From Monosiga brevicollis MX1 (Eukaryota; Opisthokonta; Choanoflagellata; Craspedida; Salpingoecidae), in contig NW_001865049.1 of the NCBI RefSeq assembly GCF_000002865.3, positions 896,568 to 960,567 on the forward strand: 64,000 nt of DNA, in the 5' to 3' direction. Each line of letters begins with the position of its first letter. The stretch's first letter is position 1. This document shows, piece after piece, positions 1 through 64,000 of this stretch. Both the position numbers and the translations under genes were made by a program. Under the pieces are notes generated by a model. The model ran no database searches, was not told the origin of the DNA, and saw nothing but the letters and a program-made list of their open reading frames with translations.

Positions 1-248
1 TCAACCAGGTCTCTCATTTTTCCTGCTGGTACCAGCCCGATACCTCTTCCTCCTCCTCCTACCTGCCCATCCAAAGGCGACTCACCAGACAGCACATCCC
101 GACCACTGATCAATTCCCACACACACATCCCGCTGCCAGCTCCATCCAGCTCCTGCTCCTGTTCTCGTGGAGGGACGGGACGGTGGGTTCATTTTACAAA
201 TCACAACGCCCACAAAGAGTGTTGGCGTGTTGTCGCGACCATCACACC
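1..248. other. Upstream region of the first gene, no gene seen
   Basis: I see no convincing coding exon here. It precedes the start codon of the zinc-finger gene at 249 and probably holds its promoter and 5' leader. A small pyrimidine- and TCC-rich stretch lies at about 30-60. Confidence 0.4.
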
Positions 249-1885
249 ATGCAGCAGACGCTGAGTACGGACGCCATGCCAGCCGCAAACATGCCCTGTA
301 CCGCCAACGGCCCTGCCAACCAAAACCAGGGTCGCCCCCTCAAGCACAATGGTCAAGCTTTCAAGTCGGGCGATTGGATTTGCCCCGGCTGTGGCAATCA
401 CAACTTTTCCAAGGTACCAAGACACTGCTTTGCTCGCTTGTCTTTACCTCCTCCCCACATGCATGGCGTGTGTGCAGCTCCTCGTCGCTTCTTGCTCCAA
501 CGATCTCACCATTGGCGTGCGCTTGTGGCATTCTAGCGCCGTATCTGCCACAACGCCAAGTGCCGACATGATCGACAAAGGTAAGCTTCAACCCATTCAA
601 CGAGGTGCAATCAGCGCTTTGCTGATCACCAACATCAATCATTGCCATCCAAAGCCTCACTGAACCTGACCTTGTTCGTGCCAATGTTAGCACCCCGGGA
701 CTTGGAGTTGCCCCACCAAGTTCGGAAGAACTGCAGCAAGCCACCTCCACATTCAACAACGCCGCAGCAACCAACAACACAGCGCCCGCTTTAAGATTGC
801 CCACGCCAAATCCGCACCAAACCCAACCGTCCTTGACACACCCATTGGCACAGAGCCAAGCTGAACTTTTGCCCCAGCTTCGGGCCCTCACGGGCTTGCC
901 AGCCGACGCCTCGGAAGAAACCATTCTGACTGCCCTCCTCATCCAACGCACCCAGGCTCTGCACGGGCAAGCCCCGCAATCGCAACAGCAGCAACAACAA
1001 CAGCAACAACAGCGTCATCAGCAGCATCAGATCCGCCAGCGCTCGGCATCGCCATCACAATCTGTGCGACACCGCCCCAACCCGGCTGCCCCGAGCGCCT
1101 GGTCCTCTTGGAGCAATCCTGGACTAGACCACCCCACCTACCATCATGGCGCCATGACCCCTGAACCTCACCCTTCATGGGATACCAACAGTCGTTCTCA
1201 ATCCGCACCCAAGCATGCGGCCCGCAACATCTTTGACTGGGCTTCCAGCGAAAATGAGCCGTCGGGCCCCTCCCCACTACTCGAGCAACATGGCGATCTG
1301 TCTATTGAAAATGACTCACCATTGCCCGCCGACCTACTGCGCGCCCTTTCCCCATGGCCTGACACCGGAAGCATCACCAACACGCCATGGTCACCCTCGT
1401 AAGTCCAATCCCGCCCCTTTCAGGGGTTGGTCCATGATTCGCATAAAATGCGGAATTGCGCGCGCATGCCCATGGGGGGACAGCTCATTTGTTTCCCTGT
1501 CTCTTGTTTGATTGCGATGGCCAATCATAGCTTGCCATCGGACATGGCATCACCACTCAAATGGAATAGTGAAGCATCCGTACCCTATGCCACGGATCCC
1601 ACAGACTCTTGGAACCGACCCGAGTCACCTACATTGCGTGTTGCAAATCCAAGCCCACTCGACATGGGCCTGCACTTTACGGCACAGCCCGTTCAAGCAG
1701 GTTTGGCTCAGCCCGCTACAAGCTCCCACTCGTCTTCTGAGAAGGCGCTTCAAATGAATGCCAGCAGCGTGCCCTTCTACCCGAGCCCAAATCTCGGGCA
1801 ACTGGCCTCGCGGCGACCATATCGAACAAGCCATTGCGCTGCCTTCCCCGTGCACCAAACATATTCCTGGAGCGCCGTGGCTTAA
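249..1885 (+). CDS. RanBP2-type zinc-finger protein, glutamine/proline-rich
   Basis: Four-exon model: 249-413, 537-580, 655-1398 and 1531-1885, with phases that add up to a 435-residue protein. The start is the first in-frame ATG. Residues about 42-68, split between exons 1 and 2, read GDWICPGCGNHNF then RRIC..C, which is a RanBP2-type zinc ribbon; these fingers usually bind single-stranded RNA or ubiquitin. The last cysteine pair is spaced C-x4-C instead of the usual C-x2-C. The rest is low complexity: a glutamine run near residue 180, then Ser/Pro/Asn-rich sequence with no recognisable fold. Only the zinc finger is assigned; an RNA-associated role is an inference. The gene converges on MCM9 downstream. 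Confidence 0.72.
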
Positions 1886-2284
1886 GACCCCGTAATCCAT
1901 GAGGAGAGTCTTGGATTTTATTTTCAAATGGTCTGGCATGAACGTATTCCATAAGGATGTGCCTCTTTGTGCCATATTCATATCTTCGCTTTGGTACTGC
2001 GTATCTTGAAGAGCTTCGTGGCAATGACGCCGCGCACTCTTCTCAAAACTTTGGATCACACAAAATTGATCATAAATCGCGTTTCAGAATTTCTGTTGTT
2101 CCTTTTCTGTCAACTGTTTGGTTTGTGCATGAAACCTGGACCATGCTCATGGATAAACAAGAGGTGAAAATTAAATTGCAACTCAGTTGCATGTGAACCC
2201 GCACACAGATAGGTAAGCTCAGACCGCCCCTTCATGAAACAACGACAGCAACAAGAAAGGCTGCAAACGAGCTCAAAAAGGAGC
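1886..2284. other. Convergent intergenic spacer
   Basis: About 400 bp between the stop codons of the zinc-finger gene (+) and MCM9 (-). It is AT-richer than its flanks and should contain both 3' UTRs. I see no coding exon. Confidence 0.5.
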
Positions 2285-6692
<4,408 letters not shown>

Positions 6693-7168
6693 GTTCTCTC
6701 TCTCTCTCTCTCTTTAAAACTCTGATTCTTTCACTGCCTTCGTTGTCTGTAATTTGGTTCTTCTTTTTTTTTTGTTTTTTTTCTCTGTTACTGTGCTTCC
6801 TTTTGACTTGTGGCTTTGCTGGCTTCACTCGACTGACATGTGAGAACCAGTACATTACGTCTTTTAGCGGCCATTCACTTTGCTCGGCTCTTTTCCCCGT
6901 GTCCCATGCACGACCGGACGATCAAATCCGTCGGATTCGCCGCCCTCACACTGTGATTGCATCAAGGAGAACTTTACAGATGCAACGATGCGTGCTCCGA
7001 CGCCCTATTGTCTGACATTTCCGAACTGCAGCATGCGGGTGGTCCAACGGTTATCGTAGCAAATATCAGACTTTTCGTACTTTCAAACGTAACTTATGTG
7101 CAACTTAATGTCGTTAATAAGTCTATCATTGCAGCTGACGATTGGGTATTTTTTTTTTTTTTTTGGGA

Positions 7169-7218
<50 letters not shown>

Positions 7219-7435
7219 GTCATCATCTTGTCGCATCGCTGAAACGCCAGCAGCGATCCGACCGGAAGCGCACTCTGGTCAGCAGGTTGAAAGGCCGTGC
7301 ATTCAAGAAGTACACTGGCTTGATATCATCTGGACTTTGGACGTGCCCACGGCAAGCTCTTCTCAAGATTGCCGCTGGGATTTGAGTGGCGACCAGATCT
7401 TGGCTTTGCACTGCCTGACGAGAGGCAGCGGCGAC
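6693..7435. other. Divergent promoter region between MCM9 and the NPDC1-like gene
   Basis: Head-to-head spacing of about 740 bp. It contains a CT run at 6694-6714, poly-T runs near 6765-6782 and 7148-7164, and a GAC/ACG trinucleotide repeat at 7177-7216. The repeats are open in some frames but carry no recognisable protein signal, so I treat the region as regulatory and untranslated. Confidence 0.5.
7177..7216. repeat. (GAC)n trinucleotide microsatellite
   Basis: About thirteen uninterrupted GAC units, preceded by a 17-base poly-T tract, in the probable 5' leader of the next gene. Confidence 0.9.
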
Positions 7436-8515
7436 ATGTTTCACGGACCCCAAAGAGGTCTGTTCCTGCGTGCACCGCGCCGCGACTGGCTCGTGGCCGC
7501 TCTCTCTGCAGTGGTTATATTGATGGTGCATGGCACCGTGGTACGCGCCCAAACCATCACCGCTGCCGAGACTACCCAACCTGCCTCCATCACTGCCGCC
7601 TCGACCACGCTCGCAGCCACGACGCGAACCAAGGCACCCCACCGATGTGATGAGCGCGTATGTGAAGTGTTGCACCGAGAAGTCTGTCATGACAAGACAA
7701 CGGCTGATTGCGGCCCATGCAAGGCTCTCTACATGAGCGAGACCTCACCCAACATCGGCAACACGCCCTGCGGTACGCCCCGTTGTTCTCCATCCCACTT
7801 TTATTTGTGATCGTTCTTCTTTTTTTTTTTTTCACATCCCCCTTTCTCTGGCCCTCCTTGGCTTTGTTTGCTCGCCAATGTACAGTCCGTCTTGTGCCAG
7901 ACAACCAAGGCAATGAACAAAGCACTGCCGACCTGGACTGGCCTGAACTGCCTGATGAACATCAAGACAAAGGTGACAGCAACAGCAGTAATGGGAATAA
8001 ATCCCGCTCACCGACTTTTCTTGCCGGCATGGTGGGTTCCGTGCGCAATACAATCCGACATGCCTTATTTCCAGCTCTGAACTTGGCCCTTTTTGCTCAT
8101 CATTCCGATCCACCTGTCACAGCTCTTGGTTGTCATGTGCGTGGTGGGCACCATCGCCTTTGTGTTTTATCGCCTCAATCGGAACTCTCGTCGCATCTTT
8201 GAGGTAAGCGATACCGCTCTGGGCTGGTCTCAGGAGTTGCAAGCAAATACTTAGGGATGGCATACATGCTGCACCTGTGGGCTAAGAATCTCCTGTTGGT
8301 CCACATAGCTTCGGCACGACCTGAATGCAGGGGATGATGACGACCAAGAAACCCTGATTGATGAGGAAGGGCGCGTCATGGGTTTCCACCGCTACAAGGC
8401 CAAGAAGCAGAAGAATCGCTTTGCATCTCTTGACCTCTCGGACGATGACGACGACGACGACGAGCAGAGTGACTTGGATGAAGATTTCGCCGAAGAGGCG
8501 CAACACCTCGTCTAG
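7436..8515 (+). CDS. Type I membrane protein resembling NPDC1/CA​B-1
   Basis: Four exons: 7436-7772, 7886-8031, 8123-8203, 8309-8515; 256 residues. An N-terminal hydrophobic stretch (about residues 19-36) looks like a signal peptide. A Ser/Thr-rich linker follows, then a compact cysteine block ending in DCGPC near residue 97. One transmembrane helix, built across the exon 2/3 junction (FLAGM joined to LLVVMCVVGTIAFVFY), is followed by a basic stop-transfer, a basic FHRYKAKKQKN segment and a run of aspartates. Metazoan NPDC1 has the same order: CGPC cysteine block, single helix, basic YHYQHQRQQ segment, acidic tail. The match is to architecture and short motifs, so the assignment is tentative. 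The family is linked to secretory vesicle trafficking and neural differentiation in animals; the function here is unknown. Confidence 0.6.
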
Positions 8516-9241
8516 CCTGCACCTTCATCTTTCCGTTCTCTGACCACAGCGTTTGCGCCTCGGCAAGCAGGGACCAAGGGCGTCTGCTCTACCTGCTGCC
8601 TGTGACATTTTATTTCATCTTGGAGTGTTCTGCGAATGGAGAAAAAGAGCAGGACACGCACGTCCTGAACACCGCCTTCCATCTTCAGCAAAGTTCTTCC
8701 ATTGTGAGATTTGTATTTGTTTGTTTTTATTTTCTTTAATTTTTTTTTTTTTTTTCGGGGAAGCCCTGACCTGCTGGCGGGTCAGGCCACACAGTGGCCA
8801 TTGTGACATTTTCGTTCCAAGGCCCTACTCATTGTTCACGAGGCACAACGCACACGTGCTGCCCTCTTGGGCCCTCCTGCTGCCCCTCTGCCTCGCTTTC
8901 ACTTCGCCTTGTAATCGATGCTCTGGTACTGCAACCAAGCAAAATCAGTCGCTGCCGCGTTCCGAACCTTTTTTTTTTTTTTTTTAATTCGGAGTAAAAC
9001 AAAAAGAAAGGTGCAAGAGAGTTGGGGCTTATTTGCCAGCCAATACCCCATCACTTGTCATGTCGACCTCAATCCCATTTCTCAAAAAGATCAAACTTGC
9101 TAGCAAGCTAGCTTGCACCCCACATTTCCCCCTCCGATCCCAGACGTCTGGTTCCCAAGTTTACTTTATGCGTAGACGAGCTGACATCTATCAAGTTCAT
9201 AGGGGCCGGCAGTGTCTGCGCTTTGCAGGTGACCCCGCTAA
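8516..9241. other. Convergent spacer, no gene seen
   Basis: Lies between two stop codons facing each other. It has poly-T runs at about 8739-8755 and 8970-8984 and no exon I can support. The 3' UTRs of the NPDC1-like gene and NFXL1 should occupy it. Confidence 0.5.
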
Positions 9242-12200
9242 TCAAAACAAGAGTACACCCAGACCCGTGGCTGCTATAACAAACAATGTCGCCACAATAG
9301 CCAGTTTCCGGGGCTCTTGATACCACGGCGGTGCCACCTCTGGCGCCTCACTCTCTTCTATCAAAATTAAAAAGACGAATTGAGCCGCGATGTGAGAAAC
9401 TTTGGGCCGTGCTATCCAACAGCTTTTATAACTACTGGCTTGCAAGCATGAAGGCAGTCAACTAACCAGCGCGAGACGGGCGCTTGCGCCGCCGGCGACC
9501 TCGATTTCGAAAGGCTTCCAGCTCGGCTTGATCCTTGGCTCGCTGCGCTGCCTCCTCTGCTTCAATGCGCTGTGCTTCCTCCGCCGCACTGGCAGCCTGT
9601 CGTTCACGACAAGCTGCGTCACAAGCCACATGTTCGAGCTGTTCGGCCTGCACGCGCTGGCAGGGGATCCTCTACAGGCGCACGCACATCGCCACCCATC
9701 ATTGTTGGCATGAACATTACCACCATGTCTGTCAACGCACGCGCAGCGCTAAAGAGTGCAAAGAGAGAGTGTGTGCCAAAACGAAGGACCAAGGCTCATG
9801 TCCAAGAGTCAAGTCTGCTCAAGCGATCCACAAACCTCTTTGCGTCGCTTGCAAGGACATCGAAGCGACACGAGCTTGGTACATGAAGAGGCAGGCGAAC
9901 ACGCACCCGGATGGCAATCTTTGGTACACTGATGCCCGCAGGACAGCAACCGTGGGCACCTGATAGCCACATGCGATAGCACTGTGAGTAAAACCAGATG
10001 GCATGTCTCCTCCGCCCTCGAGCCCTTATTCCCAGCTGCACAGGCATAGCGCACATACAGCCAAAGCCAGCTGCTGCAGACAAAGCCGAACGTACCGGTG
10101 ATGGCAGCTGAGGAGGGCATCACGATCCCCAGGAAGCTTCCGCGTCCACTCGTCGCAGTCGAGCGCCAAAACAAGTGCTTCGCAGTGACATGGGTGGGAA
10201 ATAATGTGCTTGCAGGGCGGACACAGCCCCGGGTGACACCATTCCCGCGCACACGTGTGCGGACAACCTGGCGGGCGCGGGAGCTCGCATCGCCGTGGGC
10301 AGGCCCCACATCCAGCCGTCAGGCCACTCAACTCAGCTCCCTCACCCGACGCCATCCCCCCATCTGACGGCGAAGCCATATGAGCTCGCAGTAGCGGCTC
10401 ACATGTTGCGTACGCGAGGCTATCCAAAGCCACCGGTACGCTCGTCGCACCCAGCTCGCGGCGCAGCAACAAGTCTTGCTCGTGCCAGCTCGTACCAGCA
10501 CGCAAAGGGAGGTGACACGGTTGCGCGCAACGATGGCGGGTGCATGCCAAAAGACGATCGCAGGTTTGATCACAACCAAAGGGCGCATTTGCTGCACAAG
10601 GTAGATCACGCACGGTGTGTGCACCCTTGCATGCTCGCGGCACGGGTACTTGACAAGGTGGACACGGCGTGAGCTGCTTGATTTCGCGCACCGGATTGCT
10701 CTTGAGTTTCTGCTTTTTGCGCTCAGTTTTGGTGAGCTCAATCTCCTCCCGGCGTGGGCGTTTGTCATGACAGGGCGCCTGACAAGCGTGGCCACAGGAC
10801 AGTTCTGTGGCGCATGTTTGTCGACACTGCGGACAATTGCCATCGTGACAAGTGTGCGGCCGCTGCGTTGGGTGTCGACAATAGGGAGGTACTCTACACG
10901 GCTCTCGACAGCGGGGCTTGCGTCGACTCGCGTCACGCCCACAGGGGACCGTTACGGTGGAGGCCCCGCAGGCGCAGCTGCGCGTCATTGTTTGCGAGCA
11001 TGGGTAGCACGGGCCCGCATGGCACGGGTCTTGACAAGTGTGCTGGTTGCACTGCAAGCGCTTGCCGCACACGCGCTCGCATGGTGGACACACGTCACAA
11101 CACTTGCGCTTGCAGGGGTGGCCACAGGGAAGGATGCGTCCACACTTTCGGGTGCACGTTAACGAAGTTCCACACGCCAGCTCCTTGGTTTGGGCACCAC
11201 AGCGACAGGAGACCTGTTGTGTCTGCATGCAAGCACCACAATCGCCGTAGTGACACTGGCGCACACACCGGTGTTCACCACAGGCCAACATTCGATCACA
11301 AGTACTGCCACAAGTGGGCACCGTTTCCGTGCATGGCAGGTCTGGATACGTGGACTTGCCGCACGGACATGCGCGTTGGAGCTGACCCGCACAGGGCGCA
11401 CATGGTCCAGAATGACAGGTCACCTCGCATCGGTGAAACCCACAGGCCAAAGGCTGCCCACACACTGTTTCACACGACCACTCCAGCTTAGCACAGGGCT
11501 GATCGGCCACGACCCGGCCACAGCGGCAGGCTCGTTGAGAACGGCGCGGACAAGGCGGGCAGGGTCCTTCGTGGCAAGTCAACTCGCATGCGTGACCGCA
11601 CGGCAGCTTTTGACCACAGCGTTCACCACAGCTGTAAGCTACGTTCCCACAGCGACGCGAGGTACGCTGCCGCCCACAAAAGCAAGGGGTGTCCGGCAGG
11701 AGTCGCGGGCACTTTAAGCACTTGCCTGGGTGGCAAAGCATCAGGCATCGGTGCTGACCGCAACTGAGTAAACGGTCACACGCCTCACCACAAGAATGCG
11801 GGGTCAACCAGGGATCGAAGCGGGGCTCAACCTCCTTGGTACAGAAGCAGCGATACACGCGGGGCGCCTCTTTGCGGCTGTAGTTGGTATGGCATTTAGG
11901 ACAAAACCAGGGAATCTCAGCCTCGGGAAACAATTCGGGGGTCAGGCCGTTGGTGCGGACCACGCCATCCTTCACCCAGCGCTGGATGCAAATCAAATGA
12001 AAGGAGCAGCAGCACTCCTGACACGTCCAGATAGCGTCTTCCTGTTGATTCGGCCGGGCAAGGAGGTATGAAAGCTTGGCCGATGCGTGCAGCCAAGCCA
12101 CGAGGTACAAAAGCAAAGCGTTGGCCTGGGAAACGCACCTTGTTGATATCATCGATGCAAATGAGGCATGGGTTGCTGTTGGGATCCAAACAGTCCTCTA

Positions 12201-12535
12201 CTAGCTCTCGTAGCCGCGCAAGATTGGCATCGGCTGAGCAGCGCACAGCAGAAATGAGACATGCCTCGCTTCCATCACTTTGAGCGCTCGGCAAAACAGG
12301 CTGAGCCACGCTCCTGACTCAAGGCGCACCTACCATCGTCTGTGCCAAAAGAGTGGTACTTGGCCAGGATCTTGGCCACAATCTCGTCGCTGGGTGGATC
12401 ATCTTTACTTATGTCGGGAGCGGCCTGTGTCTCAACATCCTCGTCTGCGTCGAGCACACGAGGCGGTGTTTTGCGTGCCGGCCGCTGATGCTGTAACGAA
12501 TCGAGGGTGGGTGGCGGCGTAGTTTTTGGCACCAT
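9242..12535 (-). CDS. NFXL1: NFXL1, NFX1-type zinc-finger protein with membrane tail
   Basis: Six exons, high to low: 12535-12334, 12233-12139, 12041-10096, 9959-9836, 9671-9467, 9357-9242; 895 residues, close to human NFXL1 (about 911). After a short acidic N-terminus comes a RING/PHD-like motif (exons 2-3, PCLICIDDIN then WTCQECCCSFHLICIQRW), then a long array of NFX1-type zinc fingers with CGH..C..CHPGPC-like repeats. A Glu/Ala/Arg helix (exon 5) ends in RGRRRRKR, and the last exon encodes a hydrophobic segment LAIVATLFVIAATGLGVLLF at the extreme C-terminus. That tail is typical of NFXL1 and separates it from NFX1, which instead has an R3H domain. The family is associated with nucleic-acid binding and E3 ligase-like activity; the tail implies membrane anchoring. 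Confidence 0.92.
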
Positions 12536-12540
12536 TGTGG

Positions 12541-12659
12541 CCAAGTCTCTCTCTCGCTCTGTCTGTCTGTCCGTCTGTCTGTCTCGCTCTGTCTCTCTGT
12601 CCGTCTGTCTGTCTCGCTCTGTCTGTCTGTCCGTCTGTCTGTCTCTGTGACTCTCTGAG

Positions 12660-12692
<33 letters not shown>
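12541..12692. repeat. Compound TCTG/CT and (AC)n microsatellite
   Basis: TCTGTCTGTCCG-like units run from 12541 to about 12655, followed by an (AC)n tract at 12661-12692. It lies immediately upstream of the NFXL1 start codon. Confidence 0.9.
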
Positions 12693-12694
<2 letters not shown>

Positions 12695-12856
12695 ACTGCA
12701 CTGTCAATGCCCGATGCAAGAGAGCTCCTTTGACATTCAAGGCGTGCAAAAAGGCGCACCAGGTTGCTTGGCCATAAAAATTCGTTTTGTGTCTTCGGGG
12801 GAAGCCAACAACTCTACGTCACAGGGTCGACTCTTGAAGACGACGACTTGGGCTTC

Positions 12857-13827
12857 CTATACAATCTTGGTGTCAAAGACTGAATCCGCCGTTTCAGGCG
12901 AAGCCTTGGCATGTACGGCATTTGGTTGATACAAGTCGCGGTTCAGGCAATAGCCAAGCTCTTCGATGAAGAACACGACAACGGCGATGATCAGACACGC
13001 TGCAGGAGCCAGGAATGCATGTGCAGGTCGTGTTGAGTCCATGCCGCCTTGTTAGCATATTCTCAGACGCTCCCATCATGTGCGTACCCGCGCTGAGAAA
13101 GACGACGACCCGCTGCGCTTCAAGAAAGTCGGAGCCCGAACACCCCACCAACGTTGAGTAAAAGCTGAGCGTCAAAGGGAGGCAAACACGAAGCCTGATT
13201 GAGCCGTCCTTCTGTGCAGCTAGCGCCTTTTCATTGTCGTGGGTGACCTTAAGCACACGACCAGCAGATGGGAACGACCTACATGAGAGCAATGGCAAAA
13301 TAGAGAATGTTGAAGATGTGGGCTAAGCGGCGTGGGGACCGATTCTGTGTCGTAATGGCATCCTCGTTATCCTCCTCGTCCGTTACCTGCACCCAGTTTG
13401 CAACACGGATCATAGCATGAAGTGACATTCACACCATCCCAAAATCAAGAAAGTGCTACGACCGGCAAAAGAGCGAGGCGAGGGGTCCAAACTCAAGGAG
13501 CAGTAGGCTATCGGTTGGCTCTGATGTGTGCTTGGCATACCTCGGCGAAATAGATGATGAGAAGGCCGAATAACAAGAAGCAAAAGGTTGAGATGTAAAA
13601 CGTGCAAAAGACCTGTGATAGCCAAAGAGTCGATGTGAGAGGCTGAAGCCGCGACCCCCAGGGCATGCCAATGGCAAAGGTGTGTGGGACACAATGACCC
13701 ATGATGACAGCCAGCCACGCACTTTGCCAGAATTCTCCTGAATACAGTTGCAAAAGTCCACAAAGGGAGACAGCTCGACGGCGAGCTGGGCCGTTACTTC
13801 GTCTTGCGGATCTGTAAGATCACTCAT
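12857..13827 (-). CDS. Uncharacterised multi-pass membrane protein (core exons)
   Basis: I do not recognise the family. Five exons join in phase, high to low: 13827-13723, 13612-13541, 13386-13283, 13194-13088, 12999-12857, giving 176 residues from the ATG at 13827. Hydrophobic segments are VFCTFYISTFCFLLFGLLII (exon 2), HIFNILYFAIALM running into LRVCLPLTLSFYSTL (exons 3-4), and VVVFLSAACLIIAVVVFF (exons 4-5), so three or four membrane spans are likely. An acidic cytosolic-type loop DEEDNED sits between the first two. The gene may start further upstream: another hydrophobic exon ends at about 14370 with a good donor, and an open segment just above 13837 is in the same frame but is separated by a TAG. 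The 5' end is therefore unresolved. Confidence 0.45.
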
Positions 13828-13836
13828 GAAGGAGAG

Positions 13837-13969
13837 CTAGACCCGTGCCCGCATCATGCCCAAGCCGCCGCCAATGCAAAGTGAGGATCTTGGGTCCCAA
13901 TGATCCCCGAAAGTGTTGTCTGCACCAACTAGAAAAGAGCAAGCGACATGGTAGCACACCATGGCAGCT

Positions 13970-14010
<41 letters not shown>

Positions 14011-14445
14011 CACAGGCTCGGTGCATCTGGCCACACGAGGCAAAAGGAAAGTCCGGCTCGACATCACCGCCGGCACTGCAGCGCGTGTTTTTAATGCATG
14101 CACAGTAATTTTATTTCAGGTCAAGGGTGAGCCACAGCAGGGTACAGTCAGGGTACGATGTCACAGGGCCGTGCAGATGCACAAGAGTCGTACTCGATGA
14201 AGATTTGCAAGCAGGGACCCATTGTATCGCATTCTGTGCAACCGAAAGGCGAAAATTAAGCGGGAGATAGCCAGGAAGAAAAGTTCAGAATTCACCTTGA
14301 TGAGGCCAGCGGGCCGTTGCTACCACCGTGCCTTTACGATTGCATGTAGAGTCAAACGGACTTACCCTTGGGGATGTTGTTGAGGGCCACAATAATGTAC
14401 AGGGCAAGCAATGTGACGCAAATTTCAATGGCCTTGTTTCCCATG
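13837..14445 (-). other. Possible further exons upstream of the membrane protein
   Basis: A minus-strand segment starting at an ATG near 14443 reads MGNKAIEICVTLLALYIIVA, a membrane-type helix, and ends at a GTAAGT donor near 14365. A second segment after an acceptor near 14222 contains CDTMGPC. An AATAAA-like signal on the minus strand lies at 14115-14110. Whether these are a separate tiny gene or the 5' exons of the locus below could not be settled because the phases do not join cleanly. Confidence 0.3.
13970..14008. repeat. (AC)n microsatellite
   Basis: About nineteen AC units, lying inside the unresolved 5' part of the membrane-protein locus. Confidence 0.92.
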
Positions 14446-15173
14446 GATTTGGCATCCTATCATTGGGCATCAAGCCGGCAAGCAGTGAGCACAGATTGGG
14501 GAATGGTGGGCGATGCGATTGGGCTTGACGGCGCTAGACCAACCCGAAGCAAGCGTTTGAGCTTTTGCCCACAATTGACGTGTTTGACCATGGACATTGA
14601 TGCAGATTGCAAGCGCTTGAGCTGGGTGACGGTCTAAAGGGTAACCACAGGAAGTGGTGTCAGCTGTGTGCTGACACTCGGCGGCACTTGTGGGCGGTTC
14701 TGGCTGGGCGAGGGTGGACCGGTTTAAACGTGCCTTGTTATCATGCGAGGAACTCTCGGCTACTCAAAATGAAGAGAGAGCACAACGCAGCAAACGAGGG
14801 CGTGAGTGATGGATGACTGGGTGCATTGAGGCAAGGTTGCCATTCACCTACTGCTCGTGTCGCTGGGCGGCGCCACGATGTGCACCGCCGGATGAATGCC
14901 GTCATTTGCTCCACTCATGGTGCCAGTCCTTGGATACAGCACCAACAGGCCCTCCTTTCCTCGTTCAAACAGCACCTATACACCTTCTCCCCCCTGTCTA
15001 CCTGCGCCTTCAACTCCCCGCCCCCTGACCAGCCCCGCCAGCAAAGGACCGAGTCGTGCGCGTGCACTTTGTGGTCAACAAGAGAGAGAGAGAAAAGAGA
15101 GAGAGAGAGAGACATTCCTTTCTTACATTTGTTGAGCTCTCTTTCTGTTGAGCTCTCTCTCTCTCTCTCTCTA

Positions 15174-15230
<57 letters not shown>

Positions 15231-15678
15231 CTCCCCTCAAGTTCTCTCACTTAAGCTCTCACTCAAGCTTTCAATCTCTCTCAAGCTCTCACAGCTCTCT
15301 CTTTCAAGAGCTCTCTCTCTCACAAGCTCTCAAGCTCTCTCTGCCTCATAGCAACTACAACGGAAAAGGAAAACGGTGGTTGGATATGTGTTGTGATCTT
15401 GCCACAGGGCTTGGACTGAAGAAGCAGAAGACCTGGTCGTGCGGCCAGCTAACACCAAATTCAATATTGAGAAAGAGAAGAACAGTAACAGACTCCACAC
15501 AGCTTGGGTTGCAGCGCGCAAGTGACCCTAATACATCATGCTAGGGGCGAGAGAGAAGCGGGGGTTGGGCCCATATGCCGTATTCGAGATGCTGGGATAC
15601 CATATCAAAAGCCGTGAGCACGAGCACCCGGATCGCACACGCAAACCGGCAAGCGATTGCAGCCAGGTTTCAGCTAGC
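14446..15678. other. Intergenic region rich in GA/CT microsatellite
   Basis: No exon that I can support. From about 15076 to 15345 the DNA is almost entirely GA or CT dinucleotide repeat, broken by short AAGCTCTC-like interruptions. Open frames through it are repeat artefacts. Confidence 0.5.
15076..15345. repeat. (GA)n/(CT)n microsatellite block with AAGCTCTC interruptions
   Basis: A GA-rich part at 15079-15112 is followed by a long CT-rich part at about 15140-15345. The switch from GA to CT on one strand could allow it to fold into a long hairpin. Confidence 0.85.
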
Positions 15679-18105
15679 TCACCGGCTCAAAATGTCAAAG
15701 ATATCATGCATGTGGATGGTGGCCAGATAGAAGACGCCCTGGCCACATTCGGCCGAGCGGCCGCACTCAAAGGCTAGCACGCCCGTATCTTTGCCAAAAC
15801 TATTCAATGCACCAGCCACAATTGAGACAAAATGGACTTGTGAGACACATGTATCAGCACGTTGAGCGAGCCACTTGGGTCAACAGTCTGCCCAGCAGCT
15901 GTCCTGCCACAAAACACGGGCTTTGCTCGCATGACAAGAGTACCTACCGACGAATGTTGTTATACGAGCACTCCATAAGAAGATTGTGGTTGAAACGATC
16001 CAGGAGCATAACGCCCGTGGGCGTCAAACAAAGCCACACTGGGGTGTGCTCGAGCGCCAGAGCGCTGGCCAACCGGGAGGCCTGCACATTGACGGGAAAC
16101 GCGTAGGTGCCAGTTTCCATCTGAGGCACAGGGTACGCCTGGCCACCCCAGTTGCCAAAGGCATCGTTGCGGTAGCGCATCGACTTGGTCGTGTTGGGAA
16201 ACAAGTGCTCCTGGGCCTGGACCGTCAGCGGGGGCGACGTGGCCATGGCACTACCATGGCCGTCGTCCCAACGATAGCTTGGTGCGGCCTGCTGCTGTTG
16301 CTGCTGTTGCTGTTGCTGCCAATACTCCGAATCACGGCCCTGCTCCTGGCGCGAGAGTCCAGCTGTCGAGAAGCGTTGGGCACTTGCGTTGGCATTGAGA
16401 TTGGTGCCCTCCGTGTCTTGACGCTGCAGCACGGTCGGCTCGGCATACAAGGCACGTGCATGCGCCGCCCGCTCGCCAACCCGTGCCTCATTCAGCTCCT
16501 CAATGACCTCATTGTAATCTGTCTGCAGCTGATCGTAGTCGCTCTGCAAGTACACAACAGGATAAACCAAGACGCCGGGGAAGAATGAAGGTGAGAAATC
16601 GCGACCCGATGCCCCGCGCGAGCTGGGATTCTACGAGCGGGCCGCCCGACTCCTCTGAGCAAGCACCTGAAGCATTTCATAGCGCTGGCGAAGTTCCTGC
16701 GCTTCCTCTGACACCATCGTCTGCGAGGTGGCCAGCTGCTCCACGCGCTGAACCAGGGATTCTTCCATATCCCGCTGTGACAATGCGCGTGCAACGTGAG
16801 CCCATACGTAGCCGCAGCGTCGTACAAGTCTGTTTTGATAGGAGGCGCTTGGGACCGGCAAGTACGCACTGCACTCGTGGTATGCTCTTCAGTCTCGCGG
16901 CGCAGCTCTTGGAGCTCTCGGATGACGCGCTCGTACTCTTCTTGCGACACATGCGCCCCACGGCCTTGACCACCATTTTGGCGCCAATGCATCACCTAAA
17001 CAGGCAAGTTCGGGCAGTCAGCTACAGTTGTAGGCACTATCATGCACGGTCAGCAAGCGGCATACCTCACGGTCCAGGCGTTCCACCTCACTATCACGAT
17101 TGCGAAGCAGTTCCTTGTAGTACTCCACCGTTTGGGAGGAGGCGCCAGCGCCATCCCGATCCCGCAACTGTGCTTTGAGCTACACAGCAAAAGCCAGGAG
17201 TTGAGCGCAGTACTGGTATTGGAAGTACCTTCCAAAAGTGCTTGGAGAGAAGAGCAGTCTTCGAGGGGTGGTAAAATACCGCAAGCGGCGCAGGGCACAG
17301 CAGGAAGCTCACCCACCTCAGAAAGGCGAGATAGCAGGCTGTCGCGTTCGACCTTGAGCGTCTGGATCTGGCTCTTGCAGAGCTCGACTTGATGAACGGA
17401 ACGGTCACGCTCGTAGGCTAGGCCACGCTGCTCGACGCGCTCCTGCTTGAGCAACGACTCGAGGCGCTTGATTTCCTCGGCCATGAAATCGTGACGCTCC
17501 TCGGCCATGCTCAAACGCGTGCGCATGGCCTGGGTGAGTAGCGTGGCATTGGGGTTCCCTATATTTCCAGATGGGCACGAGCAGGCCCAGATCCCGTGAG
17601 CAAACAAGGCCATGGACAAGCAGGGTTGGTCAATGAGCCAAACTAATCGAGGTAGAAAGTAGGTAAGGAGCAATGGAGATTACGCCGCTTCGAATGAGTT
17701 TGTCGTACCCCGTGTGTAGGAGGCTTCGTACTCTTGCAGCTCGCGGTTGAGGGTACCCTGCTGTCGCTGCAAGCGCTCGAGTTGCTCGCGGCACAGTGAC
17801 ACCTCTTCCTGTTCTTCCTTCAGCGCGTACTCCAGACGACGATTCTGCACATTGAGATGCTCCACCTGTAGAATGAGCTCGCGCTTGTTCATGTGGGACC
17901 ATTGAATGCGGTCGTCAGCATGCGAATCGTTGTAAAGATCATCCACATCCGCATCCCCGGCACCAGCTCCCTCTGTATCCCGACGCCCGGGATTACGACG
18001 AGCGGCTTCAGCACGCTTCGGTGGCCCTGCCATGGGGCCGGGACTGTAATGCATTTGACCATCCGTCTCCCTTGAACGGTATCGTGACGCGGTGGCGGCA
18101 GCCAT
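15679..18105 (-). CDS. Coiled-coil protein with C-terminal IRS-type PTB domain
   Basis: Seven exons, high to low: 18105-17709, 17558-17317, 17179-17066, 16995-16870, 16774-16667, 16543-15948, 15799-15679; 567 residues, all phases consistent. Residues about 70-350 are heptad-rich coiled coil. A glutamine run and Ser/Pro-rich linker follow. Residues about 475-567 match an IRS/Dok-type phosphotyrosine-binding domain: FPVNVQASRLAS, then VWLCLTPTGVMLLD, NNIRRFGKDTG, FECGRSAECGQGVFYL and a terminal helix IHMHDIFDIL. The two arginines that contact phosphotyrosine in IRS1 (in NIRR and GRSA) are both present. The last PTB exon was found only by splicing. An adaptor role in tyrosine-kinase signalling is inferred. 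Head-to-head with the lipid-transfer gene. Confidence 0.82.
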
Positions 18106-18769
18106 TGTAAAGGCGATTTGCGTGAAGTAAGCTCACGGATTTGGCGACCGTCAAAAGACAAGCACGGCACCACCGTGCCCAATCAAGTTTGGGTGAGGCA
18201 CGTGATCAGGCCGCAGGGCCGAGGTCAAGCTGAGCGACTTGCTGCGATCGGATGCGGGGAAAAGGTGCGGCAGGGGCAGCCACAGCGGTTCGAAACCTCT
18301 GAAAGCAACCGGGACACGCTCTTGGTGTCGCGGTTTTACTCTCGCGCGCGCCAAAAAGTTGCAGGCACTATTAAAAAAAAAAAAGAACACACACACAGAG
18401 GAACCACCATGGCCATCGCCTAGCTCCTCATACTCCACCAGCTTTGAACCTACCGGCACTCGTCGCCTTGAGCCCTTTCCCACATTTCACACTCAGCATC
18501 CCAGCGTTGTCGAGCAAGCTGGTCGGTACCTGTTACCCTTTCGAGCGGTTGCCCCTGTCACCGACTCGGCTACCGGGGCAACGGCTCCAGTGCCCCCCCC
18601 CAGCTACATGCATGCACGCATCTGCCCTGTATTGTCAGCATGATTTCAGTCCGCGCGGAGACTCAATGTGAGTCTCCGCGCGGACCCGGCGATGGATGTT
18701 CCAGTTTCCAGGTCTCCCTTGCGACTGAGAGACTGACCGGCGCAGAAAAAAAAAAACAGACGAGAGACG
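18106..18769. other. Divergent promoter region
   Basis: About 660 bp between the starts of the PTB gene (-) and the ORP gene (+). It contains a poly-A run at about 18371-18383 and a perfect inverted repeat at 18649-18685. I see no coding exon. Confidence 0.55.
18649..18685. repeat. Perfect 17-bp inverted repeat, 3-nt spacer
   Basis: The left arm GTCCGCGCGGAGACTCA (18649-18665) and the right arm (18669-18685) are exact reverse complements around ATG. Each arm contains the self-complementary core CCGCGCGG. It lies 84 bp upstream of the ORP start codon and could be an mRNA leader hairpin, a paired protein-binding site or a cruciform. Confidence 0.92.
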
Positions 18770-21373
18770 ATGGCAGCGGCAGGTGCGGAGTCAACGGCAG
18801 CCACTGCAGCGGCGGACGGCAGCGAAGTGACCGCAACCGGGGCTTCAGCATATGGACGTGATGCGACAACGTTGCAAGGTTGGTTGGCTGGAGATTTGTT
18901 GACTTTCCCCCCCCCCCCCCTGCCTGGGGTCCTCCAGACTTGGCCATGCTGGTGCTCATGAGAATCCTGCTCGCTGCACGGCGCCGGTGTGCGCGGATGG
19001 ATGGGGCGGGGGTTAGAGTCGTTTGAGACTGTGCGCGATGTAGCTGAGCGAACCATCCTGGAGAACCCGCGCCCCACCAATGGATCGGGTGTTTGGGGTG
19101 CGCTACGCGCCGCCATTGGCAAGGTCTGCTGCACCGGGCCCAGCCCCTGCCGCCGCCCCACCTTTGGCGGCCCTCACAACCCATTATGACCCACCACATG
19201 CCGATAAAAGCTCATGCGTATGATTGACCACCCCCTCGGCGGCTTTGTACGCCTTGCGAGCTAGGATCTGTCTCGTATCGCCATGCCTGTGCACTTTAAC
19301 GAGCCCACCAGCTTCACCCAGCGTCTCGTGGAGGACTTGGAGTACAGCAGTGTGCTCGACCGCGCCGCTGGTACGCCTTGCTCCGCGCCTGTGCACCTCA
19401 CCATTGACGTTGCCGACAGTGAACAGCGTTGAATACACGCCATTCATGTCAACTTGGCCCACCCGATCAACTCCACCCTCACCGCCCATCCCTTATGCCT
19501 TGCCTGGGGACTGCAGCCGAGTCTGACTCGCTCCGCCGACTTGCCATTGTCAGCGCCTTCGCCAATGCCATGTATGCCTCCTCAGCGCCTGGCATCCGGT
19601 AAGAAGCCCCCACTCCGTCACCCCTCTGCCAAATCACTGGTCGACACGAGTACCGGGTCATGCGCCGCTCATTGAGGCGTGCCCTGTGTGCCGGTGTTTT
19701 GGAAAGAACCTACAAGGCCTTCAATCCTTTGCTTGGTGAAACTTACGAGCTGATTCGCCCCGACGATGGCTACCGCGTCGTCACTGAGCAGGCAAGCTGC
19801 CTTGATTCGACCCATTGACCGACCCACCGACCTTCATTTAGGTCGCCCTGTGTTTTTTTTGTTTTGTTTTTTTTTGTTTTTGTTTTTTTGGTAAAATTTT
19901 TTCTGATCAAGCCACAACTGATGCATCATGTCAGGTGTCGCACCATCCGCCCGTAACGGCACTGCATGCCGAGTCGGAGCGTGGCTGGGTTTATCGCCAG
20001 CATTATGCCTGCGACCTCAAGTTTCGTGGAACGTTGCGTGTACGTTACTGGACCCGCCCTTTGCCCTCGCATCAAATGCTTTCCAGCTCTGACCCTGGAC
20101 TCTATGCTTGTCCCTCTCGAGCGCTGCCTCGCTGCCTCGCGCTCCCACTCGCTGTTTCTGTCTTTGCATCGAAATCTGCTTGCTTTCTCACCATTTGTCG
20201 CGGTTTGCTTGCTCGCGCTTTCAGTTGGATCCCTACGGTATCGCCGTCGTGGAATTTCCCAATGGTGACCGTTTTAGCTGGGTTAAGCCTACCACCGTCG
20301 TGCACAACATCCTTCTCGGCCGCCTCTGGGTAGAACAGGTGCGAAACCTGTTGGGTCCTTGCGCAGCGATGCCGCATCGATCACGGATCTTGGGGCTCTC
20401 CTACTTGGTCTCTGACCCTGTATTCTCCTTTATGCCTCGCGGCTTCTTGTTCAGTCTGGCACTGTTGTGGTGACCAATCATCGCACTGGCGAGACTTGCG
20501 ACATGATCTGGCGCAACTACTCCGAAAGCGGCAGCGCCTACATGGACCTCACGGGTACGACCTGAGCCTGCGCGATGGCCCTGTTGCAACGGCGTGACTG
20601 TTCTTCCAATATTCAAGCATTGTTCGTCATCCTCTTTTGTTTTCCTGCAGGCTACGTGAAAGATGCAGATGGCGTGATCCGTTACACGCTCCACGGACGC
20701 TGGGATGAAGGCCTGGTCCTTTTGCCTGGCGAAGTGCCGCTCAAAAAGCTCCCCGCCGGCCTCAAGGTCTTGCAAGATACGCATGCCGATCATGTCTGGA
20801 GCGCCAACCCGCTGCCCGCCTCCCACAAACCCTTTTATGGCATGACAACCTTTGCCATGGGCCTGAATCAAAAGCTGGTATGCAATGACCACATGTCCAC
20901 CTCTGAAGCGGCTCACGGTGTTTGTTCCAATAGTCGAAGGAAAGGCAACCTGACGCCCTTTCGCGGTTTTCTACCACATCTTTAGGATAACGTGTGCCCG
21001 ACCGACTCCCGTCTGCGACCGGATCAACGGCTGCTAGAGGACGGTGATTTCATGAGGTCGACCGCAGAGAAGGAGCGACTTGAGGTTAAGCAGCGTGCTG
21101 CTCGTGCCGCCCGCGAAGAGCAACAGGTACGCAAGATGATGAAGAGCCTCAAAATTAGCATCAATGCTTCATGCGAATCTGCTTCTTCTGGTCAAACAAG
21201 AGGCCGGTCTCTCATTATCGCTTGCCCCGCAGGCTGAATGGCAACCTCGGTGGTTTTCCAAGGTCATGGACCCTCAGCTAGGCCGTGAACTCTGGTCTTA
21301 TCAAGGCGGCTACTGGGATGCCAAGGCTGATGGCTCCTTCAAGGATGCCTCCCGCTTTCCAGACATCTTTTAA
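18770..21373 (+). CDS. Oxysterol-binding protein-related lipid transfer protein (ORD only)
   Basis: Eleven exons: 18770-18878, 19017-19123, 19265-19370, 19517-19598, 19707-19791, 19935-20039, 20225-20338, 20455-20554, 20651-20877, 20986-21126, 21233-21373; 438 residues. The protein is essentially one OSBP-related domain: [35 protein letters not shown], the signature [28 protein letters not shown] and a C-terminal [14 protein letters not shown]. The two signature histidines contact the PI4P phosphates in the family, so sterol or PI4P exchange between membranes is the likely role. There is no PH domain, ankyrin repeat or FFAT motif, so it resembles short ORPs such as yeast Osh4. The intron after EQ starts with GC. 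The N-terminal 36 residues are Ala/Thr-rich and not conserved. Confidence 0.92.
19792..19934 (+). other. GC-AG intron in the ORP gene (intron 5)
   Basis: The OSBP signature EQVSHHPP is interrupted after GAGCAG; the intron starts GCAAGC and ends TCAG at 19934. No GT donor keeps both the signature and the frame. It is the second GC-AG intron in the window. Confidence 0.82.
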
Positions 21374-21910
21374 ATTCCTTGCCCCGCGTTTTATCCCACA
21401 CGTGTGTCACCGCCATTCACGTGACTTGTGGCATGTAAATTGAGTTTTTTTTTTGGTTGGTCCCTTCCTTGCAACAATGCGAACCGACTTCGTGGAACGA
21501 CGTGTCAATCGTGAGTTCGATTATCGCAGCAAACGGATGCCATCGAGAAAAAGACAAATCAAGCGTGATGGCTCTTCAAAAAGCAGAGGCGGGTCCCCAC
21601 AGCGACAGGTGGAGAGCCTGCAAGAAAACAAAGTAGGGTCTGGAAAAGTGCGTTGAAACTTGACTGGAAGGTTACTAACATTTAAAAAACATGATCGGGG
21701 CACCACAGGTGGGGGCGTGTCGCATATACATTGACATATGAAAACGAAAAAATAGAACCTAAGAAACATGGCAGAAGCACGACAACGTCGACAGGAAAAC
21801 AAACTGACATCTGATGTAAATAAAAAAAATGAAAAAAAGGAGGGGGAACCAAAAGAAAAACTCAAAAAGATCTGCTGATGCGCAGATGAACAGAGAGGTC
21901 TGGTGTGTGC
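21374..21910. other. Convergent spacer, no gene seen
   Basis: About 540 bp, AT-rich, between the ORP stop (+) and the stop of the giant membrane protein (-). Purine-rich runs occur at about 21815-21870. No supported exon. Confidence 0.5.
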
Positions 21911-24900
21911 CTAAACCTCAAAACCATCGTCTTCGTCAGAAGACAAATCGTTGGCTGACGGCGAAAATGGTGTGGATACCGAGTGTGCGCGCTGAATAAA
22001 GCTCAAGCGCTGGCGGCGATCACGCCACAAATCCCAAAGCGAGGATCGTGATGCAGGCCGCGTCGTAACACGTGAAGAATTGTTGTGAAACGTGGAACTT
22101 TCGTCAGCTTCCGCCACGCCCTCACTCCAAGGCCGACTCAGGGCCGGTGGCAGCACGGCATTTGGCCCACTGTTGTTCTCACCGGCGCCGTCATTCGTCT
22201 GACCATCCAAAAAGACATCATTCTCGCCACTGTTGGCCTCATCATAGACGGCAGCCCAATGCGTCTCACCGCTAGGCCGTTCAATTGGCTCTGCTAGCCC
22301 AAGGCGTCCATCACGCCCTACGACCGGCACGGGCTCGCCTCGGGCCACCTCATTGGCAAACAATGTGGACTTTCGGCGACTCCGGGCGCTGAAAGGACGT
22401 GGAGCGCCGCCTGCAGCAAAAGCAGCCATGGCGCTATCAAGCTCTTGAAACGCGGCGCGTTCGGGCGTGGCAAAGTCGGAGTAGCTCTCTCGCCCGTGCC
22501 CTTTGACGGGCACGGTGGAACCAAAGAGCCGATCCGGCGAGGTTTGCGGCAGGGCAGCACCATCATATGACTGTTGTCTGCTGGCCCTGGGAATGGCTTG
22601 AGCAATGGGCGTCGAGTGCGCCTCAGGGACCATGCCAGGCGCTTCTGCCACACTGACCGTCTGAGGCTCAGATGGACGCCGTGTAGATGTGGGTAGCTCT
22701 GCTGCCCACGCTCGTGCCACGGGCTCGGTCAAGCTCTCGGAAGCAGCTGGCAGAATTGTAGGACGTAGTGCTTTTCGCTTGGCATAGAGAGTGGCACTAC
22801 GACCACTATTGATGCTCAAGAAATCATCCACCATAACGCTTGTCGGTCGTTGGCGAGCATGGAAACGCTGCAGGCGATCCTCCAGCATTTGGCGGGCTTC
22901 GGCGCGACGGGCTTGCTGGCGCAGTGATTCGCTGGGCGCGCTGGCAGCCACCACATGTCGCAACGCAGGCCATAGACTGTGAGGTGCCGTTGTGTTTGTC
23001 GGCGATGGAGGTGACTCGGAGCTGACAGAGACTGGTAAAGATGAGCCCACTGTCGTTGATTGCGTGTTGCTACTCCATGCACGAACGCGGCCATGCAAGG
23101 GCTGTTTCGGTTGCTGCTGATGTTGATGCTGTTGCTGTTTTGCAAAGTTGGCACTTGCTCCTGAACTTGCAAAAACAGAACCCTCCTCATCGGATAAGCT
23201 CGAGGCATCCGATGGGATGAGCTCGCTGAAGCTGGCGCTTCGAATTTGAATCCGCTGCAAATTGGCTGGAATTGTCCGCTCCGCCTCGGCGCGTGCCCAG
23301 CCCCTGGCACCACTGGCTCTGAGTTCGAGCGAGGACACCGATGTCGTTGGCTGGTAATGCCGGCTGCGCCCCTGCAGGTGGCCTGGCATATCTGACTGAA
23401 CGGAGAGTGTGCGCGTTGTGGGCATTCGGGGGCGCGCAGCGTCGGAGGGCGCGGCCGGCCATGCACTTGCTGAAGGAGACAGCTCTGTGGCTAGCACGCT
23501 TGTGGGCTCTTGGGCTGATGTCGGTGGCGGCGGAATATTCAAGAAGGGTGGTACCAAACTGGCTGGCGACACGCCCACCTCGCTACCGCGTCGCTGTGTG
23601 GTTGAGAAATGGTGTGATGGCGAGGAAACAAAGGCAAGCTTGTTGTGCACCCGTACCGTGGAAGGCACCGCTAATGCTCGCTCTTCCGGCGCAGATGCAT
23701 CAGATCTTGCCAGAGTGCTATGATCCAGCACGTATGTTTCTTCGCGGCGGCGCCCTCGGGAATAGATCAATGCCACGATGACGGCAACCAAAAGCAGGAC
23801 TGCCAAGACAGAAACCACGGCAACCCAAATGACATTGCTGTCATCGTTGGCACCTTCCCTACTCGGATTGGGATCTGAAGTGCTGGCGCCGGTCCCAGTC
23901 AAAGTGTAGCCAAAACCGTCCAGCTGAGCGGCGCCTGCATCACTGACATACGACTCGACGTCCACCCCAGCCAAAATCTGGTCACCAAAGGTGGAGTAAC
24001 CGCGCACTGTAGTGGTACTTTGTGGGTCTGATTCGGACCGCGTGATACTCGTAACCACGGTTTGCACCACACTGCGCCGACCGGAGAGCGCGGCATTGAC
24101 AATGGCCGATACCGTATCTTCAACCTGCTGCCCAAATCCCTCGGGAACGTCCTCGAGTGCAACCCCAAAGTGAAGCTGAAAATAACGATCGTCTGCTAGA
24201 GATGTGTTGCTCATGATTGTCGTGTTGATGACTATGCTGTCTGACGTCGTGATTGCCTCCGTCGTGGTCGTGTCCGGCGTCGTAGTGTCTGCTGGCGTCG
24301 TAGTGTCTGCTGGCGTCGTAGTGTCTGCTGGCGTCGTAGTGTCGGTTGACGTCGTGTCCAGCGTCGTCGTGCCCGTGGCCGTCGTGCCCGCGGTCGTGGT
24401 CGTCGTGCCCGTGGTCGTCGTGCCCGTGGTCGTCGTGGCTTTGGAGCTCACTTCTGCAAAAGTCGTGCTCGATGAAGGCCTAGGGCTTGAGCTTGGTGAT
24501 GATGCAATTGTCGTATTGAGCGCGGATAGTGTGCTTGTGTCTGTCTCGGCCGTCGTACTTGTTGTCGTGACGCTCAAACTCGTGGTTGCTGGGCTCGCAC
24601 TTGTTGTGGTACGAACAGAGGTGGTAAGCTCGCCTGAGCCGCTGGCAGACGGCGTCGAAGTAGGAACTGTACTAAACGAAGTGCTTGCGGTGGTCCATGT
24701 GTCGTCGCCGCTGCCTGTATTCGAGTCTGTTGAGAGGACCGTGGTAGTATGGGGCGTTGTCGAGGAGGCCGATGTCGTTCGTGGCGTTGAATCAACGAAA
24801 GATGAGGTCGTGGCTGCAATCGTCGACGTAGGCGTTGTTGTGCCCGCTGCCGTGGTTGTCCCAGTTGATGACTTAGAAGAGCCCGTAGTGAGCTCAGTGG

Positions 24901-27900
24901 TTGTGGAGGGAAGCAAGGTTGTGGTCAGCACCTCCTCACCGCTACCCGACTGCTCCAGGGGCGTCGTGGTGGCCTGTGCTGTAGTTGGGTTGGACGATGT
25001 GACAGTATCGGGCGAGGTGGTCTCAGTCCTGGATGTTGAGGGTGCGCTAGAGGACGTGGTCGTGGGCAAGGTCGTAGCTGTCGAGAAAGAAGTGGAGCCA
25101 GGCACGAAGGGAGTGCTCGAACTGGTCAAAGTTGAGAGAATGGAGGTTGTGGATGCAGCACCGCTTCCATCTCCTGATGTCGATAGTTCTCCACTACCAA
25201 TCACAGTCGTGGTTGTTGGCACTGGAGATGTGGATGTGACACTTGTTGTTCGTGGCAGCATGGTTGTTGCTGTCGTTGTTGCTGTCGTCGTTGCTGTCGT
25301 CGTTGCTGTCGTCGTTGCTGTCGTCGTTGCTGTCGTTGCTGTCGTCGTTGCTGTCGTTGTTGTCGTTGCTGTCGTTGTTGCTGCCGTTGTTGCTGTCGTT
25401 GCTAGCGTCGTTGCTGGCGTCGTTAACATGGTGCCACTTCCGCTTTCGCCCTCGCCCTCGCCGTCGCCCGACGCAGTGGTACTTGCAGTCGAAACCAAGG
25501 ACGCACTTGCTGACTCCGATGGAGTCAGAGGCTGTGTCACGGTGGTCACGGCCAAAGTAGCTTGAGAGGTTGTTGGCATTGGCGTGCTTCGCAGTGTCGT
25601 CGATTGCAGGTCGGTATCCCCGCTACCGCTTTCTTCAGAATCGGTGGTCGACGCTGCGGTCCAGGCCCCCGTGGACGTGAGAGTGGTAGATGGCAGTAAA
25701 GTGGTTGGCGTTGTGAGCAGCACAGCTGACGCCGTGGTCGTTGTAACGTCTAAATCAGCCGTGACGGTGGTAGACTGCAGATTACCTTCGCCGCTACCTG
25801 AGGCCGCATCAGACGTCGAGGGGGGAGTTGTTGTGCTTGCCGTTACAACATATGCATCTGTGGTGGTTGCCGTCGTGACAACGGAGATTGGTGCAGCTGT
25901 GGTGGTCCTAGGAGCGGCCGACGTTGTAGGCGGAAGGGTTGAGGTTTGTTGGTCTGATTGAGTGGAAAGGCTTGTGGAAAAGATGGGCAGAGTCGACGTC
26001 CCTGACCCACTCTCACTAGTGGTGCTTGTCTGCCACATGGTGGTTGACGTAGACATGTCACCGCTTCCCTGACCACTGCCAGGGTCCTCAGTTTGCCCTT
26101 GGGTAGACGTCGTGGTTGTTGATGCGGAATCGCTCGAGCTCAGGCTTGTGCTTGCCGATGTCACAGTGGCAGTCGTGCTGCTGGCCGTCGATGAGGTGGC
26201 TGAGCTAGTCGTAAGCGTCGACACTCCCGCATCCCCGCTGCTGTCACCGCTTCCACTTTCATTTTCGTCCACCATCGACGTGGTCGGAACGCCCGTTGAC
26301 CCAACCAGCGTGCTAGTACTCTCCATCGGACTATGTGAAGTGGTAGCAGTTGGCATGGTGGTGGTAGGAAACGCTGGGGTCGGAACAGGACTGTTTGTTG
26401 TGGCTGGCAAAGAGGTCACGGCCTCGGTAGACGTGACAGCCGTTGTCGAGGTCATTGTTACATCACCACTACCAGCGTCAGTAGTCTCGCGGTTCGCAAT
26501 CGTCGTCGAAGTCCAAGCATGGTCACCACTGCCGTTGGCCCCACCGGTTGTGGTCGATGACGCCAAAGTGCTTGCTGTTACCACCGTTGAGGAGAAGTTC
26601 ATATCGCCGCTGCCTGCATCGGTGGGCGTCGTCGATGTTGTCAAGGGGCTAGATGAATAAGGGGTGGACAAGCCGTCGTCTCCACTACCAGTAACCGGCT
26701 CCGTCGAAATCGGCCCTGTCGAGCTTGAGACAGTGGAAAGCTGTTCGCCGCTGCCACCTGAGCCGGCGTCTGATGTCGCCACAGTCGATGAGGTTGGAGC
26801 GACAGTGTCGCTGACACTGCCATCTGCGGTCGTGCTCGCTGCTGGCGTGGTTTCGGACGTTTCCGTCACAACCGTTGTAGTCGTTCCAGCCGTCGACGTT
26901 GTCGGCGGCCCAACCGTGGGCACCGTGGCCCTGGTGGACGTTGTCGTAGCGTCATTGGTCGATGGGGCGGCTGTCGTACTCGTACTTGTGCTGTGTGCCG
27001 CTGTGCTCACTTCTGGGCTGTTACTCGGACTGACCGGGAGCGTGGAGGTTGACCCACTGCCTGCATCCGGTTCTGTCGTTGTCGCTGGCCCCAGAGTGGT
27101 CACCGGAGTCATCACCGGCGTCGTCACCGGCGTCGTCACCGGCGTTGTCACCAGAGTTGTCTCTTCCCTGCTACTTGTGGTTGAGGGCACGGTCGAACCC
27201 AAGCCGACATCGCCACTTCCCGAGCCAAAGTCCGAGGTGGAAGCTGATGTCACAAAACTCGAGGTTGTTCTCGCTGCGTCCGTGCTGGGTGCTGCTGAGG
27301 ATGAGGATACTAAAGTGGCTGTCGTCGGCAGCGCTGTGCGTGTGGGGCGTAGAGTTGCGGTTGAAGAAAGGCTGGCATCACCACTGCCTGCGCTGGTCGC
27401 TGCTGTTGTTGTTGTTGTTGTTGAAGTTGAAGTTGACGATAGGCCAGCATCGCCGCTACTTGTGTCCGAGCCTGTCGTCGTACTTGACATCGTGGTCGAC
27501 CTTTCCCCATTGCTCCGCGTGGTGCTTGGGGTTGTTGCATCCGTGGAAGGAGAGGAAGGCCCTGTTGAAGTCAATATTGTCGGGCTGACTGCATCGGTAC
27601 CACTGCTTGTACTTGTCTCAGTCGATACCGGCGCTGTGCTTGGTGACACACTGCCACCAGCACCGCTGCCGATGCTCGAAGTGACCTCTACTGTGCTCGC
27701 TGCAGGCAAACTCGTCGAGGAGAGCGAACCATCTCCACTTGCCGTGCTGCTCACACCTTGTGGCGCCGTGCTTGTCGTCACGATCAGAGGAGAGGTCGGC
27801 TTGGGAGTAATTGTTGAGGGTGTCGCACTCGCCGAGCCTGAGCTCGAAGCAGGTGTGCTTGGCGGTGTCGAGGACATGCTTGTTGTCCCGGGCGTCGTTG

Positions 27901-30900
27901 AGGCCACACCTGAAGTTGAGAAATGTGGCATAGAGGACGTCGGCTCTCTGCTTGCAGCCACAGTGGTTGAAGGCTGGGTAGTCGCAGCGCCCCGTGTTGT
28001 AGATGTCGTCGCTGGCAGATCGGAAACGAAAGATGTGGAGAACGCAGAAGTCGGTTCTGCCGTCGCCCCAACCGTGCTGTCGGTACTGCCTGACCCGACA
28101 CCAGATGAATCACTGCTGCTGGTGCTGGTCGCACTGCTACTTGCCTCGCTCATAGTTGAAAAAGAAGTCGTGGTTACTGCGAGTGTGGGCACTGTAGTTG
28201 CCAATACCGTGGTCGTGCTTTGATCCTCACCACTTCCCGGCCATGTCGTGGATGAAGTCAAGGTCGCTGACCCATCATCTTGCTGGGTCGACACGGATGT
28301 GAATGCTGAATTTGTGTGGCTGGCAGGGTGCGTGAAACTCGGAGGTTGCGTGCCAGTTTCCGATGCGGAAGTGGTTGCAGAAGAAAGAGTTCTGGTGCTG
28401 GTTGATGCAGTCATTGTGGTTGATGAGAGCCCCTCTCCGGAGGCGTCTGACCCTGTGGTAGTGCCGATGGTACTTGAAGAAGTTTGAGGAACAGAAGTCT
28501 GGACTAGAGTCGTAGATGTGGCATCGAGCCCACTACCATCATCCGTTTCGGGCGTGGTGGTAGCCTCAGGCGTGGTGGTAGCCTCGCGCGTGGGCATCGA
28601 GCTAGTTGAGGCAGGCAGGAGCGCAATGTTGTACAACGCGGCGTGGTGCAGCGTAACATTGGCATAGTAAGGCGAGCCCAAGGCGCTGGAACGCCCTCCC
28701 AAAACCAGCTGAACAAATCCGGGTCGATTAATATTGATCGAAGCCGTGGCCTCAAGCGTGCCATTCACGAAAAGGGTTAGCTGATGTTGAGCGTGATCGT
28801 ATGTCACGAGCACGGCATGGGGCTGTGCCAGAGGCAAACGAACACTGCTCCAGTGCACATCCTGGCTGACTGAGTCTCGCACGTAGAGTGCAGGAATGCC
28901 GTCGATCACGTAGAGAGCCACAACATCTGTCTGGCCATCAGAGAGCGCAAAGAGAGCCTGGTTTCCTGATACAGTTTGTGGGGTAAACACTAGATCCATG
29001 GCAAAGGAGAGGTAGGCATTTGAGGGTAAGGCAGTGGCCAGCTCGCCAGCGCCGGCTAGATACAGGCCCTGGCGAAACGATGAGTCCCATACGGCACCCG
29101 GCGGTGTAAGCAAGTGCAGATTTAGCCCGCTGCTGTCCAGGACTAAATTGCCCGAGGTCTGTTCAAAGCGCCACATCCCTGCCACTCGAGTGTCATTGAC
29201 AGAAACTGGAAAGTCGACAAACAGAGGAGTGGGAAGCTCTTGGGTTACGCGGGCTAGCGCAGCCACCGCAGGAGCTGAAATGGCTGTGTCGTAGAGGCGC
29301 ACGCCGTCCAGCAGGCCCTCATACGCAAGTGTGGTATCCCCATTGGGACGGCCACCAAGAGACAGAGTAGACCAAGCGGGGATCGCTGGCATGCTTCCCG
29401 TTGCCACAAGCTCGCCGTCCAGGAACAAGGTGACGGTGGTCCCGTTGATGCGAGCAGCGATGTGCTGCCAAGTATTTGCAGAAAGCTGGCGAGTGCTGAC
29501 GACGCTCGCAGCGATGGATCCCCCATCTGCGCTCATGCCAAGAACAAGATAGCCATAAACGATGCGGAGCTCAACAATAGCAATCTCGGCGTGGCTACCG
29601 CGCGAAAACGCGAGCAGACTGTGCGCCAGCAAAGCGGAAGGTTTGATCCAGAGAGTCATGGTGTATGCAGCCGGCAGAGGCTGGGGCACCAAAGATGCAC
29701 TCAAGGCTGTATTCGTGAGTTGCACGGCCCGCTGACCAGTCTGAGCATCGGTGGAGAAGGCAACACGTGCACGCTCCTTGAACGTTAGATGTGCAGGAGC
29801 GAGAGCTGTGTCAAAAGCGTAGCCTGTGATGTTATTTTCAAAGTCGTAGTGGTGCCACAGGTGATCATTCCAGGCAGAAATTTGGGCCAATTGCGTCTCA
29901 ATGCTCGGTGGGGCCGTAGTAGACAGAAGGTCCTCCAAAGTCGTGGCTGGCTCGGATGTTGAGATTGGTTCTGCAACCATGGCCGTCGTCTGGCTCGAGG
30001 ACATTGGCGCCACCGTAGTAGGATGTGCCGTTGAGGGCATGGTATTCGTCGCTACGGTTGCTGTTGTAGATGATGCTTCAGACGTGACGAGCTCGTTTGT
30101 TGTCGCCATCGTTGTCGGCACGGCCGTCGTTGTTGGTATGTCTGTCGTTGACGTTGGCTCGGCCGCCATCGTTGACTCGTCTGTCATTGACGTTGGCTCG
30201 GCCGTCGTCGTTGGCTCGTCTGTCATTGACGTTGGCTCGGCCGTCGTCGTTGGCTCGGCCGCCATCGTTGACTCGTCTGTCATTGACGTTGGCTCGGCCG
30301 TCGTCGTTGGCTTGGCCGTCGTCGTTGGCTCGTCTGCCGTTGTCGTTGGCTCGTCTGCCGTTGTCGTTGGCTCGGCCATCGTTGTTGACACGTCCGTCGT
30401 CGATGGTTTGGGCGTGAACATAGGCGTTGTCGTTTCGATTGAGGACATCTCCGTAGTCGTCAGCACTTTCTCTGTCGTGAAGACAGCAGGCGACTCGGTT
30501 GTGGTGGACCAGGACGAGTTGTAGACGAATATGTCATCCAGATACCCATGGAAACCATAGACGAGGGGCTCCAGCGGGCAGCAACCACCAAGCACTAGCG
30601 CATCAGGCGCCAGTGTGCCTTCGACGCTGCCTGATACGATGGCTTCGCCATCGATCGAGACGAGAAAGTTCAAGTTCGACTCGATCTGCTGCAGCTCCAA
30701 CTCCAGCTGATGCCATGTCCCATCGGCCAAATTACGATCTTCTGCCCCCGATATGGTGTTTGTAGCGCCGTTACGCGTTGTTGTGACGACGAGGCCACGC
30801 GTTGGAAGAAGGATGGCCACGCGCACAGCGCCGTCTACAGACAGCACATAGCTGGCATCGTTTGAGGAGGTAAGGAAACGAACACTCACACGCATGTACG

Positions 30901-31924
30901 TGTCTTCCGGGCTTGGCAACCAGATTGTGGGTGCAAACTGGCCCGTCAGATAAAGGAGGCCGTCGGCCGTGGCGAGCGCCCCTGGTTGGAGCAAGGCGTG
31001 CCTTTGATGGCCGCTTCGATCCAGGAGAAGGTTACCGCCATCACGGTCGACAGGCGCAAAGACGATTCGTCCAAACCAAGGCTGGGTGGGCGGCTCAGTG
31101 AACAGTCCTGGAGCTAGCCCGCGATCGGCGACCAAAAGTTGCACGTCGTTGTTGGTGAGGGCGGAATCCCAAATCCGAACATCATCGAGGAGGCCTGGAA
31201 AGACATAAGAAGATGCACCAGAGTTGCGGTCTAGGCGGCCACCCAGAAGAAGACGGTCGCAGTTGCGGGGAAGAGCCAGCTCGGTCTTGGAGGCCAGGGG
31301 CGCGCCATCGAGATATAAGGTCACCGTGCCCTGGTTGGCGGTCACGGCCAGATGGTGCCAACCATCGTCGTGGGCGGCCTCATCATCGCTTGCCGCGTCG
31401 GTGGGCCAGGCAGCAGAGATTGTTGCAGACTGCACGCCGGCAACGCCCTCGAGGGCGGTGATGTGCACTTGGACCAGGGTGTAGACAAAGCGGAGCTCCA
31501 TCATGGTATCTGCGATGCCGTCATCAAAGTGCACCAGGATTTCTGGCGCTGGCGCGGTGGACGTGGGGCGTTGTACCCAGGCAGCCCAGCTGAGTTGGGA
31601 GGCAGGGACGAGGGATGACGCATTGGTCCAAAACACCTGGGCGATGCCACGACGCGTAGCATTAAAGGCATAATTTCCCGAGGCCCCTGGGCCAACAGGC
31701 TCGGCGCGGTCGAGTGTGGGTTCAAATCCGACACAGCCACCATGCAGATTTTGCTGACCCGCCGAATCGAGTGCGAGGTGCAAGAAGGGGAAGGATTCCT
31801 CAAAGTCGTAACGAGCGAGCAGAGCCTCGGGCTGGGCTGGAGCCACCAACAGGGCCAGCAGGAGCAGGCAGGCATAGGCTGGGGCCAGGAGCCCGCCACC
31901 AGGCACCAGACAAGACTCTGGCAT
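21911..31924 (-). CDS. Giant LamG/mucin-like single-pass membrane protein
   Basis: One uninterrupted ORF of 3,337 residues. A signal peptide (residues about 10-32) precedes four laminin-G/concanavalin-like domains in two pairs: about 35-250, 285-475, 690-890 and 915-1095, each opening with a motif like YDFEESF or WRFEQTSGN. Between and after the pairs are Thr/Ser/Pro mucin tracts; the second runs from about 1100 to 2570 and carries roughly two dozen acidic Ser-Gly motifs such as DAGSGD or ESGSGD. A non-repetitive juxtamembrane domain (about 2575-2680) has no clear family. A single helix VIWVAVVSVLAVLLLVAVIV (about 2695) leads to a cytoplasmic tail of about 610 residues rich in Ser, Arg and Pro. 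Expected role: surface adhesion or a glycocalyx. The absence of introns over 10 kb is exceptional here. Confidence 0.9.
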   Translation of the reverse strand: MPESCLVPGGGLLAPAYACLLLLALLVAPAQPEALLARYDFEESFPFLHLALDSAGQQNLHGGCVGFEPTLDRAEPVGPGASGNYAFNATRRGIAQVFWTNASSLVPASQLSWAAWVQRPTSTAPAPEILVHFDDGIADTMMELRFVYTLVQVHITALEGVAGVQSATISAAWPTDAASDDEAAHDDGWHHLAVTANQGTVTLYLDGAPLASKTELALPRNCDRLLLGGRLDRNSGASSYVFPGLLDDVRIWDSALTNNDVQLLVADRGLAPGLFTEPPTQPWFGRIVFAPVDRDGGNLLLDRSGHQRHALLQPGALATADGLLYLTGQFAPTIWLPSPEDTYMRVSVRFLTSSNDASYVLSVDGAVRVAILLPTRGLVVTTTRNGATNTISGAEDRNLADGTWHQLELELQQIESNLNFLVSIDGEAIVSGSVEGTLAPDALVLGGCCPLEPLVYGFHGYLDDIFVYNSSWSTTTESPAVFTTEKVLTTTEMSSIETTTPMFTPKPSTTDVSTTMAEPTTTADEPTTTADEPTTTAKPTTTAEPTSMTDESTMAAEPTTTAEPTSMTDEPTTTAEPTSMTDESTMAAEPTSTTDIPTTTAVPTTMATTNELVTSEASSTTATVATNTMPSTAHPTTVAPMSSSQTTAMVAEPISTSEPATTLEDLLSTTAPPSIETQLAQISAWNDHLWHHYDFENNITGYAFDTALAPAHLTFKERARVAFSTDAQTGQRAVQLTNTALSASLVPQPLPAAYTMTLWIKPSALLAHSLLAFSRGSHAEIAIVELRIVYGYLVLGMSADGGSIAASVVSTRQLSANTWQHIAARINGTTVTLFLDGELVATGSMPAIPAWSTLSLGGRPNGDTTLAYEGLLDGVRLYDTAISAPAVAALARVTQELPTPLFVDFPVSVNDTRVAGMWRFEQTSGNLVLDSSGLNLHLLTPPGAVWDSSFRQGLYLAGAGELATALPSNAYLSFAMDLVFTPQTVSGNQALFALSDGQTDVVALYVIDGIPALYVRDSVSQDVHWSSVRLPLAQPHAVLVTYDHAQHQLTLFVNGTLEATASININRPGFVQLVLGGRSSALGSPYYANVTLHHAALYNIALLPASTSSMPTREATTTPEATTTPETDDGSGLDATSTTLVQTSVPQTSSSTIGTTTGSDASGEGLSSTTMTASTSTRTLSSATTSASETGTQPPSFTHPASHTNSAFTSVSTQQDDGSATLTSSTTWPGSGEDQSTTTVLATTVPTLAVTTTSFSTMSEASSSATSTSSSDSSGVGSGSTDSTVGATAEPTSAFSTSFVSDLPATTSTTRGAATTQPSTTVAASREPTSSMPHFSTSGVASTTPGTTSMSSTPPSTPASSSGSASATPSTITPKPTSPLIVTTSTAPQGVSSTASGDGSLSSTSLPAASTVEVTSSIGSGAGGSVSPSTAPVSTETSTSSGTDAVSPTILTSTGPSSPSTDATTPSTTRSNGERSTTMSSTTTGSDTSSGDAGLSSTSTSTTTTTTAATSAGSGDASLSSTATLRPTRTALPTTATLVSSSSAAPSTDAARTTSSFVTSASTSDFGSGSGDVGLGSTVPSTTSSREETTLVTTPVTTPVTTPVMTPVTTLGPATTTEPDAGSGSTSTLPVSPSNSPEVSTAAHSTSTSTTAAPSTNDATTTSTRATVPTVGPPTTSTAGTTTTVVTETSETTPAASTTADGSVSDTVAPTSSTVATSDAGSGGSGEQLSTVSSSTGPISTEPVTGSGDDGLSTPYSSSPLTTSTTPTDAGSGDMNFSSTVVTASTLASSTTTGGANGSGDHAWTSTTIANRETTDAGSGDVTMTSTTAVTSTEAVTSLPATTNSPVPTPAFPTTTMPTATTSHSPMESTSTLVGSTGVPTTSMVDENESGSGDSSGDAGVSTLTTSSATSSTASSTTATVTSASTSLSSSDSASTTTTSTQGQTEDPGSGQGSGDMSTSTTMWQTSTTSESGSGTSTLPIFSTSLSTQSDQQTSTLPPTTSAAPRTTTAAPISVVTTATTTDAYVVTASTTTPPSTSDAASGSGEGNLQSTTVTADLDVTTTTASAVLLTTPTTLLPSTTLTSTGAWTAASTTDSEESGSGDTDLQSTTLRSTPMPTTSQATLAVTTVTQPLTPSESASASLVSTASTTASGDGEGEGESGSGTMLTTPATTLATTATTAATTTATTTTTATTTATTATTTATTTATTTATTTATTTATTMLPRTTSVTSTSPVPTTTTVIGSGELSTSGDGSGAASTTSILSTLTSSSTPFVPGSTSFSTATTLPTTTSSSAPSTSRTETTSPDTVTSSNPTTAQATTTPLEQSGSGEEVLTTTLLPSTTTELTTGSSKSSTGTTTAAGTTTPTSTIAATTSSFVDSTPRTTSASSTTPHTTTVLSTDSNTGSGDDTWTTASTSFSTVPTSTPSASGSGELTTSVRTTTSASPATTSLSVTTTSTTAETDTSTLSALNTTIASSPSSSPRPSSSTTFAEVSSKATTTTGTTTTGTTTTTAGTTATGTTTLDTTSTDTTTPADTTTPADTTTPADTTTPDTTTTEAITTSDSIVINTTIMSNTSLADDRYFQLHFGVALEDVPEGFGQQVEDTVSAIVNAALSGRRSVVQTVVTSITRSESDPQSTTTVRGYSTFGDQILAGVDVESYVSDAGAAQLDGFGYTLTGTGASTSDPNPSREGANDDSNVIWVAVVSVLAVLLLVAVIVALIYSRGRRREETYVLDHSTLARSDASAPEERALAVPSTVRVHNKLAFVSSPSHHFSTTQRRGSEVGVSPASLVPPFLNIPPPPTSAQEPTSVLATELSPSASAWPAAPSDAARPRMPTTRTLSVQSDMPGHLQGRSRHYQPTTSVSSLELRASGARGWARAEAERTIPANLQRIQIRSASFSELIPSDASSLSDEEGSVFASSGASANFAKQQQHQHQQQPKQPLHGRVRAWSSNTQSTTVGSSLPVSVSSESPPSPTNTTAPHSLWPALRHVVAASAPSESLRQQARRAEARQMLEDRLQRFHARQRPTSVMVDDFLSINSGRSATLYAKRKALRPTILPAASESLTEPVARAWAAELPTSTRRPSEPQTVSVAEAPGMVPEAHSTPIAQAIPRASRQQSYDGAALPQTSPDRLFGSTVPVKGHGRESYSDFATPERAAFQELDSAMAAFAAGGAPRPFSARSRRKSTLFANEVARGEPVPVVGRDGRLGLAEPIERPSGETHWAAVYDEANSGENDVFLDGQTNDGAGENNSGPNAVLPPALSRPWSEGVAEADESSTFHNNSSRVTTRPASRSSLWDLWRDRRQRLSFIQRAHSVSTPFSPSANDLSSDEDDGFEV
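24250..25430 (-). repeat. Thr-rich coding microsatellites in the mucin tract
   Basis: Within the giant ORF, GTC/GTT/GTA-type triplet repeats on the plus strand (ACN on the coding strand) are densest at 24285-24435 and 25257-25425. They encode runs of Thr-Thr-Ala and Thr-Thr-Pro. Slippage here would change protein length without breaking frame. Confidence 0.8.
30100..30400 (-). repeat. Tandem repeat coding for Ala-Glu-Pro-Thr units
   Basis: Short repeats encode alternating AEPTTT, DEPTTT, AEPTSMTDE and TMAAEPT units between the two LamG pairs. Several copies are identical at the DNA level, which points to recent duplication. Confidence 0.85.
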
Positions 31925-33038
31925 GGTGGAAAGTTTGGTCTAGTGGGCGCGCCCAGAGACCCGACTCGAGGCGGGTGGAAGGAGTTATTGGGGAAGGAAG
32001 CCGGTGCAGAAGGGCATGATGGAGATGTGAATGGCTGCTAGTGGAACGCAAGAGGGGGCGGGACCGGGCGAGGTCAGCTCATGCCGGGTTGACTCGGGCC
32101 ACGCAGTGCACCTAGGTCGTGGGTGGTTCGATGGCTACGCGCAGCCCAGGAGCAGATTGCCTTGATGGCGCACGGGGGCCGATGGGCCTTACCAAAGACC
32201 AGAGCACCGGCAGTTCTCAAAGCTTGATTCTAGGCGCGATTGTGTGAGGCGCGATCTATAACAGCCGCGCAGGAAGGTGATCGACAACGCCTGTCAACTC
32301 GGGAGGAAGAGGCAGGAAGAAGCAAAACAAAACAGAAAAAAAAACGTGATGGCTGAGTGAGTAGGGTTTGTGTGTGCCTGTGTGGGCACTGCAACGACTG
32401 ATGGAAGTATGTGCCACCTCCCCTTTGAACGCGTGCTGTGGGAGCGCCTCGCTGCGTGTTTGAATGCATGTGTGCAGAGGAAGCGTCGTCCAAGGAGCGA
32501 AAACTCGATCGTACCTCACGTCATGTGGATGAAAGGTATTGAGCTGTGGTCGTGCACGTTGTTCAAGGACATGAATTGCATTCACAGTCATGGAGGTAAG
32601 AGAGCGGACAAGCGAGACCGAGGAAGAAGAAGAAGAGAGAGAGAGAGAGAGCGGGGGCGCGGGTAGAGAGGGAGCGGCGTACCCGGGGCAGAGCGGGAAA
32701 CGGAGCCCAGAGCAGGGTTGCAGAGCAGGGAATTGATCGCTCGTCGCACACACTTCAAGTGTCACGCGGCAGAGCAGAGGGGGGGTTAGAGGTTGAGTGA
32801 CGAACAGGTGTGTGAGGCAGAGATGTGGTAAAGGCTGTGCGTCGTGGGAAGGGCAATTGCAAGGCATAATCAGAGATACGAAGTAGATTGGGAGGGCAGA
32901 ATAGAGATGACGTGATCAGCAGAACAGAGCCGGAGCGTCGAACAGAGAAACAATCAACACAAAAGATTACTCGAGACCCGAGGAGACTGGGAGACTGGTT
33001 GATCTGCGTCATCGTTTATTTGTCAGATTGTCAGATTG
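31925..33038. other. Intergenic region, no gene seen
   Basis: About 1.1 kb upstream of the giant gene. It includes a GA run at about 32624-32652 and purine-rich DNA on both sides. An AATAAA on the minus strand at 33019-33014 probably ends the small gene next to it. No other exon is supported. Confidence 0.45.
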
Positions 33039-33713
33039 TCAGAATTTGATGCGAGCAGATGAAGTTGCGGGACGAGGCACCGTGCGCTGCGCTGCAGGCG
33101 GCGTTGAGGGACCATGATGAGCTTTTGGCAGCGAGGCGGGGGGTTTCTCTGGTGTGTACATGACAATGACATTGAGATCATCATCATCATCAGAGTCTGT
33201 CTGTGACTGTTTGCGTACACTTGCCGACAACAGCGCCATGCGTGTGAGGTCCTTGTGGAATGTGCGTCAGTGACGTTAGCGGACAAGTTCGCGGCCGCCA
33301 TCGAACCCATCTTGGATGGGACTGGCCTCGGTTGAGTGATATGTGCGCTGTGCACCCGTGGGGATGATCGCGTGCAAGTCGCCTTTCTTGTGCACATGAG
33401 ACAAACAGGGGAATCACCGGGTCACAAGTTTGCAAATTGCTGCTGAATGGCATGTTCAGCCTGCCACAAAACCCTCCAGCCCACAGCATTGCTGCTACTG
33501 GAACGGAACCTGTGAGTGACAGAGTATGCTTTGGAGAAGAACCCACAGATGTGCGCGATTGCCTCCTAGAGCATCGCAGCTCCTCAGCCACGACATGGTC
33601 AATATTCATGTAGTCTGGCAGCGCAAACTGCAGCACCACACAACCACACGATACCCACCGACACCAGCGTGACGGATGCTCACCGACGCCCTTTTGAATC
33701 GCAACGAGATCAT
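33039..33713 (-). CDS. Small unknown protein, three exons
   Basis: I do not recognise this protein. Exons, high to low: 33713-33684, 33627-33547, 33251-33039, all phase 0, giving 107 residues from the ATG at 33713. The middle exon reads FALPDYMNIDHVVAEELRCS, which looks like structured sequence. The last exon has a run of aspartates followed by LNVIVMYTPEKPP and a basic Pro/Ser/Thr tail. Support comes from the in-phase introns, the good donors (GTGAGC, GTGGGT) and the AATAAA signal at 33019-33014 just past the stop. It is head-to-head with the adhesion GPCR, 183 bp apart. The first exon is short and uncertain. Confidence 0.4.
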
Positions 33714-33896
33714 TTTTCTTAACCGGCCCGGGCTTCCCACCACCCGTTCCCTCAACCCGACTCCCCCTTTTTGGTGACCCCGCCGCCAAGCCACAACCAG
33801 ATGACAAATCGATGGGCACTGTTTACTGCGGTCACGCGAGCCAGCCTCGGGCCAACCCGTTGCCTCTGACTTGAAGCCGAAGCAATCCTCCCTGCC

Positions 33897-36800
33897 ATGG
33901 GCCTTCAACCTAGATTACCAGGCCGTCTGGCCGCGCTGGCGCTGCTGCTCGGCCTCCTGCTGGCCGTCGCTCGTGCCGCTGATTTTCCAACCAACTGTAC
34001 GAACGTTCCTCGTCGCCCCGAACCTCTTTCGACTTTCAGCCACCATACCATCGACCGACCGCTCACCTCACGACTTGAACCACCTGCCCCAACAGGGATC
34101 TTTTCCGGAGACACGGCCCTCCTTCCATCCACCAACGCCCAGCTACCTGATGCGGGATGGGAGCAAGCTCGTGACACCTGCGAAGGGCTAGGTGCCATCT
34201 TGGCGACCCTGGACGATGCCGCAGACCTCGAACTCGTGTCCAACCTTCTTGCCCCGCTTGGCCTCACCTCTACCAACCTCTGGCTGGGTAAGCCTACGCC
34301 AGACACCAGCAGTCCCAACCCTTTGCACACGCCTGGTGCCACATACTACACACGCACACACACACACACAAAGTAGCCACAATTAGAACTGGACGAGCGC
34401 GACCTCAGAGCGGCCTCTCTCACCCATCGGTGACTGCGCCTTTTTATTCTTTTTTTTTTTTTTTTTTTTTTTTTTTTGTAATAATTTTCATGGCCAAACT
34501 TTGCAGGCGGCCAGGGCACCGGCAGCCAAGCACCCTACACTTGGACCTGGTCCGACGGCTCGGGGCTCTCCGTGCTGACAGATCCCCTCTTTTCCCTCTT
34601 TTGCAACCCTTTGCCTCTGCCCTTGCTTTGCCCTCTTTTTGGCAGCCAGGACAGCGATGCTCGCTGCCTTGGTCTGCTGGGTGACATTCTTCAGCCGGCC
34701 ACCTGCGGCTCCCAGAAGCCCTTTCTCTGTCGTGCACCAGGTCTGTCCTTCCACACGCGACCCGACCTTGCTTTTTCCAAACCCCGACCAGTCTTCGCGC
34801 CAAGCTGCGCCATCAACATCGCTTGGACTCATCACAATTAACGCTCTGCACGGCTTTTGGCACCGCTTGCTCGCAGCAAACTTAATCCGAGATATATTGG
34901 CCTCCCTTACATGTGATGAGGGCTGTCCCGATGACGCCGACTGTATACTGGGCACCTGTGTCTGCCGAGCACCATTTTTTGAAAGTGATGGCCAAGGCGG
35001 ATGCCGAGCCCGTTGCGGCTCCAATGACCTCCTCAGCCTGTTGCTGCAAGTGCCGTGTGGTAATCATCGCGTAGGTAATCAAAGCCTCAGCTGTGCTGGC
35101 ACCGACCTCGTGCGTGACACAGCCGCGTGCCTCCTCGAGCCCGTCGAGCGCATCCTCGATCTGGCTCTCGAGGTGATTCCCCTCAACGACTGGCTCGAAG
35201 CCGCCGAAGCCCTGGCCTTCCCTCTGCTGGAGACCCTGACCGAGTCTGAGCTAAATGCGCTGGCTCAAATCTGGGATTTGCCCATCGTCTCGGCCGTGGG
35301 CTTGGACGACGCCGCCGTTGCCGTGCTTCGCGTCACCGCCAACCTCCTCAATCAAACGATGCTGGCCGCCTCGGAATCGGTTTTTCAACCCTTCCTCCTC
35401 CCCCTGGACCTGCCTCTCAAGAGCCTGATATACATCATCGAGCACACCCTCAACAGCCTCAGCAAGCTGCTTCTTGGTGAATACCTGTGGATTGAGTATG
35501 GCAATGGCTACATCCTCACTCAGTTTGCTCAAACGAGCATGTGGAACACCTCCACCTCCTGGCAAGTCTTGTACCCGGAACTCGACGGTGTCGTGCGTGC
35601 CGACGTGGTGCTGCCCTTTGAAGCCTTCCAGCTCGCACACCAGGCCTACCTCCTCACTCTGCCCAACGGTACCGAAGCTCCAGCCGCGGGTGAAGGCACC
35701 GACGAGGGTGACGGCCATGGCGAGGCTGCAGCCACCTGGATTCCCACGGCCACCATCATCTATTTCGAGGACGCCCGCATGTTTCCACTCTTGCCCACCC
35801 TAGCCAACTTTAGCATGAGCAATCACAGCATCACAACCAACAGCACCACCGGCACGAACAACACCATCAATGGTACCTCCCCGACGGCCAACGCCACAAG
35901 TGAGCCCGCCGTAGACTACTCGGCCCTCGAGCTCGTGCGCTCCCCAATTCTGAGCATCACGCTGATGGACCTGCCTGCGGACAGCGACCTCTCTGCCAGC
36001 CCCGTCAAAATGCACTTTACTGGCTTCAACTCATCAGATTTCTTCCCTATCTGTGCCTGGTGGGATGCCGGCCGCTGGAATACCTCGGGCTGCACCACCA
36101 TTGTCTTATCCGACCATGACATTGACTGTGTCTGCACCCATCTGACCTCCTTCGCCGTCCTGACGGGGGCCCCGACCACTGGCGCCTCACGCGGTGGTGG
36201 GCGAGGCGGTAGCACCGAGGACAAGATGGCCGAGGAAATCGGCGCTAGCGGCGGTGCGGATTCCACCACCGCGCTCTCGGCCGCAGAGGCCCGGGCCATG
36301 GGCGTGCTCAGCCTCGTGCTGGTATCCCTCTCAATGCTAGGTGCCATTGCTGCTCTGGCCGTGATTGTCTTTGGGTGGCATGCCGCGCGTCCCTACCATC
36401 ACAACCTCGTCCTCCTTTCCCTCGTCCTCCTTGGAGTCTATGTCCTCTTCTTCGTGGTCGCCCTCGCGGCGCCCAGTGACGACACCAATTGCACCGCCGT
36501 GGCCTGGCTCTTGCATTTTGCTGTTGTGCTGCTCATGTTTGCCTCAACGTGCCAGGCCTACCAATTCCGACAAGACTTTGTCGTGGTGTTTGCCAACACG
36601 CAGCGGACCGCAATCATGCGGCGCTTCGGTCTAGCCCTGGCCCTGGCCCTCGTTGTGTGCGGCCTATCGGCCGCCGTGGCGCCCAGGGACTACGGTTCAG
36701 ACCAAGCCTGCTTTCTGTCGCCGGGTGGCTTGGCCATTTGGTTTCTGTGGGGGCCTTGCGCTCTGGCCTTGTTGATCAACATTGTCATTTTTCTGGCCGT

Positions 36801-37341
36801 CCTGCAAAGCATCGCTCGTGAGTCGCGGGACGTGAGCCGCTCCAAGGCCATTTGGGTGGCCATGGGCGCCTTCCCCATTGCCCTCAGCCTGGGTTGGCTC
36901 CTTGCAGTCTGGCTCATCCTCTACCCATCCCTGACGGCCGAGGTGGCCTTTATCGTCGTCAATTGTCCCCAGGGCCTGCTTCTCTTCTTTGTCTTTGTCT
37001 TTCGCGACGACCGACTCTGGAAACAGGCCCGGCACCAACTTGTGCGCTGGTGGACTGATAGCGAGCACTCGTCTTCCCTACCTTACACAGAGAAACCACC
37101 CTCCTCCACAGGATCTACTCGCGTCAGTCGCGCGTCCACGCCGACGCTTCACACCGACGAGCAAGGCCCGCTGAGCCGCCGTTCCAGCGTCAGCAGTAGC
37201 GGAAGCCGCTTTGTCCTCACGCGTCCCCACTTTAAAAAGGGCCCCATGATGAGCATGATCTCTGAGGCCCGTTTGTACGAGTTGGACGATTCCGATGAAG
37301 AACATCAGGAAGTGCGCGTGTGCCAAGCCTACGATGTCTGA
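33897..37341 (+). CDS. Adhesion-type GPCR with N-terminal C-type lectin domain
   Basis: Exons: 33897-34287, 34507-34571, 34650-34740, 34877-37341, giving about 1003 residues. The intron 34572-34649 is inferred from a strong pyrimidine tract; it is 78 nt, so retention would add 26 in-frame residues. Signal peptide at residues 1-27. A C-type lectin-like domain spans about 70-183 (WEQARDTCEGLGAILATL, WTWSDGSG, DARCLG, PFLC). A small cysteine cluster (CPDDADCILGTCVC) follows, then an N-glycosylated GAIN-like region and a GPS at about 576-607: CAWWD, GC, CVC, then the cleavage site HLTSF. Seven membrane helices occupy about 655-890, and a Ser-rich tail follows. The GPS/7TM pair is class B2 adhesion GPCR; the lectin domain suggests glycan recognition. 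Confidence 0.88.
34450..34477. repeat. Poly-T tract in GPCR intron 1
   Basis: A T-run of about 28 bases. An AC-rich microsatellite at about 34348-34371 lies in the same intron. Confidence 0.9.
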
Positions 37342-38265
37342 CCAGCTCAAAAGTCTCGGCAATATCGCTGAGATTGCCGCAGGCGGAAGGGGAACCCTGC
37401 TTGCTGCCTGCGCTTTGAATAAATGTACTCATCATATCCTGTTCTGCTATCAAGAAATCGTCGAGCGCATCGTCGCTCTGTGTCGTCTCGCCGTTGTTTG
37501 TATCGCTTTGCTCTGCTTTTGACACGTGCTGATGAATGATATTATGCCCGGACATGTTCATGTGCCGAACCATCAAAGCACCTGTGTGCGCGCGCGAGAC
37601 GTGAACCAAGTTTACCGAAGCACCGCCGCCCTCAATACTTTTATGCAATTCATAGGAGAGTTGTGCTCTCAATCCCCAATTGATTCGATTTGTATTTGAC
37701 GAATGTGATTGAGCATCATTCGCATGCATGTCACTCCCGAATAAAAATGCCTCTAAAAAAATTATGCGTAAAAGTTTGTGAAACGCCAACAAACGGGGAT
37801 TGAACCGGATTCAAGGCGTCAAAGGCGCGGCATGCGCTTGCCCGTTAGAACGAGCCATAAAACTGACCTTTTCATTCACGAGGCTTACGGTGTTCAAGCT
37901 GCTCGTGGCAGAATCAGTGTTTAAAAGCGATTTAAAGACTTTGCAGAAAGTTTTCACTCAGGCTGAAATGAAATGGCAGAAGCAGACGAAGTTCGAGTTC
38001 ACAATTTATTTGGAATATTTTAGGATGGTTTTTATCGACATGTGGAGCAGCATAGATCTGATCTGATCTGATCAAAGTCGCAACAGTGGCCTTGGCAGAC
38101 TCCTTGCACACAGGCGCAGTACTTCAAATCAGAGCTTTCACATTGCCAGCGCTCCTGGCACACAATATCAACACAAGTAGAAGGGCAGCTAGCTCCAGTC
38201 TGGCGACTGTTACTCAATCGTGGCAGGTCGGCTCTCTCTCGACACACAACTCCATCTTGACATGC
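37342..38265. other. Convergent spacer, no gene seen
   Basis: About 920 bp between the GPCR stop (+) and the carrier stop (-). It is AT-rich, with an AATAAA at 37740-37745 that may end the GPCR transcript. A tRNA-like T-arm on the minus strand near 37790-37860 was checked and rejected. Confidence 0.5.
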
Positions 38266-40376
38266 TCAATGGCCTGACTTGGATGGAGCGTTTAAGATGT
38301 GTGTTCGAATCAAGTTGGCACCCGTGACCATAAAAGTGGTTTGCCAAATGCCCAAGAAGATGCGCGGCACCACACCCTATGGAACAAAAAGCAAAGGTAC
38401 GGTACATGAGGGTTGCTAGGGTAAACTACACGCAACGGCATTACCGAGGGCGACAGGCCAATTGCCCGGTTCAAGCCACATACCTTGAATAGGCCTCCAA
38501 AGCCGTGGCCGTCCACGACGTGACGCATTGTAGCCAGCATCGAAAGGCTGGGTTCATTCGCGGCTGCGCGGGCCTGGGCCTCAATGCGCGCCACCTCAAA
38601 AGGGTGATTCCAGCAGGCCAGGGTACCGCCAATGACACCGGCACAGACTTCTTGAAAGACAGTCAAACGGGCCGTAGCTGGGTTATCATAGTTGACCTTT
38701 TTGATAATCTCTCGCACGGCATCGGTAAAGCCCTGGCGCGAGGCCCAATTGGTGGCCTGGCGGAATGCGATGGCTGTTCCACCCGGGTAGAAGCCACGGA
38801 AGCCCTGGTGTGTAGCAAGCCACACACATACACACACGCGCGCCCAAAACACAACAAAAAGATGTGAAGGTGTGTGTGTGTGGATGAAGATTATAGGGTC
38901 AAGCCTCGCCGCGGGCAAAGACGTTTGCGCGGAAACAACTTTATGGGATCGCAGTCCCTACCTTGGCTTGCCAAGTGGCCCGGATCTGCTCAGTGAGGGA
39001 GATTTGTTTGTTGGTGACAGCGCTCGTTACCAAGAACGTGCAGGGCCCCATCACAGAGACCTGGCACACACCACCACCGGCACCTGCCAAAAAGCCAGCT
39101 GCAGTGGGCGACACGCCCATGCCCAATGCCGAGTCCTTGATAAACTCCTTTGAGAACATCAGCACGGAGCTAATTGAAACACATCCCAGCCAGACACAAC
39201 AGGCGTGCATACGGTTGACCATGAGCCAGCGAATGGGCCCAGAACGCAGTCCTCTCTAAACAAGAAGAGCCGTTCATACCCTTTGCTGGCCGATTCCACC
39301 ATCTTGGCCGAGGTGCCTCGCCAAAAGGCACGGGCCCCAGCAAAGCCACCCCCGTTGCTTCGGTAAATGGCCATGAGACCCTGTGTAAGAGCATGACCGG
39401 GCACATGGTGCGGGGCTTTGAGTATTCGCTTTCATGCCATGCGGGTTGGCTGGTCAGGAGGTCGGTCAGGTGCTCAGGTGGCATCACCAACCTCAATGGT
39501 CCCCTGGTTACGGTATCGACCCAAATGGGTCTTCCACACCTCCAGAGGCATACCTGCCGGGGACATCACAAAGGCGTCATACAGGCGCAGTCTGAAGTTG
39601 AGACCTCGGAGCATTCTACTCAGCCTGTGCTTGCTGCTCTGACTTGTCTGGAAAGGCGTGTGATGGAGCAGGCAAAGATACCAAGACTCACCGAGGCTGG
39701 CAGCTTCGACCATCTGGAGGATGGCGCCATTGCGCGCATCCACAATTTTCTTTTGTGTAGTGGATTCTTTTGGGCGCGGTGTCTACATGGTGGGCAGGGC
39801 AAGGGTGGACATGAGCTGGGTTGATTGAGGGAGGGGCCAGGAAGTCCAAGCTCATCGAGAACACAGATGATCGTGGCACGGTGCGGAGAAGCAGACGCCT
39901 TACGCCTTGGAGAACGGCAAGCGTCGATTGGATGCTCTCAATCTCTTGGCGGGCTTCCTCGGCAAAGCGCGACTGCTGAGACTCTGTAAAATTGCCGTAA
40001 CTGTTGGTCATGATTTGAAGTTGACCGTTGGCTTCGCGCAGCTTGGAGATGACGATGTCTGGCATGTGTCGATACCGACGCTGCTGTCTGGCAAAGGGCA
40101 CACGTGGGTAAAATCTGGTTTACAGAGGTTGGACTAGAGTGGAGGGGGACCAGAGTGGAGGGGCCAAAGTGGCCGATCTGGCTCTTACTCGAGGAGATAT
40201 TGGCGTTCGAGGTCGTCTGCGCACACTACCAAAGGCTCATGCGACACGAGAGGCTCGCCATAACCCGGGCGAAGGGACAGGATGGGGCTTGAGTCGGCCG
40301 GGGCATCCTGTGCGTTGCTGTCGGCAACTTCGACATTGCTAGCCACGAGAGCCGGGGAATCGGCCGGGTTGGCCAT
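38266..40376 (-). CDS. YHM2-type mitochondrial carrier with N-terminal extension
   Basis: Eight exons, high to low: 40376-40189, 40087-39904, 39782-39692, 39553-39492, 39380-39280, 39169-38962, 38804-38484, 38376-38266; 421 residues. The last 290 residues are a mitochondrial carrier: MPLEVWKTH, FWRGTSAKMVE, GFYPGGTAIAFRQATNWASR, ACWNHPFEVARIEAQ and GVVPRIFLGIWQT align with yeast YHM2, which exchanges citrate and oxoglutarate. The PX[DE]XX[KR]-type signatures are degenerate, as in YHM2 (MPLEVWK, HPFEVAR). Residues 1-124 are unusual for a carrier: an acidic, Ser/Ala-rich start, then a predicted helix with SKLREANGQLQIM and ESQQSRFAEEARQEIESIQS. The phases of exons 1-3 fit one transcript, but two genes read as one cannot be excluded. 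Confidence 0.82.
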
Positions 40377-41790
40377 GTTGGCTACCTGCGGCGTCAGTGG
40401 CGCAAAGAGTGAATACAAAAAGAATGTCGGATCCACAGCGAACTCAAAAGCAGAGGTAACGATCGATAACAAAGCAAAACATCAGGAGTCAAGGCACTGC
40501 ACACCAGATTAAAAGCAGACATGAAGCATCCGCGCCAGGTGCTCGAGAACACTGGAAAGGTCCAAGGCCGGCGAGCTAAGGTGTGCAGCACAGTCCGCAG
40601 CTCACCTCACCTGAGCCCAAAAAAGCGTAGCGCCTCAACCAGCAGCCGCCACACAGCACCCCTGATTTTTCCTAACACCCTCACACGCACACCACGTATG
40701 CATCAGTCAGCCAAAGCCACTACCCAGCCCAGAACCCGACATCCCAAGCACCACCCCCCCCCACCCACCACCAACCGGGTCGTCGCACGATAGAGAAAAA
40801 AAAAAATAAAGAGAGAGAGGAGAGAGAGAGATTTTTGGGAAAAAGTGGCGCAGTGCGCAGCCATGAAATGTCAGACAGAACCGGACAACTTGGAATTGTG
40901 ACTCACTCACCTTTGGACCTTTGGGTGAACAAAAGCAAGGGAGAAGAAAATGAACAGAGAGAGAGAGAGAGAGAGAATACTGAAGGATGTCGCAACACGA
41001 CAACGTCATGAGGCGGTTGCTCAACAACAACAAAGCCAAACATCAGTGAGAGAGAGAGAGAGTCACACCACTCCACCTCAATGCAGAGTGGGAATAACAC
41101 TTACTAAAGGCGTCGCCTCATAAATCTGACATTGGATTTGGTTAAGGTCACTCACTGCCTTCGTGGTCATTTTGCCTGGAAGCAAGGGGATAAAAAAACT
41201 GCACCAACCACTATATTTAGGCGCAAGATTTATGAGATTTGAACTCTGCTCAGCGATACTTTTCTTTGGGTGTGGATCGGCAGGTGAGCAACTTGAAGAT
41301 GGAAAAAAAATTTGTCGGCGCGTTGTCGATGCAAATGGCAGCCACCTGGGCTGGACTTGTTGGCGCTGGTGGACTTCTTGTTGTGGAGGGGCTGTGAAAG
41401 ACAATGACAGTGAGGATGGTGGTTGCGGCGGTCGCGAGGACCTGCCAGCAGACGGAGCATGTTTGCCGCTTGCGTCGTTCCAGCGAGACACACAAGGGGC
41501 GTCGGTGACCTCACGAGTCATGGCTCGTCTCTTCAGCCCCTGTGGTGCTCGCTGGTCCGCGGTCGCGATTTCATGAGCTTGATGCGATATCCTGCGATGT
41601 CCTGTCCCATCCTCCTGAACATTGGCTTGCATGGCCAACTAAATGGCCTCGCCTGAGTTGGTCTTTCCAGCTCTGCCCCTGAGCCATGTGTCATTGAGCT
41701 TGCCCCATCCAGTTCCCTGTCAGTCCCTGAGCCAGCGCTCGTGCTCATCTGCCTTGCTTGGCTTCATTGCTCCCGTTTGCGTCTCCCAGA
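40377..41790. other. Divergent promoter region between carrier and RPL26
   Basis: About 1.4 kb, head to head. GA-type microsatellites occur at about 40806-40832, 40956-40975 and 41047-41061, and a C-run at 40754-40762. Several open frames exist but none has codon or family signal, so I call no exon here. Confidence 0.5.
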
Positions 41791-42632
41791 ATGAAGTTCT
41801 CCACCAAGACCTCTAGCCGCCGGAAGGCCCGCAAGGCTCACTTCACCGCTCCTTCCAGGTACTAGTTATATTTTTGTTGCTTTTGAACCGGTCTTGTGGT
41901 TTGACACGGGTTGGCAAAGGTTGCTGGGGCATGCGGCTCTGTAGCCGTCGTCTTGTCAGCTCAATCCCGAATCCCGAGCCAACTTGGCTGGCTGTCGACT
42001 TCGGTCAATTTACTCGAGTGTCCTCACTTGATGCCTCGTCATTGGTCGTGTTTTCTTAGCGAGCGCCGCAAGCTGATGAGCGCTCCTCTGAGCAAGGAGC
42101 TCCGTCAGAAGCACAACGTGCGCCATGTCCCCGTCCGCAAGGACGATGAGGTTAGTTTTTGTTGGAGTCTTACCTTTGTTTTGTGCCGTCCATGAAATGA
42201 GGCGTGGCGAGGACATCGGTTTTTTTTCTCGATGTGGCTTTTGGACTTGTTGCCCGGCAATCCTTGTTGCGATTCTGGTGATGGAGTTTTTCACATCAGA
42301 TTCCGTATGCACACGCTCGCATTTACCATTCCTCATGTTGTGGTTTTTTTTTTTTTGCTCTGTGACAGGTCAAGATTGTCCGTGGTGCCAACAAGGGCCA
42401 GACCGGCAAGATTGTCGATGTCTACCGTAAGAAGTGGATCATCCACATCGCTGGCTTGACCGTTGACAAGGCCAACGGTGCCACCTCCTTCCTGGGCTTT
42501 GACCCCTCGAAGGTTGAGATCACCAAGCTGCACATTGACAAGAACCGCCAGCAGCTCCTCAACCGCCGTGACAAGACCAAGCAGTCTGATGCCGCCAAGG
42601 GCAAGCACCAGGAGGGCGAGCTGTCTGCGTAA
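41791..42632 (+). CDS. RPL26: 60S ribosomal protein L26 (uL24)
   Basis: Three exons: 41791-41858, 42060-42150, 42369-42632; 140 residues. The sequence starts [20 protein letters not shown] and continues [15 protein letters not shown] and PVRKDDEV, then a KOW-type loop [20 protein letters not shown], all typical of uL24. The protein binds 25S/28S rRNA near the exit tunnel of the large subunit. A pyrimidine-rich stretch directly before the ATG resembles the leaders of other ribosomal protein genes. The usual C-terminal Lys/Glu tail is slightly short. Confidence 0.96.
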
Positions 42633-43379
42633 ATTCAAATCCCATACCCCTCGGTGACTTGTTTGGACTCTTGTCAATCAGGTTTTCTAAAGTGATCCCT
42701 AAAGCCCTCATCACACACTCCAGCATCTAGTCAAGCATTTGCCTTTACGAGAAGGTTTCAGATGACGGGAACCATTCAGGGGATTCAAAAACCCAGACAC
42801 GGCATGACTGAACAGCACGCTGGGTAGGCTCAAAGAAAGACCTTGGGGCTCATGCATGCGTTGAACCTGCGCACCGTTTGCACATCCCCTTCCCGATCAC
42901 GATCGAGTCTAGAGAGAAGAGCAAGAGGAGGGCCCAACCACTACAAGCTGAAAAACACGTTCACAGTAAAACCCGAAAGGCAAAGACAACCAGCACGAGT
43001 AGCCGACAGAACTACTGTTGTCAACATCAAATATTCTAAAATTAGCGCCTGAAAATTTTTGGGTGAAAATTGAATTTTTTTCTTTCTTCTCTCTAGTGTG
43101 TGTGTTTTTCAACGGTCGCGCCGTTGAAGTTGCAAGGCGAAGGGATCGACCCCGGGTGGTGGCACACACACCCTCGTTCGTCTCGTTCGTCTGTGCTGGG
43201 GTGCCCTTGCGCACTCGCTGCGCACTTGCTGCTGTCGGTGCAAAGACGACACCGCTGTTGAGTCAGCTGGGTGGGTTCCACAACTCGAAGCTGGACGGGT
43301 TCTGGCGTTGCGGGGGGTAATTTGACCCGTGTTTCACAGACTCCCCCCTCGAGCTCTGAATTACCTAGCATCGCGCAGC
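42633..43379. other. Tandem intergenic spacer
   Basis: About 750 bp between RPL26 and the CM1 protein, both plus strand. It should hold the RPL26 3' UTR and the next promoter. No exon supported. Confidence 0.5.
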
Positions 43380-46300
43380 ATGAGTTCAAGGTTGGTGTTG
43401 GCGCGCTCTGCATAGCACGGTGCCCCCAGACTGTTTTGCTTTCCGCATGGCTCATGCCATGTTATTTTGGCAGATTCCGCAGCTCGTTTCGGGGTGGGGC
43501 AGGTGCCCAGCCGGCAAATGGAGCCGGCGGTGTATCCTTCTCGTCTTCGACGTCCTCTGGCATTCGCACTCAGCGCGATCAAGATGACCTCATCGCCGAC
43601 CTTCGCAAAGAAAATTTTGCCCTGAAGTTACGCATCTATGAAATGGAAGAAAATCTGGGGCGCCTGGCCCCAGGTGACATTGCACAAGCCATCAAGCTTG
43701 TACGTGCCTGCTTTTGCCTGCCCTAGCCTCCCGAGCCCACGGCCTGCGATTTCATGCNNNNNNNNNNNNNNNNNNNNNNNNNNNNNNNNNNNNNNNNNNN
43801 NNNNNNNGGGATTTAAAGGCCCCCCCCCCCCCCCCCCCCCCTCACCCAACCTCAACCCTGCCAACAACAGAATGTTGAGCTAAAGGTTCAGCTCGAGGAA
43901 ACCAAGCGCGAGCTTGCTGAGAAGGACGAATTGCTGCGCCAGGTGCGTGTGTGCTCGTCTCAATCCAGTGTCCACAGACTCCAAACGCCGTGCATTGCGC
44001 CGTGATTCCTCAAAATTCTTGTGATTTTCTCAGGCCCACAACGCCATCGACGGCTATGCTGCACACGAGGAGCAACGCTTGGGTCAACAACGCGCTTCGG
44101 TATGTCTGCCGTCCTCACCATGTACACGGGCCTCGTCGTGTTCACCAGACTACGCTCCATATCACACCCCCATTGATCGCACGTTCCGCTCTCAGTATGA
44201 AAAACGGATCCGCGAGTTGGAGCTCATGGTCAAGGAAGCACGTGTTGAAGCTCGCGAGCATGAACAAAACGTACGGCAATCGTGCGGTTTGCGGCGCGTG
44301 CTTTGGTGTTGCTCTGTTCAGGACCTTACCCCAACATCCCGTGGCGGCATTCGCATCGTTTTAGTTGCAACGATATGGTCAAGACTGGGGTGAACAGGAT
44401 CAAAATCTTCGTGGTCACATTGGCGATCTCAAAGAAGAACTCGCCGCACTTCGCCAGGCCGCTGAGAATGCTGCCTCAGATCATCGCAAGCGGTACGGCT
44501 CGAATCAGACCAGTCGGAGTACATTGACACACTCTCATCTACACGGCACCCCATCAAGGATGCCACAGCGCTGGACTCCTCTTACTTTCATCGCATCTTT
44601 GCCCTCATCTTAGTGTTGCCAAGCTGGAGGGCCAGCTTGTTGATCGGGATTTGCAAATCAACGCCCTGCGCAACGACTTGGAGCGCGACAAGCAACAAAT
44701 CGAGGCCATGCAGCAGGAGGAGCGCCAGCGCCGCCGGGAGCAGGAGCATGCCGAGCAGACTGCTTCACGAACGCCTCAGGCGGATCCTCGGGCTGATGTA
44801 CGTAGCCCGTGATTTTTCTCCTTCAATGCCGTCCTGGTAAATCCAATGATGGCTTTCACCGCTCATATCCTCGCCTCGCGCGATCAACAGCGCATGCAGA
44901 TGCTGGAGACGGATAATGCCACCCTCCACCGCCAGGTCGAGGTATGTGACCTCCTTTGCTGCCGCCCCACTTCTTATGCTGATTCTTATTTGATTCTTTT
45001 TGGCCGTATCTCGTCATGAATTGGTAATCCTTTTGGTTCGCTACACATCACTTATGCCGCGCGCGTATTTGCCAGCAACTGCGTCGGCAATTGGAGCAGG
45101 CACAGCTGACGACCACCACCTTGCGCGCTTCGGACAACGAGCCTGCGCGAAGCAATCGCTCTTTTGCACCCGGAGACGACACGCTGCGATCCTTGCACGT
45201 CAGCGGGCATGGTTTGCGTGACCGCACGGGCCCGGTCGATGACACGCTCGTACGTTCATGAAACGATTGAACATCCTGCTGCGGGCAATATAATCTCCTT
45301 TTTTCTTCTTTCCTTTTCTCTTGAGTCATATCTGTATGTGTCTGATTGCATAGAACGAGTCTTTGCAAAATTTGGCTGAAGGCGAAGCCTTGGGCATTGA
45401 ATCCTTGCGCCACGAGTTGCAGGCCGAGCGCATTCGCCTTGAAACGCTTCGTCGACAGCTCGAGGCTGAACGTGAGCAGATTCGAGTCGAGCAGCGCCAT
45501 CGATCCACTGCCAATGTGACACCGCGCCCCACCGAGCCTGCTGCGCCTACCCCCCTTGCAACCTCGCGCACCGCCGATGGAGGCCAGACCGAGGAGCTGC
45601 TCAATCAAGCACGAGACCGCGAGCTCTTGCTCATGCGCCAGCATGCCGAACAGATTAACCAGGAGCAGCAGCGCTATCGTGACACTGTGGTTGAGCTGCA
45701 GGCTGCCAAACGTGCGGAGGTTGAAGCTAGCACAGCCGCCAATGCTGCCCGTCTCGACCTTGATGAAACGCGGGCTCAATTGCTGTCCACACAGCAAGCT
45801 TTGATCGATATCCAGCAGCAGGTACACCAGTCTTGACCAACAAGTCTGACCTCGACGAGTTTTTGTGCAGTGTGTGTGTGTGTGTGTGCGCGCGCGCGCT
45901 CACGAGTCACCTTCATTGTGTCGCAGCACGAGGCATTGCAAAGTGAGCACGAGGAACAAGTGCGACTATTGCAGCGAGCAGCGGCAAAAGTCGAAACCCA
46001 AGATGCTGCACAAAAAGCGCTCGAGGTGAGAGCCGCAGCCCAACCTCGACCAAGAAATGTGGCCAAACAACATGTTGGGCCGAGCGCAGTCCCGCCATTG
46101 GTTACAACACTGACTGTTTCCGCTTGTGGGCCAGGCCGCTACGGCAGAGCACGAGCAAATTGTTGATCACTTGCGGCGGGCTGTCGCTGAAGCCGAGGAC
46201 GAAGCAGCAAAGTATGTGCACTGCCCATGCTTGTGGTATTGCCCCGGGCCTAGCATATCTACGCTTTCCCATCTGTTTCCCGGTGATTCACCCTCGATTG

Positions 46301-49300
46301 TGCCTGTCATAGGTGGAAAAAGCGAGCTGATCGCGCCGAGGGGCGTCTGGCGACCATTGAGGATGAGATTGTCCAAATTCGCGGCGATTTGGGTCAGGCC
46401 CAGGAACGTTACAGCACAGAGTTGACCACTATTCGCTCGCAGCACGCCGAGGACAACACCAAGCTGGCCGGCATGCATGATGAGCTTCAATTGCTCCGCA
46501 ACCGACTCGCAGACGCCGAGGCCGAGCGCGAGGAAGCGCGCCACACGGCGCGCCAGTCGGAAAATGCTCTACGGGATGCCCGTCAGCAGAATCGCGCTCT
46601 CTCCGATGAGCTTGATCGCGCGTTGGCTGATGCCGAGGGACGTGGCGAGCTTCAGCAGCGGGTCCGCGAGTTGGAGGCTCTGACCAAGACCTTGACACGC
46701 TCTCTGAGCGCGGCAGAGAATGACGCTGAGCGCCTCAGCGCAGAGGTGGGCCATCGCAACGATCGCGTTCAGACGCTGGAAGCCCGGTTGCGTCAGCTCG
46801 AAGATGAGATTCGTGGTTTACAAAGTAGCTTGCATGAGACTCAGCAGCAGCACCAGATTTCCGTGTCACAGCACACCGCTGAATCTGATGCCTTGCGCCG
46901 TCGGTTGGCCGCTGCGGAGGGCAAGGCGGGCGAGCACGTAGCAGAGACGCGTAACCTGAGCACGACCTGCCGCGAGTTGGAGTCGGCGCTCAAGGTACAG
47001 AAGCAGCTCGTCGCAGACCGCAGTGCGGCCATTGCCCGCTTGCAGAGCTCACTCGCTGAGCGGGATGCAGCCGTCAAAGCTTTGCAGGACGAGCTCGAGG
47101 CAGTGCGCTCGGATCTCGTGCTTGCCCGGGCGCAGGCTCAAGCTCTGGGAGAAGTTCAGCACACCCTAGACCTGACCCAGGTTCGCGTGGCCGAGCTGGA
47201 GGATGAGCTTGCTCTTGCTCGAGATGAGCTGGCTCGAGCCGTGGCCACAGCCGACGGCGTTATGGCGCAGCTCGCCGAGGTGGATGCTGCGCTTCAACGT
47301 GAGCGTCAGGGCAGCGCCGATTTGGCTCGACAGCTTAGTGACCAACGTCTTGCACACGAACATGCCCTTGCAGCAACCCGCGAGGAGGCGGAGCGGCTGC
47401 AACGACAAAAACAACAGGCGGACGAATTGCTGGCGTCGCGTGAACACGAAATCAACCGCCTGCACGATGACAATGACGCGCTGGCGCGCGCGCTCCGCGA
47501 GCAATCTCATGCGGGCGAGGCCGCGAATCTGCGGGCACGAGACCTTGATCTTGATCTCAGTCGCCTCCGAGGCGAGCTGGACAACTGCGGCCATGAGCGC
47601 ACGCGTGTTCAGCAACAAAACTCAGAGCTGCAGCGCCAGCTTGATGAGGTCACACGTGAGCTTCGCAATGCACGGGATCTGCATGGTGGTGATGTTGGTC
47701 GTCTTCAAGCGCGTTTGCGCGACTGCGATGAAGAGGTCGCGAAGCTCCGCGTCTTCAAGTCAAAGTTTGAGCAGCTCAGCGAAGACCAGCGCTCTTCAGA
47801 CGATACCTTGCAGGCAGCTCTCCGTGACCTCGATACTACCCAGCGCGAGCGCGACGTAAGTTGTACCAAATTTCTCCGTTTGGCCAGGGTGACGCTCAAG
47901 CTTGCATTGTCTCTGCGTCCTTTCTAACTTACTTGTTTCATGCTTGATTTTCGTCCCTGTGTGCGCGGGCATTATCCATCCAGGCCCTGAGCACAGAGCT
48001 CAGTGAGGCGCGATCTCACTTACGGGAAGAGCAGAAGGCTGTGGAGGACATGCGTGATGAGCTTGAGCAATTGCTTCAGTCGTACACCAGCCTTGAACAG
48101 GCCAAGGTAGGGTTACCGACGCCCCGCGTTGCCCTTCCCCCCGCTCTGAACCAGAATGGGCTCTGCAATGCATGTGCGCGGCTTCACCAAATGGTCCTTG
48201 TATGTTCTTGGCGCATCTCAGCTCGCAGCCGAGGCAGAGTTGCAAAGTCGCGGCCAGGATCGCGAGGCACGGTACACGGAGATGACCGTAACGATGCGCT
48301 CGCTTCAAGATGAGCTCGAACACGAGCGGGCCCGAGCTCGTCAGGCCGAGGAAGATACGGATCACTTTGCTCGTGACGTACATGCCCTGCGCAACGAGAT
48401 TGCCCGACTGCAGGAGCAGCTGGCCAACTTGCGCAATCGCGAGCAGGGTTTGCTGCAGCAGCTGAGCGACGCTCAGGGTCAGTTGGAGGCAGAGCGCGAG
48501 CGTCAGCGTGACCTTGAGACAAAAATGGATCGCATCGAGCTCTCTGATCGCCAGCGTGAGCGCCGCAGCAACGGTACGTCTTGACTGGGCCACAGCCAGG
48601 CCATTCTTCGCATCAGGCAGGGTGGTGGTCCATTGCGGTGTAGACGAGCAGCTGTTTAGAGCTCATTCGAGTGGTCGTCTGGTCTTGGGTGGGATGTGGT
48701 GCGGTATGCATTGCTTTCAGACGAGGTGTCTGCGATGGCGCGTGAGTTGGCCACAGTGCGAGCCGAGCTGGCTGCGTGCAAGGACCGTTTGGCCGATGCC
48801 GTGCGCGACCGCGACGCCATTGAGGGACGGCTCAATGAATACGGAGTATGTCATGTCATTTCGATTGAATCCTTGCGCGAGGCACTCGCAGCCAGGCTCG
48901 TAGAGACCCGACCCGCACTTGCCTTTCACTGATCTATGGTTTCAATGTTGCTTTGTAGGACCTGCGCGCACGAGACCGGGATGGTCTACAGCGGGCCGAA
49001 TCCGATATGGCCAGCATCCGACGACAGCTGGCTGAAGAGCGGAACCAGGTATCGCTAAAGGCCGACGAGTTGACCGAGGCCAAGCAGCTGCTCGAGCATA
49101 CCTCGCATCGCTTGGAGCTTCTGGAGGACCAAAACGGCCAGCTTCGTCGCCAAGTCGCCGATCTGCAGGATGAGCTACAGCTCTGCCACGAGCGCAATCA
49201 ATTGGCGCGAGATGCCGAGCAGGCGCTGCAGGGTACGTCATCGTGTCTTGTCGGTCTGTGCATGCCATCGACTCTGTGCTGGCTTGGGCATGACAGATAT

Positions 49301-49827
49301 CAAAGTCTGACTCAAACCAGCGCACCTCACTCTGCGCACCTTGCACATAGATCGTATGAGTCGAGCTGAGCGCGAGCGAGCCACGGCCCTAGAGCACGCC
49401 AAGGAGCGTGACCAACTCAAATCCGAGCTTGACCAGCTGCGGTAAGACATTTGAATTTGGCAGCAGGTTGATCCCGCACAAAATTGCCAATGTACTGCCG
49501 TGTTACCCCGGCGCTAGCTCATTTCCTGCACCTGCCCACAGCGCTGAGCTGGAGCGACGCACGCGGCATGTTGGCGAGCTGGAGCGTGAGCTAGATCGTG
49601 TCCTCCGTGAGGCGCATCAGGATGCAACAACCATGAAAGATCTCGTGGCTGCCCTCGAACGGATGCAGCAGACTCAAAACCGTCTACAAGAGGATGTAGA
49701 GCAAGCCGAGTATCGCGCGCGGTTGGCCTCTGATCGGCAACCGGGTCCTGACGCTGCCAGGAGTGAGCATGCAAGCCGTACCTACAGTCGTACCGTAACT
49801 TCTGTTCTGACGCAGCGTGAAGCGTAA
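43380..49827 (+). CDS. Centrosomin/CDK5RAP2-like coiled-coil protein with CM1 motif
   Basis: Nineteen exons: 43380-43390, 43474-43699, 43871-43942, 44034-44099, 44196-44270, 44365-44492, 44614-44797, 44891-44941, 45076-45249, 45354-45821, 45927-46025, 46135-46211, 46313-47855, 47984-48106, 48222-48573, 48721-48845, 48959-49232, 49351-49441, 49542-49827; 1474 residues, every phase consistent. The first exon is only 11 nt. Residues about 36-90 carry the centrosomin N-terminal motif 1: DDLIADLRKENFALKLRIY then MEENL. In centrosomin, CDK5RAP2 and Mto1 this motif binds and activates the gamma-tubulin ring complex. The rest is nearly continuous coiled coil with Glu/Arg/Leu/Gln heptads. I see no clear C-terminal CM2. 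A role in microtubule nucleation at the basal body or centrosome is inferred. The 50-N gap lies in intron 2 and does not touch an exon. Confidence 0.85.
43758..43807. other. Assembly gap (50 N) followed by poly-C
   Basis: Fifty N bases, then a C-run at about 43820-43841. The gap lies in an intron, so the protein model is not affected, but the true gap size is unknown. Confidence 0.97.
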
Positions 49828-50275
49828 AAGAAGAACGCCCTCGTTTCTCAGGCAGAATTCTCAGTTTCTTCTTTTATCTATTTCTTCCCATCTCCCCTTC
49901 CCCTTGAGTGTCATTGTGGATGATTTTCCCCGCCCCCCTTTTTTTTGTTTTGGGTTTGTGTGTTTACCCGAGCCTCCCCGCACCCGTTGCAGTCCTGCTT
50001 GACGGTGCGGGTCATATCAACAGACAATCTCGTCAAGGTCATCCAAGCGACGACGTTGACCGGAAGGATCGCATGTGTGCTGCCTGTTTGTGAACTTTGA
50101 ACTTGGTGTTTGCATGCGCTTCCTATATCTTTGGTTTGTATGTAGCTTCTTAATGATTTATGTGGTGGAAGTTTTGTAAGACGTGTGAGTGAGGCTGTGA
50201 TGTGGGCCTCTTTGAGAGCAGGATCCGTTGAGTCCGGGCTCACTTGATGACATTGCCAAGCAATTGAATCACTTC
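49828..50275. other. Convergent spacer, no gene seen
   Basis: About 450 bp between two facing stop codons. Short T-runs only. It should hold both 3' UTRs. Confidence 0.5.
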
Positions 50276-52499
50276 TCATTGCTGCTGCCCATTTGGAAGA
50301 GCCAAGATGAGGGGCCAATGGGGGTGCCGCAGGAAGGGCAAACTCTGCCCATCAAAGATGCTGCTGTTGGTCAGGGCCAAGGGGTGCTCCCAATGCTGTA
50401 GAGGCTGAGTAGCGGTGGCACGGCGGACAAGTTCGACCATATTACGCCAGGCGTGCTCATCCCGTTGGCGGCGTTCGCGCTGCGAGCACGCATGAGAATG
50501 GGACAATGCAGTCGTGGCACCGATGGGATAGGCTGACACCAGCGTTGCGGGAGGCTCGGGCCGCAAACCAATGCGCGCCACGCCACGCGCATCCACGCTG
50601 CCCTGGACCACGTGCCAGAGCAGCAAGGCACGGCCCTCAAAGGACTGTGGAAGAGCGTCACTTGCACCGTCCTGGGAATGCGGGGTCGTGTGGGCCTGCC
50701 AGCGCAAGCAAACGCAAAAGCGACCCTCATTCCGGGCAAACTTTTTAAACAAAAAAGTGCATCGTGAGACGGGATGTCAGTTGGGAGCCGGCAAAGCCCC
50801 AATAGCGGGCGCCGCAGACCTTGAGAAGTAGCGCCGTGTAGTCCTCCAGGTATTCAAAGCGACGACCCTCGCGCTGCAGCATAACCTCGGCGATGGGCTT
50901 GATCAGCGGCTCTAGCTGTAGTACGCGTGATTGCACCTCGAGGTGGCAATCACGCGCCACGTAACGGTGTGGGCAAAAGCATGCTCCTTGATCACCAGCC
51001 AGGCTTAGCCCTTGGGCCACGCTGGATGCGGAAACAGCCACCCCGCTGTGGGCGGGCGATGTCGCCGTGGCCACGGCAAGCAGGCCATGTAGCCCAGCAT
51101 GGGGTGGCTGGTGGTGGCCACATTGGCTGCCGGGATGTAGAATGGAAAAAACGCTAGTTTGTGCATCCTCGGAGATGGAGGCGGGTGCGGGGCCACTGCG
51201 AATTTGAAAACGGAAAAAGAAGAGACTGTGGCCACCATGGAGAAGCACGCTACCCGGACAGGCAAGGCTGAAAACAGCCCAGGGCGATGTAAGAAGCTCA
51301 GCAGCGCAAGTTGGATCGGTAATTCCCAGGGTGGAGTCGGGGGCAGGCAGGTACCTGATTCTGGGACGAAAGTGGGGAAAGGGAAACTGAGTGCTATGGT
51401 CCGTATGTAAAAGGACGACGCCGTCCCAAATCGGTCGTGTTGGATCCAAGGCGACGGCGAGCGTGACGTAGTGCAAAACCCCCGCCTCCCTGGGTTCTTG
51501 TCTATTTCGATGGGGTAATCTCGCTGAGTTGAGCCTTGGGTACAAGAGGCATCAGGCCGTGAAGGCCAAATTGCTGGGCCAGCAAAGCGGTTGTTGACGC
51601 ACTGAGCGCGACCGACTATGACGGCAAGTCCATCACTCTCGGCGTAGGTGATGCTCAAGTGTTGATTAAAGGCTTGGCCGCGCCATAGGGGTTGTTCCAG
51701 AACCTGCCAGCTCAAATAAATGGGCACAGGATGAGACAACACGTGACAGGAGAGGCCACACGATGTGCCAAAACGTGACAGGAGAGGTCATGCGAGTCCC
51801 AATGCCAATGGGCCGTTGGCCAAGGATGGCGAGGCAAGAGCGGCAGCAGAAAAGTAGGTGGGGGTTCCTCAAGACTAACCAGGCGGGAGGTGGCACGGAC
51901 GGAAAAGCGAAAGATGACAAGATTGTAAGTAATCTCCGTGATCCAATCTAAAGTTGCACTCATGACGTGAGCCATGATGCGCTAAGAATCCGACAAGGTA
52001 AGGGTCGACCATGTGCCGCGGCGTTGAAGCGAAGCTTGTCACCTCGCTCGCGGGAAATGAGCCGGTAGGCAATAATGTACCGGCCACACGCGGAAAAACC
52101 TAACACCACCAGACTATCACGATAGAGGAGCAGTGAGTACGGCAGTGGGTGCCAATGTTGATGGGCGCGGGTCTCGGCGCTGACTATAGAGGCGTACTCG
52201 TTGTGTCGGCCAATCACGCGGTTGAGAGGGAGTCGGCGGGCGGCTAAAAAGTACTCGTTGAGGCGAGTAGGGTTTTGGTGTGAAGGTGTCACAGTCTCAG
52301 TTGAGTGATGGATGCTTGAGCCGGCAAACTGGCGTCGACGGCGCGCGCGTGCTCGTGCGCGCGCTTCATGTACCCGGCGCGTCGTGTGGCCATAATGACG
52401 CTGATGCAGCACGGTGTCCAACGAGTCAAAGCTTAGGCGCGTTTGGCGTGATTGCTCACAAGACGCCCGAGAGGGCGGTGGTGTGCCGACGGTCGACAT
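50276..52499 (-). CDS. DCAF15: DCAF15-like substrate receptor of CUL4-DDB1 ubiquitin ligase
   Basis: Six exons, high to low: 52499-52043, 51947-51880, 51703-51603, 51489-51355, 51267-50820, 50740-50276; 557 residues with consistent phases. Stretches align in order with human DCAF15: SLVVLGFSACGRYIIAY (human has IFLGFSKCGRYVLSY), YNLVIFRFSV, LSITYAESDGLAVIVG, VLLHTDHSTQFPFPHFRPR (human MLHTKYQVVYPFPTFQP), YTALLLK then EGRFCVCLRW, and a C-terminal AWRNMVELVRR ending in LILAL. The order of these blocks over the whole protein makes chance unlikely, although each is short. DCAF15 is the target of aryl sulfonamide degraders in human cells. The central disordered region is much shorter than in vertebrates. 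The exon 1/2 junction is the weakest join. Confidence 0.75.
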
Positions 52500-53352
52500 G
52501 ATCTGCGACGCCAAGGCCTCAACCTGACGCTTGAGTACCGTTGGCAACAATATCCGCCTCTACGCACAAGCTCCGCGCTCGATCCAAGAATGCATCGAGT
52601 CATCGGAACCAGCGAGGGTCACGAGGACCATTGCTGTGGCGAGCGATCAAGCCTCAAGCATGAGGCCCAGCAAAATGCAGACAGGGCGTGCTTCCAGTCG
52701 ACATACACACACACACTCGACACGGAAAGCACGTCTGGTGGTGCAGAGGCAAACAGGATACAGGGTACTGGGTACAGGCACTGGAGGGACCAAGCACCGG
52801 GTCCAGGGTACAGACACTGGCACAGGGGCTAACGGCACAGGCACAGGGGCTAATGGCAGTGGCACAGGGGCTAATGGCACTGCCACAGGGCGTACAGGCA
52901 GTGGCACAGGGGCTAATGGCACTGCCACAGGGCGTAATGGCAGTGGCACAGGGGCTAATGGCACTGCCACAGGGCGTACAGGCAGTGGCACAGGGGCTAA
53001 TGGCACTGCCACAGGGCGTACAGGCAGTGGCACAGGGGCTAATGGCACAGGGCGTACAGGACCAGGGCGTACAGGCAGTTCAAAACGGCTGCCGTCCGTT
53101 GTTGGTCGTCCTCCCCCAAACTGCTTGTGACGATTGTCAGATTTATATTGTCAGCACATCAAAAGTGAATCACACACACACACACACACACACTCGTACT
53201 TATTTCTGATTTTGTTGTGCAGGGCTCCAGGTGATCGAGGGCGGTCAAGAGGAGAGAGAGAGAGACAAAGTGCTCGAGATAAAAGCGGCAGCGTGCCATT
53301 GGAGTCTGACTGGCTGGCTGGGTTGAAAACTGGTGTTGGCTGGTTTATAGTC
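52500..53352. other. Divergent promoter region with minisatellite
   Basis: Lies between DCAF15 (-) and the C3orf33-like gene (+). It contains a 42-bp minisatellite and a (CA)n tract at 53170-53193. Plus-strand open frames through the minisatellite are Gly/Thr repeats without other support. Confidence 0.5.
52800..53075. repeat. 42-bp minisatellite built from GGCACAGGGGCTAAT sub-units
   Basis: The unit starting AATGGCACTGCCACAGGGCG recurs at 52873, 52915, 52957 and 52999, exactly 42 bp apart, with partial copies on both sides. The second copy differs from the others at one spot (TAATGG in place of TACAGG). Confidence 0.92.
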
Positions 53353-54291
53353 ATGCGTGAGACCGATGTCGGCTCGCCGCCGGCGTCGCCGGCGCCTCAA
53401 AAAAGCAGCGGCGCCAATCCGGTTGACGACTTTTCCAGCTGGGTGGACGAGCACTTGCAGGCCGTGCGCTGGACACTGCACTTGAGCGTGCTAGGCTTGG
53501 CAGGGGCATTGGCGTATCGTGCACGTCAGGCCTATCGGACAGCCATCTGGACCACCCCCGAACAGGTGCTGGCAGCGGCACAGCGCGGGGCGACTACGGG
53601 TCGCTTCTTGGTTCGGCGCCACACAGGTGCCACCAACACCACCGCAGGCCTGCCCGACGCACCAGCCTTTGTGTGTTATCACCGCCCTTGGCCCTGGTTG
53701 CCACGAACTGGCCGGCCAGGCGTACCTCCATTTCGGTTGGCACCCTGGCTACTCAAAGATGTTGAACCCAGTCAGCTGGCGCGGTGGGTCAATCACCACG
53801 TACATCTCGATCTCTCCACAGTGTCCCTTGAGGGGCCATTGGGTGCGACAGCGCTGCAGGAGGAGACGGGGCAAGGGGTGTCGGTCGCGGATGTGGAGAA
53901 GCGCTCAGCCAACGGGGCTGTCACGTCATCTGATGCTTCGCCCCTGACGGCAAGATTGGTGGGGCGCATCAAGGCGCGTACGTCGCTGTTTAGCCGTTCG
54001 CGAGATGTGACTCTCGAGCTGCTGGGCCAGGGTGCGGCGCGCCTCGATTATGATCAGGTGGCAGCCCGGACAGATGTGGCGGAACAAAAGCGACAGGATA
54101 CTCAATCGTCTGGCTTACCTTTGGTGAGTGAATCGGAGCTGGCTCGATACATGGAGGCCGAGGCTGGAGCCCGTATGCGACAACTCGGGGTATGGGAGGC
54201 CCCAGATGCGGATGGCGCTTTTACGTTTCGGGAGCGGCGTCGGCGGTGGGTGGAGGCTCTGCAAAACTGGTTTCAGCGCGCCCGTTCCTAA
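53353..54291 (+). CDS. C3orf33-like membrane protein
   Basis: Single exon, 312 residues from the ATG at 53353. Near the N-terminus, FSSWVDEHLQAVRW is followed by a hydrophobic helix LSVLGLAGALAYRARQAYR; human C3orf33 has ISQWADDHLRLVRN followed by a helix at the same place. Later LKDVEPSQLARW resembles the human LQKELKPSQLLWF, and both end in a charged helix with several Trp residues. Human C3orf33 is a small protein with a nuclease-like (SNase) fold and uncertain function. I cannot see catalytic residues. The match is modest and no intron was found. Confidence 0.6.
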   Translation: MRETDVGSPPASPAPQKSSGANPVDDFSSWVDEHLQAVRWTLHLSVLGLAGALAYRARQAYRTAIWTTPEQVLAAAQRGATTGRFLVRRHTGATNTTAGLPDAPAFVCYHRPWPWLPRTGRPGVPPFRLAPWLLKDVEPSQLARWVNHHVHLDLSTVSLEGPLGATALQEETGQGVSVADVEKRSANGAVTSSDASPLTARLVGRIKARTSLFSRSRDVTLELLGQGAARLDYDQVAARTDVAEQKRQDTQSSGLPLVSESELARYMEAEAGARMRQLGVWEAPDADGAFTFRERRRRWVEALQNWFQRARS

Positions 54292-54394
54292 GCCATGTGG
54301 GGCGGGGCTTCCATCGCAAGTGAAGGATGAGAACCGTATCAGGTCGACGGCGAGGGGACCGGTGACGTTGTGTTGTTGTCCCTTGGGTCCCTTT

Positions 54395-54429
<35 letters not shown>

Positions 54430-54607
54430 CTTCTGGCTCTATTTCTTCGTGCTCTCTCGCTCTTATCTCTTTAGCAGGTGCCGAAATGCCTGGGGAGCTT
54501 TGCCTTGCATTTCTGAACATAATTGAAGCTAAATTTTCAACTGTTGGGGAGCGATGGACGGACGCGCGCCGGCCGGTATTATGAAGAGTCCGCTTGGCGG
54601 AGAAAGC
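54292..54607. other. Convergent spacer with poly-T
   Basis: A T-run of about 31 bases lies at 54399-54429. It separates the facing stop codons of the C3orf33-like gene and the glycosidase. No exon. Confidence 0.5.
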
Positions 54608-55774
54608 TCAAGGGAGATGAATGGTGGCTGCGTCCTGCCACTGGAGGTGCTCAATCGAGTTGTTGGCGGTGAAGGAGAGCTGGCTCCAGTAGAGCAGGTC
54701 GTGATTGCGGGGGTGGCCTGGCTCAGCGGCCGTTACCCACTGATTACCGAGAAAGATGTACTGGTCGTCGTGGGACAGGGTTTCCGATCCCATGGAGGCG
54801 GCACGGGTGGGACTGGGGACGCGAAAAACGGCAGTGGGCTGGCTGCGGGTGACGTAGTTCCAGGGGGAGGCGGGATCAAAGGCATGGGTGGTGTTGCTGC
54901 CAAAGTCCCCGAGATAGGTGTAGGTGCTCAAGGGGTGCGAGGCAGCAAAGAGATAGATGGTGGAGCCACCCCGGCAGGCACAGCAGCCGGTGCCGGCAAT
55001 CATGTAGTAGGTGCCCTGGCGCTTGAACATGATGGGGGCTTCGGCGGCTTGCGGGGTGGAGAAGGTGGTAAAGTTGCCGGTGCTGGCCGTATAGTTGGCG
55101 GTGAGTTGCTCGACGACGAAGCCGGTGCGCACGTGATAGGCGATGCCGTCATCGTCAACGAAAATATCATAGTCGCCGATGCGGCCCGAGCCGGCCATGG
55201 CAACGTTTTCGGTGAGCGTGGTGAAGGGGCCCTGGGGGGTCTCGCTAACGGCCACGGCGTACATGCTGGCACCGCCGATGATGCGGCTCTCATACCACAT
55301 GACAAAGCGGGCGTCGCGGGCGTTGTAAACGACGTGGGGGCGAAACTCGATGCGGGGTTCGGGGCGAGCTGAGGTGGGAAGGGCGACACCGAGGTAGGTG
55401 AAGTTGGCAAAGTCCTGCGTGGCGTAGACGACGACCGTGTGGTTGGCCGTGTAGACGCAGGGATCCGTGTAGGGGCGGGCGGTGAAGCAGCAGGTGGCAC
55501 AGTTGCCGGTGGCGCAGCAGTCAACGCCCGGGCACCCGCCCCAATTGTTGAAATAGAAATAGTAGGTGCCCTCATGTTCGAGGACGTCGGCTTCGCCCGT
55601 GAGCAGGCGCTGACCCAGCTGATCGCGCGGCAGCGCGGTGTTGGACACGTTGACCGCGCGCAACGCGTTGGCCCCAATCGCGGCACCCCCCATGCTTCCA
55701 ATCATCTGCACCCATACCAGTGTCACGAGGACGCAAGCCAAGCCGCACAGCGGCTGCCCCCGTGCACCCACCAT
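54608..55774 (-). CDS. Secreted GH43-like glycoside hydrolase
   Basis: Single exon; 388 residues from the ATG at 55774, chosen because it starts a good signal peptide (CGLACVLVTLVWVQMIGSM). The open frame extends further upstream without an ATG. The body is a five-bladed beta-propeller type enzyme of glycoside hydrolase family 43: TGEADVLEHEGTYYFYFNNW near the start, YDIFVDDDGIAYHV in the middle and AEAPIMFKRQGTYYMIAGTG. These give the expected Asp, Asp and Glu catalytic positions. A cysteine cluster CPGVDCC..CATCC is typical of a eukaryotic GH43 group. The substrate is probably an arabinan- or galactan-type polysaccharide, from algae or bacterial prey; this is an inference. Several N-glycosylation sites fit secretion. 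Confidence 0.82.
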   Translation of the reverse strand: MVGARGQPLCGLACVLVTLVWVQMIGSMGGAAIGANALRAVNVSNTALPRDQLGQRLLTGEADVLEHEGTYYFYFNNWGGCPGVDCCATGNCATCCFTARPYTDPCVYTANHTVVVYATQDFANFTYLGVALPTSARPEPRIEFRPHVVYNARDARFVMWYESRIIGGASMYAVAVSETPQGPFTTLTENVAMAGSGRIGDYDIFVDDDGIAYHVRTGFVVEQLTANYTASTGNFTTFSTPQAAEAPIMFKRQGTYYMIAGTGCCACRGGSTIYLFAASHPLSTYTYLGDFGSNTTHAFDPASPWNYVTRSQPTAVFRVPSPTRAASMGSETLSHDDQYIFLGNQWVTAAEPGHPRNHDLLYWSQLSFTANNSIEHLQWQDAATIHLP

Positions 55775-56847
55775 CACTGCGCTGTCCTGCGCGTCGCTGC
55801 CGTCGATGAGAGAGCGCTCACGGCCCACAGCGATCGTGCACACGAATGCAGTGACGATATGGGCGAGACAGCACGCTAAATGTCAGATGAAATGAAGCGG
55901 ACGTGTACAACTGCTGTTGTGGCGCTTGATGGGGGCATCGTGATCAAGCAGGTGCGCAGAAGCTTGACGCCATCAACCTTTGGGCTTTCGTCATTGAATA
56001 AGAATAGGGAGAAAAATACCTGCACCCCCATACAATCAACGTCATAGCGTCGAGCAGTTGACGTTGGACGACCGGGTTTAAGCTTGTTCGCCCTTTGAGT
56101 CATCCTCCAACCTCCAACGTCATCACTTCCTTTGGTTCTCTTTTGTTCTCCCGCTGTGATGGTGATCGTCATCTACTAAAGCAAAGCCAATAAGGTGAAG
56201 ATTATTGAGATTATTTGGACGTTGACGAGAGATGAGAGACGAGAGATGAGAGAGACAGAGAGAGAGAGAGAGGGATGAGAGAGATAAAGAAAGTTTTTGA
56301 GAGAGAGAGGGATAAAGAGAGTTTTTTAGAGAGAGGGATACAAAGGGAGAGAGAGAACGTGGCGGTGGCATTTTACTCCTCATTGTTGGTACGTGTACCA
56401 CATCCTTCCCCCCTTCTTGCTCTCTCTCTCTCTCTCTCTTGCTCTCTCTCTCTCTTGCTCTCTCTCTCTCTCTCTCTCTTGACTACCTGATGGATATGGC
56501 AGCCAGATGGAGGCAGGGGGTGCTGTTGTTGTTGTTACTGTTGGTGTGATGTGCATGGGAGGGGGGAAGACGGATGTTCGCTTTGTGGGCGCTTTGCGTG
56601 TGTGTTTGGGGGTGGATGTACTTGACGCGCCTGTCGTCTGGTGTGCCGTGGCGTGGCGTGGCGTTGCACGCTCTATGATGTTGGCCTGATGTTGGCCTGA
56701 CCTGTGGTGGGCAACTCGGGGCATATGCGTCCGGTTATTTCATCTCACCATCACCCTGCATTTGCCTTACGGCGACCTCGTTTGTGCGTGTGTAGTTGTT
56801 GTCAAGTTCCATCAGGTTTCTTTTCCTTCTTCCCCAAAGTCGCCATC
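55775..56847. other. Divergent intergenic region with GA/CT repeats
   Basis: About 1.07 kb. GA-type repeats at about 56223-56352 are followed by CT repeats at about 56418-56482, so one strand could fold back on itself. No exon supported. The part near 56760-56845 may hold the 5' leader of the NDUFA4-like gene. Confidence 0.5.
56223..56482. repeat. (GA)n then (CT)n microsatellites
   Basis: GAGAGAGG units interrupted by AAAGA and TTTTTGAG on the left, CTCTCTCTTG units on the right, about 65 bp apart. Confidence 0.85.
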
Positions 56848-57266
56848 ATGTCGGTTGCCCAGTTCCTCAAGAAGAACATTGTTGTAAGTTTTGGCCTCTG
56901 AACGACGCTCTCGTGCCTACCCGTATTAGCACCCACCGCCACCCCGTATCAGCAGCAACAGCAGGCATTAACCTCACAAGCGCCACTCGTGATTGTCTTC
57001 TTTTTTTTTGTTCGCTTTTGATATAGCTTGCGCCCCTTTTGGCGTGCGTCGTTGGTGGTTGCGCCATGGCCGGTGGCTACATTGCCCGCGTCAACATGAA
57101 GGGCCACTACCTCAGCTGGTCATCGGACAACACCTACCCCTGGCAAAACATCCAGCCCACCCAGAACACCAAGCTTCTTGGTCTCCAGGGTGAGGAGATG
57201 TTTGGCTACAAGGAGAAGGATGTCTTCAAGCCCCGTGACAGCAACGACCTCCGCGGCCGCCTCTAA
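56848..57266 (+). CDS. NDUFA4-like mitochondrial membrane subunit
   Basis: Two exons: 56848-56883 and 57027-57266; 91 residues. It starts MSVAQFLKKNIV, has one membrane helix APLLACVVGGCAMAGGYIA, then YLSWSSDNTYPWQNI and a hydrophilic C-terminus. NDUFA4/COXFA4 has the same length and layout (helix, WDRNNPEPWN, polar tail). That family is now assigned to cytochrome c oxidase; the related plant B12D group looks similar. The intron follows codon 12. The protein is short, so the family assignment rests mostly on layout and the Trp/Pro-Trp motif. Confidence 0.68.
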
Positions 57267-58096
57267 GCCAAGTCATTATTCCATGTCTTAGCTTGGTAAA
57301 GGCTGTACTGCCTCAGTATCGTGTCGTTGTGTTCGTCCGTTTTACTTGTTGACTTTTTTACATTCTTCATCGTCCCTCTTGAGGCCCTTCCTTGTCCTGA
57401 TCGCTCAAGCGCGTTGAACCGCGGGGTGATGTGACCTGGATGGCCTTTGAAGCTTATGGACGTTTATTTCCTGATGGGAGTTTATGTTGGTCTCATTGAG
57501 TCGTCACCGGGATCTCTCCCTGTGCGCACTCGATGAGCTGGTTTGTGTATGTGAGTGTGACGCGATGGAGTGTGGCCCAATGGCTCACGAGTGTGGACGC
57601 ACTTGTGTGTGGCTGGAGTTGCCTCTGTCCCTGTCTTGCCAACTGTCAAAGCTATTCTAAGTGGGTTCCGTTGGCTGTCCCAACAACAATCGAGTAAACA
57701 AACACACAGCCCATCACCTCATCTCACGTCAACGGCAGCCGGCCCGGCCCGGCCCGGCTGTTATTGTACACACACAGCCTTAACGCTTTCCAAGCCCATA
57801 CACTTGACCCAAGTCCCCTCTTGCCTGCCATTTCACCGTATTTCACACACCGTCCCAACGACGACATCGAGACAGCGAGAGAGGGAGAGAGCGGATTGAG
57901 TGACACCTGTCCCCGTGTCGTCGTCGTCGACGGTGATGGTGGGCTGGTGATGATCACACGACGTGTCGTGAACATCTTGAGGATGCCCGACGTCATATGG
58001 CACCCTCGTCGTTTGGTCTGGGACAGGTGATCACTTGGCTCCACGCAAGGAGGGGCGGGTCTGCTGCTGGTTCCGCGGTGCTGGTTCACCGATAGC
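57267..58096. other. Tandem intergenic spacer
   Basis: About 830 bp between the NDUFA4-like gene and SLX1, both plus strand. A (GGCCC)n-like run occurs at 57740-57756. No exon supported. Confidence 0.5.
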
Positions 58097-59380
58097 ATGA
58101 GGTTCTTGGGCTGCTATCTTCTGGTGGGCCAGGATCCACGGCATCGCCGACGAACCTGTGCGTAGCCAATGCGTGTCCCCGCTCGGCGCACCCCGACACG
58201 AACCTTGCCGCTCACGGCTTTGCCGGTCCGCCTGTGGTTAGATATTGGCTTTACCACCGATCCTGTGCGTCGACTCCGGCAGCACAACTCGGAAATAGGC
58301 GGTGGCGCCGTTCGCACAACAAGAGCCAAGGGGAGCTGGGACATGGCTGCCATCGTCTACGGGTTCCCCAACAAAGTTGCGGCCCTTCGCTTTGAGTGGG
58401 CCTGGCAACATCCTCTCAAGTCGCGCCGCCTTCGTGACGCCGTCCGCTCGGACTTGCCAGCCTCCCGCGCCGCCCAGATGCAGCTCACGGCCAAGCTACA
58501 CACCCTTGCCGCCATGCTCTATACCGTCCCCTGGTCGGATCAACCCTTGACTCTGTGCTGGCTTCAGCCCGACATTGCCGACAAGTGGAGCAACATCTGG
58601 CAACGCCATTGCCAGTGCCAGTCAGCTCTTCCACCCTTTCTCACCACACGCTCGGGCAATCTGCAAGACCCCCTCTTTCAGCTGAACAACGCTGCCGCCG
58701 CTGCTTCAACCATCCAGCGTGCGGCGCTGGCGGCTGATCACCACGCCTGGCGTCTCGCTGCTGCCGCACAGGCCCAGGCTCCCGATTTTTTTACCGGGCT
58801 GGGTCGCCTCGATCTCGCCGCCCCGAGCGTTGAGGAGTCGGGGGCAGGGCCCCACCCAAGCTCGTGTTCCGTGCCGCCGTCAACGGGAAGCAGCGCAGCA
58901 CCCACTCCTGGCGCCCTCGCGCCGCAGCCAACGAAGCAAAACAAGTTTGGAGTTGATCCTCGCCTCGACAGCGACGATCGCGATGACAATCATCAATTTG
59001 AATCCCCCGACAACCACGAGGCCGCAGCTGTCAATGTTGATGTAGTTGACGACAGTGCCGATGATGGTACAACAGATGGAAACGAGGATGGGCCTGATGA
59101 TGTCGCCCCTCATCAGGAGGTCACAGCTCGCCATGTGCACGGTGCCATTGGCGAAACCTGTGGCCACTGTCACCAGTCGGTGTATCAGGAACTCTGTATC
59201 GTGTGTCTCAATGCCACCTGCACATATCGCGCCCACCTGTTGTGCGCAGCCCAAGCCGCAGTCCACCCTCTGGGCCAGTCAAGCCCATCCGAAACGCGCC
59301 TGGTGCCACTGCGACATTCATGTCCCCGCTGCGCCCACCAGGCCCACTGGGCGTCGTGGATCGCCGAGGTGACGTTGTGA
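58097..59380 (+). CDS. SLX1: SLX1 structure-specific endonuclease subunit
   Basis: Two exons: 58097-58157 and 58242-59380; 399 residues. Exon 1 gives MRFLGCYLL, the GIY half of the GIY-YIG nuclease, and the splice completes YIGFTTDPVRRLRQHN. The family's catalytic Arg lies in RRLRQHN and the Glu in LRFEWAWQHP. The C-terminal 70 residues form the SLX1 RING-like finger: CGHCHQSVY, CIVCLNATC, HLLCAAQ and CPRCAHQAHW. SLX1 works with SLX4 to cut branched DNA such as Holliday junctions and 5' flaps. A long acidic, disordered linker (about residues 230-325) between nuclease and finger is larger than in human SLX1. No SLX4 is visible in this window. Confidence 0.93.
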
Positions 59381-59486
59381 GCCTTCGCCATGATTGTGTG
59401 TGTGTGTGTGTGTGCGCGCACACTCACACTCACACTCACACTCACACTCACACACACACACTCACACTCACACACACACACTCACA

Positions 59487-59544
<58 letters not shown>

Positions 59545-59900
59545 CACACACTCACACGTATAGCTTTCCTTTTCTCTCCTTCCGGCGCTGAGCGCCATGC
59601 CGCAGTAATTGAAACCACTTGAGCAGAAAGTTGCCTTGGGTCAATTCACATTTTAAACACTGGCAAGAAAGGGTCGCAAGCTGCACGCATATCAAGGCTG
59701 CCGAGAGGACCCACGCGCTGTTGACGAACAAAAATAAAATGGGGCCACAGGCCCAAGCGGAGGAAAAAATAATATGGAACACGTTCCTCACCGTCACACA
59801 CACAGAAGCCCCGCCGGTACGAAAGGGGAAGAACAAGTCAAGAGGCAAGAATAGATGAGCGACACGCGAGGCTGACTTGATCGGATTTTAAAAAAAAAAA
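59381..59900. other. Convergent spacer with (TG)/(CA) microsatellite
   Basis: About 520 bp. A TG run at 59395-59413 changes to CA/CTCACA repeats up to about 59557. No exon supported. Confidence 0.6.
59395..59557. repeat. Compound (TG)n-(CA)n/CTCACA microsatellite
   Basis: TG units flip to CA units at about 59415-59420, giving an alternating purine-pyrimidine tract of about 160 bp that could adopt Z-DNA or a hairpin. Confidence 0.9.
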
Positions 59901-60147
59901 TCACTTGGCGTGAGTCACACAGTTGCTACAAAGGGGCAAAAAACGGGCTTGTCCTTCATCAAAGGATAGCGATGCCTCAAGATGGCCGAGGGGGTCATCA
60001 AAGGATGTGCCGAGTCCTTGAAAAAGCCGTCGCATCGCGTCCTCTCCTGCATAGCCAGGCATGCTGGCCTGAGCCTGCTGAACATGATTAACATCTGGCT
60101 GCTGCGAGTATAACTGAGGCTGTTGCTGCTGCGCAGACAAAACAAAG

Positions 60148-60199
<52 letters not shown>

Positions 60200-62754
60200 G
60201 AAATTGTTGAAGTTGTTGCTGCTGATGTGACTGCTGCTGCTGCTGATGTGACTGCTGCTGATACATGAGAGATTGCATTGATTCAGCCTGTTCAAAGTCC
60301 AAGTCCTGAACGCCTTGAGCGAGACCATCCAGGCCATAGGCGAATTGGGCTTGAGTCGCGTTGTCCTCTGACAAATGCTCTTGATACGCTTGCAAGCCCA
60401 CGGGCGAAGCAAGGGCATCCGTTCCCAGCATGGCCAGCATGCGGCTGTGATCCGCCGCGGTGTGCTTGCGCAAGTGCGTCCGCAAGCTGCAGTTTTGAGT
60501 AAAACGCGTATTGCAAATGGTACAAAGGAAGGGCTTCTCCTTGGTGTGAATGCGCACGTGTCGGATCAACTGTGGCGTGGCATGGGGCATGCAAAGTGAG
60601 GCCATCAATGAACATGGCGAGTGGGGAGAGTGAACAAGAAAACAAGCAAGGCAGGCTTGCATGGTGGGGAAAAAAATTTTAAAAAAAAATTCTTCTAACC
60701 TTGCTGTGACTGGGAAAGTTTTTATCACAGAACACGCAGGTATGCTCCTGTTGATGAAAGAAAGGGGACAGGAATAAAAGTGTGAGAGACGGTTGGCAGC
60801 ATGAACAACCGGGCAAACAACCTGGCTGGAATCACAGCGACGCACAGAAACACAAAAGCAGGCTTAGATCAAAGGCTTACCTTCTTTGTACAGAAAGGAC
60901 CACACGGGTACTTGTCTGCTGGTAGATCGTTGCGTAAGAGCAGTGACCGTAGGCTAGCGGGGCTGGGCATGGGTGCAGCAAGAATAGAGATGAGGGTCGG
61001 GGTAAGGCCGGGTGGGGCTGAGACATGGGTGATACACAGTGGGTTGTGCAGTGAACGTACGACATGCTCTCATTGCTAATGTTTTCGGCACGCTGGATTG
61101 TTGAGTCATCAGGCAGCTCAGCACCGATGGCACCAGTGGAGCGACCACGGCTACGGCGTTTTTGCTGTTGTTGAAACTGTTGTTGCTGCTGTTGTTGGTT
61201 GCGGAGCGTTTCAGCGGTGGGGCGTTGCGCCAGGGCAGCACCCGCCGAGTGAGTCCGGCGACGGCTTATGCTACGACGCTGTTCTCGGGATGCAGAACGA
61301 AGGGGTGCGATGCTGCTATCGCGGCGGCTTGCCACAGACGCGGCTCGCGAAGAGCTGGTGGAATTGTTCGAGTCATCACGGTAGTGTTCCAAGTCATGTG
61401 CCGGGCTCTTGTTATTGGAGCGGATAGAGTCTTGGGGCGAGAGACTGGCTGATATTTCAGCACCCCCGGAAATGGAAAGAAAGTCGGTGCTGCCAGCCGA
61501 CACGGCGCCTTGGTCTGCCAAATAGCCATTTGAGGCAAATTGTGCGGCAAAGGCCGCTGGATTGAGATACTCGGGATTGGTTACAATGCTACCAGTAGAG
61601 TGTCCTCGGCTGCGACCTGCTGGGCGACCCAATCGTGCCGAAAAGGAGGCCGAGTTGCCACTCGAGGCACTGGGCATGCTGGCATTGGGCAAACCCCCTT
61701 GATAAGTTGAGGCACCACTGACACGCGTGTCCCGGGCTACCTGTTGTAGGGCGGTTAGCTGGGAAGCGTGAACGCCCAACTGTTGTTGCTGTTGTTGTTG
61801 CTGTTGCTGTTGCTGTTGCTGTAAGAGTAGAAGCAATTGATGTTGGAGTAGCAGCTGTTGCTGTTGTTGTTGTTGGTGTTGCTCTTGTTGTTGTCGGTCA
61901 TGATGACTTTGCCATTGCTGCTGCTGCTGCTGCAACTGTTGAAGCTGTTGAAAATCTTGCAAGTGGCCTGGTTGTGTTACGGCTTGCTGCAGAGCGGCTG
62001 CGACTGACGAGGGCTGCGATGAGACACTGCCCAAGCTCTGCGGTGGCAAAAGGTTGTGAGCAGCGGCGCCCTGGCTCTGGGTCGCGAGCCTGTGCAGATG
62101 CTGCAGTTGTTGCGGGGTCAGTTGTTGAAATTGCTGTTCCAAACCCTGGGCCTGGGATTGAGGCTGTCCACCGCCAACTGAAGCTACATTGCCTGGTGGT
62201 CCGGGTGGCTGCTGCTGCTGCTGCTGTTGTTGTTGTTGCTGCTGTTGTTGAAGCTGATGCGGTGGTTGTGAGGTGTGAATTGAAGAAGCGGGTAGCACGG
62301 TCTGTTGACTAGCTTGCGAGGAGGTCGCGGGCGAACAGCCCGCAGAGCCATAGGCGCTAGATATGGGAAGGGCGTGGGTAACATGTGACACAGGCGCTGA
62401 GGAGGATGGTGCCACCAAGCCCAGAGACTGCTGTTGCTGCTGCTGTTGCTGCTGCTGGAGCGCGTGCCGGAATTCCTGAAACATGTGGGGGTCCAAGGCC
62501 GACATGCCAGTTTGCAACGACGGTTGTTGTTGGGGAGCTGGTAGGAGGTGGGCGGGGGCAGGCTGTTGTTGCTGTTGTTGTTGTTGCTGTTGTCGTTGAA
62601 ATTGGTGTTGATGGACCTGGTGCTGGGTTTGTAGGTGGAGAAGTTTCTCCATGTTGGTGTGATGCAGGTCCTTGGGGATGGGCTGTAACAGCGGGCTCCC
62701 GTCAGACACCGAGATGGTCTGGGAGACGGGAATGTGCATTGACTCAACGTCCAT
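59901..62754 (-). CDS. Glutamine-rich C2H2 zinc-finger protein
   Basis: Four exons, high to low: 62754-61061, 60962-60881, 60747-60700, 60569-59901; 830 residues. The fingers are split by introns: CGPFC in exon 2, then TCVFCDKNF and PSHSK in exon 3, LIRHVRIH in exon 4, followed by FLCTICNTRFTQNC and SLRTHLRKH. Two complete C2H2 fingers with 12-residue spacing and a linker TKEKPF are clear; the upstream CGPFC may be a degenerate third. The N-terminal 560 residues and the C-terminal 200 are mostly poly-glutamine tracts separated by His, Pro, Ser and Leu, as in many transcription regulators. A DNA-binding regulator is the likely role. The start is the first ATG in frame; an acceptor-like sequence just upstream leaves room for a 5' exon. 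Confidence 0.8.
60148..60204 (-). repeat. Coding (TTG)n poly-glutamine repeat
   Basis: Eighteen or so uninterrupted TTG/CAA units inside the last exon of the C2H2 gene encode glutamine. Other CAG/CAA tracts lie at about 61780-61825, 62210-62245, 62425-62460 and 62560-62600. Confidence 0.9.
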
Positions 62755-64000
62755 TTTCTTAGGGGAGGGCGTGCCTTGTGTGGGCAGGCGGTGTCGGCTG
62801 AAGGATGTGTGTCTGGTCTTTGCGTATGTGGGTGATGTGGACAGAAAGCAGAGATTGACAGGGGTGGCGTTCGCGGCTAGACGACCTGTAAAGGGCAGGA
62901 CGAGAGGCCAGGTGAGATATCCATTGAGATGTGGGGAGGGGGCTCGACAAGGCAACCTGGCAGAGCAGAGCAGGACATGATTACCTGAAAGCACATACTG
63001 CCACGGCTCAGGGGGTCCACCACCAGGAAAGAGGTCGTGTATCCGGCAAGGTGCGGCCGGGAGGGGGGAAGAAAAGCAAACCGGCGGTCGTTTGCCGCTC
63101 GGTGATAGAAAGGCGCCGTCGTCCCGAGGGAGGAGGAGGGCGGGGGTAATGTCGAGGAACGCGACGAACAAATCCAAATCGAACGTGTCGTGACAGCCAG
63201 ACTTTTGTCGTCAGGCAGTCTGCTCTATGTGTGTGCACGCCTGGGCTTGAGCGCTGTCTATTGCGCACCAGGTCAGACGAAGGTAGATGTGGTATCGTAT
63301 CCGACAACACTTGCAGCTGAAGCGCGAATGACGACAAGACGAGACAAGACAAGACGTCGGCAACTCGGGTAGCGATGCCGGAAAAAATAATAAAATAAAA
63401 AGGCGGAGGAGGGCACACACACGGAGCGAGGTCGTCGTGGAGGGGGAAAGGAGGACGACAAGGAGGAAATAGAGGAAGAAGAAAAAGAAGAAGAAGAAGA
63501 AGAAGAAGAAGAAGAAGACGGCGGGGGTTGTAAAGGGCCGGGGGAGGGGAGGGGGGATCGTTTGGGCAAATGCACAAGGACAGGACGGCAGTCCAACACC
63601 GGGGCAGTCGGGGGTAGTTGATCCCCGTCCCGTCCGCCAGAGAGAGAGAGAGACAGAGAGACAGAGAGAGAGACAGAGAGAGTCAGAGAGAGTCAGAGAG
63701 TCAGAGAGAGAGAAAAGAGAGAAAAGAGAGAGAGAAAAGAGAGAGAGAGAGAGAAAAGAGAGAGAGAAGAGAGAGAAAGAGAGAGTAGAGAGACAGAGAG
63801 ACAGAAAGAGAGAGGACAGAGAGAGAGATGTGTGTGTATCATATGTGTGTGTGAAAGTCGTCACTTGCAGCACAAAATGACGAGAGAGAGGAGGACACTT
63901 GGGTGAGAGAGTGTGGATTCGGGGGACTGACTAGCAGAGGGAGGGGGCGATGGTGGGAGAGAGCTAGAGGGATGAAGTATGATGGGAATGTACGTGGAGG
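62755..64000. other. Upstream region of the C2H2 gene, microsatellite-rich
   Basis: About 1.25 kb. It has a GAA run at 63482-63517 and long GA/GAGACAGA repeats at 63637-63830. I see no exon with support on either strand, although a 5' exon of the C2H2 gene could hide here. Confidence 0.45.
63637..63830. repeat. (GA)n/GAGACA microsatellite
   Basis: Nearly pure purine tract with periodic ACA and TCA interruptions. It is open in one minus-strand frame as Ser/Leu repeats, an artefact of composition. Confidence 0.9.

Follow-up and report, generated by a model that had tools for sequence, protein, structure and literature searches.

Monosiga brevicollis, a choanoflagellate, probably possesses an adhesion G protein-coupled receptor (GPCR) that carries a C-type lectin-like domain (CTLD). 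Its gene lies at positions 33897-37341 of the forward strand of the window, by which we mean the whole stretch of 64,000 nucleotides analysed here (contig C46:896568-960567 of an assembly of 39.47 Mb in 57 contigs). In agreement with a unicellular host, a stop-free exon of a Sec1/Munc18 gene elsewhere in this assembly is identical over 44 residues to chain A (UNC18) of PDB 2XHE, the Munc18-syntaxin complex of M. brevicollis (PMC3693963, excerpt), which points to this species or a very close one. The predicted protein comprises, in this order, a signal peptide, the CTLD, an EGF-like patch, a GAIN/GPS region, seven helices, and a Ser-rich tail, and it probably works by the tethered-agonist mechanism on a non-canonical ligand. 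The combination of an adhesion GPCR with a CTLD in a unicellular organism had been proposed in a sequence-only reading of this DNA, and it was borne out: Lectin_C, GPS, and 7tm_2 all match above their cut-offs, and adhesion GPCRs are matched in the PDB. The order of the domains in one open spliced frame, the cleavage motif, the tethered-agonist motif, and the hydrophobic helices can be read directly from the sequence.

Such a protein is not a new class, as both halves and their combination are known in animals, and choanoflagellate adhesion GPCRs with varied ectodomains have already been catalogued. The predicted protein adds a member to this known kind of receptor from the choanoflagellates, a lineage for which no describing text was found. 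It would carry into a unicellular lineage a domain combination that has been called all but exclusive to placozoans.

Gene structure

The receptor gene begins at ATG 33897, upstream of which there is an in-frame stop codon, and ends with the stop codon 37339-37341; the same start and end had been given, to the nucleotide, in the sequence-only reading. The spliced model (33897-34287, 34507-34740, and 34877-37341) has two GT-AG introns and encodes 1029 residues without an inner stop (Table 1). The receptor is encoded in another frame than the lectin, which requires an intron behind the last cysteine of the CTLD; among introns of 40 bp or more, two with GT-AG ends would restore the frame there (34741-34804 and 34741-34876).

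Exons were predicted with a home-made gene finder, whose codon model, background model, and splice matrices were learned from its own predictions, and some of whose parameters were hand-set and ad hoc. Run 1 used the window and nine further loci, with splice priors that were mild, and yielded 139 introns. In runs 2 and 3 the region of the receptor gene was held out of training; flat priors gave 133 introns, and a prior on the acceptor alone gave 137. In all three runs, exons 33897-34287 and 34507-34740 were joined to the exon encoding the seven helices (7TM exon), and the acceptor of intron 2 was placed at 34876 in two runs and at 34804 in one. Codon scores, for which exon 3 itself served as the standard and which are noisy in short windows, are exon-like in the lectin frame through 34740 and lie below zero in all three frames over 34741-34876, as in intron 1. 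By these predictions, a structure with two introns (34288-34506 and 34741-34876) is the most likely one; the third of the introns 1-3 in the sequence-only reading was not recovered, every run giving three exons and two introns.

Table 1. Predicted features of the M. brevicollis receptor gene (positions in the window).
Feature	Position	Strand	Basis
Exon 1: start codon, signal-like leader, first part of CTLD (residue 87 on, 34155)	33897-34287	+	Translation; called in 3/3 gene-finder runs
Signal-like leader, residues 1-27 by eye	33897-33977	+	Hydrophobic N-terminus
Intron 1, 219 bp, GTAAGC..TTGCAG	34288-34506	+	Gene finder; donor near median of 139 predicted donors
Exon 2: remainder of CTLD (to residue 205, about 34730) with C184, C197, C205	34507-34740	+	Pfam Lectin_C 87-205; gene finder
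Leu/Pro-rich long loop in exon 2	34572-34649	+	Frame-0 codon score; 0/3 runs place an intron there
Intron 2, 136 bp, GTCTGT..TCGCAG; joins lectin frame to 7TM frame	34741-34876	+	In-frame GT-AG bridge; gene finder
Exon 3: EGF-like patch, GAIN/GPS, seven helices, cytoplasmic tail, stop	34877-37341	+	Translation, Pfam, gene finder
Six-cysteine EGF/EB-like patch: C221, C225, C231, C236, C238, C251	34912-35004	+	Cysteine spacing; Pfam EB below cut-off
Presumed GAIN domain	35104-36162	+	Sequence support over last ~80 residues only
GPS motif; cleavage expected between L631 and T632 (36144/36145), then TSFAVLTG	36046-36162	+	Pfam, genome search
Seven transmembrane helices, secretin/adhesion class; 7tm_2 match 36319-36978	36280-37008	+	Pfam, hydrophobicity, PDB matches
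AATAAA polyadenylation-like signal	37418-37423	+	First of two AATAAA/ATTAAA in 33000-38200 (other at 37740)

Alternative gene models

Two other gene models were weighed against this one. In the first, exons 1 and 2 would encode a small secreted C-type lectin-like protein ending at the stop at 34841, and a separate adhesion GPCR gene would start at ATG 34657, in another frame than the lectin, with the signal-like peptide MLAALVCWVTFFSRPPAA. Frame 0 can indeed run on to a stop at 34839-34841, the 7TM frame has no stop as far upstream as 34579, and the peptide encoded from ATG 34657 begins with hydrophobic residues; the only other ATG of the receptor frame up to 35500 is at 35359 (residue 370, inside exon 3). 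However, the surroundings of ATG 34657 score as non-coding in the receptor frame, and over 34650-34740 the codon score is -0.10 in the 7TM frame vs +0.15 in the lectin frame. The intron-like scores of 34741-34876 also speak against two genes, as do the prediction of a single gene in each of the three runs and the lack of any AATAAA or ATTAAA between the exons of the two parts. A split into two genes is disfavoured by the codon scores and appears very unlikely; together with the splice scores, these codon statistics favour one gene.

The other model retains one gene and places a third intron inside the CTLD, which would remove 26 residues and give a form of 1003 residues. Its position (34572-34649) is presumed, the sequence-only reading having given no intron coordinates, although the residues 60-183 that it named for the lectin fold fit the 1003-residue form. 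The segment is 74% pyrimidine, a value matched by only 0.9% of the windows of exon 3, ends in good acceptors (3.3-3.6 bits), has a length that is a multiple of three, and encodes an unusually hydrophobic peptide, and the Lectin_C score is equal with or without it (28.7 vs 28.6 bits). Its donor (TCC/GTGCTG, 34572), on the other hand, scores about -5 to -5.5 bits, lower than every donor learned in the three runs, and lacks the G at +5 that is present in 77-85% of them. Both 34572-34649 and 34650-34740 are exon-like in frame 0 only, removal of the segment shortens the Lectin_C match to profile positions 4-79, and a profile built from 12 CTLDs of the same genome gives 37.0 bits without the loop vs 38.8 with it. 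An alternative donor at 34550 scores higher (0.1-0.8 bits), yet its use would remove the WSDGS core from the domain. A third intron at 34572-34649 is therefore disfavoured by its donor score, though the pyrimidine richness points the opposite way; we regard the three-intron form as unlikely, and keep some weight for it because of the pyrimidine richness, the hydrophobic peptide, and the unchanged Pfam score. Comparison of the long loop with loops of other CTLDs of the genome gave no significant likeness: the score with L010 was reached by 365 of 2000 shuffles, and the scores with L009 and L005 were reached or passed by all 2000.

The C-type lectin-like domain

In the 1029-residue protein of the two-intron model, Pfam Lectin_C matches residues 87-205 over profile positions 4-105 of 107 (E 2.4e-6, 28.7 bits, cut-off 22.6), so that the PF00059 match looked for in the N-terminus is present above the cut-off. 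In a six-frame search of the whole 39.5-Mb assembly, exon 1 alone gave a match below the cut-off (18.8 bits, E 0.067). The four canonical cysteines of the fold are present (C95, C184, C197, and C205), as is the canonical CTLD motif known as WIGL, here in the form NLWLGG, and the domain has a WLGG/WSDG core. PDB matches of the CTLD included the yolk sac IgY receptor, LY75, the PLA2 receptor, the mannose receptor, LOX-1, and codakine; most of them are confined to its first half, and the top-scoring ones add up numerous repeats within chains that have several CTLDs. Among matches significant over one stretch alone, codakine ranks first (E 4.3e-5).

Two further CTLDs of the genome, L009 and L010, contain six cysteines; the additional two sit in the loop that precedes the EPN/EPS position, like C163 and C172 of the CTLD in the window.

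Behind the CTLD, the six-cysteine patch gives a Pfam EB match that is suggestive only, at 16.3 bits (E 0.011), under the cut-off of 24.3. The order of a CTLD followed by an EGF-like module is like that in selectins.

The receptor part

On the spliced protein, GPS (E 2.9e-11, 44.1 bits, cut-off 22.5) and 7tm_2 (E 7.2e-9, 35.7 bits, cut-off 20.6) both exceed their curated Pfam cut-offs (the sequence-only reading had named PF01825 and PF00002 as profiles to search with), and the six-frame family search of the assembly found both at the same places, again above cut-off. The cleavage motif CVCTHLTSFAVL is intact (CVCTHL/TSFAVL, the slash marking the cleavage site). The GPS reads CVCTHLTSFAVLTG and resembles, except for its last letter, the tethered-agonist consensus TxFAVLM quoted in an excerpt of PMC12716839. 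No GAIN family was reported by Pfam at E<=10, and chains of the PDB that contain a GAIN domain align with roughly the 80 residues preceding the cleavage site (ADGRL3, 6vhh, E 0.0014; ADGRB3, 4dlo, E 0.0027). Of the GAIN/GPS region proposed earlier, the GPS with its intact HL/T site was thus recovered above cut-off, and the presumed GAIN domain is supported by sequence over its last ~80 residues only.

Ten overlapping hydrophobic windows at residues 673-919, grouped by hand, give seven helices, the number predicted before. The leader and the stretches 157-176 and 343-363 also pass the hydrophobicity threshold; the former, residues 1-27 by eye, corresponds to the signal peptide noted earlier. 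Behind this signal-like leader there is a long extracellular N-terminus with the added CTLD, and 13 N-glycosylation sequons precede the cleavage site. When the 820-residue product of exon 3 was compared with the PDB by phmmer, 34 sequences were found at E<=10, the first 21 of which are adhesion GPCRs, with ADGRL2 (9e51, E 8.4e-14) at the top.

A CTLD together with a GAIN domain might also indicate a protein like polycystin-1, with eleven helices instead of seven. Polycystin-1 has a C-type lectin domain. It too has a GAIN domain, according to literature used in excerpt. Yet 7tm_2 matches above the cut-off, the helices number seven, the nearest solved sequences are adhesion GPCRs, and PKD, REJ, and PLAT are not among the five families that Pfam reported at E<=10. 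A polycystin-like protein is contradicted by the 7tm_2 match and the adhesion-GPCR matches in the PDB, and is extremely improbable.

Ligand and proposed mechanism

Calcium-dependent sugar-binding C-type lectins carry EPN or QPD together with WND. Neither EPN/QPD nor WND is present in the CTLD of the window in either splice model, and the direct sensing of glycans by the ectodomain, as suggested in the sequence-only reading, finds no support in the canonical residues. For comparison, 12 of the 18 other Lectin_C matches of the genome were inspected for these motifs: EPN and WND occur in three, a relaxed first motif with WND in five (the three with EPN and two more with QPT or QPN), and neither motif in five, so a CTLD without a sugar site is not unusual in M. 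brevicollis. Since EPN/QPD and WND are missing, the term 'lectin' should read 'lectin-like', and the ligand is probably not a sugar of the mannose or galactose type bound at calcium site 2. Going by its residues, the domain is more likely to contact a protein, a lipid, or a glycan in a calcium-independent manner.

It is conceivable, if doubtful, that the CTLD still binds glycans through a calcium-independent or non-canonical surface, in which case the glycan-sensing idea would be right in outcome. Some CTLDs without the classic motif, such as Dectin-1, bind glycans, and Dectin-1 chains are among the weak PDB matches of the domain (E 0.03). According to an excerpt of PMC8592570, exposure of M. 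brevicollis to Pseudomonas aeruginosa induces a C-type lectin gene, which may or may not be that of the receptor. Against this stands the residue-level evidence, none of which is positive for glycan binding, both sugar motifs being absent.

For the adhesion GPCR with a non-canonical ligand, the following mechanism can be envisaged. By analogy with animal adhesion GPCRs, the protein would cleave itself at the HL/T site. The lectin-like head on the N-terminal fragment may bind something on prey bacteria, the substrate, or another cell, and pulling or shedding of this fragment would expose TSFAVLTG, which, if animal receptors are a guide, would activate the seven-helix part and thereby G-protein signalling. 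M. brevicollis feeds on bacteria. It also responds to P. aeruginosa (PMC8592570, excerpt), and a lectin-type head on a GPCR body is a concrete candidate surface receptor for the bacterial response that can be knocked out or assayed.

Relatives in the genome

The six-frame searches gave at least 19 Lectin_C matches (of which 18 exceed the cut-off and the remaining one is exon 1 of the receptor gene), at least 10 GPS matches (7 above cut-off), and at least four 7tm_2 matches (all above cut-off); these counts are lower bounds because such searches see single exons and score the best candidates only. An intron-split CTLD could be missed in this way, as that of the receptor gene nearly was. In these six-frame searches, the other 18 Lectin_C matches are all more than 100 kb away from any GPS or 7tm_2 match, which leaves the receptor gene as the only CTLD match near either.

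Judged by the receptor part, the closest paralog is on contig C38 (30% identity, E 8e-31), with a beta-helix frame upstream. In the scanned frames of the other three 7tm_2 genes, which cover part of their exons, no CTLD was found; these genes have a beta-helix (L032), EGF/TSP1-like modules (L034), or only GPS and 7tm_2 (two frames of L033). The frame L034:5925-9500 is adhesion-GPCR-like and combines EGF, GPS, and 7tm_2 with a TSP1-like match that stays under its cut-off. Two very long GPS-bearing frames with Calx-beta repeats, one of 2170 residues (L041:1183-7692) and one of 4861 residues (L042:271-9999 with L043:3-4853), are reminiscent of the ADGRV type, and no 7tm_2 match was found in the GPS/Calx-beta frames of L041, L042, and L043.

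Comparison with known receptors

In Trichoplax sp. H2, 28 of 36 placozoan CTLD receptors are secretin/adhesion GPCRs, and the combination is called unique except for one amphioxus receptor (PMC6321704, excerpt). The M. brevicollis protein shares with these receptors a C-type lectin-like ectodomain on a seven-helix receptor of the secretin/adhesion family, but they form a large family in an animal, whereas one gene was found in the choanoflagellate. The adhesion GPCR of amphioxus, a chordate, likewise has a CTLD in its N-terminus (Lectin C-type domain; PMC2246102, excerpt), in its case alongside other ectodomains (PMC6321704, excerpt). That the fusion predates animals, the placozoan expansion and the choanoflagellate gene both descending from one ancestral receptor that linked G-protein signalling to the recognition of microbes or prey and that most animals have since lost or replaced, is a speculative and decidedly unlikely scenario.

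The lectin module of latrophilins is of the rhamnose-binding-lectin type, another fold than the CTLD. Latrophilin/ADGRL nevertheless resembles our protein in being an adhesion GPCR with a lectin-like module (for the RBL domain, see PMC2430599). Among choanoflagellate proteins, Rosetteless of Salpingoeca rosetta shares a CTLD with four conserved cysteines, but has two CTLDs that keep the Glu-Pro-Asn motif, together with a signal peptide and Ser/Thr-rich stretches, and the excerpted text makes no mention of a GPCR (PMC4381721).

The choanoflagellate catalogue, with 329 adhesion GPCRs in its tree and M. brevicollis among its species, describes the same plan of GAIN/GPS/tethered agonist and seven helices with varied ectodomains (PMC12716839, excerpt). 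The words 'lectin', 'CLECT', and 'CTLD' are absent from its main text, and the gene may well be listed in the supplements; as our literature search covered the texts of papers, we do not claim that it is unlisted. Within this scope, no text naming a choanoflagellate adhesion GPCR with a CTLD was found. The earlier description of two M. brevicollis adhesion GPCRs is reportedly that of Nordstrom 2009. An excerpt of PMC3251606 attributes two such receptors to earlier work by the same group, and the part used of a 2026 review (PMC13197933) names no C-type lectin.

Neighbouring frames

On the reverse strand, an open frame of 3342 codons (21911-31939) contains three Laminin_G_3 stretches (Pfam E 2.6e-39) and probably encodes a giant surface or matrix protein. 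This frame and the receptor gene are about 2 kb apart and arranged head-to-head. Further along the window are a reverse-strand frame with a match to glycosyl hydrolase family 43 (54608-55882, Pfam E 6e-10) and a forward-strand SLX1-like frame with GIY-YIG and SLX1_C (58166-59380).
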